Below are positions 1 through 64,000 of a stretch of 64,000 nucleotides of DNA, in pieces; position 1 is the first letter of the stretch, and each line of letters starts with the position of its first letter. The notes beneath the pieces were generated by a model, which searched no databases, was not told where the DNA came from, and was given only the letters and a program-made list of their open reading frames with translations. Source of the stretch: Thiothrix unzii (GTDB taxonomy: Bacteria > Pseudomonadota > Gammaproteobacteria > Thiotrichales > Thiotrichaceae); the NCBI RefSeq assembly GCF_017901175.1, contig NZ_CP072793.1:1798001-1862000 (forward strand), read 5' to 3'. A program made the position numbers and the translations under genes.

Positions 1-1917
1 TGCGATTTGGGCACTGCCCCGATTGACCAAGGCGACAATGATGCGGCTAAAACCCTGAAACCGGGCGAACGTTGGGTTTACCAATGCACATTGGCGAACA
101 TCAAGGAAAACATCCGTAACACTGCGACAGTGGAAGCACGTCCGATTAACCCGGATGGCACGCCGACCAATCAATCGCCCGTGGATGACAGCGATGTGGC
201 CCACGTCACGACTGAACTTGCACCGAAAATTGCTTTGAAGAAATACGTGCAAGCAGCCGATGGGGCGATGGCTTACGATCCAGCCAACAATGCAAGCTTG
301 GGTGTTGACGCACAAGACGCAACTTCTGCGGCCTTTATCGTCAAAGACAAGTCAGCGTTGTATCGCATTGCGGTCACTAACACCGGCAACACTTGGTTGG
401 ATCAAGTGGTCGTGGATGATCAGTTAGCCAACTGCGATTTGGGCACTGCCCCGATTGACCAAGGCGACAATGATGCGGCTAAAACCTTGAAACCGGGCGA
501 ACGTTGGGTTTACCAATGCACGCTGGCGAATATCAAGGAAAACATCCGCAATACCGCCACGGTGGAAGCACGTCCGATTAACCCGGATGGCACGCCAACC
601 AACCAATCGCCCGTGGATGACAGCGATGTGGCCCACGTCACGACTGAACTTGCACCGAAAATTGCTTTGAAGAAGTACGTGCAAGCCGCTGATGGTGCGG
701 TGGATTACGACCCGGCAAACATTGCAAGCTTGGGTGTTGACGCACAAGACGCAACTTCTGCGGCCTTTATCGTCAAAGACAAGTCAGCGTTGTATCGCAT
801 TGCGATCACTAACACCGGTAACACGTGGTTGGATCAAGTGGTGGTAGATGATCAGTTAGCCAACTGCGATTTGGGCACTGCCCCGATTGACCAAGGCGAC
901 GATGATGCGGCTAAAACCTTGAAACCGGGCGAACGTTGGGTTTACCAATGCACGCTGGCGAATATCAAGGAAAACATCCGTAACACTGCGACAGTGGAAG
1001 CACGTCCGATTAACCCGGATGGTACGCCGACCAATCAATCGCCCGTGGATGACAGCGATGTTGCCCACATCACGACTGAACTTGCGCCGAAAATTGCTCT
1101 GAAAAAGTACGTGCAACCACTGGAGGGTGCGCCAGAGTTTGATAAAAACGATGCCACCACCTTGGGCTACGATGCACAAGACGTAACATCTGCGGTTCAT
1201 GTTCCGTATGACAAAGCCGCCTTGTATCGCATTGTTGTTACCAATAAAGGCAACACTTGGTTGGATACAGTCACTGTTGATGATCAACTCGACAACTGCG
1301 TACTGGCTTCAATCGACGATGGTAACGGTAATAACACGCTGCAACCGGAAGAAAGCTGGGTGTACGAATGTACCCTCGCCAAGGTCAACGAAGACATTCG
1401 TAACACTGCGACCGTGCAAGCACGTCCAGTCAACCCGGATGGCACACCAACCAACCAGTCTCCGGTTGATGCCAGCGATGTTGCACACGTTACCACCGAG
1501 TTGCGCCCTAGCATCCTGTTGAAGAAATACGCACAAGCGGCTGATAAAGCGAAAGATTACGCCCCTGCCGACGACAGCACTTTAGGACTGGATGCACAAG
1601 ATGAAACCAGTGCAGCTTACGTCATGTATGACGCACCCGCGCGGTATTACATCACTGTCACCAATACCGGTAACACTTGGCTGAAAGAAATTGTGGTGGA
1701 TGACAAGCTGGCGGGTTGCAACGTTGAAGTTAAGGATGACGCTGACGGTGACGCATTCCTCGCGCCGGAAGAACGCTGGGTTTACACCTGTCAACTTGCC
1801 AAGGCCACTCAGCCGATCAGCAATCTGGCAACCGTCAGTGCGAAACCGATTAACCCGGACGGCACGCCGACCAACCAATCGCCTGTCACCAGCGAAGACG
1901 TTGCTCACATCCGTACC
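1..1917 (+). repeat. Tandem 432-bp coding repeats (144 aa each)
   Basis: Repeat units begin at 1, 433, 865, 1297 and 1717, anchored on the same Cys codon. The first three spacings are exactly 432 bp and the last is 420 bp because the loop after the Cys is four residues shorter. Units 1-3 are nearly identical in DNA as well as protein; units 4 and 5 have drifted. The units encode DUF11-like domains with the shared blocks NTGNTWL, PEERWVY or PGERWVY, and NPDGTPTNQSPV. Near-identity of neighbouring units implies recent duplication or gene conversion, and copy number could vary between strains or be misassembled. Confidence 0.9.
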
Positions 1918-4900
1918 CACAAAGGGCACAGTTTGGGTAACTACCTGTGGATTGACGACGGTAACGGCATTGCGCTTAACCGCGACAATGGCAAAGTCGA
2001 TAAAGGTGAAAAACCTGTCGATGACGGTGTAGTACTGGAACTCAACGATGCCAGTGGCAAACCCATTAACCTCGGCGGCGGTGAGTTGACCACTACCACG
2101 TCCGGCGGTTACTACCTGTTCAGCGCGGTTCCACCGGGTGAATACCAAGTGTGCGTAGCGGCAAGTAACTTTGCTACCGGCGGTCTGTTAGCTGGCTATC
2201 TGGTAAGCACTGTTAACGAAGGCGACCCGAATGCGGATCAAGACCAGAACAACAACGGTCTGGCTCCGGCGGATGCCAACGGTAAGGTATGCAGCGGTAT
2301 CATTACCCTAGACGACAGCGAACCAACCAAAGAATACCCAACAGCCAGTGGGCAAGCGGGTAACGATGCGGCAGGTTCAACCGATAACGCCAGCAACCTG
2401 AGCATAGACTTCGCGTTCGTGCCGCAGGAAGTCGGTGTGGGCAACCGCTTGTGGATTGATGAAGGTGTTTCACCAACATCTACCAACAACGGTGTTTACG
2501 ACGACGGCGAACCACCGCTGGCGAGTGTCATGGTTGAAGTCTATCGCCAAGGCGATGACCCAGACGTAGACATGGCCGTAGGTGTTACTGAAACCGACCG
2601 TTTTGGTTGCTACAGCTTCGAGCATCTGCGCCCCGGTAACTACTTCGTGCACGTGCCTTATTATCAGGTGGTGCTGGATAGCGGCTTGGAGCTGAAACCG
2701 CTGTACGCTTACCTGAGCAGTAAAGGCAACGATGCTGACGCAGGTATCGACGACACCCAAGGTGAAAACGGGATTGACGAGTTGGCGACACTGGCACTGT
2801 CCGGTATCAAAACCTCAGCCTTTACCCTGATGCCGGGTCAAGAAGCAACAGGTGAACGCGCGTGCGGCAAAACCACACCAGCAAGCTTGGCAGACAATAG
2901 CTACGACGGCACGCAGGACATCGGTGTATTGCGTTACATGCAATTGGGTAACTACGTCTGGTTTGACCGCAATGCCAACGGGATGCAGGATGCGGCAGAA
3001 GTCGGGATTGAAAATGCTACGGCTGAACTGTTCCTCGCGGATGGTACAACGCAGGCATTGGACATCCACGGTAATCCAGTAGCCCCTGTCAAAACGGATG
3101 CAACGGGTAAATACCTGTTCACCGCGCTGGCTCCGGGCGACTACGTGGTACGGGTAACACCACCTCAAGGTGATTATCTGCCGACACCTCGTGCTGTACT
3201 TGACCCGAACAACGATGAGAACCGTGATTCCAATGCACTCCCTGTGACTGGAAGCAATTACGTGCAATCCGGCGTGGTCAAGCTGGCTTACGATGCTGAA
3301 CCCATGCACGACGGTGATCTGGAAAATCCGAACTCCAACCTCACAGTCGACTTCGGTTTCTACATCCCGGTTGCTGTCGGTGATCGCGTGTGGCTGGATC
3401 GTAACGGCAACGGGCAACAAGACCCTGAAGACCTGAGCATCGGCGGTGCTATTGTTAACCTGTACGCGGCTGACGGTGTAACACCTGTGAAGGACGCTTA
3501 CGACAGACCAGTAGCAGCACAAACCACCACGGATAGCGGTCGTTATTACTTCGAGTATCTGTTGGAAGGCGAGTACTTGCTCAAAGTCAAAGCCCCGTCT
3601 GAGGTTTACCTACCGACGAAGGGTGGCATTGATGCGGATGACGATGGCAGCGACACCGACTCCAACGCACTGCCATTAGTGGAAGGTGTCAGCAGCAGTC
3701 TGCCATTTACCCTGACAGCACGGACTGAACCGACTGCTGACAACGAAGTGGCAAATGTACGCGACAGCAGCAGTAACCGTTCCGTTGACTTCGGCTTCAT
3801 CCGTCCACTGGCAGTGGGTGACTTCATCTGGAGTGACACCAACGCCAACGGTATCCAAGACGATGCGGAAAAAGGCATGGTCGGTAGCCGTGTCAACCTG
3901 TTGACCTCAGCAGGCAATCCGGTCACTAACCTCAAGGGCGAAACTGTTGCTGAAATCGTGGTGGATGAAACCGGGATTTACCGCTTTGAAATGCTCATGG
4001 AAGGCCAATATGTGGTGCGCGTTAACCCGCCAGCCGATTACATTGCCAGCAAGCCAGAAGCGGTAACGGACATCACTAAGGACAGTAACTGCGAAGCAAC
4101 GGATACGGTCGGCCTGTTCCAAAGCAAGGTGCGTGAGCTGCGCTTCAATGCCCAGCCGGAAACCAGTGTAGACGGTGACAATAGTGACCGTGATATGACG
4201 CTGGATTGCGGTTTCTTCGCACCGGTTGCGGTCGGTGACTTGATCTGGGAAGACAGCAACGGCGATGGCCTGCAAACCGCTGGCGAACCGGGTATCTTGG
4301 GCGCGAAAGTGGCATTGTTGACCAGCGATGGCTTGCAAGCCGTCGATATTAAAGGCAATGCAGTCGATCCGTTCACCACGTTGGCGGATGGTAAATACCA
4401 CTTCGATGACCTGTTACCGGGCGACTATAGCGTGCAGGTAACACCACCGGATGGCTACCACCTCATCAAAGGCGGAGCTGACCCGGACGAAGATCCATCC
4501 AACGCGGATAGCAATTGCACGGCAACCGAAGGCAAGTTCCAAACTAAAGTCTTCAGCTTGTTGGGCGGCACTGAGCCAGCTACCGAAGCCGATGGTGACG
4601 ACCACCACCACAATAGCACCGTGGATTGCGGCTTTACGCGCTCCACTGCTATCGGTGGCCCAGCCTGGGTTGACCTGAACGCGGATGGTCTGCAAGCAGA
4701 AGGTGAACCGAGCTTGCCGGGGTTAGAAGTCAAACTGACGGATTGCGCGAATAATACCGTTGCCAATATCTACGGTGAAATCGTACCGCCGATGGTTACT
4801 GACGCGAACGGTTTGTATCGCTTCGACCACCTGAAGGCTGGCGACTACTGTGTAATTGTCAAAAATCCGGCAGCATATCGCCCTACCCTTGCGGTTGAAA

Positions 4901-5166
4901 ATCCGAACGGGCAAACCGATAGCACAGCCAATATTGACAGCAACGGCGCGATTCAACTTGATGGTTACGTCAGCAGTAACACCGTCAACCTGAGCTGGAA
5001 CGAAGAACCCGTCAATGACGGCGACAACGACCCCAGCACTAACTTGACGATTGGCTTCGGCTTCATCCCGATGCTGGCGATCCCAACCGTGAGCGAGTGG
5101 GGGCTGATCCTGATGAGCCTGATGCTGATGTTGGCTGGGGTTTACTGGCAACGCCGCAGAAACTGA
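1..5166 (+). CDS. Giant repeat/SdrD_B-domain surface protein with IPTL-CTERM tail (5' end outside window)
   Basis: The reading frame is open from the first base, so the true start lies upstream and only the last 1721 residues are seen. The order is: four to five DUF11-like repeats of about 144 residues (residues 1-640), then seven SdrD_B/Cna-B-like beta-sandwich domains starting near nt 1927, 2428, 2941, 3370, 3808, 4222 and 4648. Each SdrD_B domain has the pattern GxxxWxDxNxxGxQ followed by a GxYxFxxLxxGxYxV strand. The last 28 residues start IPTVSEWG, then a hydrophobic helix and a QRRRN basic end, which is the IPTL-CTERM sorting signal. The family predicts export, exosortase-type processing and a place in the envelope or extracellular matrix; an adhesive or sheath role is inference. 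A strong terminator follows. No exosortase gene is seen in the window. Confidence 0.88.
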   Translation, partial: CDLGTAPIDQGDNDAAKTLKPGERWVYQCTLANIKENIRNTATVEARPINPDGTPTNQSPVDDSDVAHVTTELAPKIALKKYVQAADGAMAYDPANNASLGVDAQDATSAAFIVKDKSALYRIAVTNTGNTWLDQVVVDDQLANCDLGTAPIDQGDNDAAKTLKPGERWVYQCTLANIKENIRNTATVEARPINPDGTPTNQSPVDDSDVAHVTTELAPKIALKKYVQAADGAVDYDPANIASLGVDAQDATSAAFIVKDKSALYRIAITNTGNTWLDQVVVDDQLANCDLGTAPIDQGDDDAAKTLKPGERWVYQCTLANIKENIRNTATVEARPINPDGTPTNQSPVDDSDVAHITTELAPKIALKKYVQPLEGAPEFDKNDATTLGYDAQDVTSAVHVPYDKAALYRIVVTNKGNTWLDTVTVDDQLDNCVLASIDDGNGNNTLQPEESWVYECTLAKVNEDIRNTATVQARPVNPDGTPTNQSPVDASDVAHVTTELRPSILLKKYAQAADKAKDYAPADDSTLGLDAQDETSAAYVMYDAPARYYITVTNTGNTWLKEIVVDDKLAGCNVEVKDDADGDAFLAPEERWVYTCQLAKATQPISNLATVSAKPINPDGTPTNQSPVTSEDVAHIRTHKGHSLGNYLWIDDGNGIALNRDNGKVDKGEKPVDDGVVLELNDASGKPINLGGGELTTTTSGGYYLFSAVPPGEYQVCVAASNFATGGLLAGYLVSTVNEGDPNADQDQNNNGLAPADANGKVCSGIITLDDSEPTKEYPTASGQAGNDAAGSTDNASNLSIDFAFVPQEVGVGNRLWIDEGVSPTSTNNGVYDDGEPPLASVMVEVYRQGDDPDVDMAVGVTETDRFGCYSFEHLRPGNYFVHVPYYQVVLDSGLELKPLYAYLSSKGNDADAGIDDTQGENGIDELATLALSGIKTSAFTLMPGQEATGERACGKTTPASLADNSYDGTQDIGVLRYMQLGNYVWFDRNANGMQDAAEVGIENATAELFLADGTTQALDIHGNPVAPVKTDATGKYLFTALAPGDYVVRVTPPQGDYLPTPRAVLDPNNDENRDSNALPVTGSNYVQSGVVKLAYDAEPMHDGDLENPNSNLTVDFGFYIPVAVGDRVWLDRNGNGQQDPEDLSIGGAIVNLYAADGVTPVKDAYDRPVAAQTTTDSGRYYFEYLLEGEYLLKVKAPSEVYLPTKGGIDADDDGSDTDSNALPLVEGVSSSLPFTLTARTEPTADNEVANVRDSSSNRSVDFGFIRPLAVGDFIWSDTNANGIQDDAEKGMVGSRVNLLTSAGNPVTNLKGETVAEIVVDETGIYRFEMLMEGQYVVRVNPPADYIASKPEAVTDITKDSNCEATDTVGLFQSKVRELRFNAQPETSVDGDNSDRDMTLDCGFFAPVAVGDLIWEDSNGDGLQTAGEPGILGAKVALLTSDGLQAVDIKGNAVDPFTTLADGKYHFDDLLPGDYSVQVTPPDGYHLIKGGADPDEDPSNADSNCTATEGKFQTKVFSLLGGTEPATEADGDDHHHNSTVDCGFTRSTAIGGPAWVDLNADGLQAEGEPSLPGLEVKLTDCANNTVANIYGEIVPPMVTDANGLYRFDHLKAGDYCVIVKNPAAYRPTLAVENPNGQTDSTANIDSNGAIQLDGYVSSNTVNLSWNEEPVNDGDNDPSTNLTIGFGFIPMLAIPTVSEWGLILMSLMLMLAGVYWQRRRN

Positions 5167-5177
5167 TAGTAGAAAGC

Positions 5178-5215
5178 GAGGAAGGCATGGCTAACACCTG
5201 CCTTCCTCTATTTTT
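5178..5215 (+). terminator. Rho-independent terminator after the surface-protein gene
   Basis: A perfect stem GAGGAAGGC / GCCTTCCTC (5178-5186 and 5200-5208) with a 13-nt loop is followed by TATTTTT, 12 nt after the stop codon. It separates this gene from the next secreted-protein gene. Confidence 0.85.
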
Positions 5216-5235
5216 AAGCGAGGGTAACTATTCTG

Positions 5236-7182
5236 ATGAAACACACACCACTGCCTCAGCGTATAGGCCATAGCTTAGTACTAGCTGTTAGTCTCATGTT
5301 CCTGACGGTTTTAGCGGGCACGCCGTCTGCATGGGCAGACTTGCCGCTATTGCCGGGGCAAGCCATTACCACCCATTTCTCAGGCATAGAGAACAATACA
5401 TCGCAGCCCTTTTTGCAAGGCAAAGTTTTGAGCGTGCTGGACATCCGCGATCCGGTTGCCAATAGTGCACCCTTCGCCCTGCCGGGGCCAACTAACTGGA
5501 CTGTTCCGCGTTACCAACATACCTCATGGGATGCAACCACTTTAGGGGAAGTCTTCGGCCTAGCACTCGATACCAGTAAAGCCCAACCCGATATTTACCT
5601 TGCCAGTAGCTCCAGCATGTATTTCAGGGATACCGCATTTAATATGACACCAGGCTCATTGGCTAACGGTTATGGTGGTGTCTTTAAAATTGACGGTTCA
5701 AGCGGAGCAGCCTCGCTTCTGGCTAATCTGCCTAGTGCAACATTCAATAACGGATTTACCCGTTATGCGGGTTTGGCACAAATTGCCGCCAACCCAACTG
5801 GCAGAACACTTTATGTGGCGAACTATGAGGATGGTAAAATTTACGTCCTCAATATGGATACGGGTGCAACCGTAGAAACTTTTGATCACGGTACGCAAGC
5901 AGCCAGCCCCACTATCGCTGACGATGGCACAGCAGGCTTTACCCAGTTAGGTCGGCGGGTATCTGCTGTTCAATATCACCCACAGGAACAACGTTTGTAT
6001 TATTCCGTGTGGGCGGTGGATGGCAATAAAATTTGGTCGGTTCCGGTAGCCAGTAATGGAGCAACCAATGGCGCAGCACGTTTTGAACTATCTTACACCT
6101 CAGGTGCTTGGGCAGGATCAAGTAACGCTGTTATTACCGACATTGCTTTCAGTAAAGATGGGCAACGGATGCTTGCCGGAGAAATGCCAGTCGTGGATGG
6201 TAGCTACATGCGTAGTTCCCATTATACGTCAGGTGTTGAATGGGTCGGCTCAGGCGGTGGCTGGACATTAAACAACAGTCTAGAAGGTGGGAATGGTACT
6301 ATTCCTGTCGGATTATTTAATAATAAAATCAATGCGGCTGGTTCAGTAGCCTACGGTTACAATAACTACGGTACAAATGCCGGAGCAAGTGAACCGTGCG
6401 AAGACTCCTTCGTCCTGATGGGCGATGCCCTGTACTTTCCCGCGCCATTTATTTATGGTCTACAGATCACCCCTTTGACAGGTTCGACAACAGCCACGTT
6501 GGGACAAGATGATTACATCGTCGATTTGGAAAACAGTACTGGTGGTAATGAAAACAATGACAAGTCAGGGCTGGGCGACGTAGAAGTTTTAAGTGGTTGC
6601 GTTCCTCCTGTCACACCCAAAGGTAATCTAACCATTAGTAAGGCCGTTGCGGGCGGCACTGACCCACAAACCTTCAATATCCAACTGGATTGCAGCGACA
6701 ATAGTTTCGACAACAACGCCATCACCCTGACTGCTGGTGCTACCCACACTGTCAGCAATATCCCGGCAGGCACAACCTGTACAGTAACAGAAACCACACC
6801 GTCCGCCCCCAGTGGTTATAGCTATAGTACACCGGTCATAACACCTGCCCAACCGGTCACAATAGTGGCAAACAGCACGGTAGCGGTCAGCGTGTTGAAC
6901 CAGATGACAGCAAAAATGGCTGACATTGAGGTAAACAAAGTCGTTGATAAACCCAAGGTCAATTCTGGTGATGTGGTCACGTACACCATCACGGTAAAAA
7001 ATAACGGGCCAGACAACGCAACAGGAATAGAAGTCACGGATCAACTTCCCTCAGGAGTTACCTATAAACCAACATACAACGCCAGCCAAGGTACATACTC
7101 ATCAGCAACCGGGATATGGAGTGTAGGTTCGTTAACCAATGGTACAACGGCAACATTAACCATTCAGGCAACGGTGAACTAA
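5236..7182 (+). CDS. Secreted protein, propeller-like N-terminal part plus DUF5979-like and DUF11 domains
   Basis: A 648-residue protein with a clear signal peptide (charged start, hydrophobic core at about residues 12-28, cleavage likely after SAWA). Residues 35-455 form an unrecognised beta-rich region with repeated YVANYxxGKIYVLN- and QRLYYSVW-like strands, suggestive of a beta-propeller. Residues about 459-555 resemble DUF5979 (the prealbumin-like block GNLTISKAVAGG...GTTCTVTET). The last 85 residues are a DUF11 domain (VVTYTITVKNNGPDNA). The protein ends directly after DUF11 with no IPTL-CTERM or other anchor, so it is probably released or held non-covalently. A GAGGGT ribosome-binding site lies 10 nt before the ATG. 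A partner role with the neighbouring surface proteins is inference. Confidence 0.75.
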   Translation: MKHTPLPQRIGHSLVLAVSLMFLTVLAGTPSAWADLPLLPGQAITTHFSGIENNTSQPFLQGKVLSVLDIRDPVANSAPFALPGPTNWTVPRYQHTSWDATTLGEVFGLALDTSKAQPDIYLASSSSMYFRDTAFNMTPGSLANGYGGVFKIDGSSGAASLLANLPSATFNNGFTRYAGLAQIAANPTGRTLYVANYEDGKIYVLNMDTGATVETFDHGTQAASPTIADDGTAGFTQLGRRVSAVQYHPQEQRLYYSVWAVDGNKIWSVPVASNGATNGAARFELSYTSGAWAGSSNAVITDIAFSKDGQRMLAGEMPVVDGSYMRSSHYTSGVEWVGSGGGWTLNNSLEGGNGTIPVGLFNNKINAAGSVAYGYNNYGTNAGASEPCEDSFVLMGDALYFPAPFIYGLQITPLTGSTTATLGQDDYIVDLENSTGGNENNDKSGLGDVEVLSGCVPPVTPKGNLTISKAVAGGTDPQTFNIQLDCSDNSFDNNAITLTAGATHTVSNIPAGTTCTVTETTPSAPSGYSYSTPVITPAQPVTIVANSTVAVSVLNQMTAKMADIEVNKVVDKPKVNSGDVVTYTITVKNNGPDNATGIEVTDQLPSGVTYKPTYNASQGTYSSATGIWSVGSLTNGTTATLTIQATVN

Positions 7183-8241
7183 AAACTTGGCACTGTTGGT
7201 CTTTTGAATGTGTCCGAAGTAGCTTCTAAATAAGGCACTGTTGAAAGCCTGTTTTTACGTGCAGACAAGCTCAATACCCGGCGGTTATCCAGTCGGGGTT
7301 AAGCCTAAGCAAATTATTATTTGAGCGGCGAGGGGTGTGATCTGATTGCATCCAGATAAAAGACTGACAAGGTATTAGTCTTCGATAAGTACATTGGGGC
7401 AAACAATGATTAAGAAAACAACAACTCACTTGAGTTCGGTAGGGGTTGCACTGCTTCTTGCTGCACCTTCCGTTTATGCGGTCTGTCCAGTCGGTACGAG
7501 CACGGTCAACTTTACGTGGGATGGCGCAGGTTCAGGCAATAATGCCGTCTGGAATTACGGCAATAGCAGCAATACCTATACAGTCAACTACACGGATACT
7601 AATGGTAGCCCTGCCGCTGTTGATATTACGATGAGTTTGCGTGACCCCAATAATATCAACGTTGATCCAGATGTCCGTGATGCAGGAAAGCACCACTATG
7701 ATCCAGCAGGTGGATGTTTGCCTAATCCTGATCCACTGATTCAACCCCCTGCTGTTGATGAGTGGCCTAGTAACGGTAGCATTGACGACCCTTGGGATTC
7801 TGACTGCTACGGTCAGCCGAGTTCCTTAGTGACGGGAACCCGCATGGCTTATGGTCCAGGTTTTTTGACGTGGGTATCACTATCTTCAGACCATAACCAA
7901 GAAATGTTCTTGGATTTCAGCTTTTCCCGTCCAGCTCACTTAATGGATAATTTCACTATTGGGGATATTGATGCTGCCGGTCTGTTGTATACATACAATA
8001 ACTTCCATGCTAGTGAATCGCCAGGAAACTCATTCCAAGATGAAGTAGGATTCAAAGCCTCCATGAACGGTACAGACGTACCTATTTCTATTTTTAATCC
8101 GGGTAGTGCACTAACAGTAACAGGAGCTATTGCACGCGCAAACTACAACTCTGCCCAGAATAACAACGTAGCACCAACAGATCCGCTTGGAACCATCAGT
8201 GCTGCATCTACCGCACCTATCGACAAATTCAGTATCATGTA

Positions 8242-9346
8242 AGTAACTAGCTAGAAGTTTCCACGTATAAGATCCTGCTGGTGTAAACTGGTAGTTTGTC
8301 ACTTAAGAATGTCCGCACCGATGAAATTTGCCCAGCCGATCCCTGAAGAAATCCGCGTGACCTTGCAGGAAATGTATATGAACCACCCTACATTCCGCTG
8401 TCGTCAACGTGCGCAAGCAATTTTGTTGAGTACACGCGGCTTTACCCTTGCGGAACTGTGGTCAATCTTGGATGTACGGCGCGATGCCATCAGTGAGTGG
8501 CTCGACCGCTGGGAACATGAAGGGCTGCTGGGACTTTACGACCGTCCCCGCTCTGGTTGCCCCCGGATATACACAGAAGCTGAAGTAGCGTTGTTGAAAA
8601 CCCTAGTGGACGAAGAGCCACGCCAAATCAAGACGGCTCAAACCAAACTGGCTGATCTAACCCAGAAAGTAGCCAGTACCAGCACCTTGAAACGCCTGTT
8701 AAAAAAAAGTTCCACTACCTCTGGAAGCGGATGCGTAACTCATTGAAAGATAAACGTGACCCCGTGGCTTTCAAGCGTGAGCAGGAAATTCAAGCATTAC
8801 TCCACCAGCAAGCGGCGGCTGGCAAGTTGCTTATTTACTACTTCGATGGTTCAGGTTTTACCACAACTCCTTGCGTCCCTTACGGGTGGCAGAAACGGGG
8901 GAAACACGCAGGCTACTCACAGCTCAGAGCAAACGCTTGAATGTCTTGGGTTTTATGAGCCTAGACAACGATAGTTTTTTCCACACGGTGGAAGGGCGCG
9001 TTGACTCACAAGCTGCCATCGCCGCCTTTAATGCCTTTGCTGACCGTTATGCCGAAGAATTTGCACAAACAAAAATACCTTGCTTGGTTATTCTGGATAA
9101 CGCCCCGATACAAACCAGCAAAGCCTTTCTTGGTAAACGTGAAGATTGGATGTTGGCGGGAATTTGCTTACATTTTTTGCCAACCTACAGCCCTGAACTC
9201 AATCCTATCGAAATACTCTGGCGAAAAATCAAATATGAATGGTTGCCGCTGGATGCCTATAAAAGCTACAAGGACATGAAGGAACTGGTGTTAGCTATAC
9301 TGGCTGGCTTTGGCGAAAAATACACGATAACTTTTGGATAATTACT
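8242..9346 (+). mobile_element. IS630-family insertion sequence (1105 bp)
   Basis: The element is flanked by TA at 8240-8241 and TA at 9347-9348, the TA duplication typical of the IS630/Tc1 group. The ends are imperfect inverted repeats: left AGTAACTAGCTAGAAGTT, right end reversed AGTAATTATCCAAAAGTT. It holds one transposase reading region in the same direction as the host gene. Excision with one TA restores the host frame exactly, which fixes both boundaries. Confidence 0.9.
8309..9341 (+). pseudogene. IS630-family transposase, needs two -1 frame changes
   Basis: Three overlapping frames together give one IS630 transposase. The N-terminal helix-turn-helix part (8309 to about 8708) is in one frame. 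The next part begins FHYLWKRM and carries the first catalytic Asp (YYFDGSG). The third carries VILDNAPIQTS (second Asp) and the PTYSPELNPIEILW block (catalytic Glu). The first change lies at an A8 run (8701-8708), reading A-AAA-AAA in the zero frame, a classical -1 slippery heptamer that may be programmed. The second lies near a G5 run (8897-8901), after PYGWQKRG, where one extra G would restore the frame; this looks like a one-base loss or a sequencing error. If real, this copy is probably inactive in cis. Confidence 0.75.
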
Positions 9347-10424
9347 TATTCCAATGGTCAGGACGATGCGGCAGACGAACAAGCAAATCCTAACTTGTAC
9401 TCATGGTGGTCTGGCACTCATGGTGCAACTAACGGTGCGAGCGATAACCACGCAGTACGGGTTTCAGGGTTTACGTTTTGTATGGCTGAACCACCCAAAG
9501 ATTTCGGTGACGCGCCAGCCACCTACCCTACACTCAAAGCTAACAACGGTGCTAATCACCTCATGAGCCAACAATTGTATTTAGGCAATTGCGTGGATGG
9601 TGATTCGGATGGGCAAGTAACTGCAACCCCTAGCGGTGATGACAGTGCGACAGGTAGCATTACCTACGGTACGTGCGCCACTGCCGGTGCGGATGAAGAC
9701 GCTATCACACCAGTATCGCTAACCGACGGACAAACCGCCCCTTCAATCAATGTCAAAACACACAACACCACGGGTGCGGATGCCACTTTAGCGTGCTGGA
9801 TTGATTACAATGGCGATAAAACCCTTGATAACACGACCGAACGTGCCAGCACCACCGTTGCTAATAACGCAACAACTGCCACATTAACATTACCAAACGT
9901 GCCTGCAACTGCCAGCACCACGACAGGCGGTAGCACTGTAATGCGTTGCCGTTTAGCCAGCACTGCCAGTGAAATCAGCAATGCCACTGGTGCTGCGAAC
10001 ACGGGGGAAATTGAAGACCACCCAGTTACATTAACCGCCGCGCCACCGGCTTGCGCTACCATTACCAACACCACCAACGTTACCAAAATCACCGAAACCG
10101 ACAGTAATGCAGTGAACAACACAGCATCCGCAGCGATACAAGCAAACTGTGCTGTATCAAAAACGGATCTCAAAGTCACAAAAACGGCAAGCAAAACCAC
10201 GGTAAGACATGGCGATACTGTGACCTATACCATTACCTTAGAGAATGACAGCGACGTTATTGCAACCGCTGTTAAAGTGGGTGATAACTTACCTAGCAGC
10301 CTGACTTTCGTTTCAGCAACGCCATCACAAGGCACTTTTGCGAATGGAGTCTGGGATGTAGGCAATGTTGCCGCGCGAGCAAAACTCACCCTGATGCTGG
10401 AAGTGACGGTGAAGTAAACCCGTC

Positions 10425-10459
10425 GAGAGTTAGACAGGCCATCTGTTTGTCTAACTCTC
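10425..10459 (+). terminator. Perfect 12-bp stem-loop after the split gene
   Basis: GAGAGTTAGACA and TGTCTAACTCTC form a perfect 12-bp stem with an 11-nt loop, 7 nt after the stop codon. There is no U-run, so it is either a weak terminator or an mRNA-stabilising 3' end. Confidence 0.55.
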
Positions 10460-10515
10460 TGGCCTAAAAATTGCATAGTAATCCCCCTTAACTACTAGCA
10501 ATCATGGAGAAAATA

Positions 10516-11259
10516 ATGGGTAGGGTACATTTCATTGGCGGTGAAAAAGGCGGCGTTGGCAAATCACTGACTGCACGTCTGTTGGCGCAATATTTCATTG
10601 ACGGCGCGACCCCGTTTACCGGGTTTGATTCCGACCAATCGCATGGCACATTTTCCCGATTTTACAAGGACTTCGCATCCCCATTGCGGGTAGATGACTA
10701 CGACAGTCTGGATAACATCATTACCATCGCCGAAACTCACCCGGATCACGATCTGATCATTGACCTCGCTGCGCAAACTTCCGCCCGCTTGGGGCAATGG
10801 ATTGCGGAAAGCGACGTATTCGGCATTTTCACCGAAATGGGGCATAAAATATTCATCTGGCACGTAATGGACGATGGCGCAGATGCCCTGAGCCTGCTGG
10901 ATAAAACGCTGGATAGCTACCCACAGCAAGACATTCAGTTCATCGTGGTACAAAACATGGGGCGCGGCGAAGACTTCGATGCATTCGAGCAATCACCGAT
11001 TTTCCAGAAAGCGCAACAACGTAATGCGTATTGCATGACACTAGGCAAACTGCACGCCAAATTGGTGCAGAAGGTCGATTTCAACAACCTAAGCTTTTGG
11101 GCTGCGGCGAATAACCGCGATCTGATGAACACACCGGAACGTCAGCGAGTACGTGTTTGGCTGGAAAATGCCTACACGCAATTTGACCACTTCCTCAAGC
11201 ATGACGAAGAACCGCAAGACACCGCCACTGTAGAAGTGCAAGATTTTGCATCGCAATAA
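10516..11259 (+). CDS. ParA/MinD-like P-loop ATPase
   Basis: The protein has 247 residues. The N-terminus GRVHFIGGEKGGVGKS is a deviant Walker A motif (KGGVGKS) of the ParA/SIMIBI class. A hydrophobic strand ending in IIDLAAQTSA sits where Walker B is expected. ATG 10516 is chosen because GGAGA at 10506-10510 is well spaced for it; ATG 10504 would overlap that ribosome-binding site. No ParB, parS or partition partner is adjacent, and the gene stands alone between two secreted-protein genes, each side with its own stem-loop. A role in plasmid-like partition, in positioning or in mobilisation cannot be decided. The C-terminal 40 residues are acidic and probably disordered. Confidence 0.7.
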   Translation: MGRVHFIGGEKGGVGKSLTARLLAQYFIDGATPFTGFDSDQSHGTFSRFYKDFASPLRVDDYDSLDNIITIAETHPDHDLIIDLAAQTSARLGQWIAESDVFGIFTEMGHKIFIWHVMDDGADALSLLDKTLDSYPQQDIQFIVVQNMGRGEDFDAFEQSPIFQKAQQRNAYCMTLGKLHAKLVQKVDFNNLSFWAAANNRDLMNTPERQRVRVWLENAYTQFDHFLKHDEEPQDTATVEVQDFASQ

Positions 11260-11307
11260 TCACACGTCAACGACTTGACCTGAGACTGCTCCCGTCCTTC
11301 ATACAAT

Positions 11308-11331
11308 CCTTCCGTAACAACTTACGGAAGG
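11308..11331. other. Perfect 10-bp inverted repeat with CAAC loop
   Basis: CCTTCCGTAA and TTACGGAAGG flank a 4-nt loop, about 50 bp after the ParA-like gene. There is no T-run on either strand. It could be a transcription end or a protein-binding palindrome. The rest of 11260-11528 holds no gene that I can see. Confidence 0.45.
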
Positions 11332-11528
11332 TATAGGCTGGCGACAGAAGCCCGTGTCAACGTGGATAATGCCCTTAAACAACGTTATTACCACGTGCAA
11401 CCTGATGCCCGCAAATCATGACAAACCTCAACTTCCCTATAAATACCTATAATTAGTGTGTGATTTTTTCTTGTGCAAATGTTACCGTCTTGATACTTGC
11501 GTAATACAACAGTTGAAGGGAGTAACAC

Positions 11529-13832
11529 ATGAGAGTGGGTAAAGCCTATTTCTATGCCTTGCCGTTAGCAATAGCGGTACAAGCTGCCACGGCGGGCAAT
11601 CTGATTACCGATGGTGGTTTTGAAAGCGGTGTATTGCCGTGGACAAGCACCAAATCCATCCTCACCCTTGACCCGGTAGCCGCTTATGCTGGTCAAGCCG
11701 GGATGAAGGTCGATTCCGCCTATAGCGGATGCCCTACCGGGGCACTGTACACCTTGAACACCGCTAACCTGAAAAATGGCACACTCTACGAATTTGGGGC
11801 ACGGGTACGCTTGAGCAGTGGCGTGGGCAGTTCTGCCAACCTTTCCTTTGGTTTGATCAAGAACGGGGCTACCCCGATTACTTTGGACGGCGAGCAATCT
11901 AGCTACGATGCCAAGGTTTATCCCGACAAATGGACCCGGGTTTTTGGGGTGTGGCAAGCCAGTTTTACCCCCAGCGATACCCTCAAAGTCTGTATTAGCG
12001 GCACTGCTGCCAATAAACCGTTCCAAGTAGATGAAGCGTTTGTAAAACCGCTGTCCACAGAAGAGGTTGGCTACCAACCACCAGTAACGTTGGATACCTC
12101 AACATTAGTCTATGCAGACGGCAACCGCTTGGTGATGGGGTCACAAAAAACCCCATTCCTGATGAAAGGAGTCAACGTTTATTTGTACGATCTGGGCACT
12201 GATGTTGACCCACCGCCGCCCCTCGATGATTTCAAATACAAGAATGTTGATGAAGCGTCTTACAAGGAAATTCGTGACCTCGGCTTCAACAGTGTGCGTC
12301 TGATGCTGTCTTACAACCTGTTTGAGAGCAACACCGCACCCGGTGTCTACAAGAATGAAGGTTGGGCATTGGTTGACCGGCATATCCAGTGGGCTAAACA
12401 AAACGGCTTGCGTCTGATATTGGATATGCACGTCCCGCCCGGTGGCTACCAAAGCAATGACTTCAAAGGATTCGGTAGTCGCGCTGACCTGAAAAAACGC
12501 CTAGAAGATTTGTGGGTTGCCATCGCCCAACGTTACCGCAATGAAACCACCATTGTGGCTTATGACCTGATTAATGAACCGCATATCAACAACTGGTTTA
12601 TCTACGCCCAAACTCTGATTAACAAAATTCGCGCTGTTGACCCTAATCACCTGATTGATGTGGAAGTGTCTTTCCACCCCAGCGACATCGGTATGTATAA
12701 ACTAGCGGACAACAATATCCTGTACGATATCCACTGGTATGAACCGTGGAGTTGGGCGGGTTCACATACCAACAACACACCTTACGTGGGTACATTGGCG
12801 CAGTTCAAACAGCTTTTGAGAAATGGGGAAGGCTTGACCGAGTTCTATGATGCCGCCACTGACAGCTTTACCGTACCCTTCAATATCGGTGAATACGGGG
12901 TCACGTTTGAGAAATACGAATTGGCAGGCGTCAACGGGGTAACATGGTTGCAACACGCCAATGCCGCGTTTGACCATTTCGGTATCAGCCGCCAGTTGTT
13001 CCATTACAACGAAAATAACTTTGGTATCTACCGTAGCTGGAACAGTTACCCCAATGAACACACCAAAACCACCGAACCGCTTAAGGCGGCATTGCCCGCG
13101 ATTAACGGGGCTGCCCCCCCACCTCCACCACCTCCACCACCTCCACCACCTCCACCACCACCTCCGCCACCTCCGCCACCTGCGGCTTTAAACATCACCA
13201 CCTCCATATTGACCGCTGGTAAGGTAGGAACAGCTTATAACGCAACTTTGACGGTGAGTAATGGCACAGCTCCGTATAGCTGGTCGGTGAGCAGCGGTAG
13301 CTTGCCAACAGGTTTGTCACTCAGTGCAGCGGGGGTTATCAGCGGCACACCCTCGATCTCCGGCACGACCAGCTTCAGCGTGAAAGTGACTGACAGTAAA
13401 GGTTTGAGCGACACGCAGGCTCTTAGCATGACAGTTGCCGCCGCACCTCCGCCTCCGCCGCCAACCACGGGCAATGCGGACATGGCATTGACTACCTTTA
13501 ATGCAACCGCTACCAGTGTTACCAAAGGCAGTTCCGCCGGATTTAACTTTGTGCTGAAAAATAACGGTAACGATGTAGCGAAAAATGCACGGTTTGTATT
13601 GCCTATGCCTGCCAATACCACTTGGATATCCGGTGCGGCGGAATGTGTGCCTGCTGCTGCGGAAGTCGTGTGCAGTTTTGGTGATCTGGCAAAAGGCGTT
13701 TCCCGTAACCGTTACATTTACCTGCGTCCAGCGGTTGCTGGTAGCCTTACCCTCAATGGTAAAGCCGTATCCGACACCGGGGACAGCAGCATAACCAACA
13801 ACAGCAAAACCGTTACTCTGACGGTGAAATAA
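11529..13832 (+). CDS. Secreted GH5 glycoside hydrolase with CBM, poly-Pro linker, Ig-like and DUF11-like domains
   Basis: A 767-residue secreted enzyme with a signal peptide ending ATAG. Residues about 24-180 resemble a CBM4/9-type carbohydrate-binding module (NLITDGGFESG). Residues about 195-510 are a GH5 (cellulase-type) barrel with the proton donor Glu350 in YDLINEPH, the nucleophile Glu455 in NIGEYGV, and the conserved blocks NSVRLMLSYN and DIHWYEPW. Prolines 530-551 form an unbroken 22-Pro linker. Then come a He_PIG putative-Ig domain (about 555-640), a second short Pro stretch and a CARDB/DUF11-like domain. The substrate is not decided by sequence; a beta-1,4- or beta-1,3-glucan is likely. 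AAGGGAG lies ahead of the ATG. Biofilm or sheath polysaccharide remodelling is inference from the surface-protein neighbours. Confidence 0.87.
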   Translation: MRVGKAYFYALPLAIAVQAATAGNLITDGGFESGVLPWTSTKSILTLDPVAAYAGQAGMKVDSAYSGCPTGALYTLNTANLKNGTLYEFGARVRLSSGVGSSANLSFGLIKNGATPITLDGEQSSYDAKVYPDKWTRVFGVWQASFTPSDTLKVCISGTAANKPFQVDEAFVKPLSTEEVGYQPPVTLDTSTLVYADGNRLVMGSQKTPFLMKGVNVYLYDLGTDVDPPPPLDDFKYKNVDEASYKEIRDLGFNSVRLMLSYNLFESNTAPGVYKNEGWALVDRHIQWAKQNGLRLILDMHVPPGGYQSNDFKGFGSRADLKKRLEDLWVAIAQRYRNETTIVAYDLINEPHINNWFIYAQTLINKIRAVDPNHLIDVEVSFHPSDIGMYKLADNNILYDIHWYEPWSWAGSHTNNTPYVGTLAQFKQLLRNGEGLTEFYDAATDSFTVPFNIGEYGVTFEKYELAGVNGVTWLQHANAAFDHFGISRQLFHYNENNFGIYRSWNSYPNEHTKTTEPLKAALPAINGAAPPPPPPPPPPPPPPPPPPPPPPAALNITTSILTAGKVGTAYNATLTVSNGTAPYSWSVSSGSLPTGLSLSAAGVISGTPSISGTTSFSVKVTDSKGLSDTQALSMTVAAAPPPPPPTTGNADMALTTFNATATSVTKGSSAGFNFVLKNNGNDVAKNARFVLPMPANTTWISGAAECVPAAAEVVCSFGDLAKGVSRNRYIYLRPAVAGSLTLNGKAVSDTGDSSITNNSKTVTLTVK
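13116..13181 (+). repeat. CCN-repeat encoding 22 consecutive prolines
   Basis: The tract is mostly a CCACCTCCA-type triplet repeat inside the GH5 gene. It is prone to slippage, so its length may vary. A run of 22 prolines would strongly depend on EF-P to avoid ribosome stalling. Confidence 0.85.
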
Positions 13833-13848
13833 TCCGTCTGGTTGTGTC

Positions 13849-13892
13849 ACACGAAAAGTTGGGGGGAAACGTAAGTTTTCCTCCTCTCGTGT
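13849..13892 (+). terminator. Long stem-loop downstream of the GH5 gene
   Basis: ACACGA / TCGTGT (13849-13854, 13887-13892) enclose GGGGGGAAAC / GTTTTCCTCC with a GTAA tetraloop (13871-13874). It sits 17 bp after the stop codon. No U-run follows, so termination is probable but not certain. Confidence 0.5.
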
Positions 13893-13953
13893 CGTACATA
13901 ATGTCTTGTTCTCCACATCCAACTTGTCAAACAGTTCGGTAGACCTCATCATA

Positions 13954-13998
13954 AATAAAGTTATGGTTGTAACTTTATTGTAGAGGTTGCTACTATAA
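13954..13998 (+). promoter_or_regulatory. chrB promoter: 26-bp palindrome plus TATAAT
   Basis: AATAAAGTTA and TAACTTTATT form a perfect 10-bp inverted repeat with a 6-bp spacer (13954-13979). A perfect TATAAT lies at 13993-13998 and ends only 4 bp before the chrB ATG. The palindrome overlaps the -35 zone, so it is a good operator candidate, probably for chromate-responsive ChrB autoregulation (inference). The closeness of the -10 box to the ATG implies a leaderless or nearly leaderless mRNA. Confidence 0.55.
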
Positions 13999-14002
13999 TT
14001 AG

Positions 14003-14941
14003 ATGAATTGGTTATTACTCATTATTTCCTTGCCCACCGAAAACGCCACGGCACGAATGCGCATCTGGCGGGCATTAAAAACCCTTGGTTGCGCCAGCCT
14101 GCGTGATGGCGTGTGGCTATTGCCCTCACGCCCTGATACCCATGCACGGTTTGATGGCATTGCCGAAGACACCCACAAATCGGGCGGGGAGGCGTGGGTG
14201 CTGGCACTGCAAGCCGATGCGCAACAAGCCGACAGTTTCCCCGCTTTGTTTGATCGCAGTGCCGAATACACAGCATGGCTGGAGGAACTGGCGCAATTCG
14301 ACCCGCTCGCCGCCGACATTGCCTCTACCCGCAAGCAACTGAAAGGGTTGGGCAAGCGGTTAGCTGCCATCACCGACACCGACTATTTCCCGCATCCGCT
14401 GCAAACCACCGCCCGTGAACGCCTGCACACAGCAGAAGCTGCCGTGCGTGGGCGGACAGTTTCGGCTGAACCCACCTCCCAGCAGGGAGAACTGGAACGG
14501 CTCGACAAAGAAAATTTCCAAGGCAAGAACTGGGCAACCCGCCGCGATTTGTGGGTAGACCGCCTTGCCTCAGCATGGCTGATCCAGCGTTTCATTGACC
14601 CGCAAGCGCAATTTCTGTGGTTGGACGATACCGCTGTTTGCCCCGCTGACGCGCTCGGTTTCGATTTTGACGGGGCGCGTTTTAGCCACATTGGACGGTA
14701 CGTGACGTTTGAAACCTTGCTGCACAGTTTCGGGCTGGCTCAGGATGTTGGGCTGCAACACTTGGCGCATCTGGTGCATACGCTGGATGTGGGTGGCAAT
14801 GCGCCGGAAGCCGCCGGATTTGCTGTGCTGCTGAAAGGCTTGAAACACCGCGCCTCAAATGATGATGTGCTGCTGGCGGAAGGCGGGCAGCTCCTCGATG
14901 ACCTTTATTGCGCTTTTTCCTTACCGGAGGATTCCCTTTGA
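14003..14941 (+). CDS. chrB: Chromate resistance regulator/accessory protein ChrB
   Basis: A 312-residue protein with the two ChrB parts. The N-terminal part is WLLLIISLPTENATARMRIW followed by LGCASLRDGVWLLP. The C-terminal ChrB domain (about residue 170 onward) has WATRRDLWVDRLASAWLI, FIDPQAQFLWL and FDGARFSHIG. ChrB proteins act as chromate-responsive regulators of chrA and help in chromate handling. No Shine-Dalgarno precedes ATG 14003, and a TATAAT box ends 4 nt before it, so translation is probably leaderless. The chosen start matches the usual family N-terminus. It overlaps chrA by 4 nt and leads a five-gene operon. Confidence 0.85.
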   Translation: MNWLLLIISLPTENATARMRIWRALKTLGCASLRDGVWLLPSRPDTHARFDGIAEDTHKSGGEAWVLALQADAQQADSFPALFDRSAEYTAWLEELAQFDPLAADIASTRKQLKGLGKRLAAITDTDYFPHPLQTTARERLHTAEAAVRGRTVSAEPTSQQGELERLDKENFQGKNWATRRDLWVDRLASAWLIQRFIDPQAQFLWLDDTAVCPADALGFDFDGARFSHIGRYVTFETLLHSFGLAQDVGLQHLAHLVHTLDVGGNAPEAAGFAVLLKGLKHRASNDDVLLAEGGQLLDDLYCAFSLPEDSL

Positions 14942-16284
14942 GCGATACACCACAAACCGCACCACAAGCCCCAACCTTGGGTGAAGCGTTTTTCTACTGG
15001 CTGAAACTAGGTTTCATCAGCTTTGGTGGCCCGATGGGGCAGATTGCGATGATGCACACCGACTTGGTGGAAAAGAAACGCTGGATTTCGGAACACCGTT
15101 TTTTACACGCGCTGAATTTCTGCATGATTTTGCCGGGGCCGGAAGCGATCCAATTGGCGATTTATATTAGCTGGTTGATGCACGGTGTGACGGGTGCAGT
15201 CATGGCGGGGGTGTTGTTCTTTATGCCCGCGTTCTTGCTCTTGTCGGTGTTAGCAGGGGTGTATCTGGCGTGGGGTGATGTGCCGCTGATGCAAGGTTTG
15301 TTCTATGGCATAAAACCCGCCGTGGTGGCGATTGTGCTGTTTGCGGCGTGGCGGATTGGCTCGAAGGCACTGAAAAACAGCGTCCTGTGGGGTATCGCAG
15401 CAGCGGCTTTTGTTGCCATTTTCGTGTTTGATGTGGGTTTCCCGTGGATTGTGTTGGCGGCCGCGTTATTGGGTGTGATTGGCGGCAAATTCATGCCGGA
15501 CAAGTTTAAAGGCGGCGGCGGACACGGTGCATCTGACAAGCAATACGGCGCGGCGGTGATTGATGATCATACCCCAACGCCAGCACACGCTAAATTTTCA
15601 TGGGCAAAACTCGGTATCACCGTTGCTGCTTTCATCGGTATTTGGGCAGTCGCTATGTTGATGCTGGGCGGCAACCAAGCCTTGAGTGAGATGGGGATGT
15701 TTTTTACCAAAGCCGCATTCCTGACCATTGGCGGGGCGTATGCGGTGTTGCCTTACGTCTACCAAGGTGGTGTGGAACAGTTCGGCTGGTTGACCGGGGC
15801 GCAAATGATGGACGGTTTGGCATTGGGTGAAACCACGCCGGGGCCGTTAATCATGGTGGTTACTTGGGTCGGCTATCTGGGCGGTGTGGCAAAAACCGTA
15901 ATAGCCAACCCGATTGCAGCAGGCTTTGCCGGGGCTGCCGTCGCCACCTTTTTCACTTTTTTACCGTCATTCCTGTTCATCCTCGTGGTGGGGCCGGTGG
16001 TAGAAAGCTCGCGTAATGACCTTAAATTTACCGCACCATTGACCGGTGTTACTGCGGCGGTGGTGGGTGTGATTATGAATCTAGCGGTGTTTTTCGCGTG
16101 GCATACGTTTTTCCCCAAAGCCACTGGAGCAACTCCATTTGTTGCGCCGTTTGAATGGTTCGCTGTAGTGGTTGCCATCGGTGCATTTGTCGCGCTGTGG
16201 AAATACAAGGTGGACGTGATGAAAGTGATCGGTGTGTGTGCCGTGTTGGGTTTGAGTTATACACTGGCTATGGGAGCAATGTGA
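14938..16284 (+). CDS. chrA: Chromate efflux transporter ChrA
   Basis: A 448-residue CHR-family membrane protein with about 10-11 membrane segments in two related halves. The signature GFISFGGPMGQIAMMH is in the first half; AAFLTIGGAYAVLPY and GETTPGPLIMVVTWVGY are in the second. It exports chromate from the cytoplasm. The start is TTG 14938, which overlaps the chrB stop (TTGA) and has GGAGG at 14926-14930. An upstream in-frame TTG (14908) lies inside chrB without a ribosome-binding site. A hydrophilic loop at about residues 185-215 is rich in Gly, His and Asp. It is translationally coupled to chrB. Confidence 0.9.
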   Translation: MSDTPQTAPQAPTLGEAFFYWLKLGFISFGGPMGQIAMMHTDLVEKKRWISEHRFLHALNFCMILPGPEAIQLAIYISWLMHGVTGAVMAGVLFFMPAFLLLSVLAGVYLAWGDVPLMQGLFYGIKPAVVAIVLFAAWRIGSKALKNSVLWGIAAAAFVAIFVFDVGFPWIVLAAALLGVIGGKFMPDKFKGGGGHGASDKQYGAAVIDDHTPTPAHAKFSWAKLGITVAAFIGIWAVAMLMLGGNQALSEMGMFFTKAAFLTIGGAYAVLPYVYQGGVEQFGWLTGAQMMDGLALGETTPGPLIMVVTWVGYLGGVAKTVIANPIAAGFAGAAVATFFTFLPSFLFILVVGPVVESSRNDLKFTAPLTGVTAAVVGVIMNLAVFFAWHTFFPKATGATPFVAPFEWFAVVVAIGAFVALWKYKVDVMKVIGVCAVLGLSYTLAMGAM

Positions 16285-16285
16285 G

Positions 16286-16600
16286 ATGGAACGTACTATT
16301 AAACCTGAAGATTTTGCCGCGATTGCAGATACCGCAATGGTGCTGGACGTGCGCCGTTTGGAAGACCGTGCTGCCTCTAACGAAACCGTGCCGTTTGCGA
16401 TCTGGAAAGACCCGACCCAGATTGACCAATGGATCGAAGCCATACCGCGCAAGCATCCGGTGGTAATTTACTGCGTGTGTGGCGGTGGGGTCAGTAACAG
16501 CGTGGTTGACCGTCTGCAAGCGGAAGGGGTGAATGCCCGTTTCATCGAGGGTGGGATTGAAGGCTTGAAAGCCATTGGTGGCAAGTTGGAAGCCAAATGA
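16286..16600 (+). CDS. Rhodanese-domain protein of the chromate operon
   Basis: A 104-residue single-domain rhodanese. It has the entry block MVLDVRRLEDR and the active-site loop YCVCGGGVSNS, in which the second Cys is the expected persulfide carrier, followed by the FIEGGIEGLKA ending. ATG 16286 is 1 nt after the chrA stop, and the gene overlaps the next by 4 nt (ATGA), so it is part of the chromate operon. Rhodaneses are common neighbours of chrA; a role in thiol or cysteine repair under chromate stress is inference. Confidence 0.8.
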   Translation: MERTIKPEDFAAIADTAMVLDVRRLEDRAASNETVPFAIWKDPTQIDQWIEAIPRKHPVVIYCVCGGGVSNSVVDRLQAEGVNARFIEGGIEGLKAIGGKLEAK

Positions 16601-16869
16601 AATGGGTCACACGCGAACGCCCTAAAATTGACCGCATCGCCTGCCCCTGGCTGATTACCCGCTTTATCGACAAAGAAGCCGAATTTCTCTATGTGCCAGC
16701 CGATCAGGTGCTGGCAGTGGCGGAAACCAGCGAGGCTACCCCTTACGACATCCCCGGTGTGGAATATTCCCACGTCGGGGAGTTGTGCAGCTTTGATGCT
16801 TTCCTCAAGCTGTATGCGTGGTGCAGGCATACGCAACAGGAAACGCATAGCTGGAATTATCCGGCGTAG
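16597..16869 (+). CDS. ChrB C-terminal-domain protein with apparent internal deletion
   Basis: A 90-residue protein. The N-terminal 70 residues (KWVTRERPKIDRIACPWL, FLYVPADQVLAVAE, YDIPGVEYSHVGELCSFDAF) closely follow the stand-alone ChrB-C family, usually about 150 residues. The last 20 residues (LYAWCRHTQQETHSWNYPA) look like that family's normal C-terminus. The middle block of roughly 55-60 residues, normally carrying a conserved RGADT-type segment, is missing while the frame is kept. It therefore looks like a precise in-frame deletion rather than a frameshift, and the protein may be non-functional. It overlaps the rhodanese gene by 4 nt. Confidence 0.65.
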   Translation: MKWVTRERPKIDRIACPWLITRFIDKEAEFLYVPADQVLAVAETSEATPYDIPGVEYSHVGELCSFDAFLKLYAWCRHTQQETHSWNYPA

Positions 16870-16890
16870 CATTTCACAGGAAGCACCATT

Positions 16891-17241
16891 ATGGGTTGGA
16901 TCATTACCAAATACGCTGTGACTGCCGCACTGGTGGTGTTGATTTCCGAACTGGCGAAACGCAGTGACAAGCTCGGCGGGTTTGTTGCTGCGTTACCGCT
17001 TGTCACCCTGCTGACGTTGGTGTGGTTGTATGTGGAAGGGCAACCTGCCACCAAGCTTGCCAACCATGCGTGGTATACCTTTTGGTATGTCGTGCCGACT
17101 TTGCCAATGTTTTTGGCATTCCCCGCCTTGTTGCCTCGGCTGGGGTTTTGGTTGACGCTGCTGGCATCGGCGGTGCTGACCGTGGTTTGCTTTGGGTTGT
17201 TCGCGCTGGTGGTACGGCGGTTTGGGGTGGCGTTGTTGTGA
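16891..17241 (+). CDS. Small DUF3147-type membrane protein
   Basis: A 116-residue protein with about four hydrophobic segments (IITKYAVTAALVVLISE, GGFVAALPLVTLLTLVWLY, WYVVPTLPMFLAFPALLP, WLTLLASAVLTVVCFGLFALV) and the DUF3147-like block KRSDKLGGFVAALP. A GGAAG ribosome-binding site lies upstream and the gene starts 21 bp after the preceding one, so it is probably the last gene of the chromate operon. Its function is unknown; a similar gene often sits beside chrA-type operons. Confidence 0.65.
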   Translation: MGWIITKYAVTAALVVLISELAKRSDKLGGFVAALPLVTLLTLVWLYVEGQPATKLANHAWYTFWYVVPTLPMFLAFPALLPRLGFWLTLLASAVLTVVCFGLFALVVRRFGVALL

Positions 17242-17284
17242 GCGTGCCATTCGGCGAGATAGGGCCGGGAAACGCGACCGCAGG

Positions 17285-18016
17285 TTATGCCATCACATTG
17301 CGTCGGATAATTTCCGCCATACCTTCCGGTTGTGGCGGTAAATTTCCCAAAATCGCCGCCACAAACGCCGCTTTATCCGCCAGCAACGCCGTATTAAACC
17401 GCCTTTCAAACGCAATCGTGGACGACGGTTTGCCCGAAATTCCCGCGCCACACACGCTACCCGCTTGCGCACCGGGGAAAATTTCCACATGTTCCGGCAA
17501 GGTCAGCAGCTTGTTGAACAACGAATCGTGCAGCAAGCCGCCCATGCGTTCTTCTTCACCGCGCAAATCCGGTCGTCCCGCACTGCCCACAAACAGCGTA
17601 TGCCCACTCAGCAAAAACCACGGTTCAGCACTACGGCGTACATCGGATACCAGCAAGCAAATGCTGTCCGCCGTATGCCCCGGCGTGTGCAGCACTTGCG
17701 CAGTGACATTGCCGATGGTCAGCACTTGCCCATCCTTGAGCGAGGTAAACGCAAATTGCGGCGTGGAACTTTCGTGCAAGCAATACTCACCGCCACAACG
17801 TTGCGCCAGTTCACGCCCGCCGGATACGTGGTCGGCGTGGATGTGGGTGTCGATCACGTAATCAATCTTCACCGCCTGTTGCGCGGCTTGCTGCAAAAAC
17901 CACTCCACGTCTTCGGCATGGACATCGACCGCGATGGCATGACCTTTGCCACCGCAGCCGAATAGGTAGGCGAGTGAGGAAGGGTTAGACGGTGCGGCAC
18001 GTTGCAAGAAAAACAT
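17285..18016 (-). CDS. Metallo-beta-lactamase-fold hydrolase, persulfide-dioxygenase-like
   Basis: A 243-residue protein. The metal motif THIHADHVSGG (HxHxDH) and the later HTPGHTADS, LSGHTLFVGSAGRPDL and final-histidine regions fit the ETHE1/Blh/glyoxalase II-like persulfide dioxygenase branch, which oxidises glutathione persulfide to sulfite. The start ATG 18016 (MFFLQRAAPS) has TTAGGAG upstream on the minus strand; the longer open frame upstream is non-coding overlap with the regulator gene. It lies 10 bp downstream of the ArsR-rhodanese gene on the same strand, so the two form an operon. Sulfide or persulfide detoxification is likely; the exact substrate is inference. Confidence 0.78.
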   Translation of the reverse strand: MFFLQRAAPSNPSSLAYLFGCGGKGHAIAVDVHAEDVEWFLQQAAQQAVKIDYVIDTHIHADHVSGGRELAQRCGGEYCLHESSTPQFAFTSLKDGQVLTIGNVTAQVLHTPGHTADSICLLVSDVRRSAEPWFLLSGHTLFVGSAGRPDLRGEEERMGGLLHDSLFNKLLTLPEHVEIFPGAQAGSVCGAGISGKPSSTIAFERRFNTALLADKAAFVAAILGNLPPQPEGMAEIIRRNVMA

Positions 18017-18026
18017 GAGAAAACTC

Positions 18027-18695
18027 CTAAGCGATTGATGATTGAATAGGCAATCCAGCAGCCCGCCATTCCGGCAACCCATCCGCCAGCCGCACCGCCG
18101 CAATGCCATGCCCGCGCAAGGTTTGCACTGCATGAAAGGCGTACACGCAATACGCCCCTCGGCAATACGCGACGATGGTTTTGCTGTCATCGAGGGTTTG
18201 CAAGTGCGACTCCACTGCATCGGGTGCAACGTGGATTGCACCGGGAATGTGTCCGGCGGCGTATTCGGCGTAGGGGCGCACATCCAATAATGTCACCTCA
18301 TCGCGAGCTAGCCGCGCCAGCAATTCTTCCGCGTTGATGGCTTCCATCGTTTGTTTGTTGGTCAGGTAGGTGTGGGCAAGCCGTTCCACCTCCGCCAGAT
18401 GCAATTCCGCCGTGCGTCGCAAACTGGCAATCAGTTGCACCACATCATCTCCCGCAAGGCGGTAGACACGACGTTTGCCATCGGTGCGAACTTGCACCAG
18501 CGCGGACTGCTTGAGGGTTTGCAAATGCCGCGAGGTATTGGCTACCGTGAGGCTGGCAAGTTGACTCAGCTCTTCCACGCTGCGCTCGGTTTGCGCGAGG
18601 TAGTCGAGGATTTCCAAGCGTTGCGGGGAGGCGAGTGCTTGCGCGATCAGGGCAAATTGGGCGTTGACTTGCTGTTTGAAACCGGAGGATGACAT
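18027..18695 (-). CDS. ArsR-family regulator fused to a rhodanese domain
   Basis: A 222-residue fusion. Residues 1-100 are an ArsR winged helix (ALASPQRLEILDYLA, SVEELSQLASLTVANTSRHLQTLKQS, GKRRVYRL). Residues about 120-222 are a rhodanese with the active loop YCRGAYC. The ArsR part contains no cysteine at all, so classical metal or arsenic sensing by ArsR cysteines is excluded; the only cysteines are the two of the rhodanese loop. A sensor for sulfane sulfur or persulfide through the rhodanese site is a reasonable inference, supported by the adjacent persulfide-dioxygenase-like gene. The start is MSSSGF at 18695; an upstream TTG would add only seven residues. An inverted repeat in the promoter is the likely operator. 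Confidence 0.82.
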   Translation of the reverse strand: MSSSGFKQQVNAQFALIAQALASPQRLEILDYLAQTERSVEELSQLASLTVANTSRHLQTLKQSALVQVRTDGKRRVYRLAGDDVVQLIASLRRTAELHLAEVERLAHTYLTNKQTMEAINAEELLARLARDEVTLLDVRPYAEYAAGHIPGAIHVAPDAVESHLQTLDDSKTIVAYCRGAYCVYAFHAVQTLRGHGIAAVRLADGLPEWRAAGLPIQSSIA

Positions 18696-18705
18696 CAGGG
18701 ATTTC

Positions 18706-18729
18706 TCATTCAATTGATGAGTTGAATGA
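18706..18729. promoter_or_regulatory. Inverted repeat operator between ArsR-rhodanese and MFS genes
   Basis: TCATTCAA and TTGAATGA form a perfect 8-bp inverted repeat with an 8-bp spacer. It starts 10 bp before the regulator's ATG and lies about 50 bp before the divergent MFS gene. The ATTCAA-type arms resemble ArsR/SmtB-type operators. The site is placed to control both directions. Confidence 0.65.
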
Positions 18730-18779
18730 TTGCATGACAATGCGTATCCTGCAAGCTGTTTCCACCACAGGTTTTTCTC

Positions 18780-20000
18780 ATGCCTCAGCTTCAGCACGGT
18801 ATCCACGCCAATCTCGCGCAAATCCTCCACCAGCTACTTCAGGTGTTTCTAGTCGGATTAACCATCGGCATGACGCGCACCGTCGTCCCCGGTTTGGCGG
18901 AAACCGAATTCGGGTTGGGCGGGCAACAGTTCTTTTTACTAACCACGTTTGTGGTGGTATTCGGCGCAGTTAAAGCGGTGATGAATCTGTTTGCGGGGCG
19001 GTTTTCTGATCGTTTCGGGCGCAAGCGGGTATTGATTGCGGGGTGGATTGCGGCGTTGCCGATTCCGTTTTTGCTGCTTTACGCGCCGAATTGGGGTTGG
19101 GTCGTCGCCGCTACCGCGTTGCTTGGCATTAACCAAGGCTTGTGTTGGTCGATGACCTTGAACAGCAAACTTGACATGACCCACCTGAACCAGAAAGGGC
19201 TGGTCAATGGGCTGAATGAGTTTTCTGGTTATGCGGCAGTTGCGCTGGCGGGTGTGGTTACTGCGTGGTTGGTGGATGTTTATGGCGCACGGTTGGGCTT
19301 GTTTATGTTTGGCACAACGGTGATTGTGCTGGGCTTGCTATTGGCGGTTCTGGTGATAAAAGAAACCCGTCCGTGGGCATTGGCGCACACGCAGGGAATA
19401 AAACCCGCGCCCGCACCATCATTAGGGCAAGCCTTTTGGTACGCGAGTTGGCAAAACCGCAATCTGTTAGCTTTGAACCAAGCCGGATTGGTGGAAAAAT
19501 TTACTGATGCACTGGTCTGGATCATTCTACCCGTGTGGTTCGTATCGCAAAATCTGACGCTAGTGCAGGGCAGTTCCATCATCGGTGTTTACGCGTTGGT
19601 GTGGGGTGCAAGCCAGCTTATCACGGGTTCGGCATCTGACCGTTTTGGGCGTAAACCGCTGATTGTTGGCGGAATGTGGCTGTGTGGCATCGGCGTATTG
19701 CTGCTGGTACTCACCCACAGCGTCTGGCTGTGGACGCTGGAAGCTGGGCTAATCGGTTTCGGCATGGCGATGCTTTACCCCACGCTGGGCGCAGCAGTCG
19801 CCGATGTCAGCCCACCCGCGCAACGCAGCACCTTGCTGGGTGTCTACCGTTTCTGGCGCGACTTCGGCTACGCCGTCGGTGCGCTGAGCATGGGCTTGCT
19901 GGCACAATGGACGCAAGGCTTGGACGTAACCTTCTGGCTGGTCGGGGTAGCGATGCTACTCTCCGGCGCGTGGGTTGCGCTGACATTTAACAAGGAGTAA
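18780..20000 (+). CDS. Major facilitator superfamily transporter
   Basis: A 406-residue protein with 12 predicted membrane segments. MFS signatures are GRFSDRFGRKRVLIAGW after helix 2 and the matching SASDRFGRKPLIVGGMW in the second half. There is no recognisable substrate motif. It is divergent from the ArsR-rhodanese gene and shares its operator region, so export or uptake linked to reactive sulfur, sulfite or an oxyanion is possible but unproven. Its stop lies 2 bp before the moxR start, so it may lead the following operon. The ATG 18780 lacks a strong ribosome-binding site. Confidence 0.8.
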   Translation: MPQLQHGIHANLAQILHQLLQVFLVGLTIGMTRTVVPGLAETEFGLGGQQFFLLTTFVVVFGAVKAVMNLFAGRFSDRFGRKRVLIAGWIAALPIPFLLLYAPNWGWVVAATALLGINQGLCWSMTLNSKLDMTHLNQKGLVNGLNEFSGYAAVALAGVVTAWLVDVYGARLGLFMFGTTVIVLGLLLAVLVIKETRPWALAHTQGIKPAPAPSLGQAFWYASWQNRNLLALNQAGLVEKFTDALVWIILPVWFVSQNLTLVQGSSIIGVYALVWGASQLITGSASDRFGRKPLIVGGMWLCGIGVLLLVLTHSVWLWTLEAGLIGFGMAMLYPTLGAAVADVSPPAQRSTLLGVYRFWRDFGYAVGALSMGLLAQWTQGLDVTFWLVGVAMLLSGAWVALTFNKE

Positions 20001-20002
20001 CC

Positions 20003-20965
20003 GTGCAAACACAACGCGAGTTTCTGCAACTACGTTCCCACCTCGAACAGGTGATCGTGGGGCAATCCGCCTTACTCGACCGCCTAATGATTGCACTGCT
20101 CACGGGCGGGCATATCCTGCTGGAAAGCCTGCCCGGTCTGGCGAAAACCACCGCTGTCACCACGCTCGCCAGCGGAGTCCACGCCAGCTTTCAACGCATC
20201 CAGTTCACACCTGATTTGATGCCGGGGGATTTGACCGGCACGGATATTTTCGAGCCGCAACACGGCACATTCCGCTTTATCGCAGGGCCGTTATTCCACG
20301 AAATCGTGCTGGCGGATGAGATCAACCGCGCTCCGCCCAAAGTGCAATCCGCCCTGCTCGAAGCCATGCAGGAACACCAGATCACCGTCGGCGGTGTGAC
20401 CCGCCCCTTGCCCGAACTGTTCATCGTGATGGCAACGCAAAACCCGCTGGAACAAAGCGGCACGTACCCCTTGCCCGAAGCGCAACTTGACCGCTTTTTG
20501 CTGCATGTGGTGTTGCAATACCCCTCGGCTGACGACGAATTGCTGATCCTGCAACGTGATCGGGCGCGGCATTACGGCGCGGATAAACCCGTGCTGCATT
20601 CGCCCTTGCACCCGCAGCAAGTCCTGCAAGCTCGCCGCGAAGTGGCGGAAGTGCATGTTGCGCCGGAACTGGAGCGGTATATTGTTGCGCTGGTCGGGGC
20701 TACCCGCAATTTGGGGCAGTTTGATGCAGCGTGGGCGGATTATTTGCAGGTAGGGGCATCGCCGCGTGCGTCGATTGCCTTGCTGCGAGCCAGCAGTGCG
20801 CTGGCGTATTTGCGTGGCAGGGAATACGTCGTGCCAGATGATATTATCGACATTGCGCCGGATGTATTGCGGCATCGGTTGGTACTGGGGTATGCGGCAC
20901 GGGCGGCGGGCGTGGATGCAAATGCCTTGGTGCGCAAGGTGTTGGCGGGTGTGGCGATTCCGTGA
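20003..20965 (+). CDS. MoxR-family AAA+ ATPase
   Basis: A 320-residue AAA+ ATPase: Walker A in ESLPGLAKTT, the MoxR block FTPDLMPGDLTGTD, Walker B ILADEIN-like (VLADEINRAPPKVQSALLEAM), sensor FIVMATQNPLEQSGTYPLPEAQLDRF and a C-terminal lid with SPRASIALLRAS. MoxR proteins act as chaperones for vWA-domain partners. The GTG start at 20003 is preceded by AAGGAG. It overlaps the next gene by 4 nt and starts an eight-gene block with DUF58, vWA, TPR and BatD-type partners, the standard moxR/bat arrangement. Confidence 0.9.
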   Translation: MQTQREFLQLRSHLEQVIVGQSALLDRLMIALLTGGHILLESLPGLAKTTAVTTLASGVHASFQRIQFTPDLMPGDLTGTDIFEPQHGTFRFIAGPLFHEIVLADEINRAPPKVQSALLEAMQEHQITVGGVTRPLPELFIVMATQNPLEQSGTYPLPEAQLDRFLLHVVLQYPSADDELLILQRDRARHYGADKPVLHSPLHPQQVLQARREVAEVHVAPELERYIVALVGATRNLGQFDAAWADYLQVGASPRASIALLRASSALAYLRGREYVVPDDIIDIAPDVLRHRLVLGYAARAAGVDANALVRKVLAGVAIP

Positions 20966-21879
20966 AACTGACATTTCCCCCACTCCTTACCGAAACCGAA
21001 CTGCAAGCCCTGTACCAACGCGCCCGCAGTGCCGCCGCTGACTCTTCCCTGCAAAACCTGCTGGAACAACGCCAAGCCGGTGACGTAGCTTCACGCTATC
21101 GCGGGGCAGGGCTGGATTACGCCGAAAGCCGACCTTACCAACCCGGCGACGAACCGCGTTTCATGCACTGGAGCGTTACCGCCCGCACTGGCAAAGCGCA
21201 CGTCAAACAGTTCCGCGAAGAACGCCGCCCCGCCGTGTTCATCGTTCTAGATCGGCGTAGGGCAATGCGTTTTGGCACGAAAGTACGCCTCAAAGCCGCG
21301 CAAGCTGCCCGCGTTGCCGCACTGATCGCGTTCGCCGCCACACAACAAGGCTGGGCAGCCTCCGGCGTAATCTTGGAAGCGCAGCCCCACTGGTTTTCCG
21401 CCTCCACCGATACCCACGCCGTATGGGAATTCGTGCGTCAATGCGCAGCAACTTGCCCACCGTTACTGACTACGCATGAACCTACCTTGGCAAGTATTTT
21501 GCCGCTCATCAATGCGTCTGTGGTACGCGGCACACACGTCTATCTACTCAGCGATTTCTCCGATCTGGACGCAGCTTGTGAGGCACATATCCTGCAACTC
21601 CTCCATCATCACCCGCTGTTCACAGTGCAAGTGCTGGACACTGCCGAATGCGAATTACCCGCTGCCGGACGCGTGAACCTGCAAGGGCTGGATGGCGTTA
21701 CCCACTGCGTCAATTTGGCTGATCCCGCGTTGCGTGAACAGTTTCGCCAGCAAGCAGCGGCATTGCATGAGGGGCAAGCGCAACGGTTACGCGGCTGGGG
21801 ATGCCATTACACCCAGCTCCTCGCAGCGGTGGATGCGCCAGAACTAGCAGTGCCGCTGCCGCACGGGATGGGTACATAA
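20962..21879 (+). CDS. DUF58-domain protein (MoxR partner)
   Basis: A 305-residue protein with the DUF58 signature RYRGAGLDYAESRPYQPGDEPRFMHWSVTARTG split over residues 34-70, then VKQFREERRPAVFIVLDRR, a vWA-like core with a degenerate DxRR in place of the metal-ion site. The GTG start overlaps the moxR stop (GTGA). There are no obvious membrane segments. It is the usual immediate partner of MoxR; a role in envelope protein or complex assembly is the family-level expectation. Confidence 0.85.
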   Translation: MKLTFPPLLTETELQALYQRARSAAADSSLQNLLEQRQAGDVASRYRGAGLDYAESRPYQPGDEPRFMHWSVTARTGKAHVKQFREERRPAVFIVLDRRRAMRFGTKVRLKAAQAARVAALIAFAATQQGWAASGVILEAQPHWFSASTDTHAVWEFVRQCAATCPPLLTTHEPTLASILPLINASVVRGTHVYLLSDFSDLDAACEAHILQLLHHHPLFTVQVLDTAECELPAAGRVNLQGLDGVTHCVNLADPALREQFRQQAAALHEGQAQRLRGWGCHYTQLLAAVDAPELAVPLPHGMGT

Positions 21880-21898
21880 TCAACATGAGGATATTTGT

Positions 21899-22996
21899 AT
21901 GAACCGTCGCCACTTTCTCAGCACCAGCCTGCTGCTATCCGCAGGTAGCATTTTCGGCACGCCAAGCATGGGCTGGGCAGCGTCCGGCAACGGCTGGCGG
22001 ATGCCCGACGAAAGCGAATCCCACGCCCGCACTTGGATGGCTTTCGGCGCATCGACAGCCATCTGGGGCAAAAAATTGCTGCCGGAAGTACGCCGCAACC
22101 TTGCCACCATCGCCACCACGATTGCCCGCTACGAACCGGTTTCCATGCTGGTGCGTGAGGAAGACTACGCCATCGCTGAAAAACTGCTGGGGGATTCCAA
22201 CGTCAAACTGGTGGTCGCGCCGCTGGATGATTTGTGGATGCGTGATACTGGCGCGGTCTTCGTCATCAATGCCAAGGGCGAAAAGTCGGCAGTGAATTTC
22301 AACTTCAACGGCTGGGGCGAAAAGCAGGATTTCGATGAAGATGCCAAAGTCGCCCCACTGGTTGCCAAAACCGCAGGCATACAACTGCTGGAAACCGATT
22401 TGGTGCTGGAAGGCGGCGGTATCGAAGTCGACGGACACGGCACTGCCATCATCACCGAAAGCTGCGTCTTGAACGCCAACCGCAACCCCGGTGTCAGCAA
22501 AGCCGCGTGCGAAACCGAACTCAAACGCTTGCTGGGTTTGCAGAAAATCATCTGGCTACCGGGCATTAAAGGCAAGGACATCACCGACGGACACACCGAC
22601 TTTTACGCCCGCTTTGCCCGCCCCGGTGTGGTAGTGGCAGGCTATGACCCCGACCCGCAATCGTTCGATCATGCCGTGACCAAACGCCATCTGGACATCC
22701 TCAAAACCGCCACCGATGCACAAGGAAACAAGCTAGAAGTCGCGGTAATGACTGCCCCTTCCAAGGTGCGTGAGCAATACGCCAATAACGATTTTGCCGC
22801 CGGATACATCAACTTCTACGTGTGCAACGGCGCGGTGATTGCCCCCGAATTTGGCGATGCCAAAGCGGATAAAGCCGCGCATGACACCTTGCAAAAGCTG
22901 TTCCCAGACCGTGACATCGTGCAAATCAACATCGACGGCGTGGCGGCTGGCGGTGGCGGAATTCATTGCACCACCCAGCAAGAGCCAGCGGTTTGA
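21899..22996 (+). CDS. Agmatine deiminase / peptidyl-arginine deiminase-family enzyme with export signal
   Basis: A 365-residue protein with an N-terminal twin-Arg-like export signal (NRRHFLSTSLLLSAGSIFG ending GWAAS). The PPAD/agmatine deiminase core follows: DLWMRDTGAVFV, EGGGIEVDGHG, DGHTDFYARF, and the nucleophile Cys357 in GGGGIHCTTQQEP. These residues fit the guanidino-group-modifying fold that hydrolyses agmatine to N-carbamoylputrescine. Family members with this ending are usually cytoplasmic, so an exported form is unusual. It sits between the DUF58 and DUF4381 genes of a moxR/bat operon with a TGATG junction to the next gene, so it is co-transcribed with genes of seemingly unrelated function. 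Confidence 0.82.
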   Translation: MNRRHFLSTSLLLSAGSIFGTPSMGWAASGNGWRMPDESESHARTWMAFGASTAIWGKKLLPEVRRNLATIATTIARYEPVSMLVREEDYAIAEKLLGDSNVKLVVAPLDDLWMRDTGAVFVINAKGEKSAVNFNFNGWGEKQDFDEDAKVAPLVAKTAGIQLLETDLVLEGGGIEVDGHGTAIITESCVLNANRNPGVSKAACETELKRLLGLQKIIWLPGIKGKDITDGHTDFYARFARPGVVVAGYDPDPQSFDHAVTKRHLDILKTATDAQGNKLEVAVMTAPSKVREQYANNDFAAGYINFYVCNGAVIAPEFGDAKADKAAHDTLQKLFPDRDIVQINIDGVAAGGGGIHCTTQQEPAV

Positions 22997-23328
22997 TGCC
23001 GCCCAGCCTGCACGACCTTGAGTTACCACCCGAACCATTGCCCGTCATGGTTTGGTGGTTGGCGGCGTTCGCGCTTGTCCTGTTGCTGGCAGGCGTATTT
23101 TGGTATTGGCGCAAGCGACAACACCCCGTAGCGCGTGCTTTGCGTCAACTTGAACGCTTGCCCGATTCGCCACCCAATCCGGCGAAACTGGCAAGCATTT
23201 TGCGCGAAGCAGGGCTTACTTCCCCTGCTGCTCTCGATCACGCCCGTTTCGCCCCAATACCCTGCACCTCCGAAACCTTCGCCACCCTCAAACGCGAAGC
23301 CTGCGCCCTGTTGGAGCAAGCCCGATGA
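22996..23328 (+). CDS. DUF4381-type single-pass membrane protein
   Basis: A 110-residue protein with one membrane segment (MVWWLAAFALVLLLAGVFWYW) after a short LHDLELPPEPLP leader typical of DUF4381, then a cytoplasmic domain with LRQLERLP and LKREACALLEQAR helices. The start ATG 22996 shares its A with the preceding stop (TGATG); an in-frame upstream ATG lies inside the deiminase gene. It belongs to the moxR/bat gene set between DUF58 and the vWA proteins. Confidence 0.75.
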   Translation: MPPSLHDLELPPEPLPVMVWWLAAFALVLLLAGVFWYWRKRQHPVARALRQLERLPDSPPNPAKLASILREAGLTSPAALDHARFAPIPCTSETFATLKREACALLEQAR

Positions 23329-24305
23329 ACATCGACTGGCTTACTCCGTATCTCGCAATCTTTCCGTTAGTGGCGGTAATCCCTCTTTTCTTTCTCCCTG
23401 CCCCCCTTGCGGGGGAAGGGTCGGGGAAGGGGGGCTTTCTTCATCCCCTAGCCCACCTATTGCCAACAACCAAAATCCCTACATGGCAACGCCATCTGCA
23501 ACGCGCCCTCTTCACATGGCTTTGGTTCTGCCTAACCGTCGCCATTGCCCAACCCGTGCAGCGCGGCGCAAAACTCCCCGACCTACCGCCCGAACGCGAC
23601 ATCCTGCTACTGGTTGACGTATCCATCAGCATGACCCTCACCGACTACACCCTCGACGGACAAAAACGCAGCCGCATGGATGTACTCAAAACCTTGCTGC
23701 ACGATTTCGCTAACCGCCTGCAAGGCGAACGCCTCGGCATGATCGTGTTCGCCGAAAACCCCTATCTGCTAGTACCGCTTACTCGTGATCCCACGCTGGT
23801 GCAACGCCAACTACAACGCCTAACCCCAACGTTGGCAGGGCGCGTCAGTGCCGTCGGCGATGCCATCACCCTCGCCCTCAAAGAAGCAGGCAAACAACCC
23901 CAACGCAAACCCATTTTCGTGCTATTCACTGATGCCGACGAATCCATCGGGCGTGTAGACCCTGAAGCCGCCGCCTCACTCACCGCCGAAAGCAAGATTC
24001 CGCTGTACACTATCGCCATCGGCTCCACCGCCGCGACAATGAGCAGCGACACTGGCGGATTAGTCTACCAACCCGTCAATCTCGCCCTGCTACAAACCTT
24101 GTCAAAACGCACGGACGCGAAAACCTACCAAGCGGGTGATGCACAAGCCGTCGAACAAGCCCTTGCCGACATTACCCGCCAACACCAAAACGCAGCCGAA
24201 CAAACCCCGCGCTACGAACAGCAACCACTGTACCACTGGCTATTACTGGCAGGTTTGCTACCGCTGATGTTGTGGCAACTCTGGCAACGTAGGGCAAACA
24301 CATGA
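23325..24305 (+). CDS. BatA-like vWA membrane protein with a repeat-derived insert
   Basis: A 326-residue protein. The vWA domain has a MIDAS motif LLLVDVSISMT (DxSxS) at about residue 95, then GMIVFAENPYLLVPLTRD and VLFTDADES. Membrane segments lie at the N-terminus and at the C-terminal end (WLLLAGLLPLMLWQLW). Residues about 23-37 (LPAPLAGEGSGKGG) are not family-like and are the translation of a dispersed G-rich repeat (23393-23434), so the first membrane region is interrupted by a neutral insert. It overlaps both neighbours by 4 nt. It is thought to act with MoxR and BatD-type proteins in envelope stress or complex maturation. Confidence 0.83.
   Translation: MNIDWLTPYLAIFPLVAVIPLFFLPAPLAGEGSGKGGFLHPLAHLLPTTKIPTWQRHLQRALFTWLWFCLTVAIAQPVQRGAKLPDLPPERDILLLVDVSISMTLTDYTLDGQKRSRMDVLKTLLHDFANRLQGERLGMIVFAENPYLLVPLTRDPTLVQRQLQRLTPTLAGRVSAVGDAITLALKEAGKQPQRKPIFVLFTDADESIGRVDPEAAASLTAESKIPLYTIAIGSTAATMSSDTGGLVYQPVNLALLQTLSKRTDAKTYQAGDAQAVEQALADITRQHQNAAEQTPRYEQQPLYHWLLLAGLLPLMLWQLWQRRANT
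23393..23434 (+). repeat. Dispersed G/C-rich repeat, copy 1 (inside vWA gene)
   Basis: The core CCCCTTGCGGGGGAAGGG followed by a GGGGAAGGGGGG tail is shared with copies at 28867-28904 (same strand) and 52393-52446 (opposite strand). The copy here is in frame and translated. The CCCC..GGGG centre can form a short hairpin. It is a non-coding repeat type often found scattered in genomes; no mobility gene is linked to it. Confidence 0.75.
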
Positions 24306-25312
24306 CGCTCTGGCAAACCTTACATTGGCGCGAACCCTTGTGGCTGTTACTGGCAGTGTTCCCGCTACTGCTTGCCGCATGGGAATATTTCCAGCAACGC
24401 AGCCAAGCGCAAACCTACGTCGACCCGCATTTATTGCCGTGGGTGCAAATAACCGCCAGTCAGCACGGTTGGCGCAAGTGGCTCTCACCGCAAACGCTGT
24501 GGGCTATCGCGTGGGTACTATTCGCCATCAGCCTCGCGGGGCCGCGCATTCCACAAACGCAATCCGATGATCTGCGCCCCGCCCAATTCGACGTGCTGGT
24601 GGTGCTGGATATTTCGCGCTCAATGCAAGCTACCGACATCGCCCCCAACCGTTTGCAACGCGCCGCGCTGGAATTGCACGAATTCCTCAGCCTCGCCCAA
24701 GGAAGCCGCGTCGGCATCGTGGTGTATGGTGCACGTCCGCACCTATTCGCACCGCTGACTAACGATGCCAACGCCGTGCGCTTTTACCTGCAACATCTGG
24801 AAACGCTGGTACTGCCGACACATGGCACTGACCACGCCGCAGCACTCAGCTTTGCCCAGCAGGAACTCGCGGCGCGTGAACAGGCGTTACCCGCTGCGCT
24901 GCTGTGGATTACCGATGGCGATATTCCCACCGATCAGCACGCCGTCTTGCAAACCCGTGCGCAAGCCCTGCAAACGGCGGGCATTCCGCTCTACAGCCTT
25001 GGCGTTGGCACAGAGGACGGCGAAGCCATCCCACTTACCGGCGGCAAATGGCTGGAATATGACGGGCAAGCGGTGCGTTCGCGCCTCGACAGTGCCTCGC
25101 TGCAAAGCCTTACCGCGCAAGCAGGCGGCGGGTACAGTGCGGTGAAAGACGCTGCCAGCGATTGGAAAACGCTGTACACCAACGGAATTGTGCAAGCCTT
25201 TCCAGCCACCTCCAGCGATGCGCAACAGTGGAGGGAGTTGTATGTGTGGACGTTGTTACTGGGGATGGTGTGTGCATGGCTGGCAATAAGAGGAAGAAAA
25301 AATGAAGCATAA
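24302..25312 (+). CDS. vWA-domain membrane protein (BatB-like)
   Basis: A 336-residue protein with an N-terminal membrane pair (WLLLAVFPLLLAAWEYF and TLWAIAWVLFAISLAGPRIP), then a vWA domain with MIDAS VLDISRSMQATD, VGIVVYGARPHLFAPLT and ALLWITDGDIPTD, and a C-terminal membrane segment (LYVWTLLLGMVCAWLAIRG). The MIDAS is intact, unlike the DUF58 partner. The 4-nt overlap upstream and 11-nt overlap downstream indicate translational coupling. Confidence 0.85.
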   Translation: MTLWQTLHWREPLWLLLAVFPLLLAAWEYFQQRSQAQTYVDPHLLPWVQITASQHGWRKWLSPQTLWAIAWVLFAISLAGPRIPQTQSDDLRPAQFDVLVVLDISRSMQATDIAPNRLQRAALELHEFLSLAQGSRVGIVVYGARPHLFAPLTNDANAVRFYLQHLETLVLPTHGTDHAAALSFAQQELAAREQALPAALLWITDGDIPTDQHAVLQTRAQALQTAGIPLYSLGVGTEDGEAIPLTGGKWLEYDGQAVRSRLDSASLQSLTAQAGGGYSAVKDAASDWKTLYTNGIVQAFPATSSDAQQWRELYVWTLLLGMVCAWLAIRGRKNEA

Positions 25313-26012
25313 GCTGTTTGCGCTACTACTTATGTTGACGTGTAGCGTCCAAGCGGATGAAACGAACCTACGCAACGGCATCCAAGCCTACCGTGCCGAA
25401 CACTACGACACCGCCACCCAACACTTCACCGCCGCCGTGTTCGCCGCCACCAACGACACCGAACGCGCCCGCGCCCTGCACAACCTCGGCAACAGCTATT
25501 TCCAACAAGGCGATTACGCTGCCGCCGCGCAAGTCTTCCGTGATGCCCTAACCTATCGCCCAGAACACCCCGCCACCCAGCAAAACCTAGCCCTCGCCGC
25601 CGAAGTCCAAGCCGAACTCGAACGCCGCCGCGAAGCCGGACAACGCACCGCCGCCGACAACGCGAGTACTGGCGCACGCCGCGAACGCAACACTAATACC
25701 CTCGACTGGGATCAAGCCAGCACCCTGACGTTGGGCGAAGGCAAAGACGCACCCGTAAATACTCCACCGCCCGATTTACCCCCTGACATCGAGCAACTGA
25801 TTAACAAAGGCATGGCTCGATTGGCAGAAACCGGCGCAAGCGATCCGCAAACATGGCGCAAAAGCCAACAATCGCTCGACGATGCCCGCATTGCCCTGCA
25901 ACAGCTCGACGACGATCCCGCTACCTTATGGAAACGTCTGTTTGAAGTCGAAGAAGGCTACCCCGCACCCCAAACCAAACCGAATGAATTACTGGGAGTT
26001 TTACCGTGGTAG
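25302..26012 (+). CDS. TPR protein of the bat operon (BatC-like)
   Basis: A 236-residue protein with a signal peptide (MKHKLFALLLMLTCSVQA). TPR repeats occupy about residues 20-100 (NGIQAYRAEHYDTATQHFTAA, ALHNLGNSYFQQGDYAAAAQVFRDAL). A charged, low-complexity stretch follows and then a C-terminal helical segment. TPR proteins in this position probably act as periplasmic scaffolds for the vWA proteins. It overlaps the preceding gene by 11 nt and the next by 7 nt. Confidence 0.8.
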   Translation: MKHKLFALLLMLTCSVQADETNLRNGIQAYRAEHYDTATQHFTAAVFAATNDTERARALHNLGNSYFQQGDYAAAAQVFRDALTYRPEHPATQQNLALAAEVQAELERRREAGQRTAADNASTGARRERNTNTLDWDQASTLTLGEGKDAPVNTPPPDLPPDIEQLINKGMARLAETGASDPQTWRKSQQSLDDARIALQQLDDDPATLWKRLFEVEEGYPAPQTKPNELLGVLPW

Positions 26013-27019
26013 CCGCTGATTTGCCGTGGACAATCCAGCTAGAAGACACGCAAGTCTGGCAACGCGAACGCACCACGTTGACTGTCGAAGTGCAATCCAC
26101 CGACCGTTTTGCCACACTCGAAGCCAGTTTGCCGCGCATTGACGGCGTGGATGTGCAGGCTCTGCCTGCCACCAACGAAGCGGGAACAGACGGCAAGCGC
26201 ATCCTACGCCTGACATGGCAATTATCTGCCCACACCCCCGGCACACAAACCATTCAACTGCCCACCATCCGCTATAACCTCAACGGACGCGATGCCGCAC
26301 AATGGCAACCGCCCGTGCAAACGCTGGACGTGCAAGCCCTGCCCCCATATTTGCCGCCAACCATCCCCGTCGGTAATGTCGAGATTGAATCGCACATCGA
26401 CCCCAGCGGCGTGTTGCAACCGGGGCATCTGGCGTATTGGCACATCCGTTTGCACAGCGACGCAGTAAACACGGCACAATTCCCGCCAATTCTCAAACAA
26501 ATGCGCAGCAGTGGAGTGGAATTATTCCCTGCGAAAGTTGACAAACCTGCCAGTGACGGCGGGCAATACCGACTCGAATACCACATCCCCTTCAAGCCGC
26601 AAAGCAGCGGACGGCTGGATTTACCCACCTTGCAATGGCATTGGTTTGACCCTGAAACGGCACGTTTGGAACACAGGCAATACACGCCACCACGCCCGTG
26701 GGTATTGGGTTGGATTTGGCGTGGTGTAATGGGCGTGTTTAGTCTGCTGGCATTGTTGGCAAGCCTATGGTTTGGCGTAAAGCTGGCGGGCAAATACGGG
26801 CAGCAGTGGCGCAGTAAACGCCGTATTTTACGGGCATTACAAACACCAGATTCCCCACACATAGTACAAAAAGCGATGCGTGAGTGTGCTATTGCCCACA
26901 GTTGGGCAGAAAATCTCAGTGTGGCGCAATGGTTAACATGCTGGGAACAGCAGTACGGTACAGCGGATAACTTACGCATTCAGCTACAGGCCATTGAACG
27001 CATACGATTTGCAACGTGA
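26006..27019 (+). CDS. BatD-like protein without a visible signal peptide
   Basis: A 337-residue protein. The N-terminal two thirds are beta-rich and BatD/oxygen-tolerance-like (VWQRERTTLTVEVQSTDRF, PGTQTIQLPTIRYNL, LEYHIPFKPQSSGRLDLPTL). One membrane segment follows (LGWIWRGVMGVFSLLALLASLWFGVKL), then a basic helical cytoplasmic tail. Family members normally begin with a signal peptide, but the only start near a ribosome-binding site (GTG 26006, GGGAG 7 nt upstream) begins directly with AADLPWTIQLEDTQ. Either the signal was lost or export depends on another route. It ends 6 bp from the convergent moaA end. Confidence 0.72.
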   Translation: MVAADLPWTIQLEDTQVWQRERTTLTVEVQSTDRFATLEASLPRIDGVDVQALPATNEAGTDGKRILRLTWQLSAHTPGTQTIQLPTIRYNLNGRDAAQWQPPVQTLDVQALPPYLPPTIPVGNVEIESHIDPSGVLQPGHLAYWHIRLHSDAVNTAQFPPILKQMRSSGVELFPAKVDKPASDGGQYRLEYHIPFKPQSSGRLDLPTLQWHWFDPETARLEHRQYTPPRPWVLGWIWRGVMGVFSLLALLASLWFGVKLAGKYGQQWRSKRRILRALQTPDSPHIVQKAMRECAIAHSWAENLSVAQWLTCWEQQYGTADNLRIQLQAIERIRFAT

Positions 27020-27025
27020 GACTAT

Positions 27026-28012
27026 TTACCCCCCGGTCATCGACATAAACCGCAACACCTGCGTTTGCGTTTGGTTGAAGTTATGCTCCAGCGGCTTCAG
27101 CCACAACGCCTTGCGGATCACTCCTTGCAACGCCACATCGCTAATCCCCGCCCGCAATAACGGACGCAATGCCACGCTATGTTCCTGCCCCAAACACAAA
27201 TACAACGTGCCATCCACACCCAGCCGCACACGGTTACAGGTAGCACAAAAATGCTGCGAAATCGGCGTAATAAACCCAATCTTCAACCCCGTATCACCGA
27301 TGGTGTAATACTGTGCCGGGCCACCGCCCTCCATGATCGACGGCAACAAATTGTAGTGTTCCGCCAACCTTGCTTTAACCGTTTGCAGGCTCAGGTAATA
27401 CGAATCGCGGGCATTGCGCCCCGTTTCACCCATCGGCATGGTCTCAATAAAACGCAAGGTGAAGCGGTGTTCCAGACAGAATTCCACCATATCCAGCACT
27501 TCGTCGTCGTTAATGCCCTGCATCACCACCATATTGATTTTGATTGGGGCAAATCCGGCGGCTTTCGCCGCCATCAAGCCTGCCATGACTTTATCCAGCT
27601 TGCCTTTGGTAATGCGTTGAAAGCGTTTGGGTTGCAGGCTATCGAGACTGACATTGAGACGGGAAACGCCTGCCTGTTTGAGTGCCACCGCCTCCTGCGC
27701 GAGACGATTGGCATTGGTACTGAGGGATAAATCGGTAATACCGGGTAATGCTGCCAGCCGCGTCGCCAGTTCAGGCAAACCATTCCGTACCAAAGGTTCA
27801 CCACCCGTCAAGCGCAACCGACTCACGCCCAAGGCGGCAAACGCTGCCGTGACCCGCTCAATTTCATCAAAACTCAGCCAGTGATCCGGCACGGTATAAT
27901 CGTTGAAGTGTTCGGGCATACAGTAAAAACACCGCAGGTCACAGCGATCCGTCACCGATACCCGCAAGTAGCTAATTTCACGCCCAAACGGGTCAATCAA
28001 TCCATTACCCAT
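27026..28012 (-). CDS. moaA: GTP 3',8-cyclase MoaA (molybdenum cofactor)
   Basis: A 328-residue radical-SAM enzyme that converts GTP to 3',8-cyclo-GTP in molybdopterin synthesis. Visible motifs: the SAM cluster DRCDLRCFYCMPE (CxxxCxxC), LRLTGGEP, the second 4Fe-4S cluster CATCNRVRLGVDGTLYLC, and a C-terminal double-Gly end (SMTGG). The start ATG 28012 (MGNGLIDPFGREISYLR) has GAGGTGG upstream; earlier in-frame starts fall in the terminator stem of the leader. It is the last gene after narGHJI and a PpiC isomerase, the same order as in Pseudomonas nar operons, where it supplies cofactor for NarG. A terminator-type attenuator precedes it. Confidence 0.92.
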   Translation of the reverse strand: MGNGLIDPFGREISYLRVSVTDRCDLRCFYCMPEHFNDYTVPDHWLSFDEIERVTAAFAALGVSRLRLTGGEPLVRNGLPELATRLAALPGITDLSLSTNANRLAQEAVALKQAGVSRLNVSLDSLQPKRFQRITKGKLDKVMAGLMAAKAAGFAPIKINMVVMQGINDDEVLDMVEFCLEHRFTLRFIETMPMGETGRNARDSYYLSLQTVKARLAEHYNLLPSIMEGGGPAQYYTIGDTGLKIGFITPISQHFCATCNRVRLGVDGTLYLCLGQEHSVALRPLLRAGISDVALQGVIRKALWLKPLEHNFNQTQTQVLRFMSMTGG

Positions 28013-28028
28013 ACACCACCTCATGAAG

Positions 28029-28057
28029 AAAAAAACGGGCGATATTGCTACCGCCCG
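28029..28057 (-). terminator. Intrinsic terminator directly upstream of moaA
   Basis: On the minus strand CGGGCG and CGCCCG form a stem around a 10-nt loop, followed by a run of seven U. It ends about 17 nt before the moaA start codon and after the PpiC gene. In this place it must either be read through or be regulated. Confidence 0.8.
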
Positions 28058-28110
28058 CACCCCCGGTCAGTGGCTTACATCCGACCGGTTTCGGAGGGTC
28101 TGTGAAAAAC
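28058..28110 (-). promoter_or_regulatory. Structured leader/attenuator candidate for moaA
   Basis: Between the PpiC stop and the terminator, two mutually exclusive pairings are visible on the minus strand. One is a hairpin UCCGA-AACCGG-UCGGA (28080-28095). The other pairs CCGGUC with GACCGG (28063-28068 with 28083-28088), extended by ACCC with GGGU (28059-28062 with 28096-28099). Followed by an intrinsic terminator and moaA, this is the layout of an attenuator or riboswitch. I cannot match it to the classical Moco RNA with confidence. Confidence 0.5.
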
Positions 28111-28923
28111 TTACTGCACCAGTGGTGAACCCGCAGCATTGAAGGCAATCCCCTCAACACCAATTTCCACACCCAATACCTGCAAGTATTGGCTCAACGC
28201 CCGCCGCGTCACCTGCTCATGCAAATACTGACGGATGCGCGTTGCCACATGCTCATATTCCAACGGCTCGCCTTCCACACGCTGATCCACCCGCACCAGA
28301 TGAAAACCAAAGCGCGTTTCCACTGGCTGCGTGCAAAGCCCCACAGGAAGCAACCACACTTGGCGCTCAAATTCCGCCACGGTTTGCCCTTTCGACAACT
28401 GCCCCAAACTGCCGCCCTGCCCCGACGATGGGCAAGCCGAATACTGCTGCGCCAGTGCCACAAAGCTATCCGCATCAGCTTGCAACTGCCGCAGCAATTG
28501 CGCCGCAAGCTGGCGTTGTTGATCACGTTGCAAAGTGTCATCCGGCGCGGCGGGCAGCAAAATATGACTCACTGCCAGCAATACCGGCGTTTGAAAGCGT
28601 TGCCGATTACTCTGAAAATAGTGAAGACACTGCGCCTCTGTTGGATCAGGTACTTGCATATCCCTTTCCAACAACAGGGCAGTGCGTTCTTCTTCACTAG
28701 CGGCTTCGATACCCAGTTGTGCAGCGCGTTGTTCCAGCAAGGTTTTCACCACCAAGCTGGTTGCCGCTGCCTGCCATGCTTCATCCAATTGTGCAGCGGG
28801 GTGGTATTGCAACTCTTCCGCAATCGCCTCCTCCGTCAGCACTTGATCACCAACGCGAACTTCTTGCTCCCTCACCCCTTGCGGGGGAGGGTTGGGATGG
28901 GGGGTATACGTTCCAACTTCCAT
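28111..28923 (-). CDS. PpiC/NifM-type peptidyl-prolyl isomerase of the nar operon
   Basis: A 270-residue protein. A parvulin domain occupies about residues 125-225 (VSHILLPA, FVALAQQYSACPSSGQGGSLGQLSKGQTVAEFERQVWLLPVG, TRFGFHLVRVD). There is an N-terminal helical segment and no signal peptide, so it acts in the cytoplasm, probably in nitrate reductase maturation. The order narI-ppiC-moaA matches Pseudomonas. The first residues (TYTPHPNPPPQGVREQ) are not family-like and come from a dispersed repeat (28867-28904). The true start might be downstream, but the frame is open and the ATG at 28923 is only 3 bp from narI. Confidence 0.82.
   Translation of the reverse strand: MEVGTYTPHPNPPPQGVREQEVRVGDQVLTEEAIAEELQYHPAAQLDEAWQAAATSLVVKTLLEQRAAQLGIEAASEEERTALLLERDMQVPDPTEAQCLHYFQSNRQRFQTPVLLAVSHILLPAAPDDTLQRDQQRQLAAQLLRQLQADADSFVALAQQYSACPSSGQGGSLGQLSKGQTVAEFERQVWLLPVGLCTQPVETRFGFHLVRVDQRVEGEPLEYEHVATRIRQYLHEQVTRRALSQYLQVLGVEIGVEGIAFNAAGSPLVQ
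28867..28904 (+). repeat. Dispersed G/C-rich repeat, copy 2 (inside ppiC 5' end)
   Basis: CTCCCTCACCCCTTGCGGGG followed by a GAGGGTTGGGATGGGGGG tail matches copies 1 and 3. Read on the minus strand it supplies the PHPNPPPQG-like N-terminal residues of the isomerase. Confidence 0.75.
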
Positions 28924-28926
28924 AAA

Positions 28927-29604
28927 TTACCCCCGCGCCCGCACGATTTGATACTGACGATTCACGTATTGCACCGGCACACTCCAGATATGCACCAAGC
29001 GCGTAAACGGGAACAGCAGGAACACGGTCAAGCCCAGCAAAATGTGCAGCTTAAAGATAAAGCCCACATCCGCCAGATGCGCCGCCGCACCGCCTTTAAA
29101 GAACACAATGGATTGCGCCCATTCCGCCAATTTCAGCATATTGCTGCCATCCAGATGCCCCAAGGTCGGAATGATGGTTAGTAAACCCAGCGTCACTTGC
29201 ACCAACAAAATGGCAATCACTGCCAAGTCCATCGTCGAGCCAGTAGCGCGTACCCGTGGATCATTCTTACGGCGCAAAAACAGCAGCAATGCGCCATACC
29301 AGCAAGCCACACCGGCAATACCGCCAACGATAATCGCCATGACTTGCTTCGTGCCAGCCGACATAAACGGCTCATACAACCAATGCGGAGTCAGCAAACC
29401 GACTAAATGCCCGAAGAAAATCACCAGAATGCCCACATGGAATAAATTACTCGCCAGGCACATTCCGCTGTTGCTCAACATCTGGCTAGACCCTGCCCGC
29501 CACGTATATTGCGCTTGGTCGTAACGCAGCCAACTGCCAATCAGAAACACCGCCCCTGCCACGTAGGGGTACAGCCCAAAGAAAAGTGAATCAAAGTAAG
29601 ACAT
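28927..29604 (-). CDS. narI: Respiratory nitrate reductase gamma subunit NarI
   Basis: A 225-residue membrane cytochrome b subunit with five membrane segments that passes quinol electrons to NarH. NarI-type features: the N-terminal FFGLYPYVAGAVFLIGSWLRY, the haem-ligand histidines in SNLFHVGILVIFFGHLVG, and later HLADVGFIFKLHILLGLTVFLLFPFTRLVHIWS. The start ATG 29604 directly follows the NarJ stop (1 bp apart). A longer frame upstream overlaps NarJ and is not supported. Confidence 0.93.
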   Translation of the reverse strand: MSYFDSLFFGLYPYVAGAVFLIGSWLRYDQAQYTWRAGSSQMLSNSGMCLASNLFHVGILVIFFGHLVGLLTPHWLYEPFMSAGTKQVMAIIVGGIAGVACWYGALLLFLRRKNDPRVRATGSTMDLAVIAILLVQVTLGLLTIIPTLGHLDGSNMLKLAEWAQSIVFFKGGAAAHLADVGFIFKLHILLGLTVFLLFPFTRLVHIWSVPVQYVNRQYQIVRARG

Positions 29605-29605
29605 A

Positions 29606-30289
29606 TCAGTTCTCCCGAAAATGCAGCGTGTGGGTTTGGTTGGTGGATTGGGTGGGTCGGCACGACGCGCCCTTGTCTTCCACAAAGGCGACCATTTCCT
29701 CTTCCCAGACCTTATCCATCGCAGCGGCGGTATCATCGCGGGGTTCAGTTGCCACTTTACCGCGCAATTCCCCCATGTTCGGCTGGATGCCAATCATCGC
29801 CAGCAGCGCATCAAACAACAGGTGGTAATTACTGCCGCGCTCCTGCAAACGTGCCGATAACAGCGCGAGAATGGGGTGAACATCCCCCAGCCCTTGCGCC
29901 GCTTCGGCTTCGCTGCGGGTGGCGAGGTATTCCAGATACAACGGGATGTAATCCGGCAATTCCTTGACACTCAGTTCCAGCCCCGCGTCCCGGTATTGCT
30001 GGAGCAAATCCACCATTGCCTGCCCGCGATCCCGCGATTCGCCGTGAACGTGTTCAAACAGCAGCAAAGACAGCGAACGTCCGCGATCAAACAGCGATAC
30101 GTAATCTTCCTGCGCATCCAACAAATCACCCGTCCCCAGTTGCTGGATAAAAGCGGTCAGGGAATCGCGCAAGCTCTGCGGCAAACGGGTTTCTTCGCGC
30201 ACTACGTCAATCAAGGCACTCCGCGCTTCGATCAGTTCCGCCGTGGGGTAATCCATTAAGCGTGCCAGTACGGCAAAGATCTTAATCAT
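29606..30289 (-). CDS. narJ: Nitrate reductase assembly chaperone NarJ
   Basis: A 227-residue cytoplasmic chaperone of the NarJ/TorD group. It has LARLMDYPTAEL, the YVSLFDRGRSLSLLLFEHVHGESRDRGQAMVDLL block, and LPDYIPLYLEYLA. It inserts the Mo cofactor and delivers NarGH to NarI. It overlaps narH by 4 nt and is followed after 1 bp by narI. The last 20 residues (THTLHFREN region) are variable. Confidence 0.93.
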   Translation of the reverse strand: MIKIFAVLARLMDYPTAELIEARSALIDVVREETRLPQSLRDSLTAFIQQLGTGDLLDAQEDYVSLFDRGRSLSLLLFEHVHGESRDRGQAMVDLLQQYRDAGLELSVKELPDYIPLYLEYLATRSEAEAAQGLGDVHPILALLSARLQERGSNYHLLFDALLAMIGIQPNMGELRGKVATEPRDDTAAAMDKVWEEEMVAFVEDKGASCRPTQSTNQTHTLHFREN

Positions 30290-31839
30290 GACTTGACCTC
30301 CTGCTTCACGAAGTCGATTTTCTGCACCATTGTCACGGTTTGCTTGCGCCCGCCGAACAGGTTGGTTTGGTTCGTGCCCGTGCTAGTGCCGCAACCATCG
30401 CCGAAGCTGAAACCGCAGCCGCCGCGTTCGGGGAAGGCTTCCCGTGCCAGTTCGCGGTGACTGGTGGGGATGACATAACGGTCTTCGTAATTGGCAATCG
30501 CGAGGTAACGGTACATTTCCTTGGCTTGCGCCTCAGACAAACCGACTTGTTCCAAAGCGCGGGTATCGTGGATGCCTTCCACCGTTTCTGCCCGTTTGTA
30601 TTGGCGCATCGCCATCAGGCGTTTGAGAGCCAATTTCACTGGCTCTTCATCGCCCGCTGTCAACAGATTCGCCAAGTAACGCACTGGAATCCGCAAGCTG
30701 TCCACGTCCGGCAATACGCCGTCGTAGCCGATCTTGCCCGCATCCGCCGCCGATTGGATTGGCGACAGTGGCGGCACATACCACACCATCGGCAAGGTAC
30801 GGTATTCGGGGTGCAATGGCAGTGCCAGCTTCCAATCCATCGCCAGCTTCCACACGGGAGACTCTTGAGCAGCTTTCAACACATTGTCAGGAATGCCATC
30901 CTTTTTCGCCTGTTCAATCACTTTCGGGTCAAACGGGTCGAGGAATACTTCCAACTGCTTTTGGTACAAATCCTTTTCATTCGGGGTGCTGGCGGCGGCT
31001 TCAATCTGATCCGCGTCATACAGCAAGATACCGAGGTAACGGATACGCCCCACACAGGTTTCCGAACACACCGTCGGCATCCCCGCTTCAATGCGTGGGT
31101 AGCAGAAAATGCACTTCTCGGATTTACCGGACTTCCAGTTGTAGTAAATCTTTTTGTAAGGACAGCCACTCACGCACATGCGCCAGCCCCGGCATTTGTC
31201 TTGGTCGATCAACACAATGCCGTCTTCGTCGCGCTTGTAAATTGCACCGCTGGGGCAAGACGCGACACACGCCGGATTCAAGCAGTGTTCGCACAAACGT
31301 GGCAGGGTAAACATAAAGGTGTTTTCAAATTCACCGTAAATGTCCGCCTGAATCTGGTCGAAGTTTTTATCCTTGCGGCGTTTGGAAAATTCCGTGCCGA
31401 GGATTTCTTCCCAGTTTGGCCCCCATTCGATCTTGTCCATGCGCTGCCCAGAAATCAGCGAGCGCGGGCGTGCCACTGGCTGATGCTTGCTATCCGGCGC
31501 GTTGTGCAAGTGTTGGTAATCGAAATCGAACGGCTCGTAATAGTCGTCAATCGCGGGTAAATCGGGGTTGGCAAAAATATTCGCCAATACCCGAAACCGC
31601 CCGCCGATGCGCGGCTCAATCTTGCCATCGGCGCGGCGTAACCAGCCGCCTTTCCACTTTTCCTGATTCTCCCACTCTTTGGGATAGCCGATGCCGGGTT
31701 TGGTTTCGACATTGTTGAACCACGCATATTCCATGCCTTCGCGTGAAGTCCAGACGTTTTTGCAAGTAATCGAGCAGGTATGGCAGCCGATGCACTTGTC
31801 TAAATTCAGCACCATGCCGACTTGGGAACGGATTTTCAT
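30286..31839 (-). CDS. narH: Respiratory nitrate reductase beta subunit NarH
   Basis: A 517-residue iron-sulfur subunit. Four cysteine clusters are visible: LDKCIGCHTCSITCKNVW, LCEHCLNPACVASCPSGAIY, DKCRGWRMCVSGCPYKKIYYN and KCIFCYPRIEAG. The third has Trp in place of one Cys, the usual NarH 3Fe-4S signature. It transfers electrons from NarI haems to NarG. It overlaps narG and narJ by 4 nt each, so the four subunit genes are translationally coupled. Confidence 0.95.
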   Translation of the reverse strand: MKIRSQVGMVLNLDKCIGCHTCSITCKNVWTSREGMEYAWFNNVETKPGIGYPKEWENQEKWKGGWLRRADGKIEPRIGGRFRVLANIFANPDLPAIDDYYEPFDFDYQHLHNAPDSKHQPVARPRSLISGQRMDKIEWGPNWEEILGTEFSKRRKDKNFDQIQADIYGEFENTFMFTLPRLCEHCLNPACVASCPSGAIYKRDEDGIVLIDQDKCRGWRMCVSGCPYKKIYYNWKSGKSEKCIFCYPRIEAGMPTVCSETCVGRIRYLGILLYDADQIEAAASTPNEKDLYQKQLEVFLDPFDPKVIEQAKKDGIPDNVLKAAQESPVWKLAMDWKLALPLHPEYRTLPMVWYVPPLSPIQSAADAGKIGYDGVLPDVDSLRIPVRYLANLLTAGDEEPVKLALKRLMAMRQYKRAETVEGIHDTRALEQVGLSEAQAKEMYRYLAIANYEDRYVIPTSHRELAREAFPERGGCGFSFGDGCGTSTGTNQTNLFGGRKQTVTMVQKIDFVKQEVKS

Positions 31840-34800
31840 TTTACTGCCTCCTGAATCGTGTCATTACCTTCACCGTCCAGCCAATCGACATTGGTCATCT
31901 TGCGCACAATGACGAATTCATCGCGGTTAGAACCGACCGTGCCGTAGTAGTTGAAGCCGTAAGCCTGTTGCGCGTAACCGCCGATCATGTGCGTCGGTTT
32001 CGGGCAAACGCGGGTAACGGAATTGTGAATGCCGCCGCGTTCGCCGGTAATGGCTGAACCGGGCACGTTCACAATGCGTTCTTGCGCGTGGTACATCATT
32101 ACCATCCCCGGCATGACGCGCTGGCTGACCACTGCCCGCGCTGCGATTGCACCGTTGGCGTTGAACAGGTCTATCCAGTCGTTATCGACAATGCCCAGCT
32201 TTTTAGCATCGTCTTCACTCATCCACACAATCGGCCCACCGCGTGACAGCGTGAGCATCAGCAAGTTGTCGGTGTAGGTGGAATGGATGCCCCATTTTTG
32301 ATGCGGGGTAATCCAGTTCAACGCCAATTCGGGGTTGCCGTTGGACTTTTGGTTGAGCATCGGCTTGATGGTTTTGGTGTTAATCGGCGGGCGATACACC
32401 AACATGCTTTCGCCGAAATCACGCATCCAGTCATGGTCAAGGTAGAACTGTTGCCGCCCCGTCAAAGTACGCCACGGAATCAGCTCGTGAACGTTGGTAT
32501 AACCCGCGTTGTACGACACATGCTCATCCTCCAAACCCGACCAAGTAGGACTGGAAATGATTTTGCGCGGTTGCGCCACGATGTCGCGGAAGCGAATTTT
32601 CTCGTCTTCCTTGTTCAAGGCGAGATGGGTGTGGTCAATGCCAGTAATTTTCGACAAGGCTGCCCACGCTTTCACCGCCACTTGCCCGTTGGTTTCGGGA
32701 GCAAGCGAGAGGATCATTTCCGCCGCATCAATCGCGCTGTTCAGGCACGGACGACCTTCAGTCGTGCCGCTGGTGTGCTGGTGGTTGAGCTTGCCGAGGA
32801 AGGCGACTTCAGTTTCGGTATTCCAGCCGATGCCTTTGCCGCCGTTACCGAGCTTTTCCATCAACGGGCCAATGGACGTAAAGCGAGCATAGGTTTCGGG
32901 GTAATTACGTTCGACGGCAATCATGGCTGGGGCGGTTTTGCCCGGAATCAGGTCGCATTGACCTTTCTTCCAGTCCTTCACACCGAAGGCTTGACCGAGT
33001 TCCGCAGGCGCATCGTGCAACAGTGGCAGTGTCACCAAATCGGTTTCTACGCCCAAATGCCCGACGCAAACCCGTGAGAATTCCTTGGCAATGCCTTTGT
33101 AGATTTCCCAGTCGCTCCGCGCTTCCCATGAGGGGTCAACCGCAGCGGTCAGCGGGTGAATGAACGGGTGCATGTCGGAGGTGTTGAGGTCATCCTTTTC
33201 GTACCAAGTTGCGGTTGGTAGCACGATGTCGGAATACAAGCAGGTGGTGGACATGCGGAAGTCGAGTGTCACCAGCAAATCGAGTTTGCCTTCGGGCGCA
33301 TCTGTATGCCACTTCACTTCTTGCGGTTTCACGCCGCCCATTTCGCCGAGGTCTTTGCCTTGCACGCCGTGCTTTGTACCCAGCAAATACTTGAGCAAGT
33401 ATTCATGCCCTTTGCCCGAAGAACCCAGCAAATTGGAACGCCACACGAACAGGTTGCGCGGGAAGTTTTGCGCGTTGTCGGGGTCTTCCGCCGCAAACGC
33501 GATCTTGCCGGATTTGAGGCTGGCAACGGTGTAATCCGCCGGGCTCATGCCTGCGTCTTTGGCGGCTTGGGCAATGCGCAACGGGTTGGTATTGAGCTGG
33601 GGTGCGGAAGGCAACCAGCCCATGCGTTCTGCCCGCACGTTGTAGTCAATCAAGTTGCCGGATTGACGCGCTTTGTTCGCCAGTGGGGAAAGGATTTCCT
33701 TGATTTCCAGCTTTTCGTAACGCCATTGGCTGGAATGGTTGTAGAAGAACGACGTGCCATTCATTTGCCGTGGCGGACGTGACCAGTCCAGCCCAAACGC
33801 CAGCGGCAACCAGCCGGTCTGCGGACGCAGCTTTTCCTGCCCGACATAATGCGCCCAGCCGCCGCCAGATTGCCCGACGCAGCCGCACATGGCGAGCATA
33901 TTGATCAAGCCACGGTAGTTCATGTCCATGTGATACCAGTGGTTCATGCCCGCGCCGACGATAATCATCGACTTGCCCTTGGTCTTGTCGGCGGTATCGG
34001 CGAATTCACGCGCAATGCGGATCACTTTGTCACGCGGTACGCCGGTAATCGCTTCTTGCCATGCGGGTGTGTACGGCGCATTGGCATCATCGAAGTTTTT
34101 GGCACTGTCATCGTCACCCAAGCCACGGCTGATACCGTAGTTGACCATGTTCAGGTCGTACACCGACACCAACATGCCTTCGCTGCCATCCGCCAAGGTG
34201 ATTTTGCGGGCAGGCAGTTTGTACTTGAGAATGTCTTTGAGCGTATTGCCTTGGAAATAATCACTCGGCACACCGCCAAAATAAGGCAGCGCAACGTCTA
34301 CCACTGCATCGTGACGTTCAACCAAGGACAATGACAGTTTGACCTCTTCGTGGGTTTTGCCATCTTTCTGTTGCAGATTCCACTGCCCGCTACCATCCCA
34401 GCGGTAGCCGATTGAGCCGTTCGGGGAAATGATTTCACCCGTCACGTCGTCAATCGCCACGGTTTTCCAATCCGGGTTTTGCTCTTCACCCAAACCAGAA
34501 ATGAAGTCGCTGGCACGCGCAAAGCGTCCCGCTTGATAGCTGCCATCGTCACGCGCTTCCAGTAATACCAGATTCGGCCAGTCGGTGTAACGGCGCACGT
34601 AATCGGTGAAATAGTCGCTAGGCTTGTCAACGTGGAATTCTTTGAGGATGACGTGCCCAAATGCCATTGCCAACGCCGCATCCGTCCCCTGTTTCGGGTT
34701 CAGCCATTGGTCGGCGTGTTTGGCAACTTCCGCGTAGTCCGGCGTAATCGCCACGGTTTTCGTGCCTTTGTAACGCACTTCGGTAAAGAAATGCGCATCA

Positions 34801-35588
34801 GGGGTACGGGTCTGCGGAACGTTAGAACCCCACGCAATGATGTAGCTGCTGTTGTACCAATCGGCAGATTCCGGCACGTCGGTTTGCTCACCCCACACCA
34901 TCGGTGACGCAGGCGGCAAATCGCAATACCAATCGTAGAAGCTCAAACACACGCCACCAATCAGTGACAGGTAACGGCTTCCCGCCGCATACGACACCAT
35001 CGACATTGCCGGAATCGGAGAGAAACCAATCACGCGGTCTGGGCCATATTGCTTGGCGGTGTACACGTTGGAGGCTGCAATCAGCTCATTCACTTCATCC
35101 CACGAAGAACGCACAAAACCACCCAAACCGCGCCGGGTTTTGTAGGATTGCGCCGTGGTTGGATTTTCAACGATGGATGCCCACGCCGTGACCGGATCAG
35201 GATTTTTCGCTTTGGCAGAACGCCACAATTCCATCAACTGACGGCGCATCAAGGGGTATTTGAGGCGGTTCGCGCTGTACATATACCACGAATAGCTTGC
35301 GCCACGCGGACAGCCACGCGGCTCATGGTTCGGCAAATCCGGGCGGGTACGCGGGTAGTCGGTTTGCTGGGTTTCCCACGTCACCAAGCCGTTTTTCACG
35401 TAGATTTTCCAGCTACACGAACCCGTGCAGTTTACGCCGTGGGTGGAACGTACCACCTTGTCGTGCTGCCAGCGTTTGCGGTAGCCGTCTTCCCAGTCGC
35501 GGCTCTCCTCGGTCATCGCTCCATGCCCGTTGGAAAACGGCGTTTGGGTGCGTTTGAAAAAATTCAGTCGGTCAATAAAGTGGCTCAT
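31836..35588 (-). CDS. narG: Respiratory nitrate reductase alpha subunit NarG
   Basis: A 1250-residue Mo-bisMGD catalytic subunit on the cytoplasmic side. The N-terminal cluster region HGVNCTGSCSWKIYVKNGLV has the His plus Cys ligands of the FS0 cluster, and YPRTRPDLPNHEPRGCPRGASYSWYMYS follows it in the family order. Reduces nitrate to nitrite with quinol electrons, building proton motive force. The start ATG 35588 (MSHFIDRL) has GGGGAG upstream; an in-frame TTG 9 nt earlier is too close to that site. It lies 5 bp after the dsrC-like gene. Length is normal for the family. Confidence 0.95.
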   Translation of the reverse strand: MSHFIDRLNFFKRTQTPFSNGHGAMTEESRDWEDGYRKRWQHDKVVRSTHGVNCTGSCSWKIYVKNGLVTWETQQTDYPRTRPDLPNHEPRGCPRGASYSWYMYSANRLKYPLMRRQLMELWRSAKAKNPDPVTAWASIVENPTTAQSYKTRRGLGGFVRSSWDEVNELIAASNVYTAKQYGPDRVIGFSPIPAMSMVSYAAGSRYLSLIGGVCLSFYDWYCDLPPASPMVWGEQTDVPESADWYNSSYIIAWGSNVPQTRTPDAHFFTEVRYKGTKTVAITPDYAEVAKHADQWLNPKQGTDAALAMAFGHVILKEFHVDKPSDYFTDYVRRYTDWPNLVLLEARDDGSYQAGRFARASDFISGLGEEQNPDWKTVAIDDVTGEIISPNGSIGYRWDGSGQWNLQQKDGKTHEEVKLSLSLVERHDAVVDVALPYFGGVPSDYFQGNTLKDILKYKLPARKITLADGSEGMLVSVYDLNMVNYGISRGLGDDDSAKNFDDANAPYTPAWQEAITGVPRDKVIRIAREFADTADKTKGKSMIIVGAGMNHWYHMDMNYRGLINMLAMCGCVGQSGGGWAHYVGQEKLRPQTGWLPLAFGLDWSRPPRQMNGTSFFYNHSSQWRYEKLEIKEILSPLANKARQSGNLIDYNVRAERMGWLPSAPQLNTNPLRIAQAAKDAGMSPADYTVASLKSGKIAFAAEDPDNAQNFPRNLFVWRSNLLGSSGKGHEYLLKYLLGTKHGVQGKDLGEMGGVKPQEVKWHTDAPEGKLDLLVTLDFRMSTTCLYSDIVLPTATWYEKDDLNTSDMHPFIHPLTAAVDPSWEARSDWEIYKGIAKEFSRVCVGHLGVETDLVTLPLLHDAPAELGQAFGVKDWKKGQCDLIPGKTAPAMIAVERNYPETYARFTSIGPLMEKLGNGGKGIGWNTETEVAFLGKLNHQHTSGTTEGRPCLNSAIDAAEMILSLAPETNGQVAVKAWAALSKITGIDHTHLALNKEDEKIRFRDIVAQPRKIISSPTWSGLEDEHVSYNAGYTNVHELIPWRTLTGRQQFYLDHDWMRDFGESMLVYRPPINTKTIKPMLNQKSNGNPELALNWITPHQKWGIHSTYTDNLLMLTLSRGGPIVWMSEDDAKKLGIVDNDWIDLFNANGAIAARAVVSQRVMPGMVMMYHAQERIVNVPGSAITGERGGIHNSVTRVCPKPTHMIGGYAQQAYGFNYYGTVGSNRDEFVIVRKMTNVDWLDGEGNDTIQEAVK

Positions 35589-35593
35589 AGCAA

Positions 35594-35986
35594 TCAATGC
35601 TCCCCTTTGGTTCTACGGATACCCGCCAAGCGATTGCCCTGCTTCTGCGGGCCGCCTTTAGGGAAAATTTCATGCAGGTAATGGTTGGTAGCGAACTCTT
35701 CACCCCACGCTTGCTTGAAGTGCTTGAGCATGTCGCGCACCGGGGCTTGTACGCCGTGTTCCTGATGGTAGTTACGCAGGAACTCGATGATTTCCCAATG
35801 CTCGTCGGTCAGCACCAAGCCTTCACGTTCGGCGAGGGCTTCCACGAAACCTTCGCTCCAGTCATCCATGTTCTGGATGTAACCTTCCTGATCGGTGAGG
35901 ATTTGCTTGCCATCCACTTCCAACGCCAAGGTATAAATCGCGTAAGGGTTGGTTTGCAGATTGTCGTCATACTGTTGAATTGCCAT
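35594..35986 (-). CDS. Cysteine-free DsrC/TusE-family protein in the nar operon
   Basis: A 130-residue DsrC/TusE-fold protein: DQEGYIQNMDDWSEGFVEALAEREG split over the N-terminal half, LTDEHWEIIEFLRNYHQEHGV, and KHFKQAWGEEFATNHYLHEIFPKGGPQKQGNRLAGI. DsrC has two redox Cys near its C-terminus and TusE one; here the position aligned with the inner Cys is Asn (QGNRLAGI) and the last residues RRTKGEH lack the terminal Cys. The whole protein has no Cys, so it cannot carry sulfur. It fits the RspA-type, regulatory DsrC-like group. It lies between narK2 and narG with 5 bp to narG. ATG 35986 is favoured over ATG 35992, because AGGAG is only 2 nt from the latter. Confidence 0.82.
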   Translation of the reverse strand: MAIQQYDDNLQTNPYAIYTLALEVDGKQILTDQEGYIQNMDDWSEGFVEALAEREGLVLTDEHWEIIEFLRNYHQEHGVQAPVRDMLKHFKQAWGEEFATNHYLHEIFPKGGPQKQGNRLAGIRRTKGEH

Positions 35987-36002
35987 GTTCATATCTCCTG
36001 TC

Positions 36003-37610
36003 TTACGGATTTTTGATTTCGCTGCTGCTACGTAGGTAAAACCACCAGTTCAAAATCAGGCACAGCGCGTAGAAAATCGCAAAGCCATACATGGCGTTTT
36101 GCGGTGTCCCCGCCTTGATCTGGTCGCCGATCACCACCGGTGCAATGAACGAACCGTAGGCGGCAACCGCCGAAGTCCAGCCCAATACTGGCCCCGCTTG
36201 CAGGCGGTCAAAAATCACCCCAACCGTGCGGAAGGTCGAGCCATTGCCCAAACCAGTAGCAGCAAACAGCAACACAAACGTCCACAGGAACGGTTGGAAG
36301 AACACTTCCGGGGTAGCCGATTGGTAAGCCTGCATCATCAGGTAGCCTGCGTAAGCCGATGCGCCAACCATGACGACAGAAATGATTTGGGTAACGATAG
36401 AACCGCCTACCTTGTCAGAAATCCAGCCACCGACTGGGCGGATCAGTGCCCCCACAAACGGCCCAATCCATGCGTAAGCAAACACCGGAATAGCGTTAGG
36501 GTTTTTCGCGTGTACCCATGCTTGGGTTGCCGCATCAAACACATGGGTGTTACCGAAAATGACCTTGATCGCCAACGGCAGCGCCATTGAGAAGCCGATG
36601 AAGGAACCGAAGGTCAGCAGGTACAGTACAGTCATTGACCAAGTGTGTTTATTGTTGAAAATGGCAAACTGCTTGCTGATGTTGGTTTTCATCTCACCAA
36701 AAGCGGCGAGTTTCATGATCATCAAGGTCGCCAGAATAATCAGCGGCAGAGCCACCCACATATTCAGCAAGCCCAGCCCAGTCGGCGCAGGCAGGTAGAG
36801 GTACAAGCCAACGGCGGTAACGGCAAAGGTCAGCCCCCAAAGGAACAGGATTTTGGCAAAAGCCGCCAACGTGCCGCCGATATTGGGTGAAATCGGCATC
36901 AGGTTGTTCATGCCGAAGAAGCCAAAGAATGCTAACGGGATCAGGAACACCAACCAGATATAACCCGCATTCTGGATCCACGTTTCAGTACCGGCCAAGA
37001 TTTTGCCCAGTACCCAACCAGAATCTTTCACCAGCGGCATAGGGTCACCACCCAAGGCACCAAACACGCCCATCGTCATTGCCAATGGGATGAGGATTTG
37101 CATGGTGGTAACACCAAAGTTACCCAAGCCTGCATTCAAACCCAGAGCAGTACCCTGCAAACGCTTGGGGAAAAACGTGCTGATATTGGACATGGAGCAA
37201 GCAAAGTTACCGCCACCAATCCCGGACAAAAATGCCAGAATCTGGAAGGTCAACAGCGGGGTTTCCTTGCTTTGCAACGCAATTCCCGTACCAATGGCAG
37301 GGATCATCAATAGTGCAGTGGTGAGGAAAATGGTATTGCGCCCACCCGCCAGCCGGATGAAGAAAGAGGCAGGTATCCGCAAGGTCGCACCTGCTAACCC
37401 GGCAATCGCCGTCAGCGTGAACAGTTCATCGTCCTTGAAGGGGAAACCAAGGTTGGACATCTGTACAGTGATAATCCCCCACATCATCCAGACGGCGAAA
37501 CCCATCAGCAGGCTAGGGATCGAAATCCACAAATTGCGGTTGGCAATTTTCTTGCCGGTGCTTTCCCAGAACGTGGTGTCTTCCACGTCCCAATTTTTAA
37601 TATCAGTCAT
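36003..37610 (-). CDS. narK2: NarK-type nitrate/nitrite transporter (NarK2-like)
   Basis: A 535-residue MFS protein of the nitrate/nitrite porter family with 12 membrane segments. It has the NNP signatures GGGNFACSMSNISTFFPKRLQGTALGLNAGLGNFGV and, in the second half, GLGNGSTFRTVGVIF. The longer length and the first-half insertion fit the NarK2 branch, typically a nitrate/nitrite antiporter. It follows narK1 after 15 bp and precedes the dsrC-like gene. A pair of NarK proteins before narG is typical of denitrifying Pseudomonas and Paracoccus. Confidence 0.9.
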   Translation of the reverse strand: MTDIKNWDVEDTTFWESTGKKIANRNLWISIPSLLMGFAVWMMWGIITVQMSNLGFPFKDDELFTLTAIAGLAGATLRIPASFFIRLAGGRNTIFLTTALLMIPAIGTGIALQSKETPLLTFQILAFLSGIGGGNFACSMSNISTFFPKRLQGTALGLNAGLGNFGVTTMQILIPLAMTMGVFGALGGDPMPLVKDSGWVLGKILAGTETWIQNAGYIWLVFLIPLAFFGFFGMNNLMPISPNIGGTLAAFAKILFLWGLTFAVTAVGLYLYLPAPTGLGLLNMWVALPLIILATLMIMKLAAFGEMKTNISKQFAIFNNKHTWSMTVLYLLTFGSFIGFSMALPLAIKVIFGNTHVFDAATQAWVHAKNPNAIPVFAYAWIGPFVGALIRPVGGWISDKVGGSIVTQIISVVMVGASAYAGYLMMQAYQSATPEVFFQPFLWTFVLLFAATGLGNGSTFRTVGVIFDRLQAGPVLGWTSAVAAYGSFIAPVVIGDQIKAGTPQNAMYGFAIFYALCLILNWWFYLRSSSEIKNP

Positions 37611-37625
37611 CAGGTATTCCTCGCA

Positions 37626-38882
37626 TTAAAGGTTTGTGGTGAGGGATTTTTCGTGTAAATCGGCATGAACCGGGCGAACTTCGGTGAAATACATCCACAT
37701 CAGCGACACCCACACCACGCCAAACATCAGCATGAAGGCGGAAGAGCGAATGCCAGTGAGATCCACCAATGCGCCAAACATAATCGGCATCAGGAAACCA
37801 CCCAAACCACCCGCCAAGCCCACCACGCCGGATACCACGCCAATGTTGTCGGGGTAGTCATCCGAGATGTACTTGAATACCGAGGCTTTACCGACAGCGA
37901 AGACTACGCCGAGGGTAAACAGGATGATGGTGAAGATGGTCGGGGTCAGCCCGAAGTGAAAAGTTTTTGCCCCGTTCAGGGTTTGAATCGTGATGTCGCT
38001 TTGCGGGTAAGACAGGAAGAACAAGCAAACCAGCGAAACCCACAATACCCACCAGGTCATGGTGTGTGCGCCGAGTTTGTCGGAGAAGTAGCCACCGCCC
38101 GCCCGCAACAAACCGCCGGGAATACTGAATGCGGCTGCCAAGAATGCGGCAGTTTTCAGATCGAAACCGTATTCGCTGACGTAATATTTGGTCATCCACA
38201 AGGCCAGTGCGACGTAGCCACCGAACACGATGGAATAATACTGGCTATAACGCCACACCTTGGGATCTTTGAACGCAGCCAGTTGTTCCCGCACCGTGAC
38301 CGATTTTCCGACCTTGTGGCTAGGCTCGCTAAAGGTGAAAAACCAGAACACAATCGCCGTGACCAGCATCAGCACTGCGTAAACTTGCGGAACCATTGTC
38401 CAGCCATAGCCCACCACAATAATGGGGGCGAGTAATTTGGTGACAGCCGCGCCAGTATTGCCTGCGCCGAAAATCCCCATTGCCAAACCTTGACGTTCCT
38501 TCGGAAACCAGCGGGCGCAATAGGCGATACCGACGGTAAATGAGCCACCCGCTACCCCGACAAACAAGCCGGTTACGAGGAAATGCCAGAATTGGGTTGC
38601 CTGTGAAATCATCCAAATCGGAAATACGGTGGATAGCATCAGGATGGTGAACACGATGCGCCCACCGAATTTATCCGTCCACATCCCTAACGGTACGCGG
38701 ATCAATGAGCCGGTCAGTACCGGTGTTGCGATCAAAATCCCGAACTGGGTTTCGTTCAAACCCAAGGTTGCCTTGATAGGAATCCCGATGACGGCAAACA
38801 TCATCCAGATCATGAAGCACACGGTAAAAGCCAGCGTACTCATGATGACGACCGACCATGCCTTGTATTGCTGCGTTGCCAT
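37626..38882 (-). CDS. narK1: NarK-type nitrate transporter (NarK1-like)
   Basis: A 418-residue MFS nitrate/nitrite porter with 12 segments. It has GVAGGSFTVGIAYCARWFPKERQGLAMGIFGAGNTGAA and the second-half VVGLAGGLGGFLMPIMFG. The shorter form matches the NarK1 branch, usually a proton/nitrate symporter that starts nitrate respiration. AGAGGTG precedes the ATG. It is the first gene of the nar operon, with a NarL-type palindrome 98 bp upstream. Confidence 0.9.
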   Translation of the reverse strand: MATQQYKAWSVVIMSTLAFTVCFMIWMMFAVIGIPIKATLGLNETQFGILIATPVLTGSLIRVPLGMWTDKFGGRIVFTILMLSTVFPIWMISQATQFWHFLVTGLFVGVAGGSFTVGIAYCARWFPKERQGLAMGIFGAGNTGAAVTKLLAPIIVVGYGWTMVPQVYAVLMLVTAIVFWFFTFSEPSHKVGKSVTVREQLAAFKDPKVWRYSQYYSIVFGGYVALALWMTKYYVSEYGFDLKTAAFLAAAFSIPGGLLRAGGGYFSDKLGAHTMTWWVLWVSLVCLFFLSYPQSDITIQTLNGAKTFHFGLTPTIFTIILFTLGVVFAVGKASVFKYISDDYPDNIGVVSGVVGLAGGLGGFLMPIMFGALVDLTGIRSSAFMLMFGVVWVSLMWMYFTEVRPVHADLHEKSLTTNL

Positions 38883-38950
38883 AATTCACCTCTTAACAAA
38901 ACCGTTAGTGGTTTCAAGGTGATTCTAGGCTGATGAATGCTTGATTCTAG

Positions 38951-38996
38951 TGGGGGTAATGGTGGGTAAAGGATGGAAAATACCACTTTAGTGATA
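38951..38996 (-). promoter_or_regulatory. NarL-type operator cluster upstream of narK1 (site A)
   Basis: TACCACTTTAGTGATA (38981-38996) is an inverted pair of NarL-like heptamers in 7-2-7 spacing. Two more near-heptamers, TACCCAC and TACCCCC, lie on the minus strand within 38951-38970. The known NarL heptamer is TACYYMT. Sites of the same design precede narX and the CBS gene. No convincing FNR box is visible. Confidence 0.65.
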
Positions 38997-39089
38997 CATG
39001 GAAAATTATCTAAGAAACTGTTTTAATTTGAATTTTTATTAAGGCTCTGATTGGATTTTGGTGGTGGCGGCATAGAGGTGGTACACCTT

Positions 39090-39410
39090 CTAATCCACCA
39101 TACCTTGCTGCTCGGCAATTGCCAACACACGCACCAAACCAATAAACGTCAGCCCTAATTTCGCTGCTTGCCGACGCGCTAACTGGTCATCCACGATCAG
39201 CAGGGAGTTTTCATGTTGAATAGCCAGACAAATGGCTTCCTTTTCACCATCACTTAAGCTACGGGGCAAAACCATAGAGGAGATGTCATCACTTGGAATG
39301 ACTTGTAATTGTTTACAATCAATCGCTTGCTGGATGCGCTCGCTATCTTCACCAGACTTAGCCATACATTCCCGTTGCACGTTTTGACTACGAAGCAGGT
39401 GGCATGGCAA
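39090..39410 (-). pseudogene. 5'-truncated PIN-like/DUF3368 toxin remnant
   Basis: The frame encodes the last ~95 residues of a DUF3368 PIN-like protein: ECMAKSGEDSERIQQAID, SLSDGEKEAICLAIQHENSLLIVDDQLARRQAAKLGLTFIGL split over the remainder. The N-terminal third with the first catalytic Asp (a DTSP-like motif) is absent, and sequence upstream belongs to the promoter region of the divergent ATPase gene. No antitoxin gene remains. Most likely a decayed toxin gene. Confidence 0.6.
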
Positions 39411-39472
39411 CTACAGCAACGCTTCGGCGGAAATGCTATGATTGCCCCATGCAGCCACACGCAGGAACACCC

Positions 39473-41161
39473 ATGAAAACTCCCTACGGCGAAAGTAACT
39501 TCAAGAAAGTCATCAGCCAAGGTTTCATCTACATCGACAAAACAGCTTACATCGCTAAGCTGGAGAATCATGGCAGCTACCACTTTCTGTTGCGCCCGCG
39601 CCGTTTCGGTAAAAGCCTGTTCATTTCGATGCTGGAACATTACTACGATGTGCAACGCACGGATGAATTCGCGGCGCTGTTTGGCAAGCTCTACATCGGG
39701 CAGCACCCAACCCCATTAAAAAACACCTATCAGGTGCTGTTCATGGAGTTTAGCGGGATTGAGACAGGTAGCCACGCACAGGTATTTAATGGTTTCAATG
39801 CCAATACCAGCCTGCACTTGCAGGCATTTCTCGAACGCTACGGCTATGGGGATGCCGCAATAGCGGGGTTGGCAAACTACCAAACACCTGCGGACAAGAT
39901 GAAATACGTGTTCACCTTGGCGAATAACCAGAAAATCCTGCTACTGATCGACGAATACGACCACTTTGCCAACGCACTCCTCGCTGAAGACCAAGGCTTG
40001 TTCCAAAGCGTTATGGGCAAAGGTGGGTTCGTGCGTAGTTTTTACGAAACCATCAAAACGGCAACCCAACGCGGCACAGTAGACCGACTGTTCATCACAG
40101 GCGTTACGCCGCTAATGCTTGATAGCCTAACTAGCGGTTTTAACATCGGTAAAAACCTTTCACTACACCACGACTTCAACACCGCAATGGGATTCACCCA
40201 AACCGAAGTCGTTAGCTTGTTACAACCGCTGGTTGAGCAGTGCAAGCTGGATGCTGACGCATTACTCAGTGATATGGCACATTGGTATAACGGCTACCGC
40301 TTTCACTCCAAAGCAACAGAAACCGTCTACAACGCCAACATGGTATTGTATTTCCTTGATAACTTCAGGATGGAGAGTTGTGCCTACCCTGAGCTGATGT
40401 TGGATGACAATATCGCCTCGGATTACCGTAAAATCATGGCGTTATTCCACATCGGCGACCGTGAAGCCAATTATCAAGTGCTGGATGAACTCATCAACGT
40501 AGGCACAGTAACCGCACAACAACAACGTAAGTTTGAACTGGACAAGGATTTCAACCGCGACGCATTCATCAGCTTGCTGGCTTACATGGGGTTTGTGACT
40601 ATTGCAGGGAGTACCCTGACCCAAACGGTATTCGCCATTCCCAACCACGTTATCCGCGAACTATATTTTCAGTATTTCAAGGTCGAACTGGAACGCCGTA
40701 ATCAAATCCGCATTCCTGATCAGGCGGTGCTGCAAGCCATTGAAACGCTGGCTTTGCACGATGACATCCAACCGCTGATCAATGAAATGCAGGGTGTTTT
40801 GCAGCTACTGTCCAACCGTGATTTTGTCAAAATGGATGAAAAACACGTCAAAACGCTCTTACTGACGTTGCTTTACCAATCTCCGGTGTACTTCATCCAG
40901 AGCGAACGTGAAATGAATCAGCGTTACCCCGATATTTTACTGCTGGAACGCAGCCCCTATAGCGTTCCACATCAGCATTTGATCGAACTGAAATACGCGA
41001 AAAAATCTGCCAAAGCTGAAGGTTGGAATGCCAAGCGGCAAGAAGGCATTGAGCAGGTACACGAGTATTTGCAATTACCGACCATTGCGGTGCTTCCCAA
41101 ACTCAGCGCGTGGGTAGTACTCACCAATGGAGAAGATGTCGAGGTCGTGAAAGAAAAGTGA
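39473..41161 (+). CDS. AAA-ATPase-like / DUF1703 PD-(D/E)XK-family protein
   Basis: A 562-residue protein. The N-terminal AAA-ATPase_like part has the typical opening MKTPYGESNFKKVI, FIYIDKTAYIAKLE, the Walker A-like FLLRPRRFGKSL and Walker B-like ILLLIDEYDHFAN. The C-terminal DUF1703 nuclease-like part has a PDILLLE...HQHLIELKYAKKS block, a plausible PD-(D/E)XK core. The start ATG 39473 has AGGAA upstream; the longer frame upstream has no support. This family is often multi-copy in filamentous bacteria and Bacteroides; its function is unknown and a role in conflict or genome maintenance is speculation. It stands alone. Confidence 0.8.
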   Translation: MKTPYGESNFKKVISQGFIYIDKTAYIAKLENHGSYHFLLRPRRFGKSLFISMLEHYYDVQRTDEFAALFGKLYIGQHPTPLKNTYQVLFMEFSGIETGSHAQVFNGFNANTSLHLQAFLERYGYGDAAIAGLANYQTPADKMKYVFTLANNQKILLLIDEYDHFANALLAEDQGLFQSVMGKGGFVRSFYETIKTATQRGTVDRLFITGVTPLMLDSLTSGFNIGKNLSLHHDFNTAMGFTQTEVVSLLQPLVEQCKLDADALLSDMAHWYNGYRFHSKATETVYNANMVLYFLDNFRMESCAYPELMLDDNIASDYRKIMALFHIGDREANYQVLDELINVGTVTAQQQRKFELDKDFNRDAFISLLAYMGFVTIAGSTLTQTVFAIPNHVIRELYFQYFKVELERRNQIRIPDQAVLQAIETLALHDDIQPLINEMQGVLQLLSNRDFVKMDEKHVKTLLLTLLYQSPVYFIQSEREMNQRYPDILLLERSPYSVPHQHLIELKYAKKSAKAEGWNAKRQEGIEQVHEYLQLPTIAVLPKLSAWVVLTNGEDVEVVKEK

Positions 41162-41187
41162 ACCGCTAAGACATGGCAACTGACGGG

Positions 41188-41215
41188 GAGGCCATCATTG
41201 TTAAACGATGGCCTC
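41188..41215. terminator. Stem-loop between convergent genes
   Basis: GAGGCCATC and GATGGCCTC form a perfect 9-bp stem with a 10-nt loop, lying between the ends of the DUF1703 gene and the EF-G-like gene. It is symmetrical and could end transcription from both sides, although no U-run follows. Confidence 0.55.
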
Positions 41216-41238
41216 TTCGGATTAACGTGAAATATTGT

Positions 41239-43272
41239 TCAGTCTTCAGCAGCCTTGTACTGCGCCATCAGCGCTTGCTGGGTCTTTTCCGTGGTCGGCT
41301 CATAGTGACTGAACTGGATAACCCAGCTACCTTCGCCGCCCGTCAGCGAATTCAGGCGCGAGGCGTAATCGTCCAGTTCCGCCAGCGGGATTTTGGCCTG
41401 AATAACCATATTGCCTGCTGCATCAGCTTGCGCATCATGAATCTGCGCCCGCCGGGTTGCCAGATCGCCAGAAATGTCACCCATTGCAGTGGCGGGAACG
41501 GTTACTTCCAAATCAACCAGCGGCTCCAGAATAATGGGGCTGGCGTCGGCAACGGCTTGCATAAAGGCTTTGCGCCCAGCCACCACGAAGGCAATTTCCT
41601 TGGAATCCACCGAGTGCATCTTGCCATCCAGCAATGTTACCCGGAGATCCATCAGCGGATGCCCGCTAATCACCCCTGATGCCAATAACTGACGTACCCC
41701 TTTTTCCACCGCCGGGATCAATGAGCCAGAAATCGCCCCACCCACAATGCGGTTGACGAATTCAAAGCCCGCACCACGTTCCAGTGGCTCTACCTCAAGC
41801 TGCACTTCGCCAAACTGCCCCGCACCGCCACTTTGCTTTTTGTGGCGATATTGCGCCTGCACCGACTTGGTAATGGTTTCACGATACGGAATCCGGGGTG
41901 GGGCTGCATCCACTTCGACGTGATACTGCTTGTCCATGCGTTCCAGCGCGATACGTAGATGCAAATCGCCTAAACCACGCAACACCGTTTCATTGGCGGC
42001 TGTATCGTATTCAATACGCAAACAGGGGTCTTCAGCGACCAGTTTGTGCAACACATCTGACAGCTTTTGTTCATCGCCGCGTTTTTTGGCACGCAGGGCA
42101 AAACCCACCAGTGGCGTAGGCAAGGTCATCCCGGATATTTCGATGCCATCATCTTCATGGCGTTCGTGCAAAATGGTGTCTGGCTCAATCTCGCTGATTT
42201 TGGCAACAGCACAAATATCGCCCGCGACCGCCTGCTGAACAGGAATGCGTTCTTTGCCCTGCAAGCGATACAAATGGGCAATCTTGACGGGTTTGCCTTC
42301 AGCACCCACTAGCACCTGACTGCCCAGTTTCAGGCTGCCCTGATGTACCCGCAGCAAAGCCAGCTTGCCCACAAACGGGTCGAATTCGACATGGAAAACA
42401 TGCGCCAGCAATGGCTTATCTGCGTCAGGAACTGCCCATGTTTCCACGGTTTTCTCGCCTTGATGACGGATAAAGGGGTGCGGCGTAGCTTCCAACGGGT
42501 TGGGGGCAAGTTTGGCGATAATATCCAACAGTTCAGGGATGCCAGCGCCAGTTCGCGCAGACGTGAAGCAAACGGGCACCAGATGATTTTCACGCAAAGC
42601 CTGTTCAAACGCTTCATGCAATTCAGCCGCAGGTACAGTACCTTCTTCTAGATAATGTTCCATAGCAGATTCATTTGCTTCCACCACCTGCTCGATCAAA
42701 GCAGTATGGGCTGCCGCTACCGAAGAAAAATCCGCCGCGCCGGATTCATGGTCATACACTTCCACCACTTGCGCCGCGTGGTTGACGGGCAACTCCAGCG
42801 GCAGGCATTCGCGACCAAACACCTCGGTAATTTCCTGAAGGCACTTTTCCAGCTTGTCGGGTGCGGCATCAATGCGGTTGACCACGACCATGCACGGCAA
42901 ATGCTGCTGGCTTGCCCACTCCATGATTTTGCGGCTCATGGGTTCAATACCTGCCACGGCATTAATCACTACCACCACCGTATCAGCGGCTGACAACGCC
43001 GTCAGCACCTGCCCCTGAAAATCAGGGTATCCCGGTGTGTCGATCAGATTGATATGGCAACCGGCATGGTGGGCAGTAGCAACAGAAATATACAAGGAAT
43101 GTTGATGTTGTTGTTCAAGCGGATCACAGTCAGTGACGGTATTGCCTTTTTCAATAACGCCTTGTTGGGTGGTTTCGCCTGCCTGAAACAGCAGGGCTTC
43201 GATCAGGCTGGTCTTGCCTGCGCCTGTATGTCCGGTAAAGACAATATTTCGGATGTCTTGGATGGTATGCAC
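41239..43272 (-). CDS. EF-G-like translational GTPase
   Basis: A 677-residue GTPase of the EF-G-like branch (FusA2-type), shorter than canonical EF-G. G-motifs: GHTGAGKTSL (G1), LIDTPGYPDF (G3) and VVNRIDA (G4, NRID instead of NKxD). Domains II-V follow with RGLGDLHLRIALERM and KKQSGGAGQFGEVQLEVEPL. The GTG start at 43272 has AAAAGGAG 5 nt upstream; an ATG further upstream is less suitable. The true role of these paralogues is not settled. It is divergent from narX, separated by a 215-bp region that contains the NarL-type site B. Confidence 0.82.
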   Translation of the reverse strand: MHTIQDIRNIVFTGHTGAGKTSLIEALLFQAGETTQQGVIEKGNTVTDCDPLEQQHQHSLYISVATAHHAGCHINLIDTPGYPDFQGQVLTALSAADTVVVVINAVAGIEPMSRKIMEWASQQHLPCMVVVNRIDAAPDKLEKCLQEITEVFGRECLPLELPVNHAAQVVEVYDHESGAADFSSVAAAHTALIEQVVEANESAMEHYLEEGTVPAAELHEAFEQALRENHLVPVCFTSARTGAGIPELLDIIAKLAPNPLEATPHPFIRHQGEKTVETWAVPDADKPLLAHVFHVEFDPFVGKLALLRVHQGSLKLGSQVLVGAEGKPVKIAHLYRLQGKERIPVQQAVAGDICAVAKISEIEPDTILHERHEDDGIEISGMTLPTPLVGFALRAKKRGDEQKLSDVLHKLVAEDPCLRIEYDTAANETVLRGLGDLHLRIALERMDKQYHVEVDAAPPRIPYRETITKSVQAQYRHKKQSGGAGQFGEVQLEVEPLERGAGFEFVNRIVGGAISGSLIPAVEKGVRQLLASGVISGHPLMDLRVTLLDGKMHSVDSKEIAFVVAGRKAFMQAVADASPIILEPLVDLEVTVPATAMGDISGDLATRRAQIHDAQADAAGNMVIQAKIPLAELDDYASRLNSLTGGEGSWVIQFSHYEPTTEKTQQALMAQYKAAED

Positions 43273-43383
43273 GCTGACTCCTTTTAAAATAAGTTTTCCA
43301 CCCATTCTACGCCGTAGAGCGTCAGCTTGTCTGACCTATATCACGTAAACAAACCACTCGCGACGTATGATCAAGCAAGTGAC

Positions 43384-43399
43384 TACCACCAAAGTAGTA
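43384..43399 (+). promoter_or_regulatory. NarL-type operator upstream of narX (site B)
   Basis: TACCACCAAAGTAGTA is an inverted heptamer pair of the same design as sites A and C. It ends 88 bp before the narX start codon, suggesting nitrate-dependent autoregulation of narXL. Confidence 0.62.
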
Positions 43400-43487
43400 C
43401 ACCCTTTTTTCCACCCGCCCCACCCCCAAATGTATTACCCTAGAATCAGAGCGCAGCATCCAATAACAACACTAGGAAACCCACCGC

Positions 43488-45365
43488 GTGAACCGCATTC
43501 TGTGGAAAAAACTCCAAAATTCCTTGCTGCTACGGCTGGGCGGGATGATCGCTGCCATCACGGTTCTGGCGATTGTCGGCATGTCCACGTCATGGATGGT
43601 CGCGGAAACCACCCAAGGCAACGGCGAAGCCATCAACGTCGCTGGAAGTTTGCGGATGCAAAGTTGGCGCATGGCATCCCTCTACCAACGCATCCTGCAT
43701 GACCCCAACCCCACGCACCGCAGCGACTTGCAACAAGCCATCCAACGCTTTGAAACCGATTTAGCGGCGGACTCGATCCTCTCCGTATTGCCCACCGACG
43801 AAACCACCCCGCTCAAGCAAGTGTATCGGCAAGTCGAAAGCGGCTGGCAGCAACGCATCAAACCCGACCTGATTCCCTTACTGACCACGAGCACCACCAC
43901 CTCCGCCGATGCCGCATTGCTCGATGCCATTCCCCAATTCGTTGCGCACATCAATGATCTGGTCAAGCAGATTGAAGAAGCCACCGAAGCCAAGATTTTG
44001 GTGTTGCGGGTGATTTTGGGTGTTGCCGTGATTGGCACGATCCTCGCCGTGATCCTCTCCATTTACTTGGTCAACAACATTTTTGTCACCCCGCTCAAAG
44101 GGCTATTGGGGCTAACCGACCAAATCCGCCAAGGCAATCTCGCGGTACGCACCGACCTTGCGGGTGAAGACGAAATCGGGCAACTGGGACGAGCTTTTGA
44201 CCTGATGGCAGAGGATCTCTCCAAACTTTACCAAGACCTTGAAGCACGGGTCGAACAAAAAACCGCCGAACTTACCCGCAGCAATCGTTCACTGGATTTA
44301 CTGTACCGCTCCATCACGCGCTTACACGGCATAGCCCCCGACCGCGATGTCTTCCACAACGTGTTGAAAGATGCTGAAGCGGTGTTGGGCTTAGGCAATG
44401 GCACGATTTGCCTCAAAGAAGACAATGACCAACAAGGCGATGTCGTCGCAACTACTTCCAGCGATGGCAAAAGCCCGCTGTGCCAACGCGCCAACAGTTG
44501 CGCCGAATGCCACGACCCGCACGCCGCCCGCATGGACACGCTCCCCGACGGTCGTCAAATCTTGCGGATGCCGCTCACCGATGCCGAAAAACGCTACGGC
44601 ATGTTAGCTGTCGATGTCCCCGCCAACACCACTGCCGAACGCTGGCAAGTGCAATTACTGGAAGCATTATCGCGCCACATCGGTGTCACCATTGCCTCCG
44701 AACAACGCAGCGAACAGCACCGCCGCGTTTCCCTACTGGAAGAACGCGCCGTCATCGCCCGCGAATTGCACGATTCCTTGGCACAATCGCTGGCCTATAT
44801 GAAAATCCAAGTCAGCCGCTTGCGCACGGCGGTAAAAAATCCGGCGGATGTCACAGAAGTTACCGCTGCACTGGAAGAATTGCGCGAGGGCCTCAATAGT
44901 TCCTACCAGCAATTGCGCGAACTGCTCTCCACCTTCCGTTTGCGCATGGAAGACGATGATTTAGGCATGGCACTGGCACAAACCACCACCGAATTTGCCG
45001 AACGCGGCAACTTACCAATTACGCTGGAGGTTAGTTTAGGCAACCTCAACCTGACCCCCAACGAAGAAATTCACCTGCTGCAAATCGTGCGCGAAGCCTT
45101 ATCCAACACCCTCAAACACGCGCACGCCAGCCAAACGTGGGTGTCGTTGCAGCGTCAAGACGATAACAATAGCCTGCAATTGCGCATCGAAGATGACGGC
45201 GCAGGTATCCAAAAAACCGCCAACCTGCACCATTACGGCATGGCAATTATGGACGAACGCGCCCGCGCCCTGCATGGCATACTGCAATACCTGCCGCGTG
45301 CTGGTGGTGGCACTTGCGTACAACTCGATTTCACCCCCAAAACAAGGATTGCCCATGCCGCTTGA
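43488..45365 (+). CDS. narX: Nitrate/nitrite sensor histidine kinase NarX
   Basis: A 625-residue HPK7-type kinase. Membrane segment at about residues 15-37, then the periplasmic P-box INVAGSLRMQSWRM that binds nitrate, a second membrane segment at about 165-190, HAMP (QGNLAVRTDLAGEDEIGQLGRAFD) and a central GAF-like module with four clustered Cys (about 325-345, including CAECH). The HisKA_3 part has phospho-acceptor His428 in ARELHDSLAQSLAYM, and HATPase follows with LLQIVREALSNTLKHAHA. The GTG start at 43488 has AGGAAA upstream. It overlaps narL by 11 nt. Confidence 0.92.
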   Translation: MNRILWKKLQNSLLLRLGGMIAAITVLAIVGMSTSWMVAETTQGNGEAINVAGSLRMQSWRMASLYQRILHDPNPTHRSDLQQAIQRFETDLAADSILSVLPTDETTPLKQVYRQVESGWQQRIKPDLIPLLTTSTTTSADAALLDAIPQFVAHINDLVKQIEEATEAKILVLRVILGVAVIGTILAVILSIYLVNNIFVTPLKGLLGLTDQIRQGNLAVRTDLAGEDEIGQLGRAFDLMAEDLSKLYQDLEARVEQKTAELTRSNRSLDLLYRSITRLHGIAPDRDVFHNVLKDAEAVLGLGNGTICLKEDNDQQGDVVATTSSDGKSPLCQRANSCAECHDPHAARMDTLPDGRQILRMPLTDAEKRYGMLAVDVPANTTAERWQVQLLEALSRHIGVTIASEQRSEQHRRVSLLEERAVIARELHDSLAQSLAYMKIQVSRLRTAVKNPADVTEVTAALEELREGLNSSYQQLRELLSTFRLRMEDDDLGMALAQTTTEFAERGNLPITLEVSLGNLNLTPNEEIHLLQIVREALSNTLKHAHASQTWVSLQRQDDNNSLQLRIEDDGAGIQKTANLHHYGMAIMDERARALHGILQYLPRAGGGTCVQLDFTPKTRIAHAA

Positions 45366-46005
45366 AACCCCGCAAAGCCTGCTGATCGTGGACGATCACC
45401 CCCTGTTTCGCAAAGGCGTGCGCTATTTGGTCAATATGGTGCCTGATTTCATCATTGTCGGCGAAGCCTCCTGCGGGCAGGAAGGCATCGACATGGCGTT
45501 GGAACTTGCCCCCGACATGATCTTGCTCGACCTGAACATGAAAGACATGAGCGGCATTGAGGTATTAAAAGTCATCAAAGCCTCTGGCAGCGATGCACGG
45601 GTGGTGATGCTCACGGTTTCCGATCAGGCGAGTGATTTGGTGGCAGCGTTACGCGCAGGTGCAGACGGCTATTTGCTCAAGGAAATGGAACCTGAAGATT
45701 TGGTGGAAAAGCTGGCGGAAGCGGCGGCGGGACGCATTACCCTCACCGAACGCCTGATCAACTTGCTGGCACACGCGATGCGCCACGACGCGATTCATCC
45801 CAAAACGCCTTCAGAAGCAGGCTTGACTGAACAGGAACAACGCATTTTGGAGCGAGTCGCAGCGGGTAAAAGCAATAAGCTGGTCGCACGGGAACTGGGC
45901 ATTACCGAAGGCACAGTCAAAGTTCACGTCAAGCATTTACTACGCAAACTCAACCTGCGGTCGCGGGTGGAAGCAGCGGTGTGGTTTGTGGATCAGCAGA
46001 AGTGA
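45355..46005 (+). CDS. narL: Nitrate/nitrite response regulator NarL
   Basis: A 216-residue NarL/FixJ-type regulator. The receiver domain has acidic pocket VDDHP, phospho-acceptor Asp59 in LLDLNMKDM, and Thr/Lys positions in MLTVSD and YLLKEME. The GerE-type HTH (about 145-216) has LTEQEQRILERVAAGKSNKLVARELGITEGTVKVHVKHLLRKL, split here as the family block. The ATG 45355 has AAGGA upstream and overlaps narX. Its 3' end overlaps the convergent CBS gene by 56 bp. It probably acts at the three NarL-type palindromes in the window. Confidence 0.93.
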   Translation: MPLETPQSLLIVDDHPLFRKGVRYLVNMVPDFIIVGEASCGQEGIDMALELAPDMILLDLNMKDMSGIEVLKVIKASGSDARVVMLTVSDQASDLVAALRAGADGYLLKEMEPEDLVEKLAEAAAGRITLTERLINLLAHAMRHDAIHPKTPSEAGLTEQEQRILERVAAGKSNKLVARELGITEGTVKVHVKHLLRKLNLRSRVEAAVWFVDQQK

Positions 46006-46561
46006 AGCGCAAAATGTCGGAACGGGTGACTATCCCGACGACTTGCCGTTGATCATCAACAATCACAAGGCGCGTTACTTGATAACGGCGCATCAGCTCC
46101 AACCCCTCTTTCAAGGTTTGCTGGGGTTCGGCACTAACCACGGAACGGATCATGACTTCACCTACAGTACTCGTGGGACTGGTTGAGATCGGGTGTGGGT
46201 GTAACCACGAATCAAGGGCTTTTTTCATCCGTGAAGTTTGGGCAGCCCTCACTGGCACACCAAAACCTGCCATCAAATCACCTTCAGTAATAATGCCTAC
46301 CAGCATCTTATTTTCCACTACAGGCAAACCGCTAATACGTTTTTCCAACATTAACCGCGAAGCTTCCATCAAGAAAGCCTCAGCACTTACTGTGATGGCA
46401 GGTTGCGCCATTAAGGCTGACAACGGGTAAGCCGCTTTTTCACGGATAACGGAATGAGTCACAGCAGATTGATAAATCGACCATAGTTCATCGGGCAATA
46501 TACTGGGTTCTTCACTGTAGCTTTGTAAAGCGGCAATAAAGTCCTGTTTTTCCAACGTCAT
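45950..46561 (-). CDS. CBS-domain-pair protein, likely NarL-regulated
   Basis: A 203-residue soluble protein with two CBS motifs: MAQPAITVSAEAFLMEASRLMLEKRISGLPVVENKMLVGIITEGDLM split over residues 50-97, and a second at about 130-190 (SVVSAEPQQTLKEGLELMRRYQVTRLVIVDD, VVGIVTRSDILRF). CBS pairs bind adenine nucleotides and act as energy or ligand sensors. GAGG lies 8 nt upstream of the ATG. A perfect TACCAC palindrome is 94 bp upstream, so it probably belongs to the nitrate regulon. Its 3' end overlaps narL tail to tail by 56 bp, which could create antisense interference. Confidence 0.8.
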   Translation of the reverse strand: MTLEKQDFIAALQSYSEEPSILPDELWSIYQSAVTHSVIREKAAYPLSALMAQPAITVSAEAFLMEASRLMLEKRISGLPVVENKMLVGIITEGDLMAGFGVPVRAAQTSRMKKALDSWLHPHPISTSPTSTVGEVMIRSVVSAEPQQTLKEGLELMRRYQVTRLVIVDDQRQVVGIVTRSDILRFTSADPQTTPLLPPATAG

Positions 46562-46655
46562 GGCGGTATCCTCGTAATTTATCGCGTGACTTGCGGATAC
46601 CCTAGCCTAACCATCATTATTCCGTGGGACAATTACACTTTGGACGTAACCGAAC

Positions 46656-46671
46656 TACCACGTAGGTGGTA
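46656..46671 (-). promoter_or_regulatory. NarL-type operator upstream of the CBS gene (site C)
   Basis: TACCACGTAGGTGGTA is a perfect hexamer inverted repeat (TACCAC-N4-GTGGTA), the best match of the three NarL-type sites. It lies 94 bp before the CBS start codon and 68 bp past the nasA stop codon, so the CBS gene is its likely target. Confidence 0.62.
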
Positions 46672-46739
46672 TTTTATTGGCTTGAAAAATAAACTCCTAA
46701 AAATTAATACGCTGACTGCTTCCGGCGAGCGAAAGTGCT

Positions 46740-49454
46740 TTAACTCAGTAACGCCTGTAATTCCGGCAAACACGAGCCGCAATTCGTGCCTGCATTCAAA
46801 CAACGCCCAATCGCCTCCACGCTGCTCAAACCCTGTTCGGCAATCACTTTACGGATGGTTTTTTCGCCGACGTTGAAACACGCACACACCATCCGCCCTT
46901 TGTCTTCGCCAGCCACCGCCGGTTTGCCTGCCAGCAAACTGGTGCGATCTGCTGGGGAAAGCGTTTCATGGGCAAACAAGCTGACTAGCCAATCGCGGGG
47001 GGGCAAACGGGCGGCGGATGCGCTGATGAATAAGCAGCTTTCCAGTTGATCACCCGTGAAACGAGCGGCTCGGTAGGTTTGGCGGGCAACGTCGAGGTAT
47101 TCTGTCCAGTTCACGTCGTCGGCGTGTTGGCATAGCAAGTCGCGGGCGAAGGTTGCCCAATCGGCTGCGGGTTGCTGGCCTGCGAGTTCGTAACGCCAAG
47201 CGTTGTGGACTTTGATGGCAGTCCAGTAAGTGTAAGAGGGCGTATGCAATACGCCCCTACCGTGAATATTCGTAGGGGCGTATTGCATACGCCCTCCTTC
47301 GAGAGCAGCGAGGGCGAGTTTTCTTCGCGAAATCAAAAAACCCTGCCAAGCCGCTCCATACGCCTCAATCGCCACCGCCGCGTGCTTACTCTCCGGCTGC
47401 CCCGAAATCGGGTCAACGTTTGCCGGAATCAATGCCCCCACGCCTGCCGCGCCACTGAATTGCCCGCTCCAGTGCATCGGCACAAACAGGCTGCCGCGTT
47501 GCTGGTCACGACTGGTTTTCACCTTGACCAATATGGATTGGGTGGCGGTGTAGATCCGTGCAATTCCGCCGTCTTGCAAGCCTTGATTACGCGCATCACA
47601 TGGGTGCATTTCCACGTAAGGTTCGGCGACGTGCGCGGACAAACGCGGCGAAATGCCGGTGCGCGTCAGCGTGTGCCAATGGTCACGCACCCGTCCGGTA
47701 TTCAATACAAACGGGAATTCGGGCGTGCGTTGTGATTGCGGCAAACGCGGTTGCACGGCGATGAATTGCGCCTTGCCAGATGGCGTGAAAAATTTTCCAT
47801 CAGCAAACAGGCGTGTCGTCCCCTGCCCTGCGGCATCCAGCGGCCATTGCGTCGGTGGTAACTGGTCGTAATCCGCCGCTGTCAGCGTTTGCCACGCGCC
47901 TAGGTTAAAGCAACGTTCGCCGTGATTTTCAAATGCGGATAAAGCAGCATGTTCGCGGAAAATTTCGTGAGCGGATTGATAAGGGAATGCCGAGCCAAAG
48001 CCCATTTCCTGCGCCACCTCAGCCAAGATTTGCCAATCCTGCTTGGCTTCGCCCGGTGCTGGCAAAAACGGCGGTTGGCGTGAAATCGTGCGGTCGCTGT
48101 TGGTAACAGTGCCGTCGCGTTCACCCCATGTCAGCGCGGGCAAACGGATGTGCGCCAAATCCACTGTATCGGTGTTGCGCACGCAATCGGATACCACCAC
48201 CAGCTCGCACGCCAGCAAGGCGCGGCGCACTTGCGCACTGTCCGGCAAACTCACCGCCGGATTTGTGCCCATAATCCACACCGCTTTGACTTTGCCCGCT
48301 TCCATCGCGTGGAACAAATCCACCGCTTTCAGCCCAGCGTAGGGCGCAATGCGCGGGGATTGCCAGAAACGTTGCACCAAATCGCGGTGCTGTGGATTGT
48401 CGATGTCGAGATGCGCCGCAAGCTGGTTGGCAAGTCCGCCAACTTCGCGTCCGCCCATTGCATTCGGTTGTCCGGTGAAGGAAAACGCGCCAGCCCCGAC
48501 CTTACCGATACGCCCGGTCAGCAGATGGCAATTGATCAGCGCATTGCCTTTGTCCACGCCGCTGGAGGATTGGTTGATGCCTTGCGAAAACACCGTGACC
48601 ACCCGTTGCGTCGCGGCAAACAGCTTGAAGAACTGTTCCACAGCTTCAACCGTGAGGTTGCATTGGGCTGCAACAGCTTGCGCTGAGGGTGCGGTGGTTT
48701 TCGCCAGCTCTACCGCCTGCTCCATGCCCTTGGTAGATTGGCTGACGAACGCAGCATCGGTATGCCCGTTTTCCGCCAGCCATGCCAGCAAGCCATTGAA
48801 CAGGAACACATCCGTCCCCGGCGCAAGCCCCAAGTGCAGATCGGCAAGGTCGGCGGTTTGGGTACGGCGCGGGTCAATCGTAACCACTTGTAACGCCGGA
48901 TTGAGCTTTTTCGCTTTGACCATGCGCTGGTACAGCACGGGGTGACACCATGCGGCATTGCTGCCCACCAGCACGATGAGTTCCGCCGCTTCCAAATCTT
49001 CATAGCTGCACGACACGAGGTCTTCGCCGAAAGCGCGTTTGTGCGCCGCCACTGCCGACGACATGCACAGGCGCGAATTGGTGTCGATATTCGCCGAGCC
49101 GAGGTAGCCTTTCATCAGCTTGTTGGCAACGTAATAATCTTCGGTCAGCAGTTGACCGGAGACGTAGAACGCCACTGCATCCGCGCCGTGTTCTGCGATG
49201 ATTTGCTGGAAACGGCTGGCGATGGTGGACGTTGCGACATCCCAGCTCACGCGCTGCCCGTCGATTTCGGGGTAGAGCAAGCGTTGCGGGTGATCCAGTG
49301 TTTCCGCCAAGGCTGTGCCTTTGGAGCATAGCCTGCCGAGGTTGGCGGGGTGTTCCTTGTCGGGGCGTACCTTAAATACGCCCGCCGCGTCTTGTTCGAC
49401 GATGACCCCGCAGCCTACGCCGCAGTAGGGGCAGGTGGTTTTGGTTGTTTTCAT
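46740..49454 (-). CDS. nasA: Assimilatory nitrate reductase NasA with C-terminal BFD-like 2Fe-2S domain
   Basis: A 904-residue cytoplasmic Mo-bisMGD enzyme. The N-terminal 4Fe-4S site is CPYCGVGCGVIVEQ...LCSKG. The molybdopterin core has GSNAAWCHPVLYQRM, SQGINQSSSGVDKGNALINCHLLTGRIGKVGAG and NTGRVRDHWHT. The C-terminal BFD-like domain has CACFNVGEKTIRKV and GTNCGSCLPEL. Around residues 725-750 the family block FLISRR...WRYELAG is interrupted by repeat-encoded residues (GGRMQYAPT...GRGVLHTPS). It overlaps nirD by 4 nt (ATGA). Control is by the sigma-54 promoter and ANTAR leader before nirB. Confidence 0.93.
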   Translation of the reverse strand: MKTTKTTCPYCGVGCGVIVEQDAAGVFKVRPDKEHPANLGRLCSKGTALAETLDHPQRLLYPEIDGQRVSWDVATSTIASRFQQIIAEHGADAVAFYVSGQLLTEDYYVANKLMKGYLGSANIDTNSRLCMSSAVAAHKRAFGEDLVSCSYEDLEAAELIVLVGSNAAWCHPVLYQRMVKAKKLNPALQVVTIDPRRTQTADLADLHLGLAPGTDVFLFNGLLAWLAENGHTDAAFVSQSTKGMEQAVELAKTTAPSAQAVAAQCNLTVEAVEQFFKLFAATQRVVTVFSQGINQSSSGVDKGNALINCHLLTGRIGKVGAGAFSFTGQPNAMGGREVGGLANQLAAHLDIDNPQHRDLVQRFWQSPRIAPYAGLKAVDLFHAMEAGKVKAVWIMGTNPAVSLPDSAQVRRALLACELVVVSDCVRNTDTVDLAHIRLPALTWGERDGTVTNSDRTISRQPPFLPAPGEAKQDWQILAEVAQEMGFGSAFPYQSAHEIFREHAALSAFENHGERCFNLGAWQTLTAADYDQLPPTQWPLDAAGQGTTRLFADGKFFTPSGKAQFIAVQPRLPQSQRTPEFPFVLNTGRVRDHWHTLTRTGISPRLSAHVAEPYVEMHPCDARNQGLQDGGIARIYTATQSILVKVKTSRDQQRGSLFVPMHWSGQFSGAAGVGALIPANVDPISGQPESKHAAVAIEAYGAAWQGFLISRRKLALAALEGGRMQYAPTNIHGRGVLHTPSYTYWTAIKVHNAWRYELAGQQPAADWATFARDLLCQHADDVNWTEYLDVARQTYRAARFTGDQLESCLFISASAARLPPRDWLVSLFAHETLSPADRTSLLAGKPAVAGEDKGRMVCACFNVGEKTIRKVIAEQGLSSVEAIGRCLNAGTNCGSCLPELQALLS
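47236..47296. repeat. Double-hairpin palindromic repeat inside nasA coding sequence
   Basis: Two 25-bp arms (47236-47260 and 47272-47296) are perfect reverse complements around an 11-bp centre. Each arm itself contains GGGCGTAT-GCA-ATACGCCC, so each can fold alone. It resembles a REP/BIME-type or small MITE-like repeat and is translated in frame in nasA, adding roughly 20-25 residues. Confidence 0.85.
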
Positions 49455-49759
49455 AGTTGCAAATACACCCTGCCCCCCTCCACCTTCACCGCAAACACAT
49501 TGCTACACCCATGATCCGGCGCAAGCGCGTTGCCGCTGCTCAGGTCGATCTTCCAATTGTGCAAGGGGCAAGTGACGGTCGAGCCGTGCATAATCCCCTG
49601 CGACAACGGCCCACCTTTGTGCGGGCAAGCATCACGAATCGCGTACACCTGATCGTCTGAGCCGCGAAACACGGCGATGTCGGTGTCACGGGTTTTGATC
49701 AGGCGCGAACCGAGTACCGGAATGTTGTTTAATTCGACGACTTCTATCCATTTACTCAT
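49451..49759 (-). CDS. nirD: Nitrite reductase small subunit NirD
   Basis: A 102-residue Rieske-fold protein. The cluster ligands are visible as DACPHKGGPLSQG (CxH) and VTCPLHNWKIDL (CxxH), so it keeps the 2Fe-2S site that some NirD proteins lack. It partners NirB in NADH-dependent nitrite reduction to ammonia. It lies 12 bp after nirB and overlaps nasA by 4 nt. Confidence 0.92.
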   Translation of the reverse strand: MSKWIEVVELNNIPVLGSRLIKTRDTDIAVFRGSDDQVYAIRDACPHKGGPLSQGIMHGSTVTCPLHNWKIDLSSGNALAPDHGCSNVFAVKVEGGRVYLQL

Positions 49760-49771
49760 GGTTATGTACTC

Positions 49772-52213
49772 CTAGGCTTCGATCATGATCGGGGTGAATT
49801 CAGCGGCTTCTGCACCGTCGGCGCGGGCTTTCCATGGGTCGATTTGCGCGGGCTGTTGCGAAATCAGGAAACGCTCGTACAAGGCTTTGCGGTTGGCGGC
49901 ATCGCTTAAAATCGCGGTTTTGACCTTTTCCAAGCCGACGCGCTCGATCCACGGCGCGGTACGTTCCAGATAATGCGCGTCTTCGCGGTAGAATTGGCAG
50001 AATGCACCCGTGTATTCCAACACTTGCGCTTCGGTTTCAACCTTGCATAGCAAGTCAGTAACGCGCACTTTGATACCGCCGTTGCCGCCGATGTGCAATT
50101 CGTAGCCGGAATCGACGCACACCACGCCGATGTCCTTGATGGTCGCTTCCGCACAATTGCGCGGGCAACCGGACACCGCCAGCTTGAACTTGTGCGGCAT
50201 CCACGAACCCCAGGTGAGTTCTTCCAGCTTCACGCCGAGTCCGGTGGAATCTTGCGTGCCGAAACGACACCATTCGCTGCCGACGCAAGTTTTCACGGTA
50301 CGCATCGCCTTGCCGTAAGCGTGACCCGACACGAAACCCGCCGCGCTCAAATCCTTCCACATCGCAGGCAACTGCTCTTTTTTGATACCGAACATATCAA
50401 TGCGCTGCCCGCCCGTGACTTTCATGGTCGGCACTTGGTATTTGTCGGCAACGTCGGCAATGGCGCGTAATTGGTCAGAAGTACACATCCCGCCAAACAT
50501 GCGCGGCACGACCGAATACGAACCGTCTTTCTGGATATTGCCGTGGGCGCGTTCGTTGATGTAACGCGATTGCGCATCGTCCACGTATTCAGTCGGGTAA
50601 GCGCACAGCAGGTAATAATTGAGCGCGTTCCGGCACGACGGGCAACCATCCGGCGTTTTCCACTCGAAATGTTCGCGCACCGCAGGCATGGTTTTCAGGC
50701 TGTGCTGAATAATGCCGTGGCGGATGTCGTCGTGGGTGTAATCGGTACATTTGCACAGCGGTTTGGTTTTCGGCGTGGCGGAATAGTCGCCGCCAACAGT
50801 GTGCGCCAGCAAGGATTCGACCAAGCCGGTACACGAGCCGCACGAAGCCGAAGCCTTGGTATGCGCTCGTACTTCATCCAGCGTGAACAGTTTTTTCTCG
50901 GTAATCGCTTTTACAATGTCGCCTTTGCACACGCCGTTACAGCCGCAAATTTCGGCATTGTCCGGCAAGCTGGCAACGCGGGTGTCGGGATTATGCCCGG
51001 AATCGCCCAAATGGTGTTGCCCGAATAGCAGGGTGTCGCGGAAGGCGGACACGTCTGTGCCGTCTTTCATCAACTGGAAATACCAACTGCCATCGACGGT
51101 ATCGCCGTACAGCACTGCGCCCTTGACCTGATTGTCTTGCAGCACGATCTTTTTGTACGTGCCGGACGCAGCATCTTTGAACACGATGTCTTCGGTTTGG
51201 TCATTGCCGGTGAAATCGCCAGCGGAAAACAACTCAATGCCCGTCACTTTCAGCTTGGTGGACGTGACCGTGCCGACGTAGCGGGCAATGCCGTGTTTGG
51301 CGAGGTGGTTGGCGGCGACTTTGGCTTGCTCAAACAGCGGAGCTACCAAGCCGTAGGCAATGCCACGATGTTGTACGCATTCGCCAATCGCGTAGATTTT
51401 CGGGTCGGTAATGGTTTGCATGGTGTCGCTGACCACAATGCCACGTTCGCAATACAATCCGGCGGATTTGCCGAGTGCAGTATTAGGTTTGATGCCGACT
51501 GCCATCACCACCAAATCGGCGGGAATTTCGGTGCCGTTTTTGAAACGCACGGCGGTGACGCGCTCTTGCCCAAGGATTTCAGCGGTGCTGTGTTCCATCA
51601 GGAAAGTCATGCCACGCTCTGCCAGCGATTTTTGCAACATGGCAGCAGCGGGTTTGTCGAGCTGGCGTTCCATCAGGGTGTCGAGCAAGTGCACAACGGT
51701 GACGTTCATACCTTGCTTCATCAAGCCGTTTGCCGCTTCCAGCCCCAGCAAGCCGCCGCCGATGACGACCGCGTGTTGGTAACGGCTGGCAGTGTCGAGC
51801 ATGGTATCCACGTCTTTGATGTCGCGGAAACCGATCACGCCCGTTTTATCCGCACCGGGCAAGGGCAGCATGAACGGCACGGAACCCGTGGCAATAATCA
51901 GGCGGTCGTAATGCGCTACCGTGCCGTCGGTGGCGATGACTTCGCGGCGGGCGCGGTTGATTTGCTCGACCTTTTTGCCTTTGTGCAAGGTGATGCCGTT
52001 GTCGATGTACCACTGTTCGCCGTTGAGCATGATTTGCTCGATGGTCTTTTCGCTGGCAAGCACCGGCGAGAGCATGATGCGGTTGTAGTTACCGTAAGGT
52101 TCTTCGCCGAATACCGTGATGTTGTAGTGGTCGGGGGCAAGTTTAAGCAGTTCTTCGAGGGTGCGTACCCCTGCCATACCGTTGCCGATCAGTACTAAAT
52201 TTTCTTTGTGCAT
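49772..52213 (-). CDS. nirB: NAD(P)H nitrite reductase large subunit NirB
   Basis: An 813-residue cytoplasmic enzyme. The N-terminal FAD/NAD oxidoreductase part has VLIGNGMAGVRTLEELL and AVVIGGGLLGLEAANGL. The central BFD-like 2Fe-2S part has CGCNGVCKGDIVKAI and CGSCTGLVESLL. The C-terminal sirohaem/4Fe-4S part has CVGSEWCRFGTQDS and SGCPRNCAEATIKD. It reduces nitrite to ammonium. The start ATG 52213 (MHKENLVLIG) has AGGAG 8 nt upstream, placed just after the leader terminator. First gene of nirB-nirD-nasA. Confidence 0.95.
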   Translation of the reverse strand: MHKENLVLIGNGMAGVRTLEELLKLAPDHYNITVFGEEPYGNYNRIMLSPVLASEKTIEQIMLNGEQWYIDNGITLHKGKKVEQINRARREVIATDGTVAHYDRLIIATGSVPFMLPLPGADKTGVIGFRDIKDVDTMLDTASRYQHAVVIGGGLLGLEAANGLMKQGMNVTVVHLLDTLMERQLDKPAAAMLQKSLAERGMTFLMEHSTAEILGQERVTAVRFKNGTEIPADLVVMAVGIKPNTALGKSAGLYCERGIVVSDTMQTITDPKIYAIGECVQHRGIAYGLVAPLFEQAKVAANHLAKHGIARYVGTVTSTKLKVTGIELFSAGDFTGNDQTEDIVFKDAASGTYKKIVLQDNQVKGAVLYGDTVDGSWYFQLMKDGTDVSAFRDTLLFGQHHLGDSGHNPDTRVASLPDNAEICGCNGVCKGDIVKAITEKKLFTLDEVRAHTKASASCGSCTGLVESLLAHTVGGDYSATPKTKPLCKCTDYTHDDIRHGIIQHSLKTMPAVREHFEWKTPDGCPSCRNALNYYLLCAYPTEYVDDAQSRYINERAHGNIQKDGSYSVVPRMFGGMCTSDQLRAIADVADKYQVPTMKVTGGQRIDMFGIKKEQLPAMWKDLSAAGFVSGHAYGKAMRTVKTCVGSEWCRFGTQDSTGLGVKLEELTWGSWMPHKFKLAVSGCPRNCAEATIKDIGVVCVDSGYELHIGGNGGIKVRVTDLLCKVETEAQVLEYTGAFCQFYREDAHYLERTAPWIERVGLEKVKTAILSDAANRKALYERFLISQQPAQIDPWKARADGAEAAEFTPIMIEA

Positions 52214-52232
52214 TGTTGCGTCTCCTGAAAAC

Positions 52233-52280
52233 AAAAAAGCCCTGAACCGTTACGCCGGAGAGGGCGTAGGGTTCAGGGCT
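52233..52280 (-). terminator. Intrinsic terminator in the nirB leader
   Basis: AGCCCUGAACC and GGUUCAGGGCU form an 11-bp stem with an inner UACGCC / GGCGUA helix, followed on the minus strand by a U-run. It ends 20 nt before the nirB ATG. Without antitermination most transcripts should stop here. Confidence 0.88.
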
Positions 52281-52347
52281 TCGTTACCCGTGATATGTGT
52301 GTCACGCAACAGTGCGTGGTGGGCTGTACCTCGATCGCCGTTGACCG
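52281..52347 (-). promoter_or_regulatory. ANTAR (NasT) antiterminator leader of nirBD-nasA
   Basis: Two hairpins on the minus strand each have a 5-bp stem and a 6-nt loop with A at position 1 and G at position 4. P1 is CGGUC-AACGGC-GAUCG (52347-52332, with one G-U pair). P2 is CACGC-ACUGUU-GCGUG (52318-52303). This is the known ANTAR recognition motif, and it is followed by the terminator at 52280-52233. NasT encoded at 62361-62945 is the expected binder. Confidence 0.82.
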
Positions 52348-52369
52348 GGGGTAGCGTTTGGGGGGAGTT

Positions 52370-52387
52370 ATGCAAGGGTTGTGCCAG
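52370..52387 (-). promoter_or_regulatory. Sigma-54 promoter of nirBD-nasA
   Basis: The minus strand reads CTGGCACAACCCTTGCAT, matching TGGCAC-N5-TTGCW at all core bases with GG/GC spacing intact. Transcription would begin at about 52360, just before the P1 hairpin. It implies control by NtrC or another sigma-54 activator. Confidence 0.85.
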
Positions 52388-52392
52388 CGTTA

Positions 52393-52446
52393 CCCCCCCA
52401 TCCCCAGCCCTTCCCCCGCAAGGGGTGAAGGGGGTAGGAGGGAGAG
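52393..52446 (-). repeat. Dispersed G/C-rich repeat, copy 3 (upstream of the nirB promoter)
   Basis: The same core as copies 1 and 2, in reverse orientation (CCCTTCCCCCGCAAGGGG on the plus strand), 5 bp upstream of the sigma-54 -24 element. It occupies the region where activator sites or spacing to them might lie. Confidence 0.72.
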
Positions 52447-52519
52447 AATGGTGTATTAGGGTGCGCTAATTTAGGGAGTGAGTGGGGAGGTTTGCACTGG
52501 AATGGGGAATTCAAGCATT

Positions 52520-52575
52520 AAGGACGATAATCCATAAATCGTCCTTGAAATAAGGATGATTTCTTCAAAATCATC
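52520..52575. other. Two adjacent stem-loops between nirB promoter and Uma2 remnant
   Basis: AAGGACGAT / ATCGTCCTT (52520-52546) is a perfect 9-bp stem. GATGATTT / AAATCATC (52555-52575) is a perfect 8-bp stem with a 5-nt loop. They lie just past the 3' end of the Uma2 remnant and may end its transcript. Confidence 0.45.
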
Positions 52576-52582
52576 ATTGGGC

Positions 52583-52903
52583 TTACGTTTTGGCGGTTGA
52601 GATCAGAATCGGACTTTCGCGGACATAGGTATCTTGCGAGGGGTCATCGTTACACACCACCATCAAATCGGGGTAGCGAAAACGCTTGGCGGTGGTTTTT
52701 ACCAGTATGTTACTGGTCATCGGTTCACAAGGTTTGCCGCGCTGGTGGTTCCAGATTAACGCATATAAATTGCCTGCAATACGGTTATGGTTGGTGCTTG
52801 CCCCTGCCCTTGCGTACACCTTTCCCTCGACGTATTCGTATCGCTGTTCGCCTGCAAGGTAGTCTTCGACGCTGAGGTAATCGCGTGGGTGTACTGGTGG
52901 CAT
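52583..52903 (-). pseudogene. Truncated Uma2-family (DUF820) endonuclease-like gene
   Basis: The 106 residues match the N-terminal half of Uma2 proteins (DYLSVEDYLAGE, YEYVEGKVYARAGAS, YPDLMVVCNDDPS, ESPILI). The usual continuation after ESPxLI (VEVLSPST-like, with the last catalytic residues) is missing; the frame ends STAKT. The family is normally about 180-190 residues. The 3' half is lost, so this is probably a remnant. Confidence 0.68.
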
Positions 52904-53271
52904 CGGGCTTTCTCCTAAACGAGTTTTTCATTTGAGGTTAGCACACGCGCCAAAATGGCGGTATTTTACTGCGAATGTGTGCTTGATTCGTGGGTATTTT
53001 TCGTCAGCTTATGGTAGAGTTTCAGGCAATTCGTCAAACGCTGGCGACAACCCAATACACGCCATACCAATTATAACAACACGCGACTGACCCTATGCCG
53101 GTTTCGACGTGGTAGGGCGGTAGCGTGTTTACGATTTGTATGGGATTTTGAAGGACGGCAATCACAATCCCAGAATATGCGGAACGCTTGACGAACTAAA
53201 TGGGCAGTCGCTGCTTTTTGGTTGAGCAGGGACTGGTTATTCTGATATTCATGAACGCCGTCCAATAAACT
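52904..53271. other. Gene-free region before the AT-rich cassette-like gene
   Basis: No supported gene is seen in this stretch. A minus-strand open frame at 53071-53298 has no recognisable domain. GGACGGC (53153-53159) and GCCGTCC (53257-53263) could pair over about 110 nt, but no upstream RYYYAAC core is visible, so a complete preceding attC site is not supported. Confidence 0.4.
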
Positions 53272-53278
53272 GTTGGCT
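53272..53278 (+). other. Possible integron core site (left cassette boundary)
   Basis: GTTGGCT lies 49 bp before the AT-rich gene. It is the exact reverse complement of AGCCAAC at 56938-56944. In an integron cassette the left-boundary R' core complements the cassette's own R'' core in this way. It deviates from GTTRRRY at one position. Confidence 0.42.
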
Positions 53279-54692
53279 AACCTTAAAACAAACAACATTC
53301 AGATTCTTAAGTAATTATAGAGTTCATATGACAGAGAATAAATGCAACATCGAACAAGTTCTTGAAATACCTGTAACGCACATAAACTTACCAAGTCGAA
53401 TAAAAAACAAACTTGAATCATATAATATTAAAACCATCAAGGATGCAAAAAAATTTCTTGAGAACACTCCATTTATAGACGGAATAAATAAGAATAGCAT
53501 TTCCGAGTCATTAACTATACTGTCGGACTTCATTGAAAATAATAAAAATTTAAGCCCCTCTGAAATTGATAATATAGGTGATAATAGAATATTAGTTGCA
53601 TCAACGCGCGACCAAGACTTAAGCGACTCAATTGATAGAATTGCATATCAAGTTATAAAACGCATTTTCCACAAAGATGAAGAAAGAAATATTAATATTT
53701 TAGACAGAAGATTTTCACTTAAGGGCTACAAAAAATATACCTTAGAAGAAATAGGCACTTATAATGATGTAACAAGAGAGCGAGTTCGACAAATAGAAGC
53801 AAAAACGTTAAAAACGATCTATAACATTTTAACGACAGACAGTAGTAAAAAAGTCAAGGTTGATATAACAATCAGAGAGAAATTTATTCGACTTGAATCA
53901 GAGTTAGAATCAAATGGAAACATCATCAGCGAAGATTCTATAATTTTCTTGTTAAAAAATAATTATCAGTATCAATGCCAAGATAACAACAAGGTAGTAT
54001 TGCTACTTGAAATATTGGGATATGAAAAACTATCAAACTCTTTTAGTATTACATCATTACAGTTAGATTCTCTGTATTACTCAAAAAATAAGATTTCAGC
54101 AAAGGATATAATAAAAGCAACATCCCACATTGCATCATTAATTAAAACCCCCGATAAATATTCACTATTTGATATAGTGGTATCGAACAAGAAAAGAAAA
54201 ATCAAAAATATAAGTAAAAACGACATTATAAATCTTTTATCTAGTTCAAGTTGCGTTGAATGTATAGATAGTGATAAAGAAATATTCCAAACCAAAATCC
54301 ATTGTTTATCTAGTGCCGCAGATAAAGCATACCGTATATTAGTAAATTTAGGAAAGCCTACACATTATCGACAAATAGTTAAAATCATAAATAAACAAGA
54401 AGCAACAAGTTCACATGATGCCTCGCTCACTAGAAATATCACAAATCAAATGGTTACAGATAAAAGATTTACTCCCATTGGAAAAAGTGGAGAATGGGGA
54501 CTTTCCGAATGGAACTCAGTACCTAATATCAGCTCAAAGGACTTAATGATAAAAGCCTTGCATAAAAAAGGCGAACCAATGAAAGCAAAAGAAATACATA
54601 ATGAAATAACTAAAATAAGAGAAAACATCCCATTAAGTTCCGTCAACACTTACTTAGTTTCGCATAAAGATATTTTTATACGAGTTGATCGA

Positions 54693-56006
54693 GAGACTGT
54701 AAACTGAACTGTGTAACTGCTATATAACGTGAATCCCAAGAAGGAGCAGTAACATGGAACGCCTCGACCCGAAACTCATGGATGACTTACTCAGCGATTG
54801 CAAAACGCCTGCTGATGTCAAAAACCTTTACAGCCAGCTCTTGCAGCGGATGATCAACCGCAGCTTGGAAGCCGAATTGGATGTGCACCTAAACTACGAC
54901 AAGGGTGAGCGTAGCGAAGCCGGGCAACGGCGCAGCAATACCCGTAACGGCAAAGGCAACAAGACCATCAAAGGCGAATTTGGTGAGTTGCAGGTAGAGA
55001 CACCGCGTGACCGTGATGGCAGCTTTGAGCCGAAGTTGATACAAAAACGCCAAATACGGTTAGCAGGGATGGAAGAACACATCCTGACGCTGTACGCCAA
55101 AGGCATGACCACCCGCGACATCGAAGACACGATCAAACGCCTGTACGGGGTGGACATCTCGCATACGCTGATCGCGGAAGTAACCGAAGCCGTTCAGGGC
55201 GAAGCTAAAGCGTGGCAGACGCGAGCACTGGATAATATCTACCCGATTGTCTGGCTCGATGGGATTGTCGTTAAAGTTCAACAAGATAAGCAGGTCATCA
55301 ATAAATCAGCCCATGTGGTATTGGCGGTCAACTTACGCGGTGAAAAGGACGTGTTGGGCATCTGGTTGGCAGAAAATGAAGGTGCCAAGTTCTGGTTATC
55401 GGTCTTGACGGAACTACGCCACCGGGGCGTACAAGACATCTACGTGGCGTGCATGGATGGCTTAAACGGCTTGCCTGAAGCCGTCAACGCGGTCTTCCCC
55501 AAAACGCTGACCCAGTTGTGCATGGTACACATGGTTCGCGCCAGCTTGCGCTACGTCACCGCCAAGGATACCAAAGGTGTGGTCGCTGCCCTCAAGCGCA
55601 TTTACCAGTCCAGCACTGCTGAAGAAGCCGAACACGAACTGGAAGCCCTCGACACCGAATGGGGTAACAAATACAAAGCAGTCGTGCGTCTATGGCGCGG
55701 TAACTGGGCGAATGTCATCCCGTTTTTCCAGTTCCAGCCGGAGATCCGCAAAGTGATTTACACCACCAATGCGATTGAATCCCTGAACATGAGTTTGCGC
55801 AAGTTTACCCGCAACCGGCGCATCTTTCCCAATGACAGTTCAGCCCTCAAAAGCCTGTATTTGGCGGTACGCGAAGCCTCGCAAAAGTGGTCGGTCATTC
55901 ACCACTGGAAACCCGCTTTGCAGACTTTTTTACTTATGTTCGGTGAAGAGCGGGTTCCGCTCTCCGCCCTATGAAAAACGTGTTACACAGTTTATTTGAC
56001 AGACTC
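54693..56006 (+). mobile_element. IS256-family insertion sequence (1314 bp)
   Basis: Flanked by perfect 8-bp direct repeats TTGATCGA (54685-54692 and 56007-56014). The ends are inverted repeats: left GAGACTGTAAACTG, then AACTGTGTAAC; right end reversed GAGTCTGTCAAATA, then AACTGTGTAAC, with about 21 of 25 positions equal. It contains one intact transposase gene. Removing element plus one repeat (1322 bp) rejoins the host frame. Confidence 0.92.
54754..55974 (+). CDS. IS256-family (mutator-type) transposase
   Basis: A 406-residue transposase of normal length. The DDE residues are visible: Asp in YPIVWLDGIVVKV, Asp in YVACMDGLNGLPEAV and Glu in YTTNAIESLNMSLRK. AGGAG lies ahead of the ATG. The frame is intact, so this copy is probably active. 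GC content is like the chromosome and unlike the host gene it entered. Confidence 0.93.
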   Translation: MERLDPKLMDDLLSDCKTPADVKNLYSQLLQRMINRSLEAELDVHLNYDKGERSEAGQRRSNTRNGKGNKTIKGEFGELQVETPRDRDGSFEPKLIQKRQIRLAGMEEHILTLYAKGMTTRDIEDTIKRLYGVDISHTLIAEVTEAVQGEAKAWQTRALDNIYPIVWLDGIVVKVQQDKQVINKSAHVVLAVNLRGEKDVLGIWLAENEGAKFWLSVLTELRHRGVQDIYVACMDGLNGLPEAVNAVFPKTLTQLCMVHMVRASLRYVTAKDTKGVVAALKRIYQSSTAEEAEHELEALDTEWGNKYKAVVRLWRGNWANVIPFFQFQPEIRKVIYTTNAIESLNMSLRKFTRNRRIFPNDSSALKSLYLAVREASQKWSVIHHWKPALQTFLLMFGEERVPLSAL

Positions 56007-56937
56007 TTGATCGAGGACTTTATGCACTTAAAGCATGGAAAATGAAAGAACATAAAGATGAGAAAATCAATAATAATGTACATTCTTTGGATGAGGCAGC
56101 AAGTGAGTTATTCAAAGAAAAAACATCAATGAGATTTGCTGAAGCTGTCAGGGAACTAATGAAAAGAACAAATTATAGCGAAATAAATATAAGACAAAGA
56201 CTAAGGGCTTCCCCCAATTTTAAGTTCAAAAAAATTGGGAATGGTAAAAGTTTGATAATTGAATGTATAAACTCAGATTTCCAACGTCTATCAAAAACTG
56301 AGGGAAAAGAGACATTGCGCGAGAGAATATATGAAGAAATCAGAACAATTCTTTATAGCAACCCGAATAAGCCATATCAAAAAGGTGTTCTCTATAAAAT
56401 GATTTCTGAGCAGGTTGAGTGCATCAAACCAACATTTTATAATTATTTGTCAGAAATGAATGATATTGAGAGTTACCAAGAAAATAACAAAACATATGCC
56501 ATTTACAGAAACAAAGAGATTAGTCAATCTATTTCTATAGATATTGAGAGTTATGCGTTAAAAGAAAACTTAAAGCCATACTTGAACAGAGCTATCACAA
56601 AATTAAATATTGATGAGATAGATATTGGCTTATTTGAACTGGGCAGAATATTTGAAACAGAATTAAAGAATTACTTATCTAATGCAAAGGATCAGAAATT
56701 AATTACTGTAAGTAACAACGACTTATCATCACTGGTTAATATGATTAATTGTGTAGTCAGAGAAAAAGTCATGAGTAAAGGTTATGTCTTGCATATTCTT
56801 CGTGAAGAAAGAAATGACCGTGCTCACGGTAAAATACCAACCCTTGATGAGAGAAAAATATTATTAAACAAGGCGCATTATCTAGTTGACAAATACATAG
56901 AATACATATCTTTTTTTAACTCAAAATATTAATAGAG

Positions 56938-57028
56938 AGCCAACAATTTATTCGACGACGGACGCGGTGACAACCCGCGACTCCGACCGACTTACTCTCC
57001 GCCGCGCCCGTCAATTCGGACGTTGACG
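56938..57028 (+). other. attC-like recombination site after the AT-rich gene
   Basis: AGCCAAC (56938-56944, R''-like) begins 5 bp after the stop codon, and GTTGACG (57022-57028, R'-like) ends the site. Inside, GACGGACGCGG (56957-56967) pairs with CCGCGCCCGTC (57002-57012) at 10 of 11 positions around a 34-nt centre. The ...CAACAATTTATTCGACG and ...CAATTCGGACGTTG edges resemble known attC sites. Core bases deviate slightly from consensus, and no integrase gene is in the window. Confidence 0.5.
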
Positions 57029-57095
57029 CTGTAGAAAAACCCTGAAAACAAATATATGGCACTAGTCAAACCAAGCCTGAAGGCATTGAGATAAA

Positions 57096-57533
<438 letters not shown>

Positions 57534-57560
57534 CGCGGCATTATCTGCCAAACAGACGGA

Positions 57561-58448
57561 TTATGCCGCTTCTTTGGCAGGCACTTTTTTCAGCTCAACG
57601 ATGTTACCCCTTGCGGGCTGCGCCTCCTCATCCGCGACTGGCGTAGGTGTTGCCTTGCGCCCGTGCCGCTCATACAAAAAGCTCAACACTGCCTTACGGC
57701 AACGCATGTATTCCACCGACTCCGCCATCGCCACCCGATTACGCGGGCGCGGCAGATTCACCGTCACAATATCCCCCACACTTGCCGCCGGGCCATTCGA
57801 CATCATCACAATCCGGTCTGACAGCAACACCGCCTCGTCCACATCGTGGGTAATCATGATCACCGTATTGCCCAGCGTCGCCTGAATTTCCATCATGGAA
57901 TCCTGCAAATGCGCACGGGTCAAGGCATCCAGTGCGCCGAAAGGCTCATCCAGCAACAGCACTTGCGGTTGCATCGCCAAGGCTCGTGCAATCCCGACCC
58001 GCTGTTTCATCCCGCCGGAAATTTCATCCGGGCGTTTGTGCATGGCATGATCCATGTGTACCAGCGTCAGATTGTGTTCGATCCATTCGCGCATTTCGGC
58101 TTTGGACTTTTTGCCCTTAAACACCTGCTTCACTGCCAATTCGACGTTTTCATACGCCGTCAGCCAAGGCAACAAGGAATGGTTCTGGAACACCACGGCG
58201 CGTTCTGGCCCCGGTTCATTGACTTCGCGCCCATCCAGAATCACCCCGCCCTCGGTGGCTTGATACAAGCCTGCGACGATGTTCAGCACGGTGGATTTGC
58301 CGCAGCCGGAATGCCCGATAATCGACACAAATTCACCCTTTTCAATACGCAAATCCACTTTGTCGAGCGCACGGAACGGCCCTTGCGGGGTAGGAAAGTC
58401 GATGGATACCTGTGAAATCAGCAGGTGATCCGCGTGTTTTGTTGTCAT
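57561..58448 (-). CDS. nrtC: Nitrate ABC transporter ATP-binding protein
   Basis: A 295-residue ABC ATPase. Walker A GHSGCGKST, Q-loop VVFQNHSLLPWLTAYENV, signature EISGGMKQRVGIARALA, Walker B VLLLDEPFGALD and H-loop MITHDVDEAV are all present. The family corresponds to NrtD/NasD-type nitrate uptake ATPases; it lacks the NrtA-like C-terminal domain of cyanobacterial NrtC. AGGAG is 7 nt before ATG 58448, 18 bp after nrtB. It drives nitrate import for NasA and NirBD. Confidence 0.9.
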   Translation of the reverse strand: MTTKHADHLLISQVSIDFPTPQGPFRALDKVDLRIEKGEFVSIIGHSGCGKSTVLNIVAGLYQATEGGVILDGREVNEPGPERAVVFQNHSLLPWLTAYENVELAVKQVFKGKKSKAEMREWIEHNLTLVHMDHAMHKRPDEISGGMKQRVGIARALAMQPQVLLLDEPFGALDALTRAHLQDSMMEIQATLGNTVIMITHDVDEAVLLSDRIVMMSNGPAASVGDIVTVNLPRPRNRVAMAESVEYMRCRKAVLSFLYERHGRKATPTPVADEEAQPARGNIVELKKVPAKEAA

Positions 58449-58466
58449 CACTATTCTCCTTATCGC

Positions 58467-59399
58467 TTAACGCAATGCCGCGTTTTTATCCCACGACACC
58501 TGACGTTGCAGCAGCAACATGCCGCGATCCAGCGCGAAACCGATTAAACCAATCACAATCACCGCCACCATAATCCGCCCCAGCGAATTGGAGCTGCCGT
58601 TCTGGAATTCATCCCACACGAACTTGCCCAAACCGGGGTTTTGCGCCAGCATTTCCGCCGCAATCAGCACCATCCACGCAATCCCCAACGATAAACGCAA
58701 GCCGGTGAAAATCATCGGAATCGCCGAAGGCAGCACGATTTTGCGCACATGCGTCCACCAGCTCAGGCGCAATACCTTACTGACGTTCTGCAAATCCTTG
58801 CTGATATTGGCGACACCCACCGTGGTATTGATAATGGTCGGCCACAAACAGCACAGCAGCACCGTCAACGCCGAGTTGATGAACGATTTATCAAACGTTG
58901 GGTCATCCGACACATACACCGCACTCACGATCATGGTCACAATCGGCAACCAAGCCAACGGCGATACCGGCTTGAAAAGCTGAATCAACGGGTTAAGCGC
59001 GGCGTACACCGTCTGGCTCAAGCCCGCCACAATCCCCAGCGGAATCGCAATAAACCCCGCCAATACAAAACCTGTCATCACCGTGACAATGCTCGTCACA
59101 ATTTGATCAAAAAACGTCGCTTTACCCGTGTAAGGGCGAACACTGATTTCAGCATTCGGGTCTTCCGCCAACGCGGTAGCATTGCGCTCTTCTTGCCGCT
59201 GGTAAAACTCCACCTCTTTCTGACGTGCCGCCCGATGCTCATCCACCAGCCCGGTGAATTGCTCGAAAACCTGCACCGGCCCCGGCACTGCCCCCAACGA
59301 CGTTACAATCTTGGGCGCACCAACCTGCCAAATCGCCAGAAACAGCAGAATACCGAGAAACGGCGCGGCAAAGGTCTGGAATAGTTGCTTGGAATTCAT
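58467..59399 (-). CDS. nrtB: Nitrate ABC transporter permease NrtB
   Basis: A 310-residue permease of the nitrate/sulfonate/taurine class with about six membrane segments and the EAA-type loop ISKDLQNVSKVLRLSWWTHVRKIVLPSAIPMIFTGLRLSLG split over residues 200-240. A charged periplasmic stretch of about 55 residues (EHRAARQKEVEFYQRQEER) follows the first segment, typical of proteobacterial NrtB. CAGGAG precedes the ATG. It is separated from nrtA by 69 bp that contain a palindromic repeat. Confidence 0.9.
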   Translation of the reverse strand: MNSKQLFQTFAAPFLGILLFLAIWQVGAPKIVTSLGAVPGPVQVFEQFTGLVDEHRAARQKEVEFYQRQEERNATALAEDPNAEISVRPYTGKATFFDQIVTSIVTVMTGFVLAGFIAIPLGIVAGLSQTVYAALNPLIQLFKPVSPLAWLPIVTMIVSAVYVSDDPTFDKSFINSALTVLLCCLWPTIINTTVGVANISKDLQNVSKVLRLSWWTHVRKIVLPSAIPMIFTGLRLSLGIAWMVLIAAEMLAQNPGLGKFVWDEFQNGSSNSLGRIMVAVIVIGLIGFALDRGMLLLQRQVSWDKNAALR

Positions 59400-59424
59400 G
59401 AGTTGTCTCCTGTTTGGATAAGCC

Positions 59425-59452
59425 GTAGAGACGCAAAATCTTGCGTCTCTAC
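59425..59452. repeat. 28-bp perfect hairpin repeat between nrtA and nrtB
   Basis: GTAGAGACGCAA and TTGCGTCTCTAC with an AATC loop form a perfect 12-bp stem. Sequences of this GTAGAGACG type are known as scattered palindromic repeats in several bacterial groups. Its place in an operon gap suits 3'-end protection of nrtA mRNA and lower downstream expression. Confidence 0.7.
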
Positions 59453-59468
59453 AACCACGACCTGACCG

Positions 59469-60869
59469 TTAAACCTTCTCGTCTTTCTTCAACCCGATCT
59501 TGAACTGTTCGATGTATTCGTTCGGCTTTGTGCCGTCGTAACTCGTACCGTCGATAAAGTCGCTGGTCGCAGGCTTGTAACCGCTTTCCGCACCGAAGTC
59601 AGGGAAGTCTTCCTTCTTCAGCTTGCCTTCGGCAATCAGAGCTTCAGCAGCGGTTTTGAAGATGTCCGGGCGATAAACCTGCTTGGCAGTTTCATCAAAC
59701 CACTTGTCATCCTTGGGTTCGCCAATTTGACCCCAGCGGCGCATTTGCGTCAGATACCACACTGCGTCGGAGTAATACGGGTAAGTAGCGTTGTGGCGGA
59801 AGAACACGTTGAAGTCCGGCACGTCGCGCTTGTCGCCTTTTTCATACTCAAACGTACCGGTCATGGAATTCGCCAGTACCACTTTATCTGCGCCGACGTA
59901 TTCCGGTTTGGACAGGATTTCAACGGCCTCCTTGCGGTTGGCGTTGTTGTTTTCATCCAACCAGTAAGCAGCACGGATCAGGGCTTTTACCAAACGCGCT
60001 GTGGTATTCGGGTTCTTTTCAGCAAATGCTTTGGTGATACCGAAGACTTTTTCCGGGTTGTTTTTCCAGATTTCGTAGTCGGTAATGACTGGTACGCCGA
60101 TACCTTTGGCGACAGCTTGCTGGTTCCAAGGTTCGCCGACGCAATAGCCGTCAATCGTGCCTGCTTCCATGGTAGCGGGCATTTGCGGTGGCGGGGTGAC
60201 AGAAATCATCACGTCCGCACCAATCTGACCTTTGATGTCGTCTTTGGCGGGTGCGTAAGTGCCGGGGTTGATGCCGCCAGCCGCCAGCCAGTAACGCAAT
60301 TCATAGTTGTGGGTGGAAACCGGGAACACCATGCCGAGGTTGAAAGGTTTGCCACCCTTCTTGTATTCCTCAATAACCGGTTTGAGGGCTTCGGCTTTGA
60401 TCGGATGGACGGGTTTACCGTCTTTCATTTCAACGTGCGGCTTCATTTTTTCCCACACCGCGTTGGAAACGGTGATGCCGTTGCCGTTCAAGTCCATCGA
60501 AAACGGGGTGATAATGTCAGCCTTGGTGCCAAAACCGATGGTGGCGGCGAGTGGTTGCCCTGCCAGCATGTGTGCGCCGTCAAGTTGCCCATCGACTACA
60601 CCATCCAGCAAAACTTTCCAGTTGGCCTGCGCTTCGAGCTTGACGAACAAGCCTTCGTCTTCAAAGAAACCTTTTTCATAGGCAATCGCCAGCGGAGCCA
60701 TGTCGGTCAGCTTGATGAAACCCAATTTCAGATCAGCCTTTTCCGGCTTGCCAATCTCGGCGTATGCGCTGGTGCTCAGCAGCCCAGTACCCATGCCCAA
60801 TGTTAATGCCAACGCCAGCGTCGCTTTCTTGAGGAAGGTACGGCGTTCGGTTACGTGTATGTTGCTCAT
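59469..60869 (-). CDS. nrtA: Periplasmic nitrate-binding protein NrtA
   Basis: A 466-residue NrtA/NasF-type binding protein. A twin-Arg signal ([10 protein letters not shown]) is followed by a hydrophobic stretch ending [10 protein letters not shown], so Tat export is likely. Family blocks: [59 protein letters not shown] and [19 protein letters not shown]. The start ATG 60869 has AAGG 8 nt upstream and lies 20-25 nt after the leader terminator. It is the first gene of nrtABC. Confidence 0.92.
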
Positions 60870-60891
60870 CGTAAAAACCTTTTTCGTAGCC

Positions 60892-60946
60892 AAAAAAAAA
60901 GCCCTGACAATCTGTTGGCAGAGGAGGAGCCAACAGTCGTCAGGGC
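60892..60946 (-). terminator. Intrinsic terminator in the nrtA leader
   Basis: GCCCUGAC and GUCAGGGC form the outer stem, an inner CUGUUGGC / GCCAACAG helix strengthens it, and nine U follow on the minus strand. The stem has the same GCCCUGA base as the nirB leader terminator. Confidence 0.9.
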
Positions 60947-61026
60947 AGCTTTACCCAAATACCCGCGCTACATCGCACGGTTAGGAGGAGGAGTCATTTC
61001 ATGATTACGCAGTCGCCGTTGACTGC
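60947..61026 (-). promoter_or_regulatory. ANTAR (NasT) antiterminator leader of nrtABC
   Basis: On the minus strand P1 is GCAGUC-AACGGC-GACUGC (61026-61009), a perfect 6-bp stem with an A1/G4 hexaloop whose sequence equals the P1 loop of the nirB leader. P2 is CCGUGC-GAUGUA-GCGCGG (60980-60963), a 6-bp stem with one G-U pair and a hexaloop with G at position 4 but G instead of A at position 1. The terminator follows directly. Same design as the nirB leader, so control by NasT is expected. Confidence 0.8.
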
Positions 61027-61038
61027 ATGGTGATAACT

Positions 61039-61056
61039 ATGCAAAGGGTGTGCCAA
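61039..61056 (-). promoter_or_regulatory. Sigma-54 promoter of nrtABC
   Basis: The minus strand reads TTGGCACACCCTTTGCAT, matching the -24/-12 consensus at all core bases. Start of transcription is expected at about 61028, right before the P1 hairpin. Confidence 0.85.
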
Positions 61057-61185
61057 GTGGAAAAGCTGTAGGTTGGTGGCGGGGTTGGTGGGTTTTGCTT
61101 GCACGCTACCCACCCTTGAGTTCATTAGACTGCACTTATATTGTGCTTTTTCGGCTTAGTTTGGGCAGGATTGGTGCAGTCGCGG

Positions 61186-62361
61186 TTATAGCCGCAACCG
61201 TTCCAACGCCACGTAACTATTCCCCATCGCGATTAGTTGGCTGGCATCGCGCAACACCCACGGCGCGAGACAATGAACTGACGGCAGATAATCCACCGTC
61301 GGATACGGCAAGCTCAGAGTTTCAGCCGCCAAACGATACAACGGCGTGCAATACACCTTCGTCAGCAGTGCCGCAGGGTCAGTGGGCAAAGTTGCCAACT
61401 GACCTGTTGCGTGCATTTGCGCCAAGAAATACTCGCCGTGCGAATGCCAAGGGAAATTGGCAGCATAACGCGCAAACACATTGAAATCAGGCAGCAAACG
61501 TTCCGGTTCATCCGGCGCGTAACGGTAACGCCCCAACAACGGCGGCTGGATCAAGGCAAGCGGCACATCCAAATATTCCGGTCGGGTTAGCAGTTCAGCA
61601 ATCCGCACGCGATTATGCGGCTCGTCCAACCATTGTGCGGCTTCGAGCAAGGCACACAGCAAGGCTTGATGCGTTTCAGGGTTGGCTTCAGCCCACGCTT
61701 GGGTCACACCCAGCACTTTTTCAGGGCCATTGTTCCACAAATCGTAACTGGTAACGGCAACCTGCCCAATACCCCGACTGACCGCTTGCTGATTCCACGG
61801 TTCACCCGCGCAATAACCGTCAATCTGACCTTGCGCCAAGGATTCGACCATTTGCTGCGGGGGAATCACGCGAATTTCCACATCCTGCCCCAACACCAGA
61901 CCGCCATCCTGCAACCATGCCTGCAACAAATAATGGTGCTGTGAGAAAGGGTAGACGCAACCGAACACCAGTTTGCGCGGCATTTGCGCATCTAAAAGAC
62001 GCTTGAGACCGTGCGCTCGCACCGGGGCGGTGCATAATGCTTGCGGGTAATGTTCGCGCATGGCTTGCATCAAGGGGCTGGCAACAGTAATCGCACTGCC
62101 ATTCAGACCAAGACTGAACGCGGCTTGCATCGGAATCCCCAAACCGTCGATGCCCAGCGTTGCCGCCAAAGGCATGGGGGCAAGCATGTGCGCCGCATCA
62201 AGTTCGCCGAATGCCACGCGGTCACGAATATTTGCCCAAGACACTTCGCGCTGCAAGGTGACGTGCAGACCGTATTTTTCAAAGAAACCGCGTTCCAACG
62301 CTGCGACTAACACAGCACAATCGGTTAGGGGCAAAAAGCCGATGCGCAAATCTTGTTTCAT
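61186..62361 (-). CDS. nasS: Nitrate sensor NasS (NrtA-like, cytoplasmic)
   Basis: A 391-residue NrtA-like protein with no signal peptide. It starts directly at MKQDLRIGFLPLTDCAVLVAALERGF and carries the family blocks HMLAPMPLAATLGI and [17 protein letters not shown]. NasS binds nitrate and, when empty, holds the antiterminator NasT inactive. The TGATG junction with nasT shows tight co-expression. The 3' neighbour is the nrtABC promoter region on the same strand, 130 bp away. Confidence 0.88.
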   Translation of the reverse strand: MKQDLRIGFLPLTDCAVLVAALERGFFEKYGLHVTLQREVSWANIRDRVAFGELDAAHMLAPMPLAATLGIDGLGIPMQAAFSLGLNGSAITVASPLMQAMREHYPQALCTAPVRAHGLKRLLDAQMPRKLVFGCVYPFSQHHYLLQAWLQDGGLVLGQDVEIRVIPPQQMVESLAQGQIDGYCAGEPWNQQAVSRGIGQVAVTSYDLWNNGPEKVLGVTQAWAEANPETHQALLCALLEAAQWLDEPHNRVRIAELLTRPEYLDVPLALIQPPLLGRYRYAPDEPERLLPDFNVFARYAANFPWHSHGEYFLAQMHATGQLATLPTDPAALLTKVYCTPLYRLAAETLSLPYPTVDYLPSVHCLAPWVLRDASQLIAMGNSYVALERLRL

Positions 62362-62945
62362 CAGAATTTCCCCCCTAGCAAGGCCATTGCCGCGACGAAA
62401 TTGCGGGCAGCTTCACCGATTTTCATATTGCGATCCATCGCCATTTTGCGCAGGAGTTGGTATGCCTCTTCTTCCGTCAGGTTGCGGTGTTGCATAAGAA
62501 TGCCCTTGGCTTTATCCACATCTTTGCGGTCTTGCAAGCGGGATTTGTAGTCTTCCAGCTCATCTTTGAGCTTTTGGTGTTCTTGAAAACGGGCAATCGC
62601 CACTTCCAACACCGATTTCAGGCGCTTTCCCGGCAAATCATCGACGATATAGGCACTGACTCCGGCACTAATGGCAGCACGGGTGGTTTCAAGGTCGCTT
62701 TGTTCGGCAAAAAACACGATGGGCTTGGGCATTTCGCGGCTAACATTGCGCAGCGATTCGAGGGTGTCGCGGTCGGGGCTTTGCATGTCGATGAGGATAA
62801 TGTCGGGCTGGTGGGTACGCACCGCAGCGAGCAGGTTTTCACCTTGCCCGACGCGGATAATGTGAGCATAACCAGCCGCGAGGAGCGCAACTTCAAGACT
62901 CGCAGAGCGGTCGGGGTCGTGATCGACCAACATCAATTTATGCAT
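62361..62945 (-). CDS. nasT: ANTAR-domain antiterminator NasT
   Basis: A 194-residue protein: an N-terminal receiver-like domain (MLVDHDPDRSASLEVALLAAGY, IILIDMQSPDRD, VSAYIVDDLPGKRL), then a coiled helix and a C-terminal ANTAR domain (DRKDVDKAKGILMQHRNLTEEEAYQLLRKMAM, with conserved Ala, Leu and aromatic positions). It binds paired hexaloop hairpins to prevent termination; two such leaders are found before nirB and nrtA. AAGG precedes the ATG. A sigma-54-like promoter lies about 40 bp upstream. Confidence 0.92.
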   Translation of the reverse strand: MHKLMLVDHDPDRSASLEVALLAAGYAHIIRVGQGENLLAAVRTHQPDIILIDMQSPDRDTLESLRNVSREMPKPIVFFAEQSDLETTRAAISAGVSAYIVDDLPGKRLKSVLEVAIARFQEHQKLKDELEDYKSRLQDRKDVDKAKGILMQHRNLTEEEAYQLLRKMAMDRNMKIGEAARNFVAAMALLGGKF

Positions 62946-62982
62946 GTGAACCTTGTTATAAGCAAAAGCTAATCACAAGAAT

Positions 62983-63000
62983 ATGCAAAAATTACGCCAG
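62983..63000 (-). promoter_or_regulatory. Sigma-54-like promoter of nasTS
   Basis: The minus strand reads CTGGCGTAATTTTTGCAT: GG and GC are at the correct 10-bp distance, and the -12 box is perfect, while the -24 box has GT in place of AC after TGGC. It is 38 bp upstream of the nasT start codon. Confidence 0.58.
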
Positions 63001-63015
63001 AAAATATCAACCACG

Positions 63016-63636
63016 TCAGTTTTGCGATGCGTGATCATCCTCCAAACGTTTCGCCATCAATGCTGCCACACCGCGTTCACCTTCGCCGCCATTCGCATCC
63101 AAGGCTTGCATAACAAGATGTTGATCCGCAGCACTGCGGTTCTGGCTCAGTTTGTATTTGGCTTGCAACGACTCAATGGTGATTTCAAAACCAACGATGG
63201 CTTCCAGCATTTTGGCGGGGTAGCTGGGAATCCAAGCGTTGGGGGTATCGCCTTCATAGTAATGACTGAGGCGTTCCACCTGCGCTTGCAACCATGCCGT
63301 ATCGTGAATGACACGCACCTTGCCGTGGACATGCACAGCGGTGTAATTCCAAGTGGGCACGCCTGCGCCTTCGTACCATGTGGGTGAAACGTAGGCGTGT
63401 GCGCCTTGGAACATTGCCAACACCTGCGGGTTTGTCGCGAGGTGCTGCCATTGCGGATTGGCTTTGGCAAGATGCCCGGACAACGTGAGTGTGTCGCCCT
63501 GTTCCAACAAAAACGGAATGTGACTGGCGAAGGGAACACCTGCATCAACCGTAACCAGCGTACCAAATGCATTGGCGGCGATGAAGCGCAGGATTTCGGC
63601 TTGGTCGTGTTCGGCAAAGTGTTTTGGGATGTACAT
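63016..63636 (-). CDS. PaiB-family FMN-binding protein
   Basis: A 206-residue protein with the PaiB opening MYIPKHFAEHDQAEILRFIAANAFG (split-barrel FMN-binding fold), FASHIPFLLE, LSGHLAKANPQWQHL, YVSPTWYEGAGVPTWNYTAVHVHGKVRV and a C-terminal IESLQAKYKLSQNRSAADQ block. Members are annotated as transcriptional regulators or FMN-binding split-barrel proteins; the true activity is not settled. GGAG lies before the ATG. It is upstream of nasT on the same strand but separated by the sigma-54-like promoter. Confidence 0.82.
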   Translation of the reverse strand: MYIPKHFAEHDQAEILRFIAANAFGTLVTVDAGVPFASHIPFLLEQGDTLTLSGHLAKANPQWQHLATNPQVLAMFQGAHAYVSPTWYEGAGVPTWNYTAVHVHGKVRVIHDTAWLQAQVERLSHYYEGDTPNAWIPSYPAKMLEAIVGFEITIESLQAKYKLSQNRSAADQHLVMQALDANGGEGERGVAALMAKRLEDDHASQN

Positions 63637-63725
63637 CAGAACTCCAATATCGCTAGAGCAATGTTTTCAACCAAAGCAGTCATTGGCTAAACTACTGATT
63701 TACAAGCATTCATTTGCAACAAAAG

Positions 63726-63812
63726 TGGTGCCCGGAGCCGGACTCGAACCGGCACAGCGTTACCGCCGAGAGATTTTAAGTCTCTTGTGTCTACCGATTT
63801 CACCATCCGGGC
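63726..63812 (-). tRNA. tRNA-Leu (anticodon UAA)
   Basis: On the minus strand the 87-nt gene starts GCCCGGAU and ends with the pairing arm plus encoded CCA. The anticodon stem AGAGA / UCUCU encloses loop CUUAAAA, giving anticodon UAA. A long variable arm and the GGUUCGAGUCC T-arm fit class II tRNA-Leu. Confidence 0.96.
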
Positions 63813-64000
63813 ATGGATGCGGGAGTCGATAAAAGCGAGGGACGGATTATAAGATGCTTCGTCAATCAACGCAATCAACTTGCTACATCAATCGCAATAA
63901 AAATACCGACACACCATACGCCCTTGTAGCATTAGCACGCGGGCGATGGTTAGCTGCATAACAGGCTTAACGTTTACTTGCCGGAAGTTTGTCCAGTAGT
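63813..64000. other. No gene seen at the right window edge
   Basis: I see no supported gene, hairpin or promoter in this 188-bp stretch. On the minus strand it contains the promoter side of tRNA-Leu. Confidence 0.4.

Follow-up and report, generated by a model that had tools for sequence, protein, structure and literature searches.

A cysteine-free subfamily of DsrC relatives, encoded mostly with nitrate genes in dsrA-bearing genomes

Nitrate-driven sulfur oxidation joins two major element cycles, and it brings with it the issue of running a siroheme sulfite reductase and a nitrite-making enzyme in one cytoplasm. In the 64,000-nucleotide stretch of the Thiothrix unzii genome analysed here (the window), a nar operon contains a gene of the DsrC family, termed Dx in the following, whose product is free of Cys. 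What could a DsrC-like protein do in such an operon once its sulfur-handling residues are gone? Being tied to both pathways, with these residues gone and its C-terminal arm strongly conserved, Dx is a single testable candidate for cross-talk; its role is perhaps that of coordinating nitrate use with sulfur oxidation.

The Dx gene, its protein and its operon

The open reading frame list gives a frame of 132 aa (35992-35594, minus strand), in which the second ATG, at 35986, the start taken in the original prediction, is better spaced from an AGGAG than the first. The protein matched the Pfam family PF04358, DsrC (113 bits, E 1.2e-32, cut-off 24.9), and TIGR03342 (101 bits, cut-off 53.5) and has zero Cys, in line with the original prediction of a Cys-free DsrC homologue. 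An AlphaFold2 model calculated from a 20-row alignment reached a mean pLDDT of 89.8 and a pTM of 0.83, and all eight matches (8/8) obtained by Foldseek in the PDB at E<=0.001 were DsrC/TusE-family chains, the best being A. vinosum DsrC (1yx3; 40% identity in the Foldseek alignment). The well conserved fold that had been expected was recovered in this model, in which the DsrC fold is retained, and by curated scores and fold the protein is a member of the DsrC/TusE superfamily. In the alignment, the inner Cys of DsrC corresponds to Asn118, as had been noted originally, and the penultimate, sulfur-binding Cys to Glu129. The arm contains a one-residue insertion relative to DsrC, Gly111, and ends in a Glu-His tip; the frame F-P, P, K-Q, G, G is common to both proteins. 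With both C-terminal Cys replaced, Dx is not DsrC proper, and it is not a TusE either, as the penultimate Cys is absent and the TusE equivalog score of 86 bits lies below the cut-off of 191. The gene and its surroundings in the window are as follows:

35594-35986, minus strand: Dx, dsrC-family gene without Cys (PF04358 113 bits; TIGR03342 101 bits; zero Cys; tree clade 100/98)
35597-35665, minus strand: codons of the C-terminal arm, residues 108-130 (FPKGGPQKQGNRLAGIRRTKGEH; arm conservation 0.91; motif in 43/43 copies)
35600-35608, minus strand: AAAGGGGAG, Shine-Dalgarno-like site for narG within the last Dx codons, read from sequence
31836-35585, minus strand: narG (TIGR01580 2315 bits, cut-off 1084)
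30286-31839, minus strand: narH (PF13247, PF14711)
29606-30289, minus strand: narJ (PF02613)
28927-29604, minus strand: narI, start picked by eye (PF02665)
28111-28923, minus strand: ppiC-type rotamase gene, start uncertain (PF00639)
27026-28060, minus strand: moaA-like gene, named by eye (ORF list only)
36003-37610, minus strand: narK-type transporter gene, immediately upstream of Dx (TIGR00886 265 bits, cut-off of 312 not reached)
37626-38882, minus strand: second narK-type transporter gene (TIGR00886 201 bits, cut-off of 312 not reached)
43488-45365, plus strand: narX/narQ-like sensor kinase gene (NarQ 394 bits, NarX 392 bits, each under its own cut-off)
45361-46005, plus strand: narL response regulator gene (PRK10651 302 bits, cut-off 250)

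The operon reads narK, narK, Dx, narG, narH, narJ, narI, ppiC, with the narX-like and narL genes upstream in the opposite direction; narXL also flanks the Dx operon at most Thiothrix loci. The narG ATG lies 5 nt downstream of the Dx stop, exactly the spacing originally given, and in Thiothrix the AAAGGGGAG site is encoded by K-G-E codons of Dx. Between the narK genes and narX, the window also holds an AAA-ATPase_like/PDDEXK_9 gene (39404-41161), which had no visible counterpart at the corresponding position of this genome's other nar operon (L009). An EF-G-like protein gene (41239-43305), perhaps an extra elongation factor G paralogue, adjoins the nar region. Seven PF04358 genes were found in the T. 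unzii genome:

L001: canonical DsrC gene, adjoining dsrM- and dsrK-like genes (dsrM and dsrK named by eye)
L002: Cys-free gene with the end RKGGY, near dsr genes
L003: Dx of the window, before narG
L004: near copy of Dx, before narG in the second nar operon
L005: third Dx copy, directly after nirB-nirD-Mo734-FeS629
L006: DsrC-family gene with the end PTGCV
L007: divergent DsrC-family gene

Nitrate genes accompany all three Dx copies (3/3). Between the two nar operons, the narXL, narK and narK proteins are 94-100% identical, the Dx proteins 99% and the NarG proteins 58%; an excerpt of PMC8570282 describes two Thiothrix NarGHI types of <60% identity, both present in T. unzii. Conservation of Dx is not due to chance, because the window gene and the second nar-linked copy differ by a dN of 0.008 versus a dS of 0.41 (dN/dS about 0.02). 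A CBS-domain-like gene (by eye; L009:1462-3394) adjoins the second nar operon and is interrupted by a Mutator-type transposase with a nearly identical counterpart in the window (54754-55974). At L010:2375-9711, nirB-nirD stand with genes for a 734-aa NasC/Fdh-like Mo protein and a 629-aa DmsB-DmsC fusion, which may together be a quinol-linked nitrate reductase; no NCBIfam equivalog scored over cut-off, and the 629-aa protein had matches of >600 bits in 44/120 genomes searched. The RKGGY gene near the dsr cluster has a Cas6-type gene (L008:10477-11214) immediately upstream.

The Dx subfamily and its arm

A profile made from the three Dx copies of T. unzii was searched against 369 genomes of the class. 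It gave 23 matches of 151-295 bits in 21 genomes, the next match scoring 109 bits. Named records added 19 further loci, from Thiothrix, Marithrix, Thiodiazotropha, Sedimenticola, Thiohalomonas denitrificans, a Rhodocyclaceae MAG, a Hydrogenophilaceae MAG and others, which may overlap in species with the 21 genomes of the class sample. The arm motif FPxG[GD]PQKQGNRxAGxxxxxGE[HV], near-invariantly FPxGGPQKQGNRxAGxxxxxGEH, occurred in 43/43 Dx rows and in 0/46 other DsrC-family rows, and the tip residues were Glu in 43/43 copies and His in 42/43. No arm Cys was found in the 43 rows searched, and 4/43 have one Cys in the DsrC body. Over 30 non-redundant Dx rows, mean column conservation was 0.91 in the arm and 0.70 in the body; the arm is the most conserved part of Dx, including copies without narG behind them.

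Phylogenetic analysis of 86/89 rows (duplicates removed) recovered, on few columns, Dx as monophyletic (support 100/98; 100/96 with the arm removed) and as sister to the RKGGY clade (98/94; 96/83 with the arm removed). The sister position recurred with 97/91 in a second tree, which comprised 18/43 Dx rows, with the long branches L007, L115 and L122 left out. For comparison, 42 sequences were taken from 55 non-Dx DsrC-family matches in 9 genomes, 13 low-scoring ones being left out. The RKGGY clade (L002, L098, L099, L101-L104, L107, L108, L119) has a Cys-free arm and is encoded near dsrA in several Dsr genomes. The T. lacustris Dx copy, L021:10001-10300, has an in-frame deletion of ~31 residues (draft assembly), and the proteins L093 and L094 consist of two tandem DsrC-like domains. 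A plasmid or phage origin of Dx was considered and rejected: matches came from 15 plasmid and 6 phage records, all at <60% identity, and the annotated ones were TusE, the remaining places being without annotation. Cys-free DsrC relatives are a known kind; among the literature matches listed, in so far as their text was available, we found no description of the Dx subfamily or of a DsrC-family gene in nar operons, and an earlier mention is possible. 'DsrC/TusE' annotations of sulfur-oxidiser genomes and transcriptomes blend carriers and non-carriers.

Gene contexts and co-occurrence with Dsr

Contexts were read using a simple ORF caller and BLAST to proteins of the window and of the own genome, a procedure under which high-GC loci may hide genes. 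Dx lies in narGHJI operons in 26/43 rows (some contigs with part of the operon only), before narG in Thiothrix and after narI elsewhere, one Thiothrix record having both. Seven rows (7/43) have nirBD, the NasC/Fdh-like Mo protein and the fused DmsB-DmsC protein, of which only the last is visible at L079, at a contig start. One copy (L031; 1/43) adjoins genes that were assigned by eye to nitrate uptake and PP2C-kinase, and another (L025; 1/43) follows ppiC at a contig end. In 5/43 rows (L071, L077, L080, L081, L082), Dx carries a fused N-terminal domain of about 95 aa, for which Pfam gave nothing over cut-offs (DUF4198 at E 0.03; two of five pieces searched) and the PDB no sequence match up to E 5 (one of five pieces searched). 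One fused copy adjoins an NsrR-like gene (under the curated cut-off), with NnrS 2 kb away, and three adjoin LysR-type genes (one by Pfam, two by eye). Beside the copies L026, L063 and L076 (3/43), no nitrate genes were seen, L026 and L076 being at contig ends. A genus search found Dx in 11/16 genomes, with nitrate genes adjoining 14/14 copies; some of these genomes are of species already among the named Dx loci.

Scored as TIGR02064 over cut-off, dsrA was present in 35/40 Dx genomes, and 4 more had dsrA fragments of 65-307 bits, giving a total of 39/40; the sole Dx genome without dsrA, G186, is an assembly of 81% completeness, and a congener of it is dsrA+. Within the class sample, 20/21 Dx genomes had dsrA versus 99/348 others (Fisher 7e-10, with genomes treated as independent and 7 genomes with fragments over 100 bits only included in the dsrA+ counts). 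Dx occurred in 10/28 dsrA+ narG+ genomes, being absent from 18/28, and in 0/33 dsrA- narG+ genomes, and 11/21 Dx genomes of the class sample had no narG over cut-off. For Dx, the Dsr link is stronger than the NarG link. For the 629-aa enzyme, the search covered G186 and the 119 dsrA+ genomes; narG or this enzyme was present in 19/21 Dx genomes versus 49/99 others (p 5e-4; 120 genomes, again taken as independent), and the Dx genomes with neither were G290 and G309 (2/21).

Among 299 genomes of the phylum, the window's own included, we obtained two additional Dx genomes, G615 and G639, both dsrA+. In G639, Dx follows narI. In G615, the search for narG yielded nothing over cut-off, the partial matches reaching at most 29 bits, and it is the dsr operon that contains Dx, within a longer open frame of uncertain start. 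Its neighbours there are a dsrN-like gene (CbiA/GATase_3) on one side and, on the other, an IscA-like candidate for dsrR (PF01521, 25.3 bits, under the cut-off of 26.3). Genes taken to be dsrE, F, C, M, K, L and J share its strand; of these, dsrC was assigned by BLAST, K and L, like N, by Pfam domains, and the rest by eye. The link between sulfur oxidation and nitrate respiration that had been predicted is supported in that Dx is nearly confined to genomes with dsrA and most of its copies stand in clusters of nitrate genes.

The survey of nar operons proposed with the original prediction was carried out on narG neighbourhoods of dsrA+ narG+ genomes (20 regions plus earlier loci; distance limit 4 kb). 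A DsrC-family gene lay <=4 kb from narG in 15/28 dsrA+ versus 0/33 dsrA- narG+ genomes (Fisher 5e-7, genomes taken as independent) and, counted by family, as was done for this test only, in 12/22 versus 0/24 (p 2e-5). At five dsrA- loci (L174, L180, L181, L189, L195) and one dsrA+ locus (L151), <1 kb was shown downstream of narG; without these six, the counts were 15/27 versus 0/28. With G270 and G318, whose congeners are dsrA+, also removed, the dsrA- count was 0/26 (p 4e-6) and the count by family 12/22 versus 0/20 (p 7e-5).

The 15 genomes comprise 8 with Dx and 7 with a second type, nar1C, which has the tail ...FPYGYVKQACKIAGMRRPRAWSTG and ends in KQACKIAGMRRPRAWSTG or KQACKIAGMRKPLKLMLD, with small variants. 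In the second tree, nar1C forms a clade of its own (99/94); it has retained the inner Cys and lost the penultimate one. All nar-linked DsrC relatives of the sample (15/15) therefore lack the sulfur-binding position, since it is the penultimate Cys that binds sulfur in A. vinosum DsrC (PMC3397948, excerpt). The original prediction was to fall if nar-linked relatives had Cys at the arm positions: it stands for Dx (0/43 copies) and gives way in part for nar1C, which keeps the inner Cys and is nar-linked in 7/28 dsrA+ narG+ genomes. G080 has the nar1C type in a nirBD cluster and a fused Dx elsewhere. A clade with the inner arm Cys only and the tail WSTG or LMLD (L145, L148, L152, L154, L160-L162, L097, L100) is nar- or nirBD-linked in several dsrA+ genomes.

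Possible functions and comparison with known systems

From the sequence, clade, arm conservation, selection, gene contexts and dsrA co-occurrence of Dx, we infer docking, a docking partner and a physiological sense. Tentatively, and at somewhat below an even chance, we regard Dx as a DsrC paralogue that has diverged and been retained as a mimic without carrier function, which would dock on a Dsr partner when cytoplasmic nitrite forms. This reading is favoured because the arm frame is kept, both Cys are replaced, Dx is nearly restricted to dsrA+ genomes and its neighbours make nitrite. NarG makes nitrite in the cytoplasm, and Mo734 presumably does the same. Dx would be made together with such enzymes, its arm would dock in a DsrC-used site on a Dsr partner (DsrAB first, then DsrMK), and docked Dx would hold back or shield sulfur oxidation while nitrite or NO is present. 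According to an excerpt of PMC3397948, the active region of DsrC is its flexible C-terminus and its binding to DsrEFH requires the penultimate Cys; DsrEFH is therefore a less likely partner of Dx. The co-occurrence with dsrA, the Dx in the dsr operon of G615, two nar-linked clades without the penultimate Cys, the arm conservation and the NsrR-like and NnrS neighbours all suggest a mimic. In its favour, too, DsrAB sirohemes are described as partly surface exposed, to meet DsrC, and nitrite reduction as a side reaction of many sulfite reductases (PMC10229431, excerpt). Against it, the restriction to dsrA+ genomes may reflect origin from DsrC there and spread within the guild. Dx is dispensable, because 18/28 dsrA+ narG+ genomes are without it and 13/28 without a DsrC-family gene found near narG; both narG and the 629-aa enzyme are absent from 2/21 Dx genomes, and G615 has Dx without narG. 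The Gly111 insertion could alter arm docking, and the target of the arm may lie outside the Dsr proteins. In a more specific form of the mimic, which we consider rather unlikely, Dx would be a nitrite/NO shield of the reverse-acting sulfite reductase: the arm would enter the DsrAB channel, the Glu-His tip would cap the siroheme, nitrite would be excluded and there would be no DsrC thiol to nitrosate, non-carrying mimics having been recruited into nar operons at least twice (Dx, nar1C). DsrAB sirohemes are described as partly surface exposed, to meet DsrC, and nitrite reduction as a side reaction of many sulfite reductases (PMC10229431, excerpt).

A close rival, standing just behind the mimic as a possible reading, is an RspA-type regulator, that is, a Cys-independent DsrC-family protein that would bind DNA or a regulator and tune nar and/or dsr transcription by sulfur/nitrate state. 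Cys-free DsrC homologues are a known type, A. vinosum DsrC is reported to bind DNA, and the sister group of Dx is likewise Cys-free and has its genes near dsrA. The DsrC core has a LexA-type HTH likeness, with a sub-threshold PF01726 match in the own DsrC and weak Foldseek matches to LexA, and an excerpt of PMC7787665 mentions a putative function of DsrC in transcription regulation. However, the Dx gene has an internal or terminal place in its operons, with narXL flanking them in the window and at most Thiothrix loci, the most conserved region of the protein is the arm and not the helix-turn-helix part, and the protein is on average not basic (core pI mean 6.6, range 5.2-9.2).

The other explanations fare worse. 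An accessory or maturation factor for membrane-linked, cytoplasm-facing nitrate reductases would suit the 26/43 copies in nar operons, the 7 with the nirBD/Mo734/629-aa cluster and the translational coupling to narG that is likely in Thiothrix. It is nevertheless improbable: Dx does not generally accompany narG (0/33 dsrA- loci; 11/21 Dx genomes without narG over cut-off), no DsrC-family gene at all was found at these 33 loci, and 18/28 dsrA+ narG+ genomes lack Dx. Of the structural role originally suggested, a form specific to NarG is unlikely, since Dx accompanies NarG proteins of two types (58% identical) as well as another Mo enzyme and is present in G615, where narG is not over cut-off; for the same reasons, a NarG-specific subunit or chaperone was rejected as the main reading. 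We give very little credit to the idea that arm conservation is a by-product of the narG Shine-Dalgarno site or of recent common descent, the protein being functionless. The AAAGGGGAG site does arise from K-G-E codons in Thiothrix and the T. lacustris copy has its deletion, but G-E-H persists where Dx is the last gene of the operon or stands in another context, and dN/dS is low; tail conservation outside narG contexts led us to reject the ribosome-site explanation. Just as improbable is a redox or sulfur carrier like DsrC/TusE that would use other residues: the DsrC fold would allow it, but the window Dx is without Cys, arm Cys occurs in 0/43 copies and the TusE score stays far below its cut-off.

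Dx resembles DsrC (PDB 1yx3, 1sau, 2v4j chain C) in fold, in the body residues EGY, W, HW, R, VR and K and in the arm frame; unlike DsrC, it has Asn and Glu for the arm Cys, an extra arm Gly and a Glu-His tip, and it is encoded mostly with nitrate genes. With TusE, the tRNA 2-thiouridine relay protein, it shares the family TIGR03342, whereas it lacks the single penultimate Cys and scores 86 bits against the cut-off of 191. Venceslau and colleagues (2014) reportedly named Cys-free DsrC homologues RspA, 'regulatory sulfur-related protein'. As a Cys-free DsrC superfamily member of sulfur bacteria, Dx agrees with this type by sequence; for regulation or DNA binding, there are weak HTH-like hints only. 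Phage-borne DsrC-like proteins, 5 with neither Cys motif and 112 with the second only according to an excerpt of PMC8190135, likewise belong to the DsrC family minus one or both Cys; unlike Dx, they are on phage contigs, and they are set beside it by description only. The sister RKGGY clade also lacks arm Cys but differs in its arm end and in lying near dsr, not nar. The nar1C clade is, like Dx, a nar-linked branch of the DsrC family in dsrA+ genomes that has lost the penultimate Cys, and unlike Dx, it has kept the inner Cys and forms a clade of its own.
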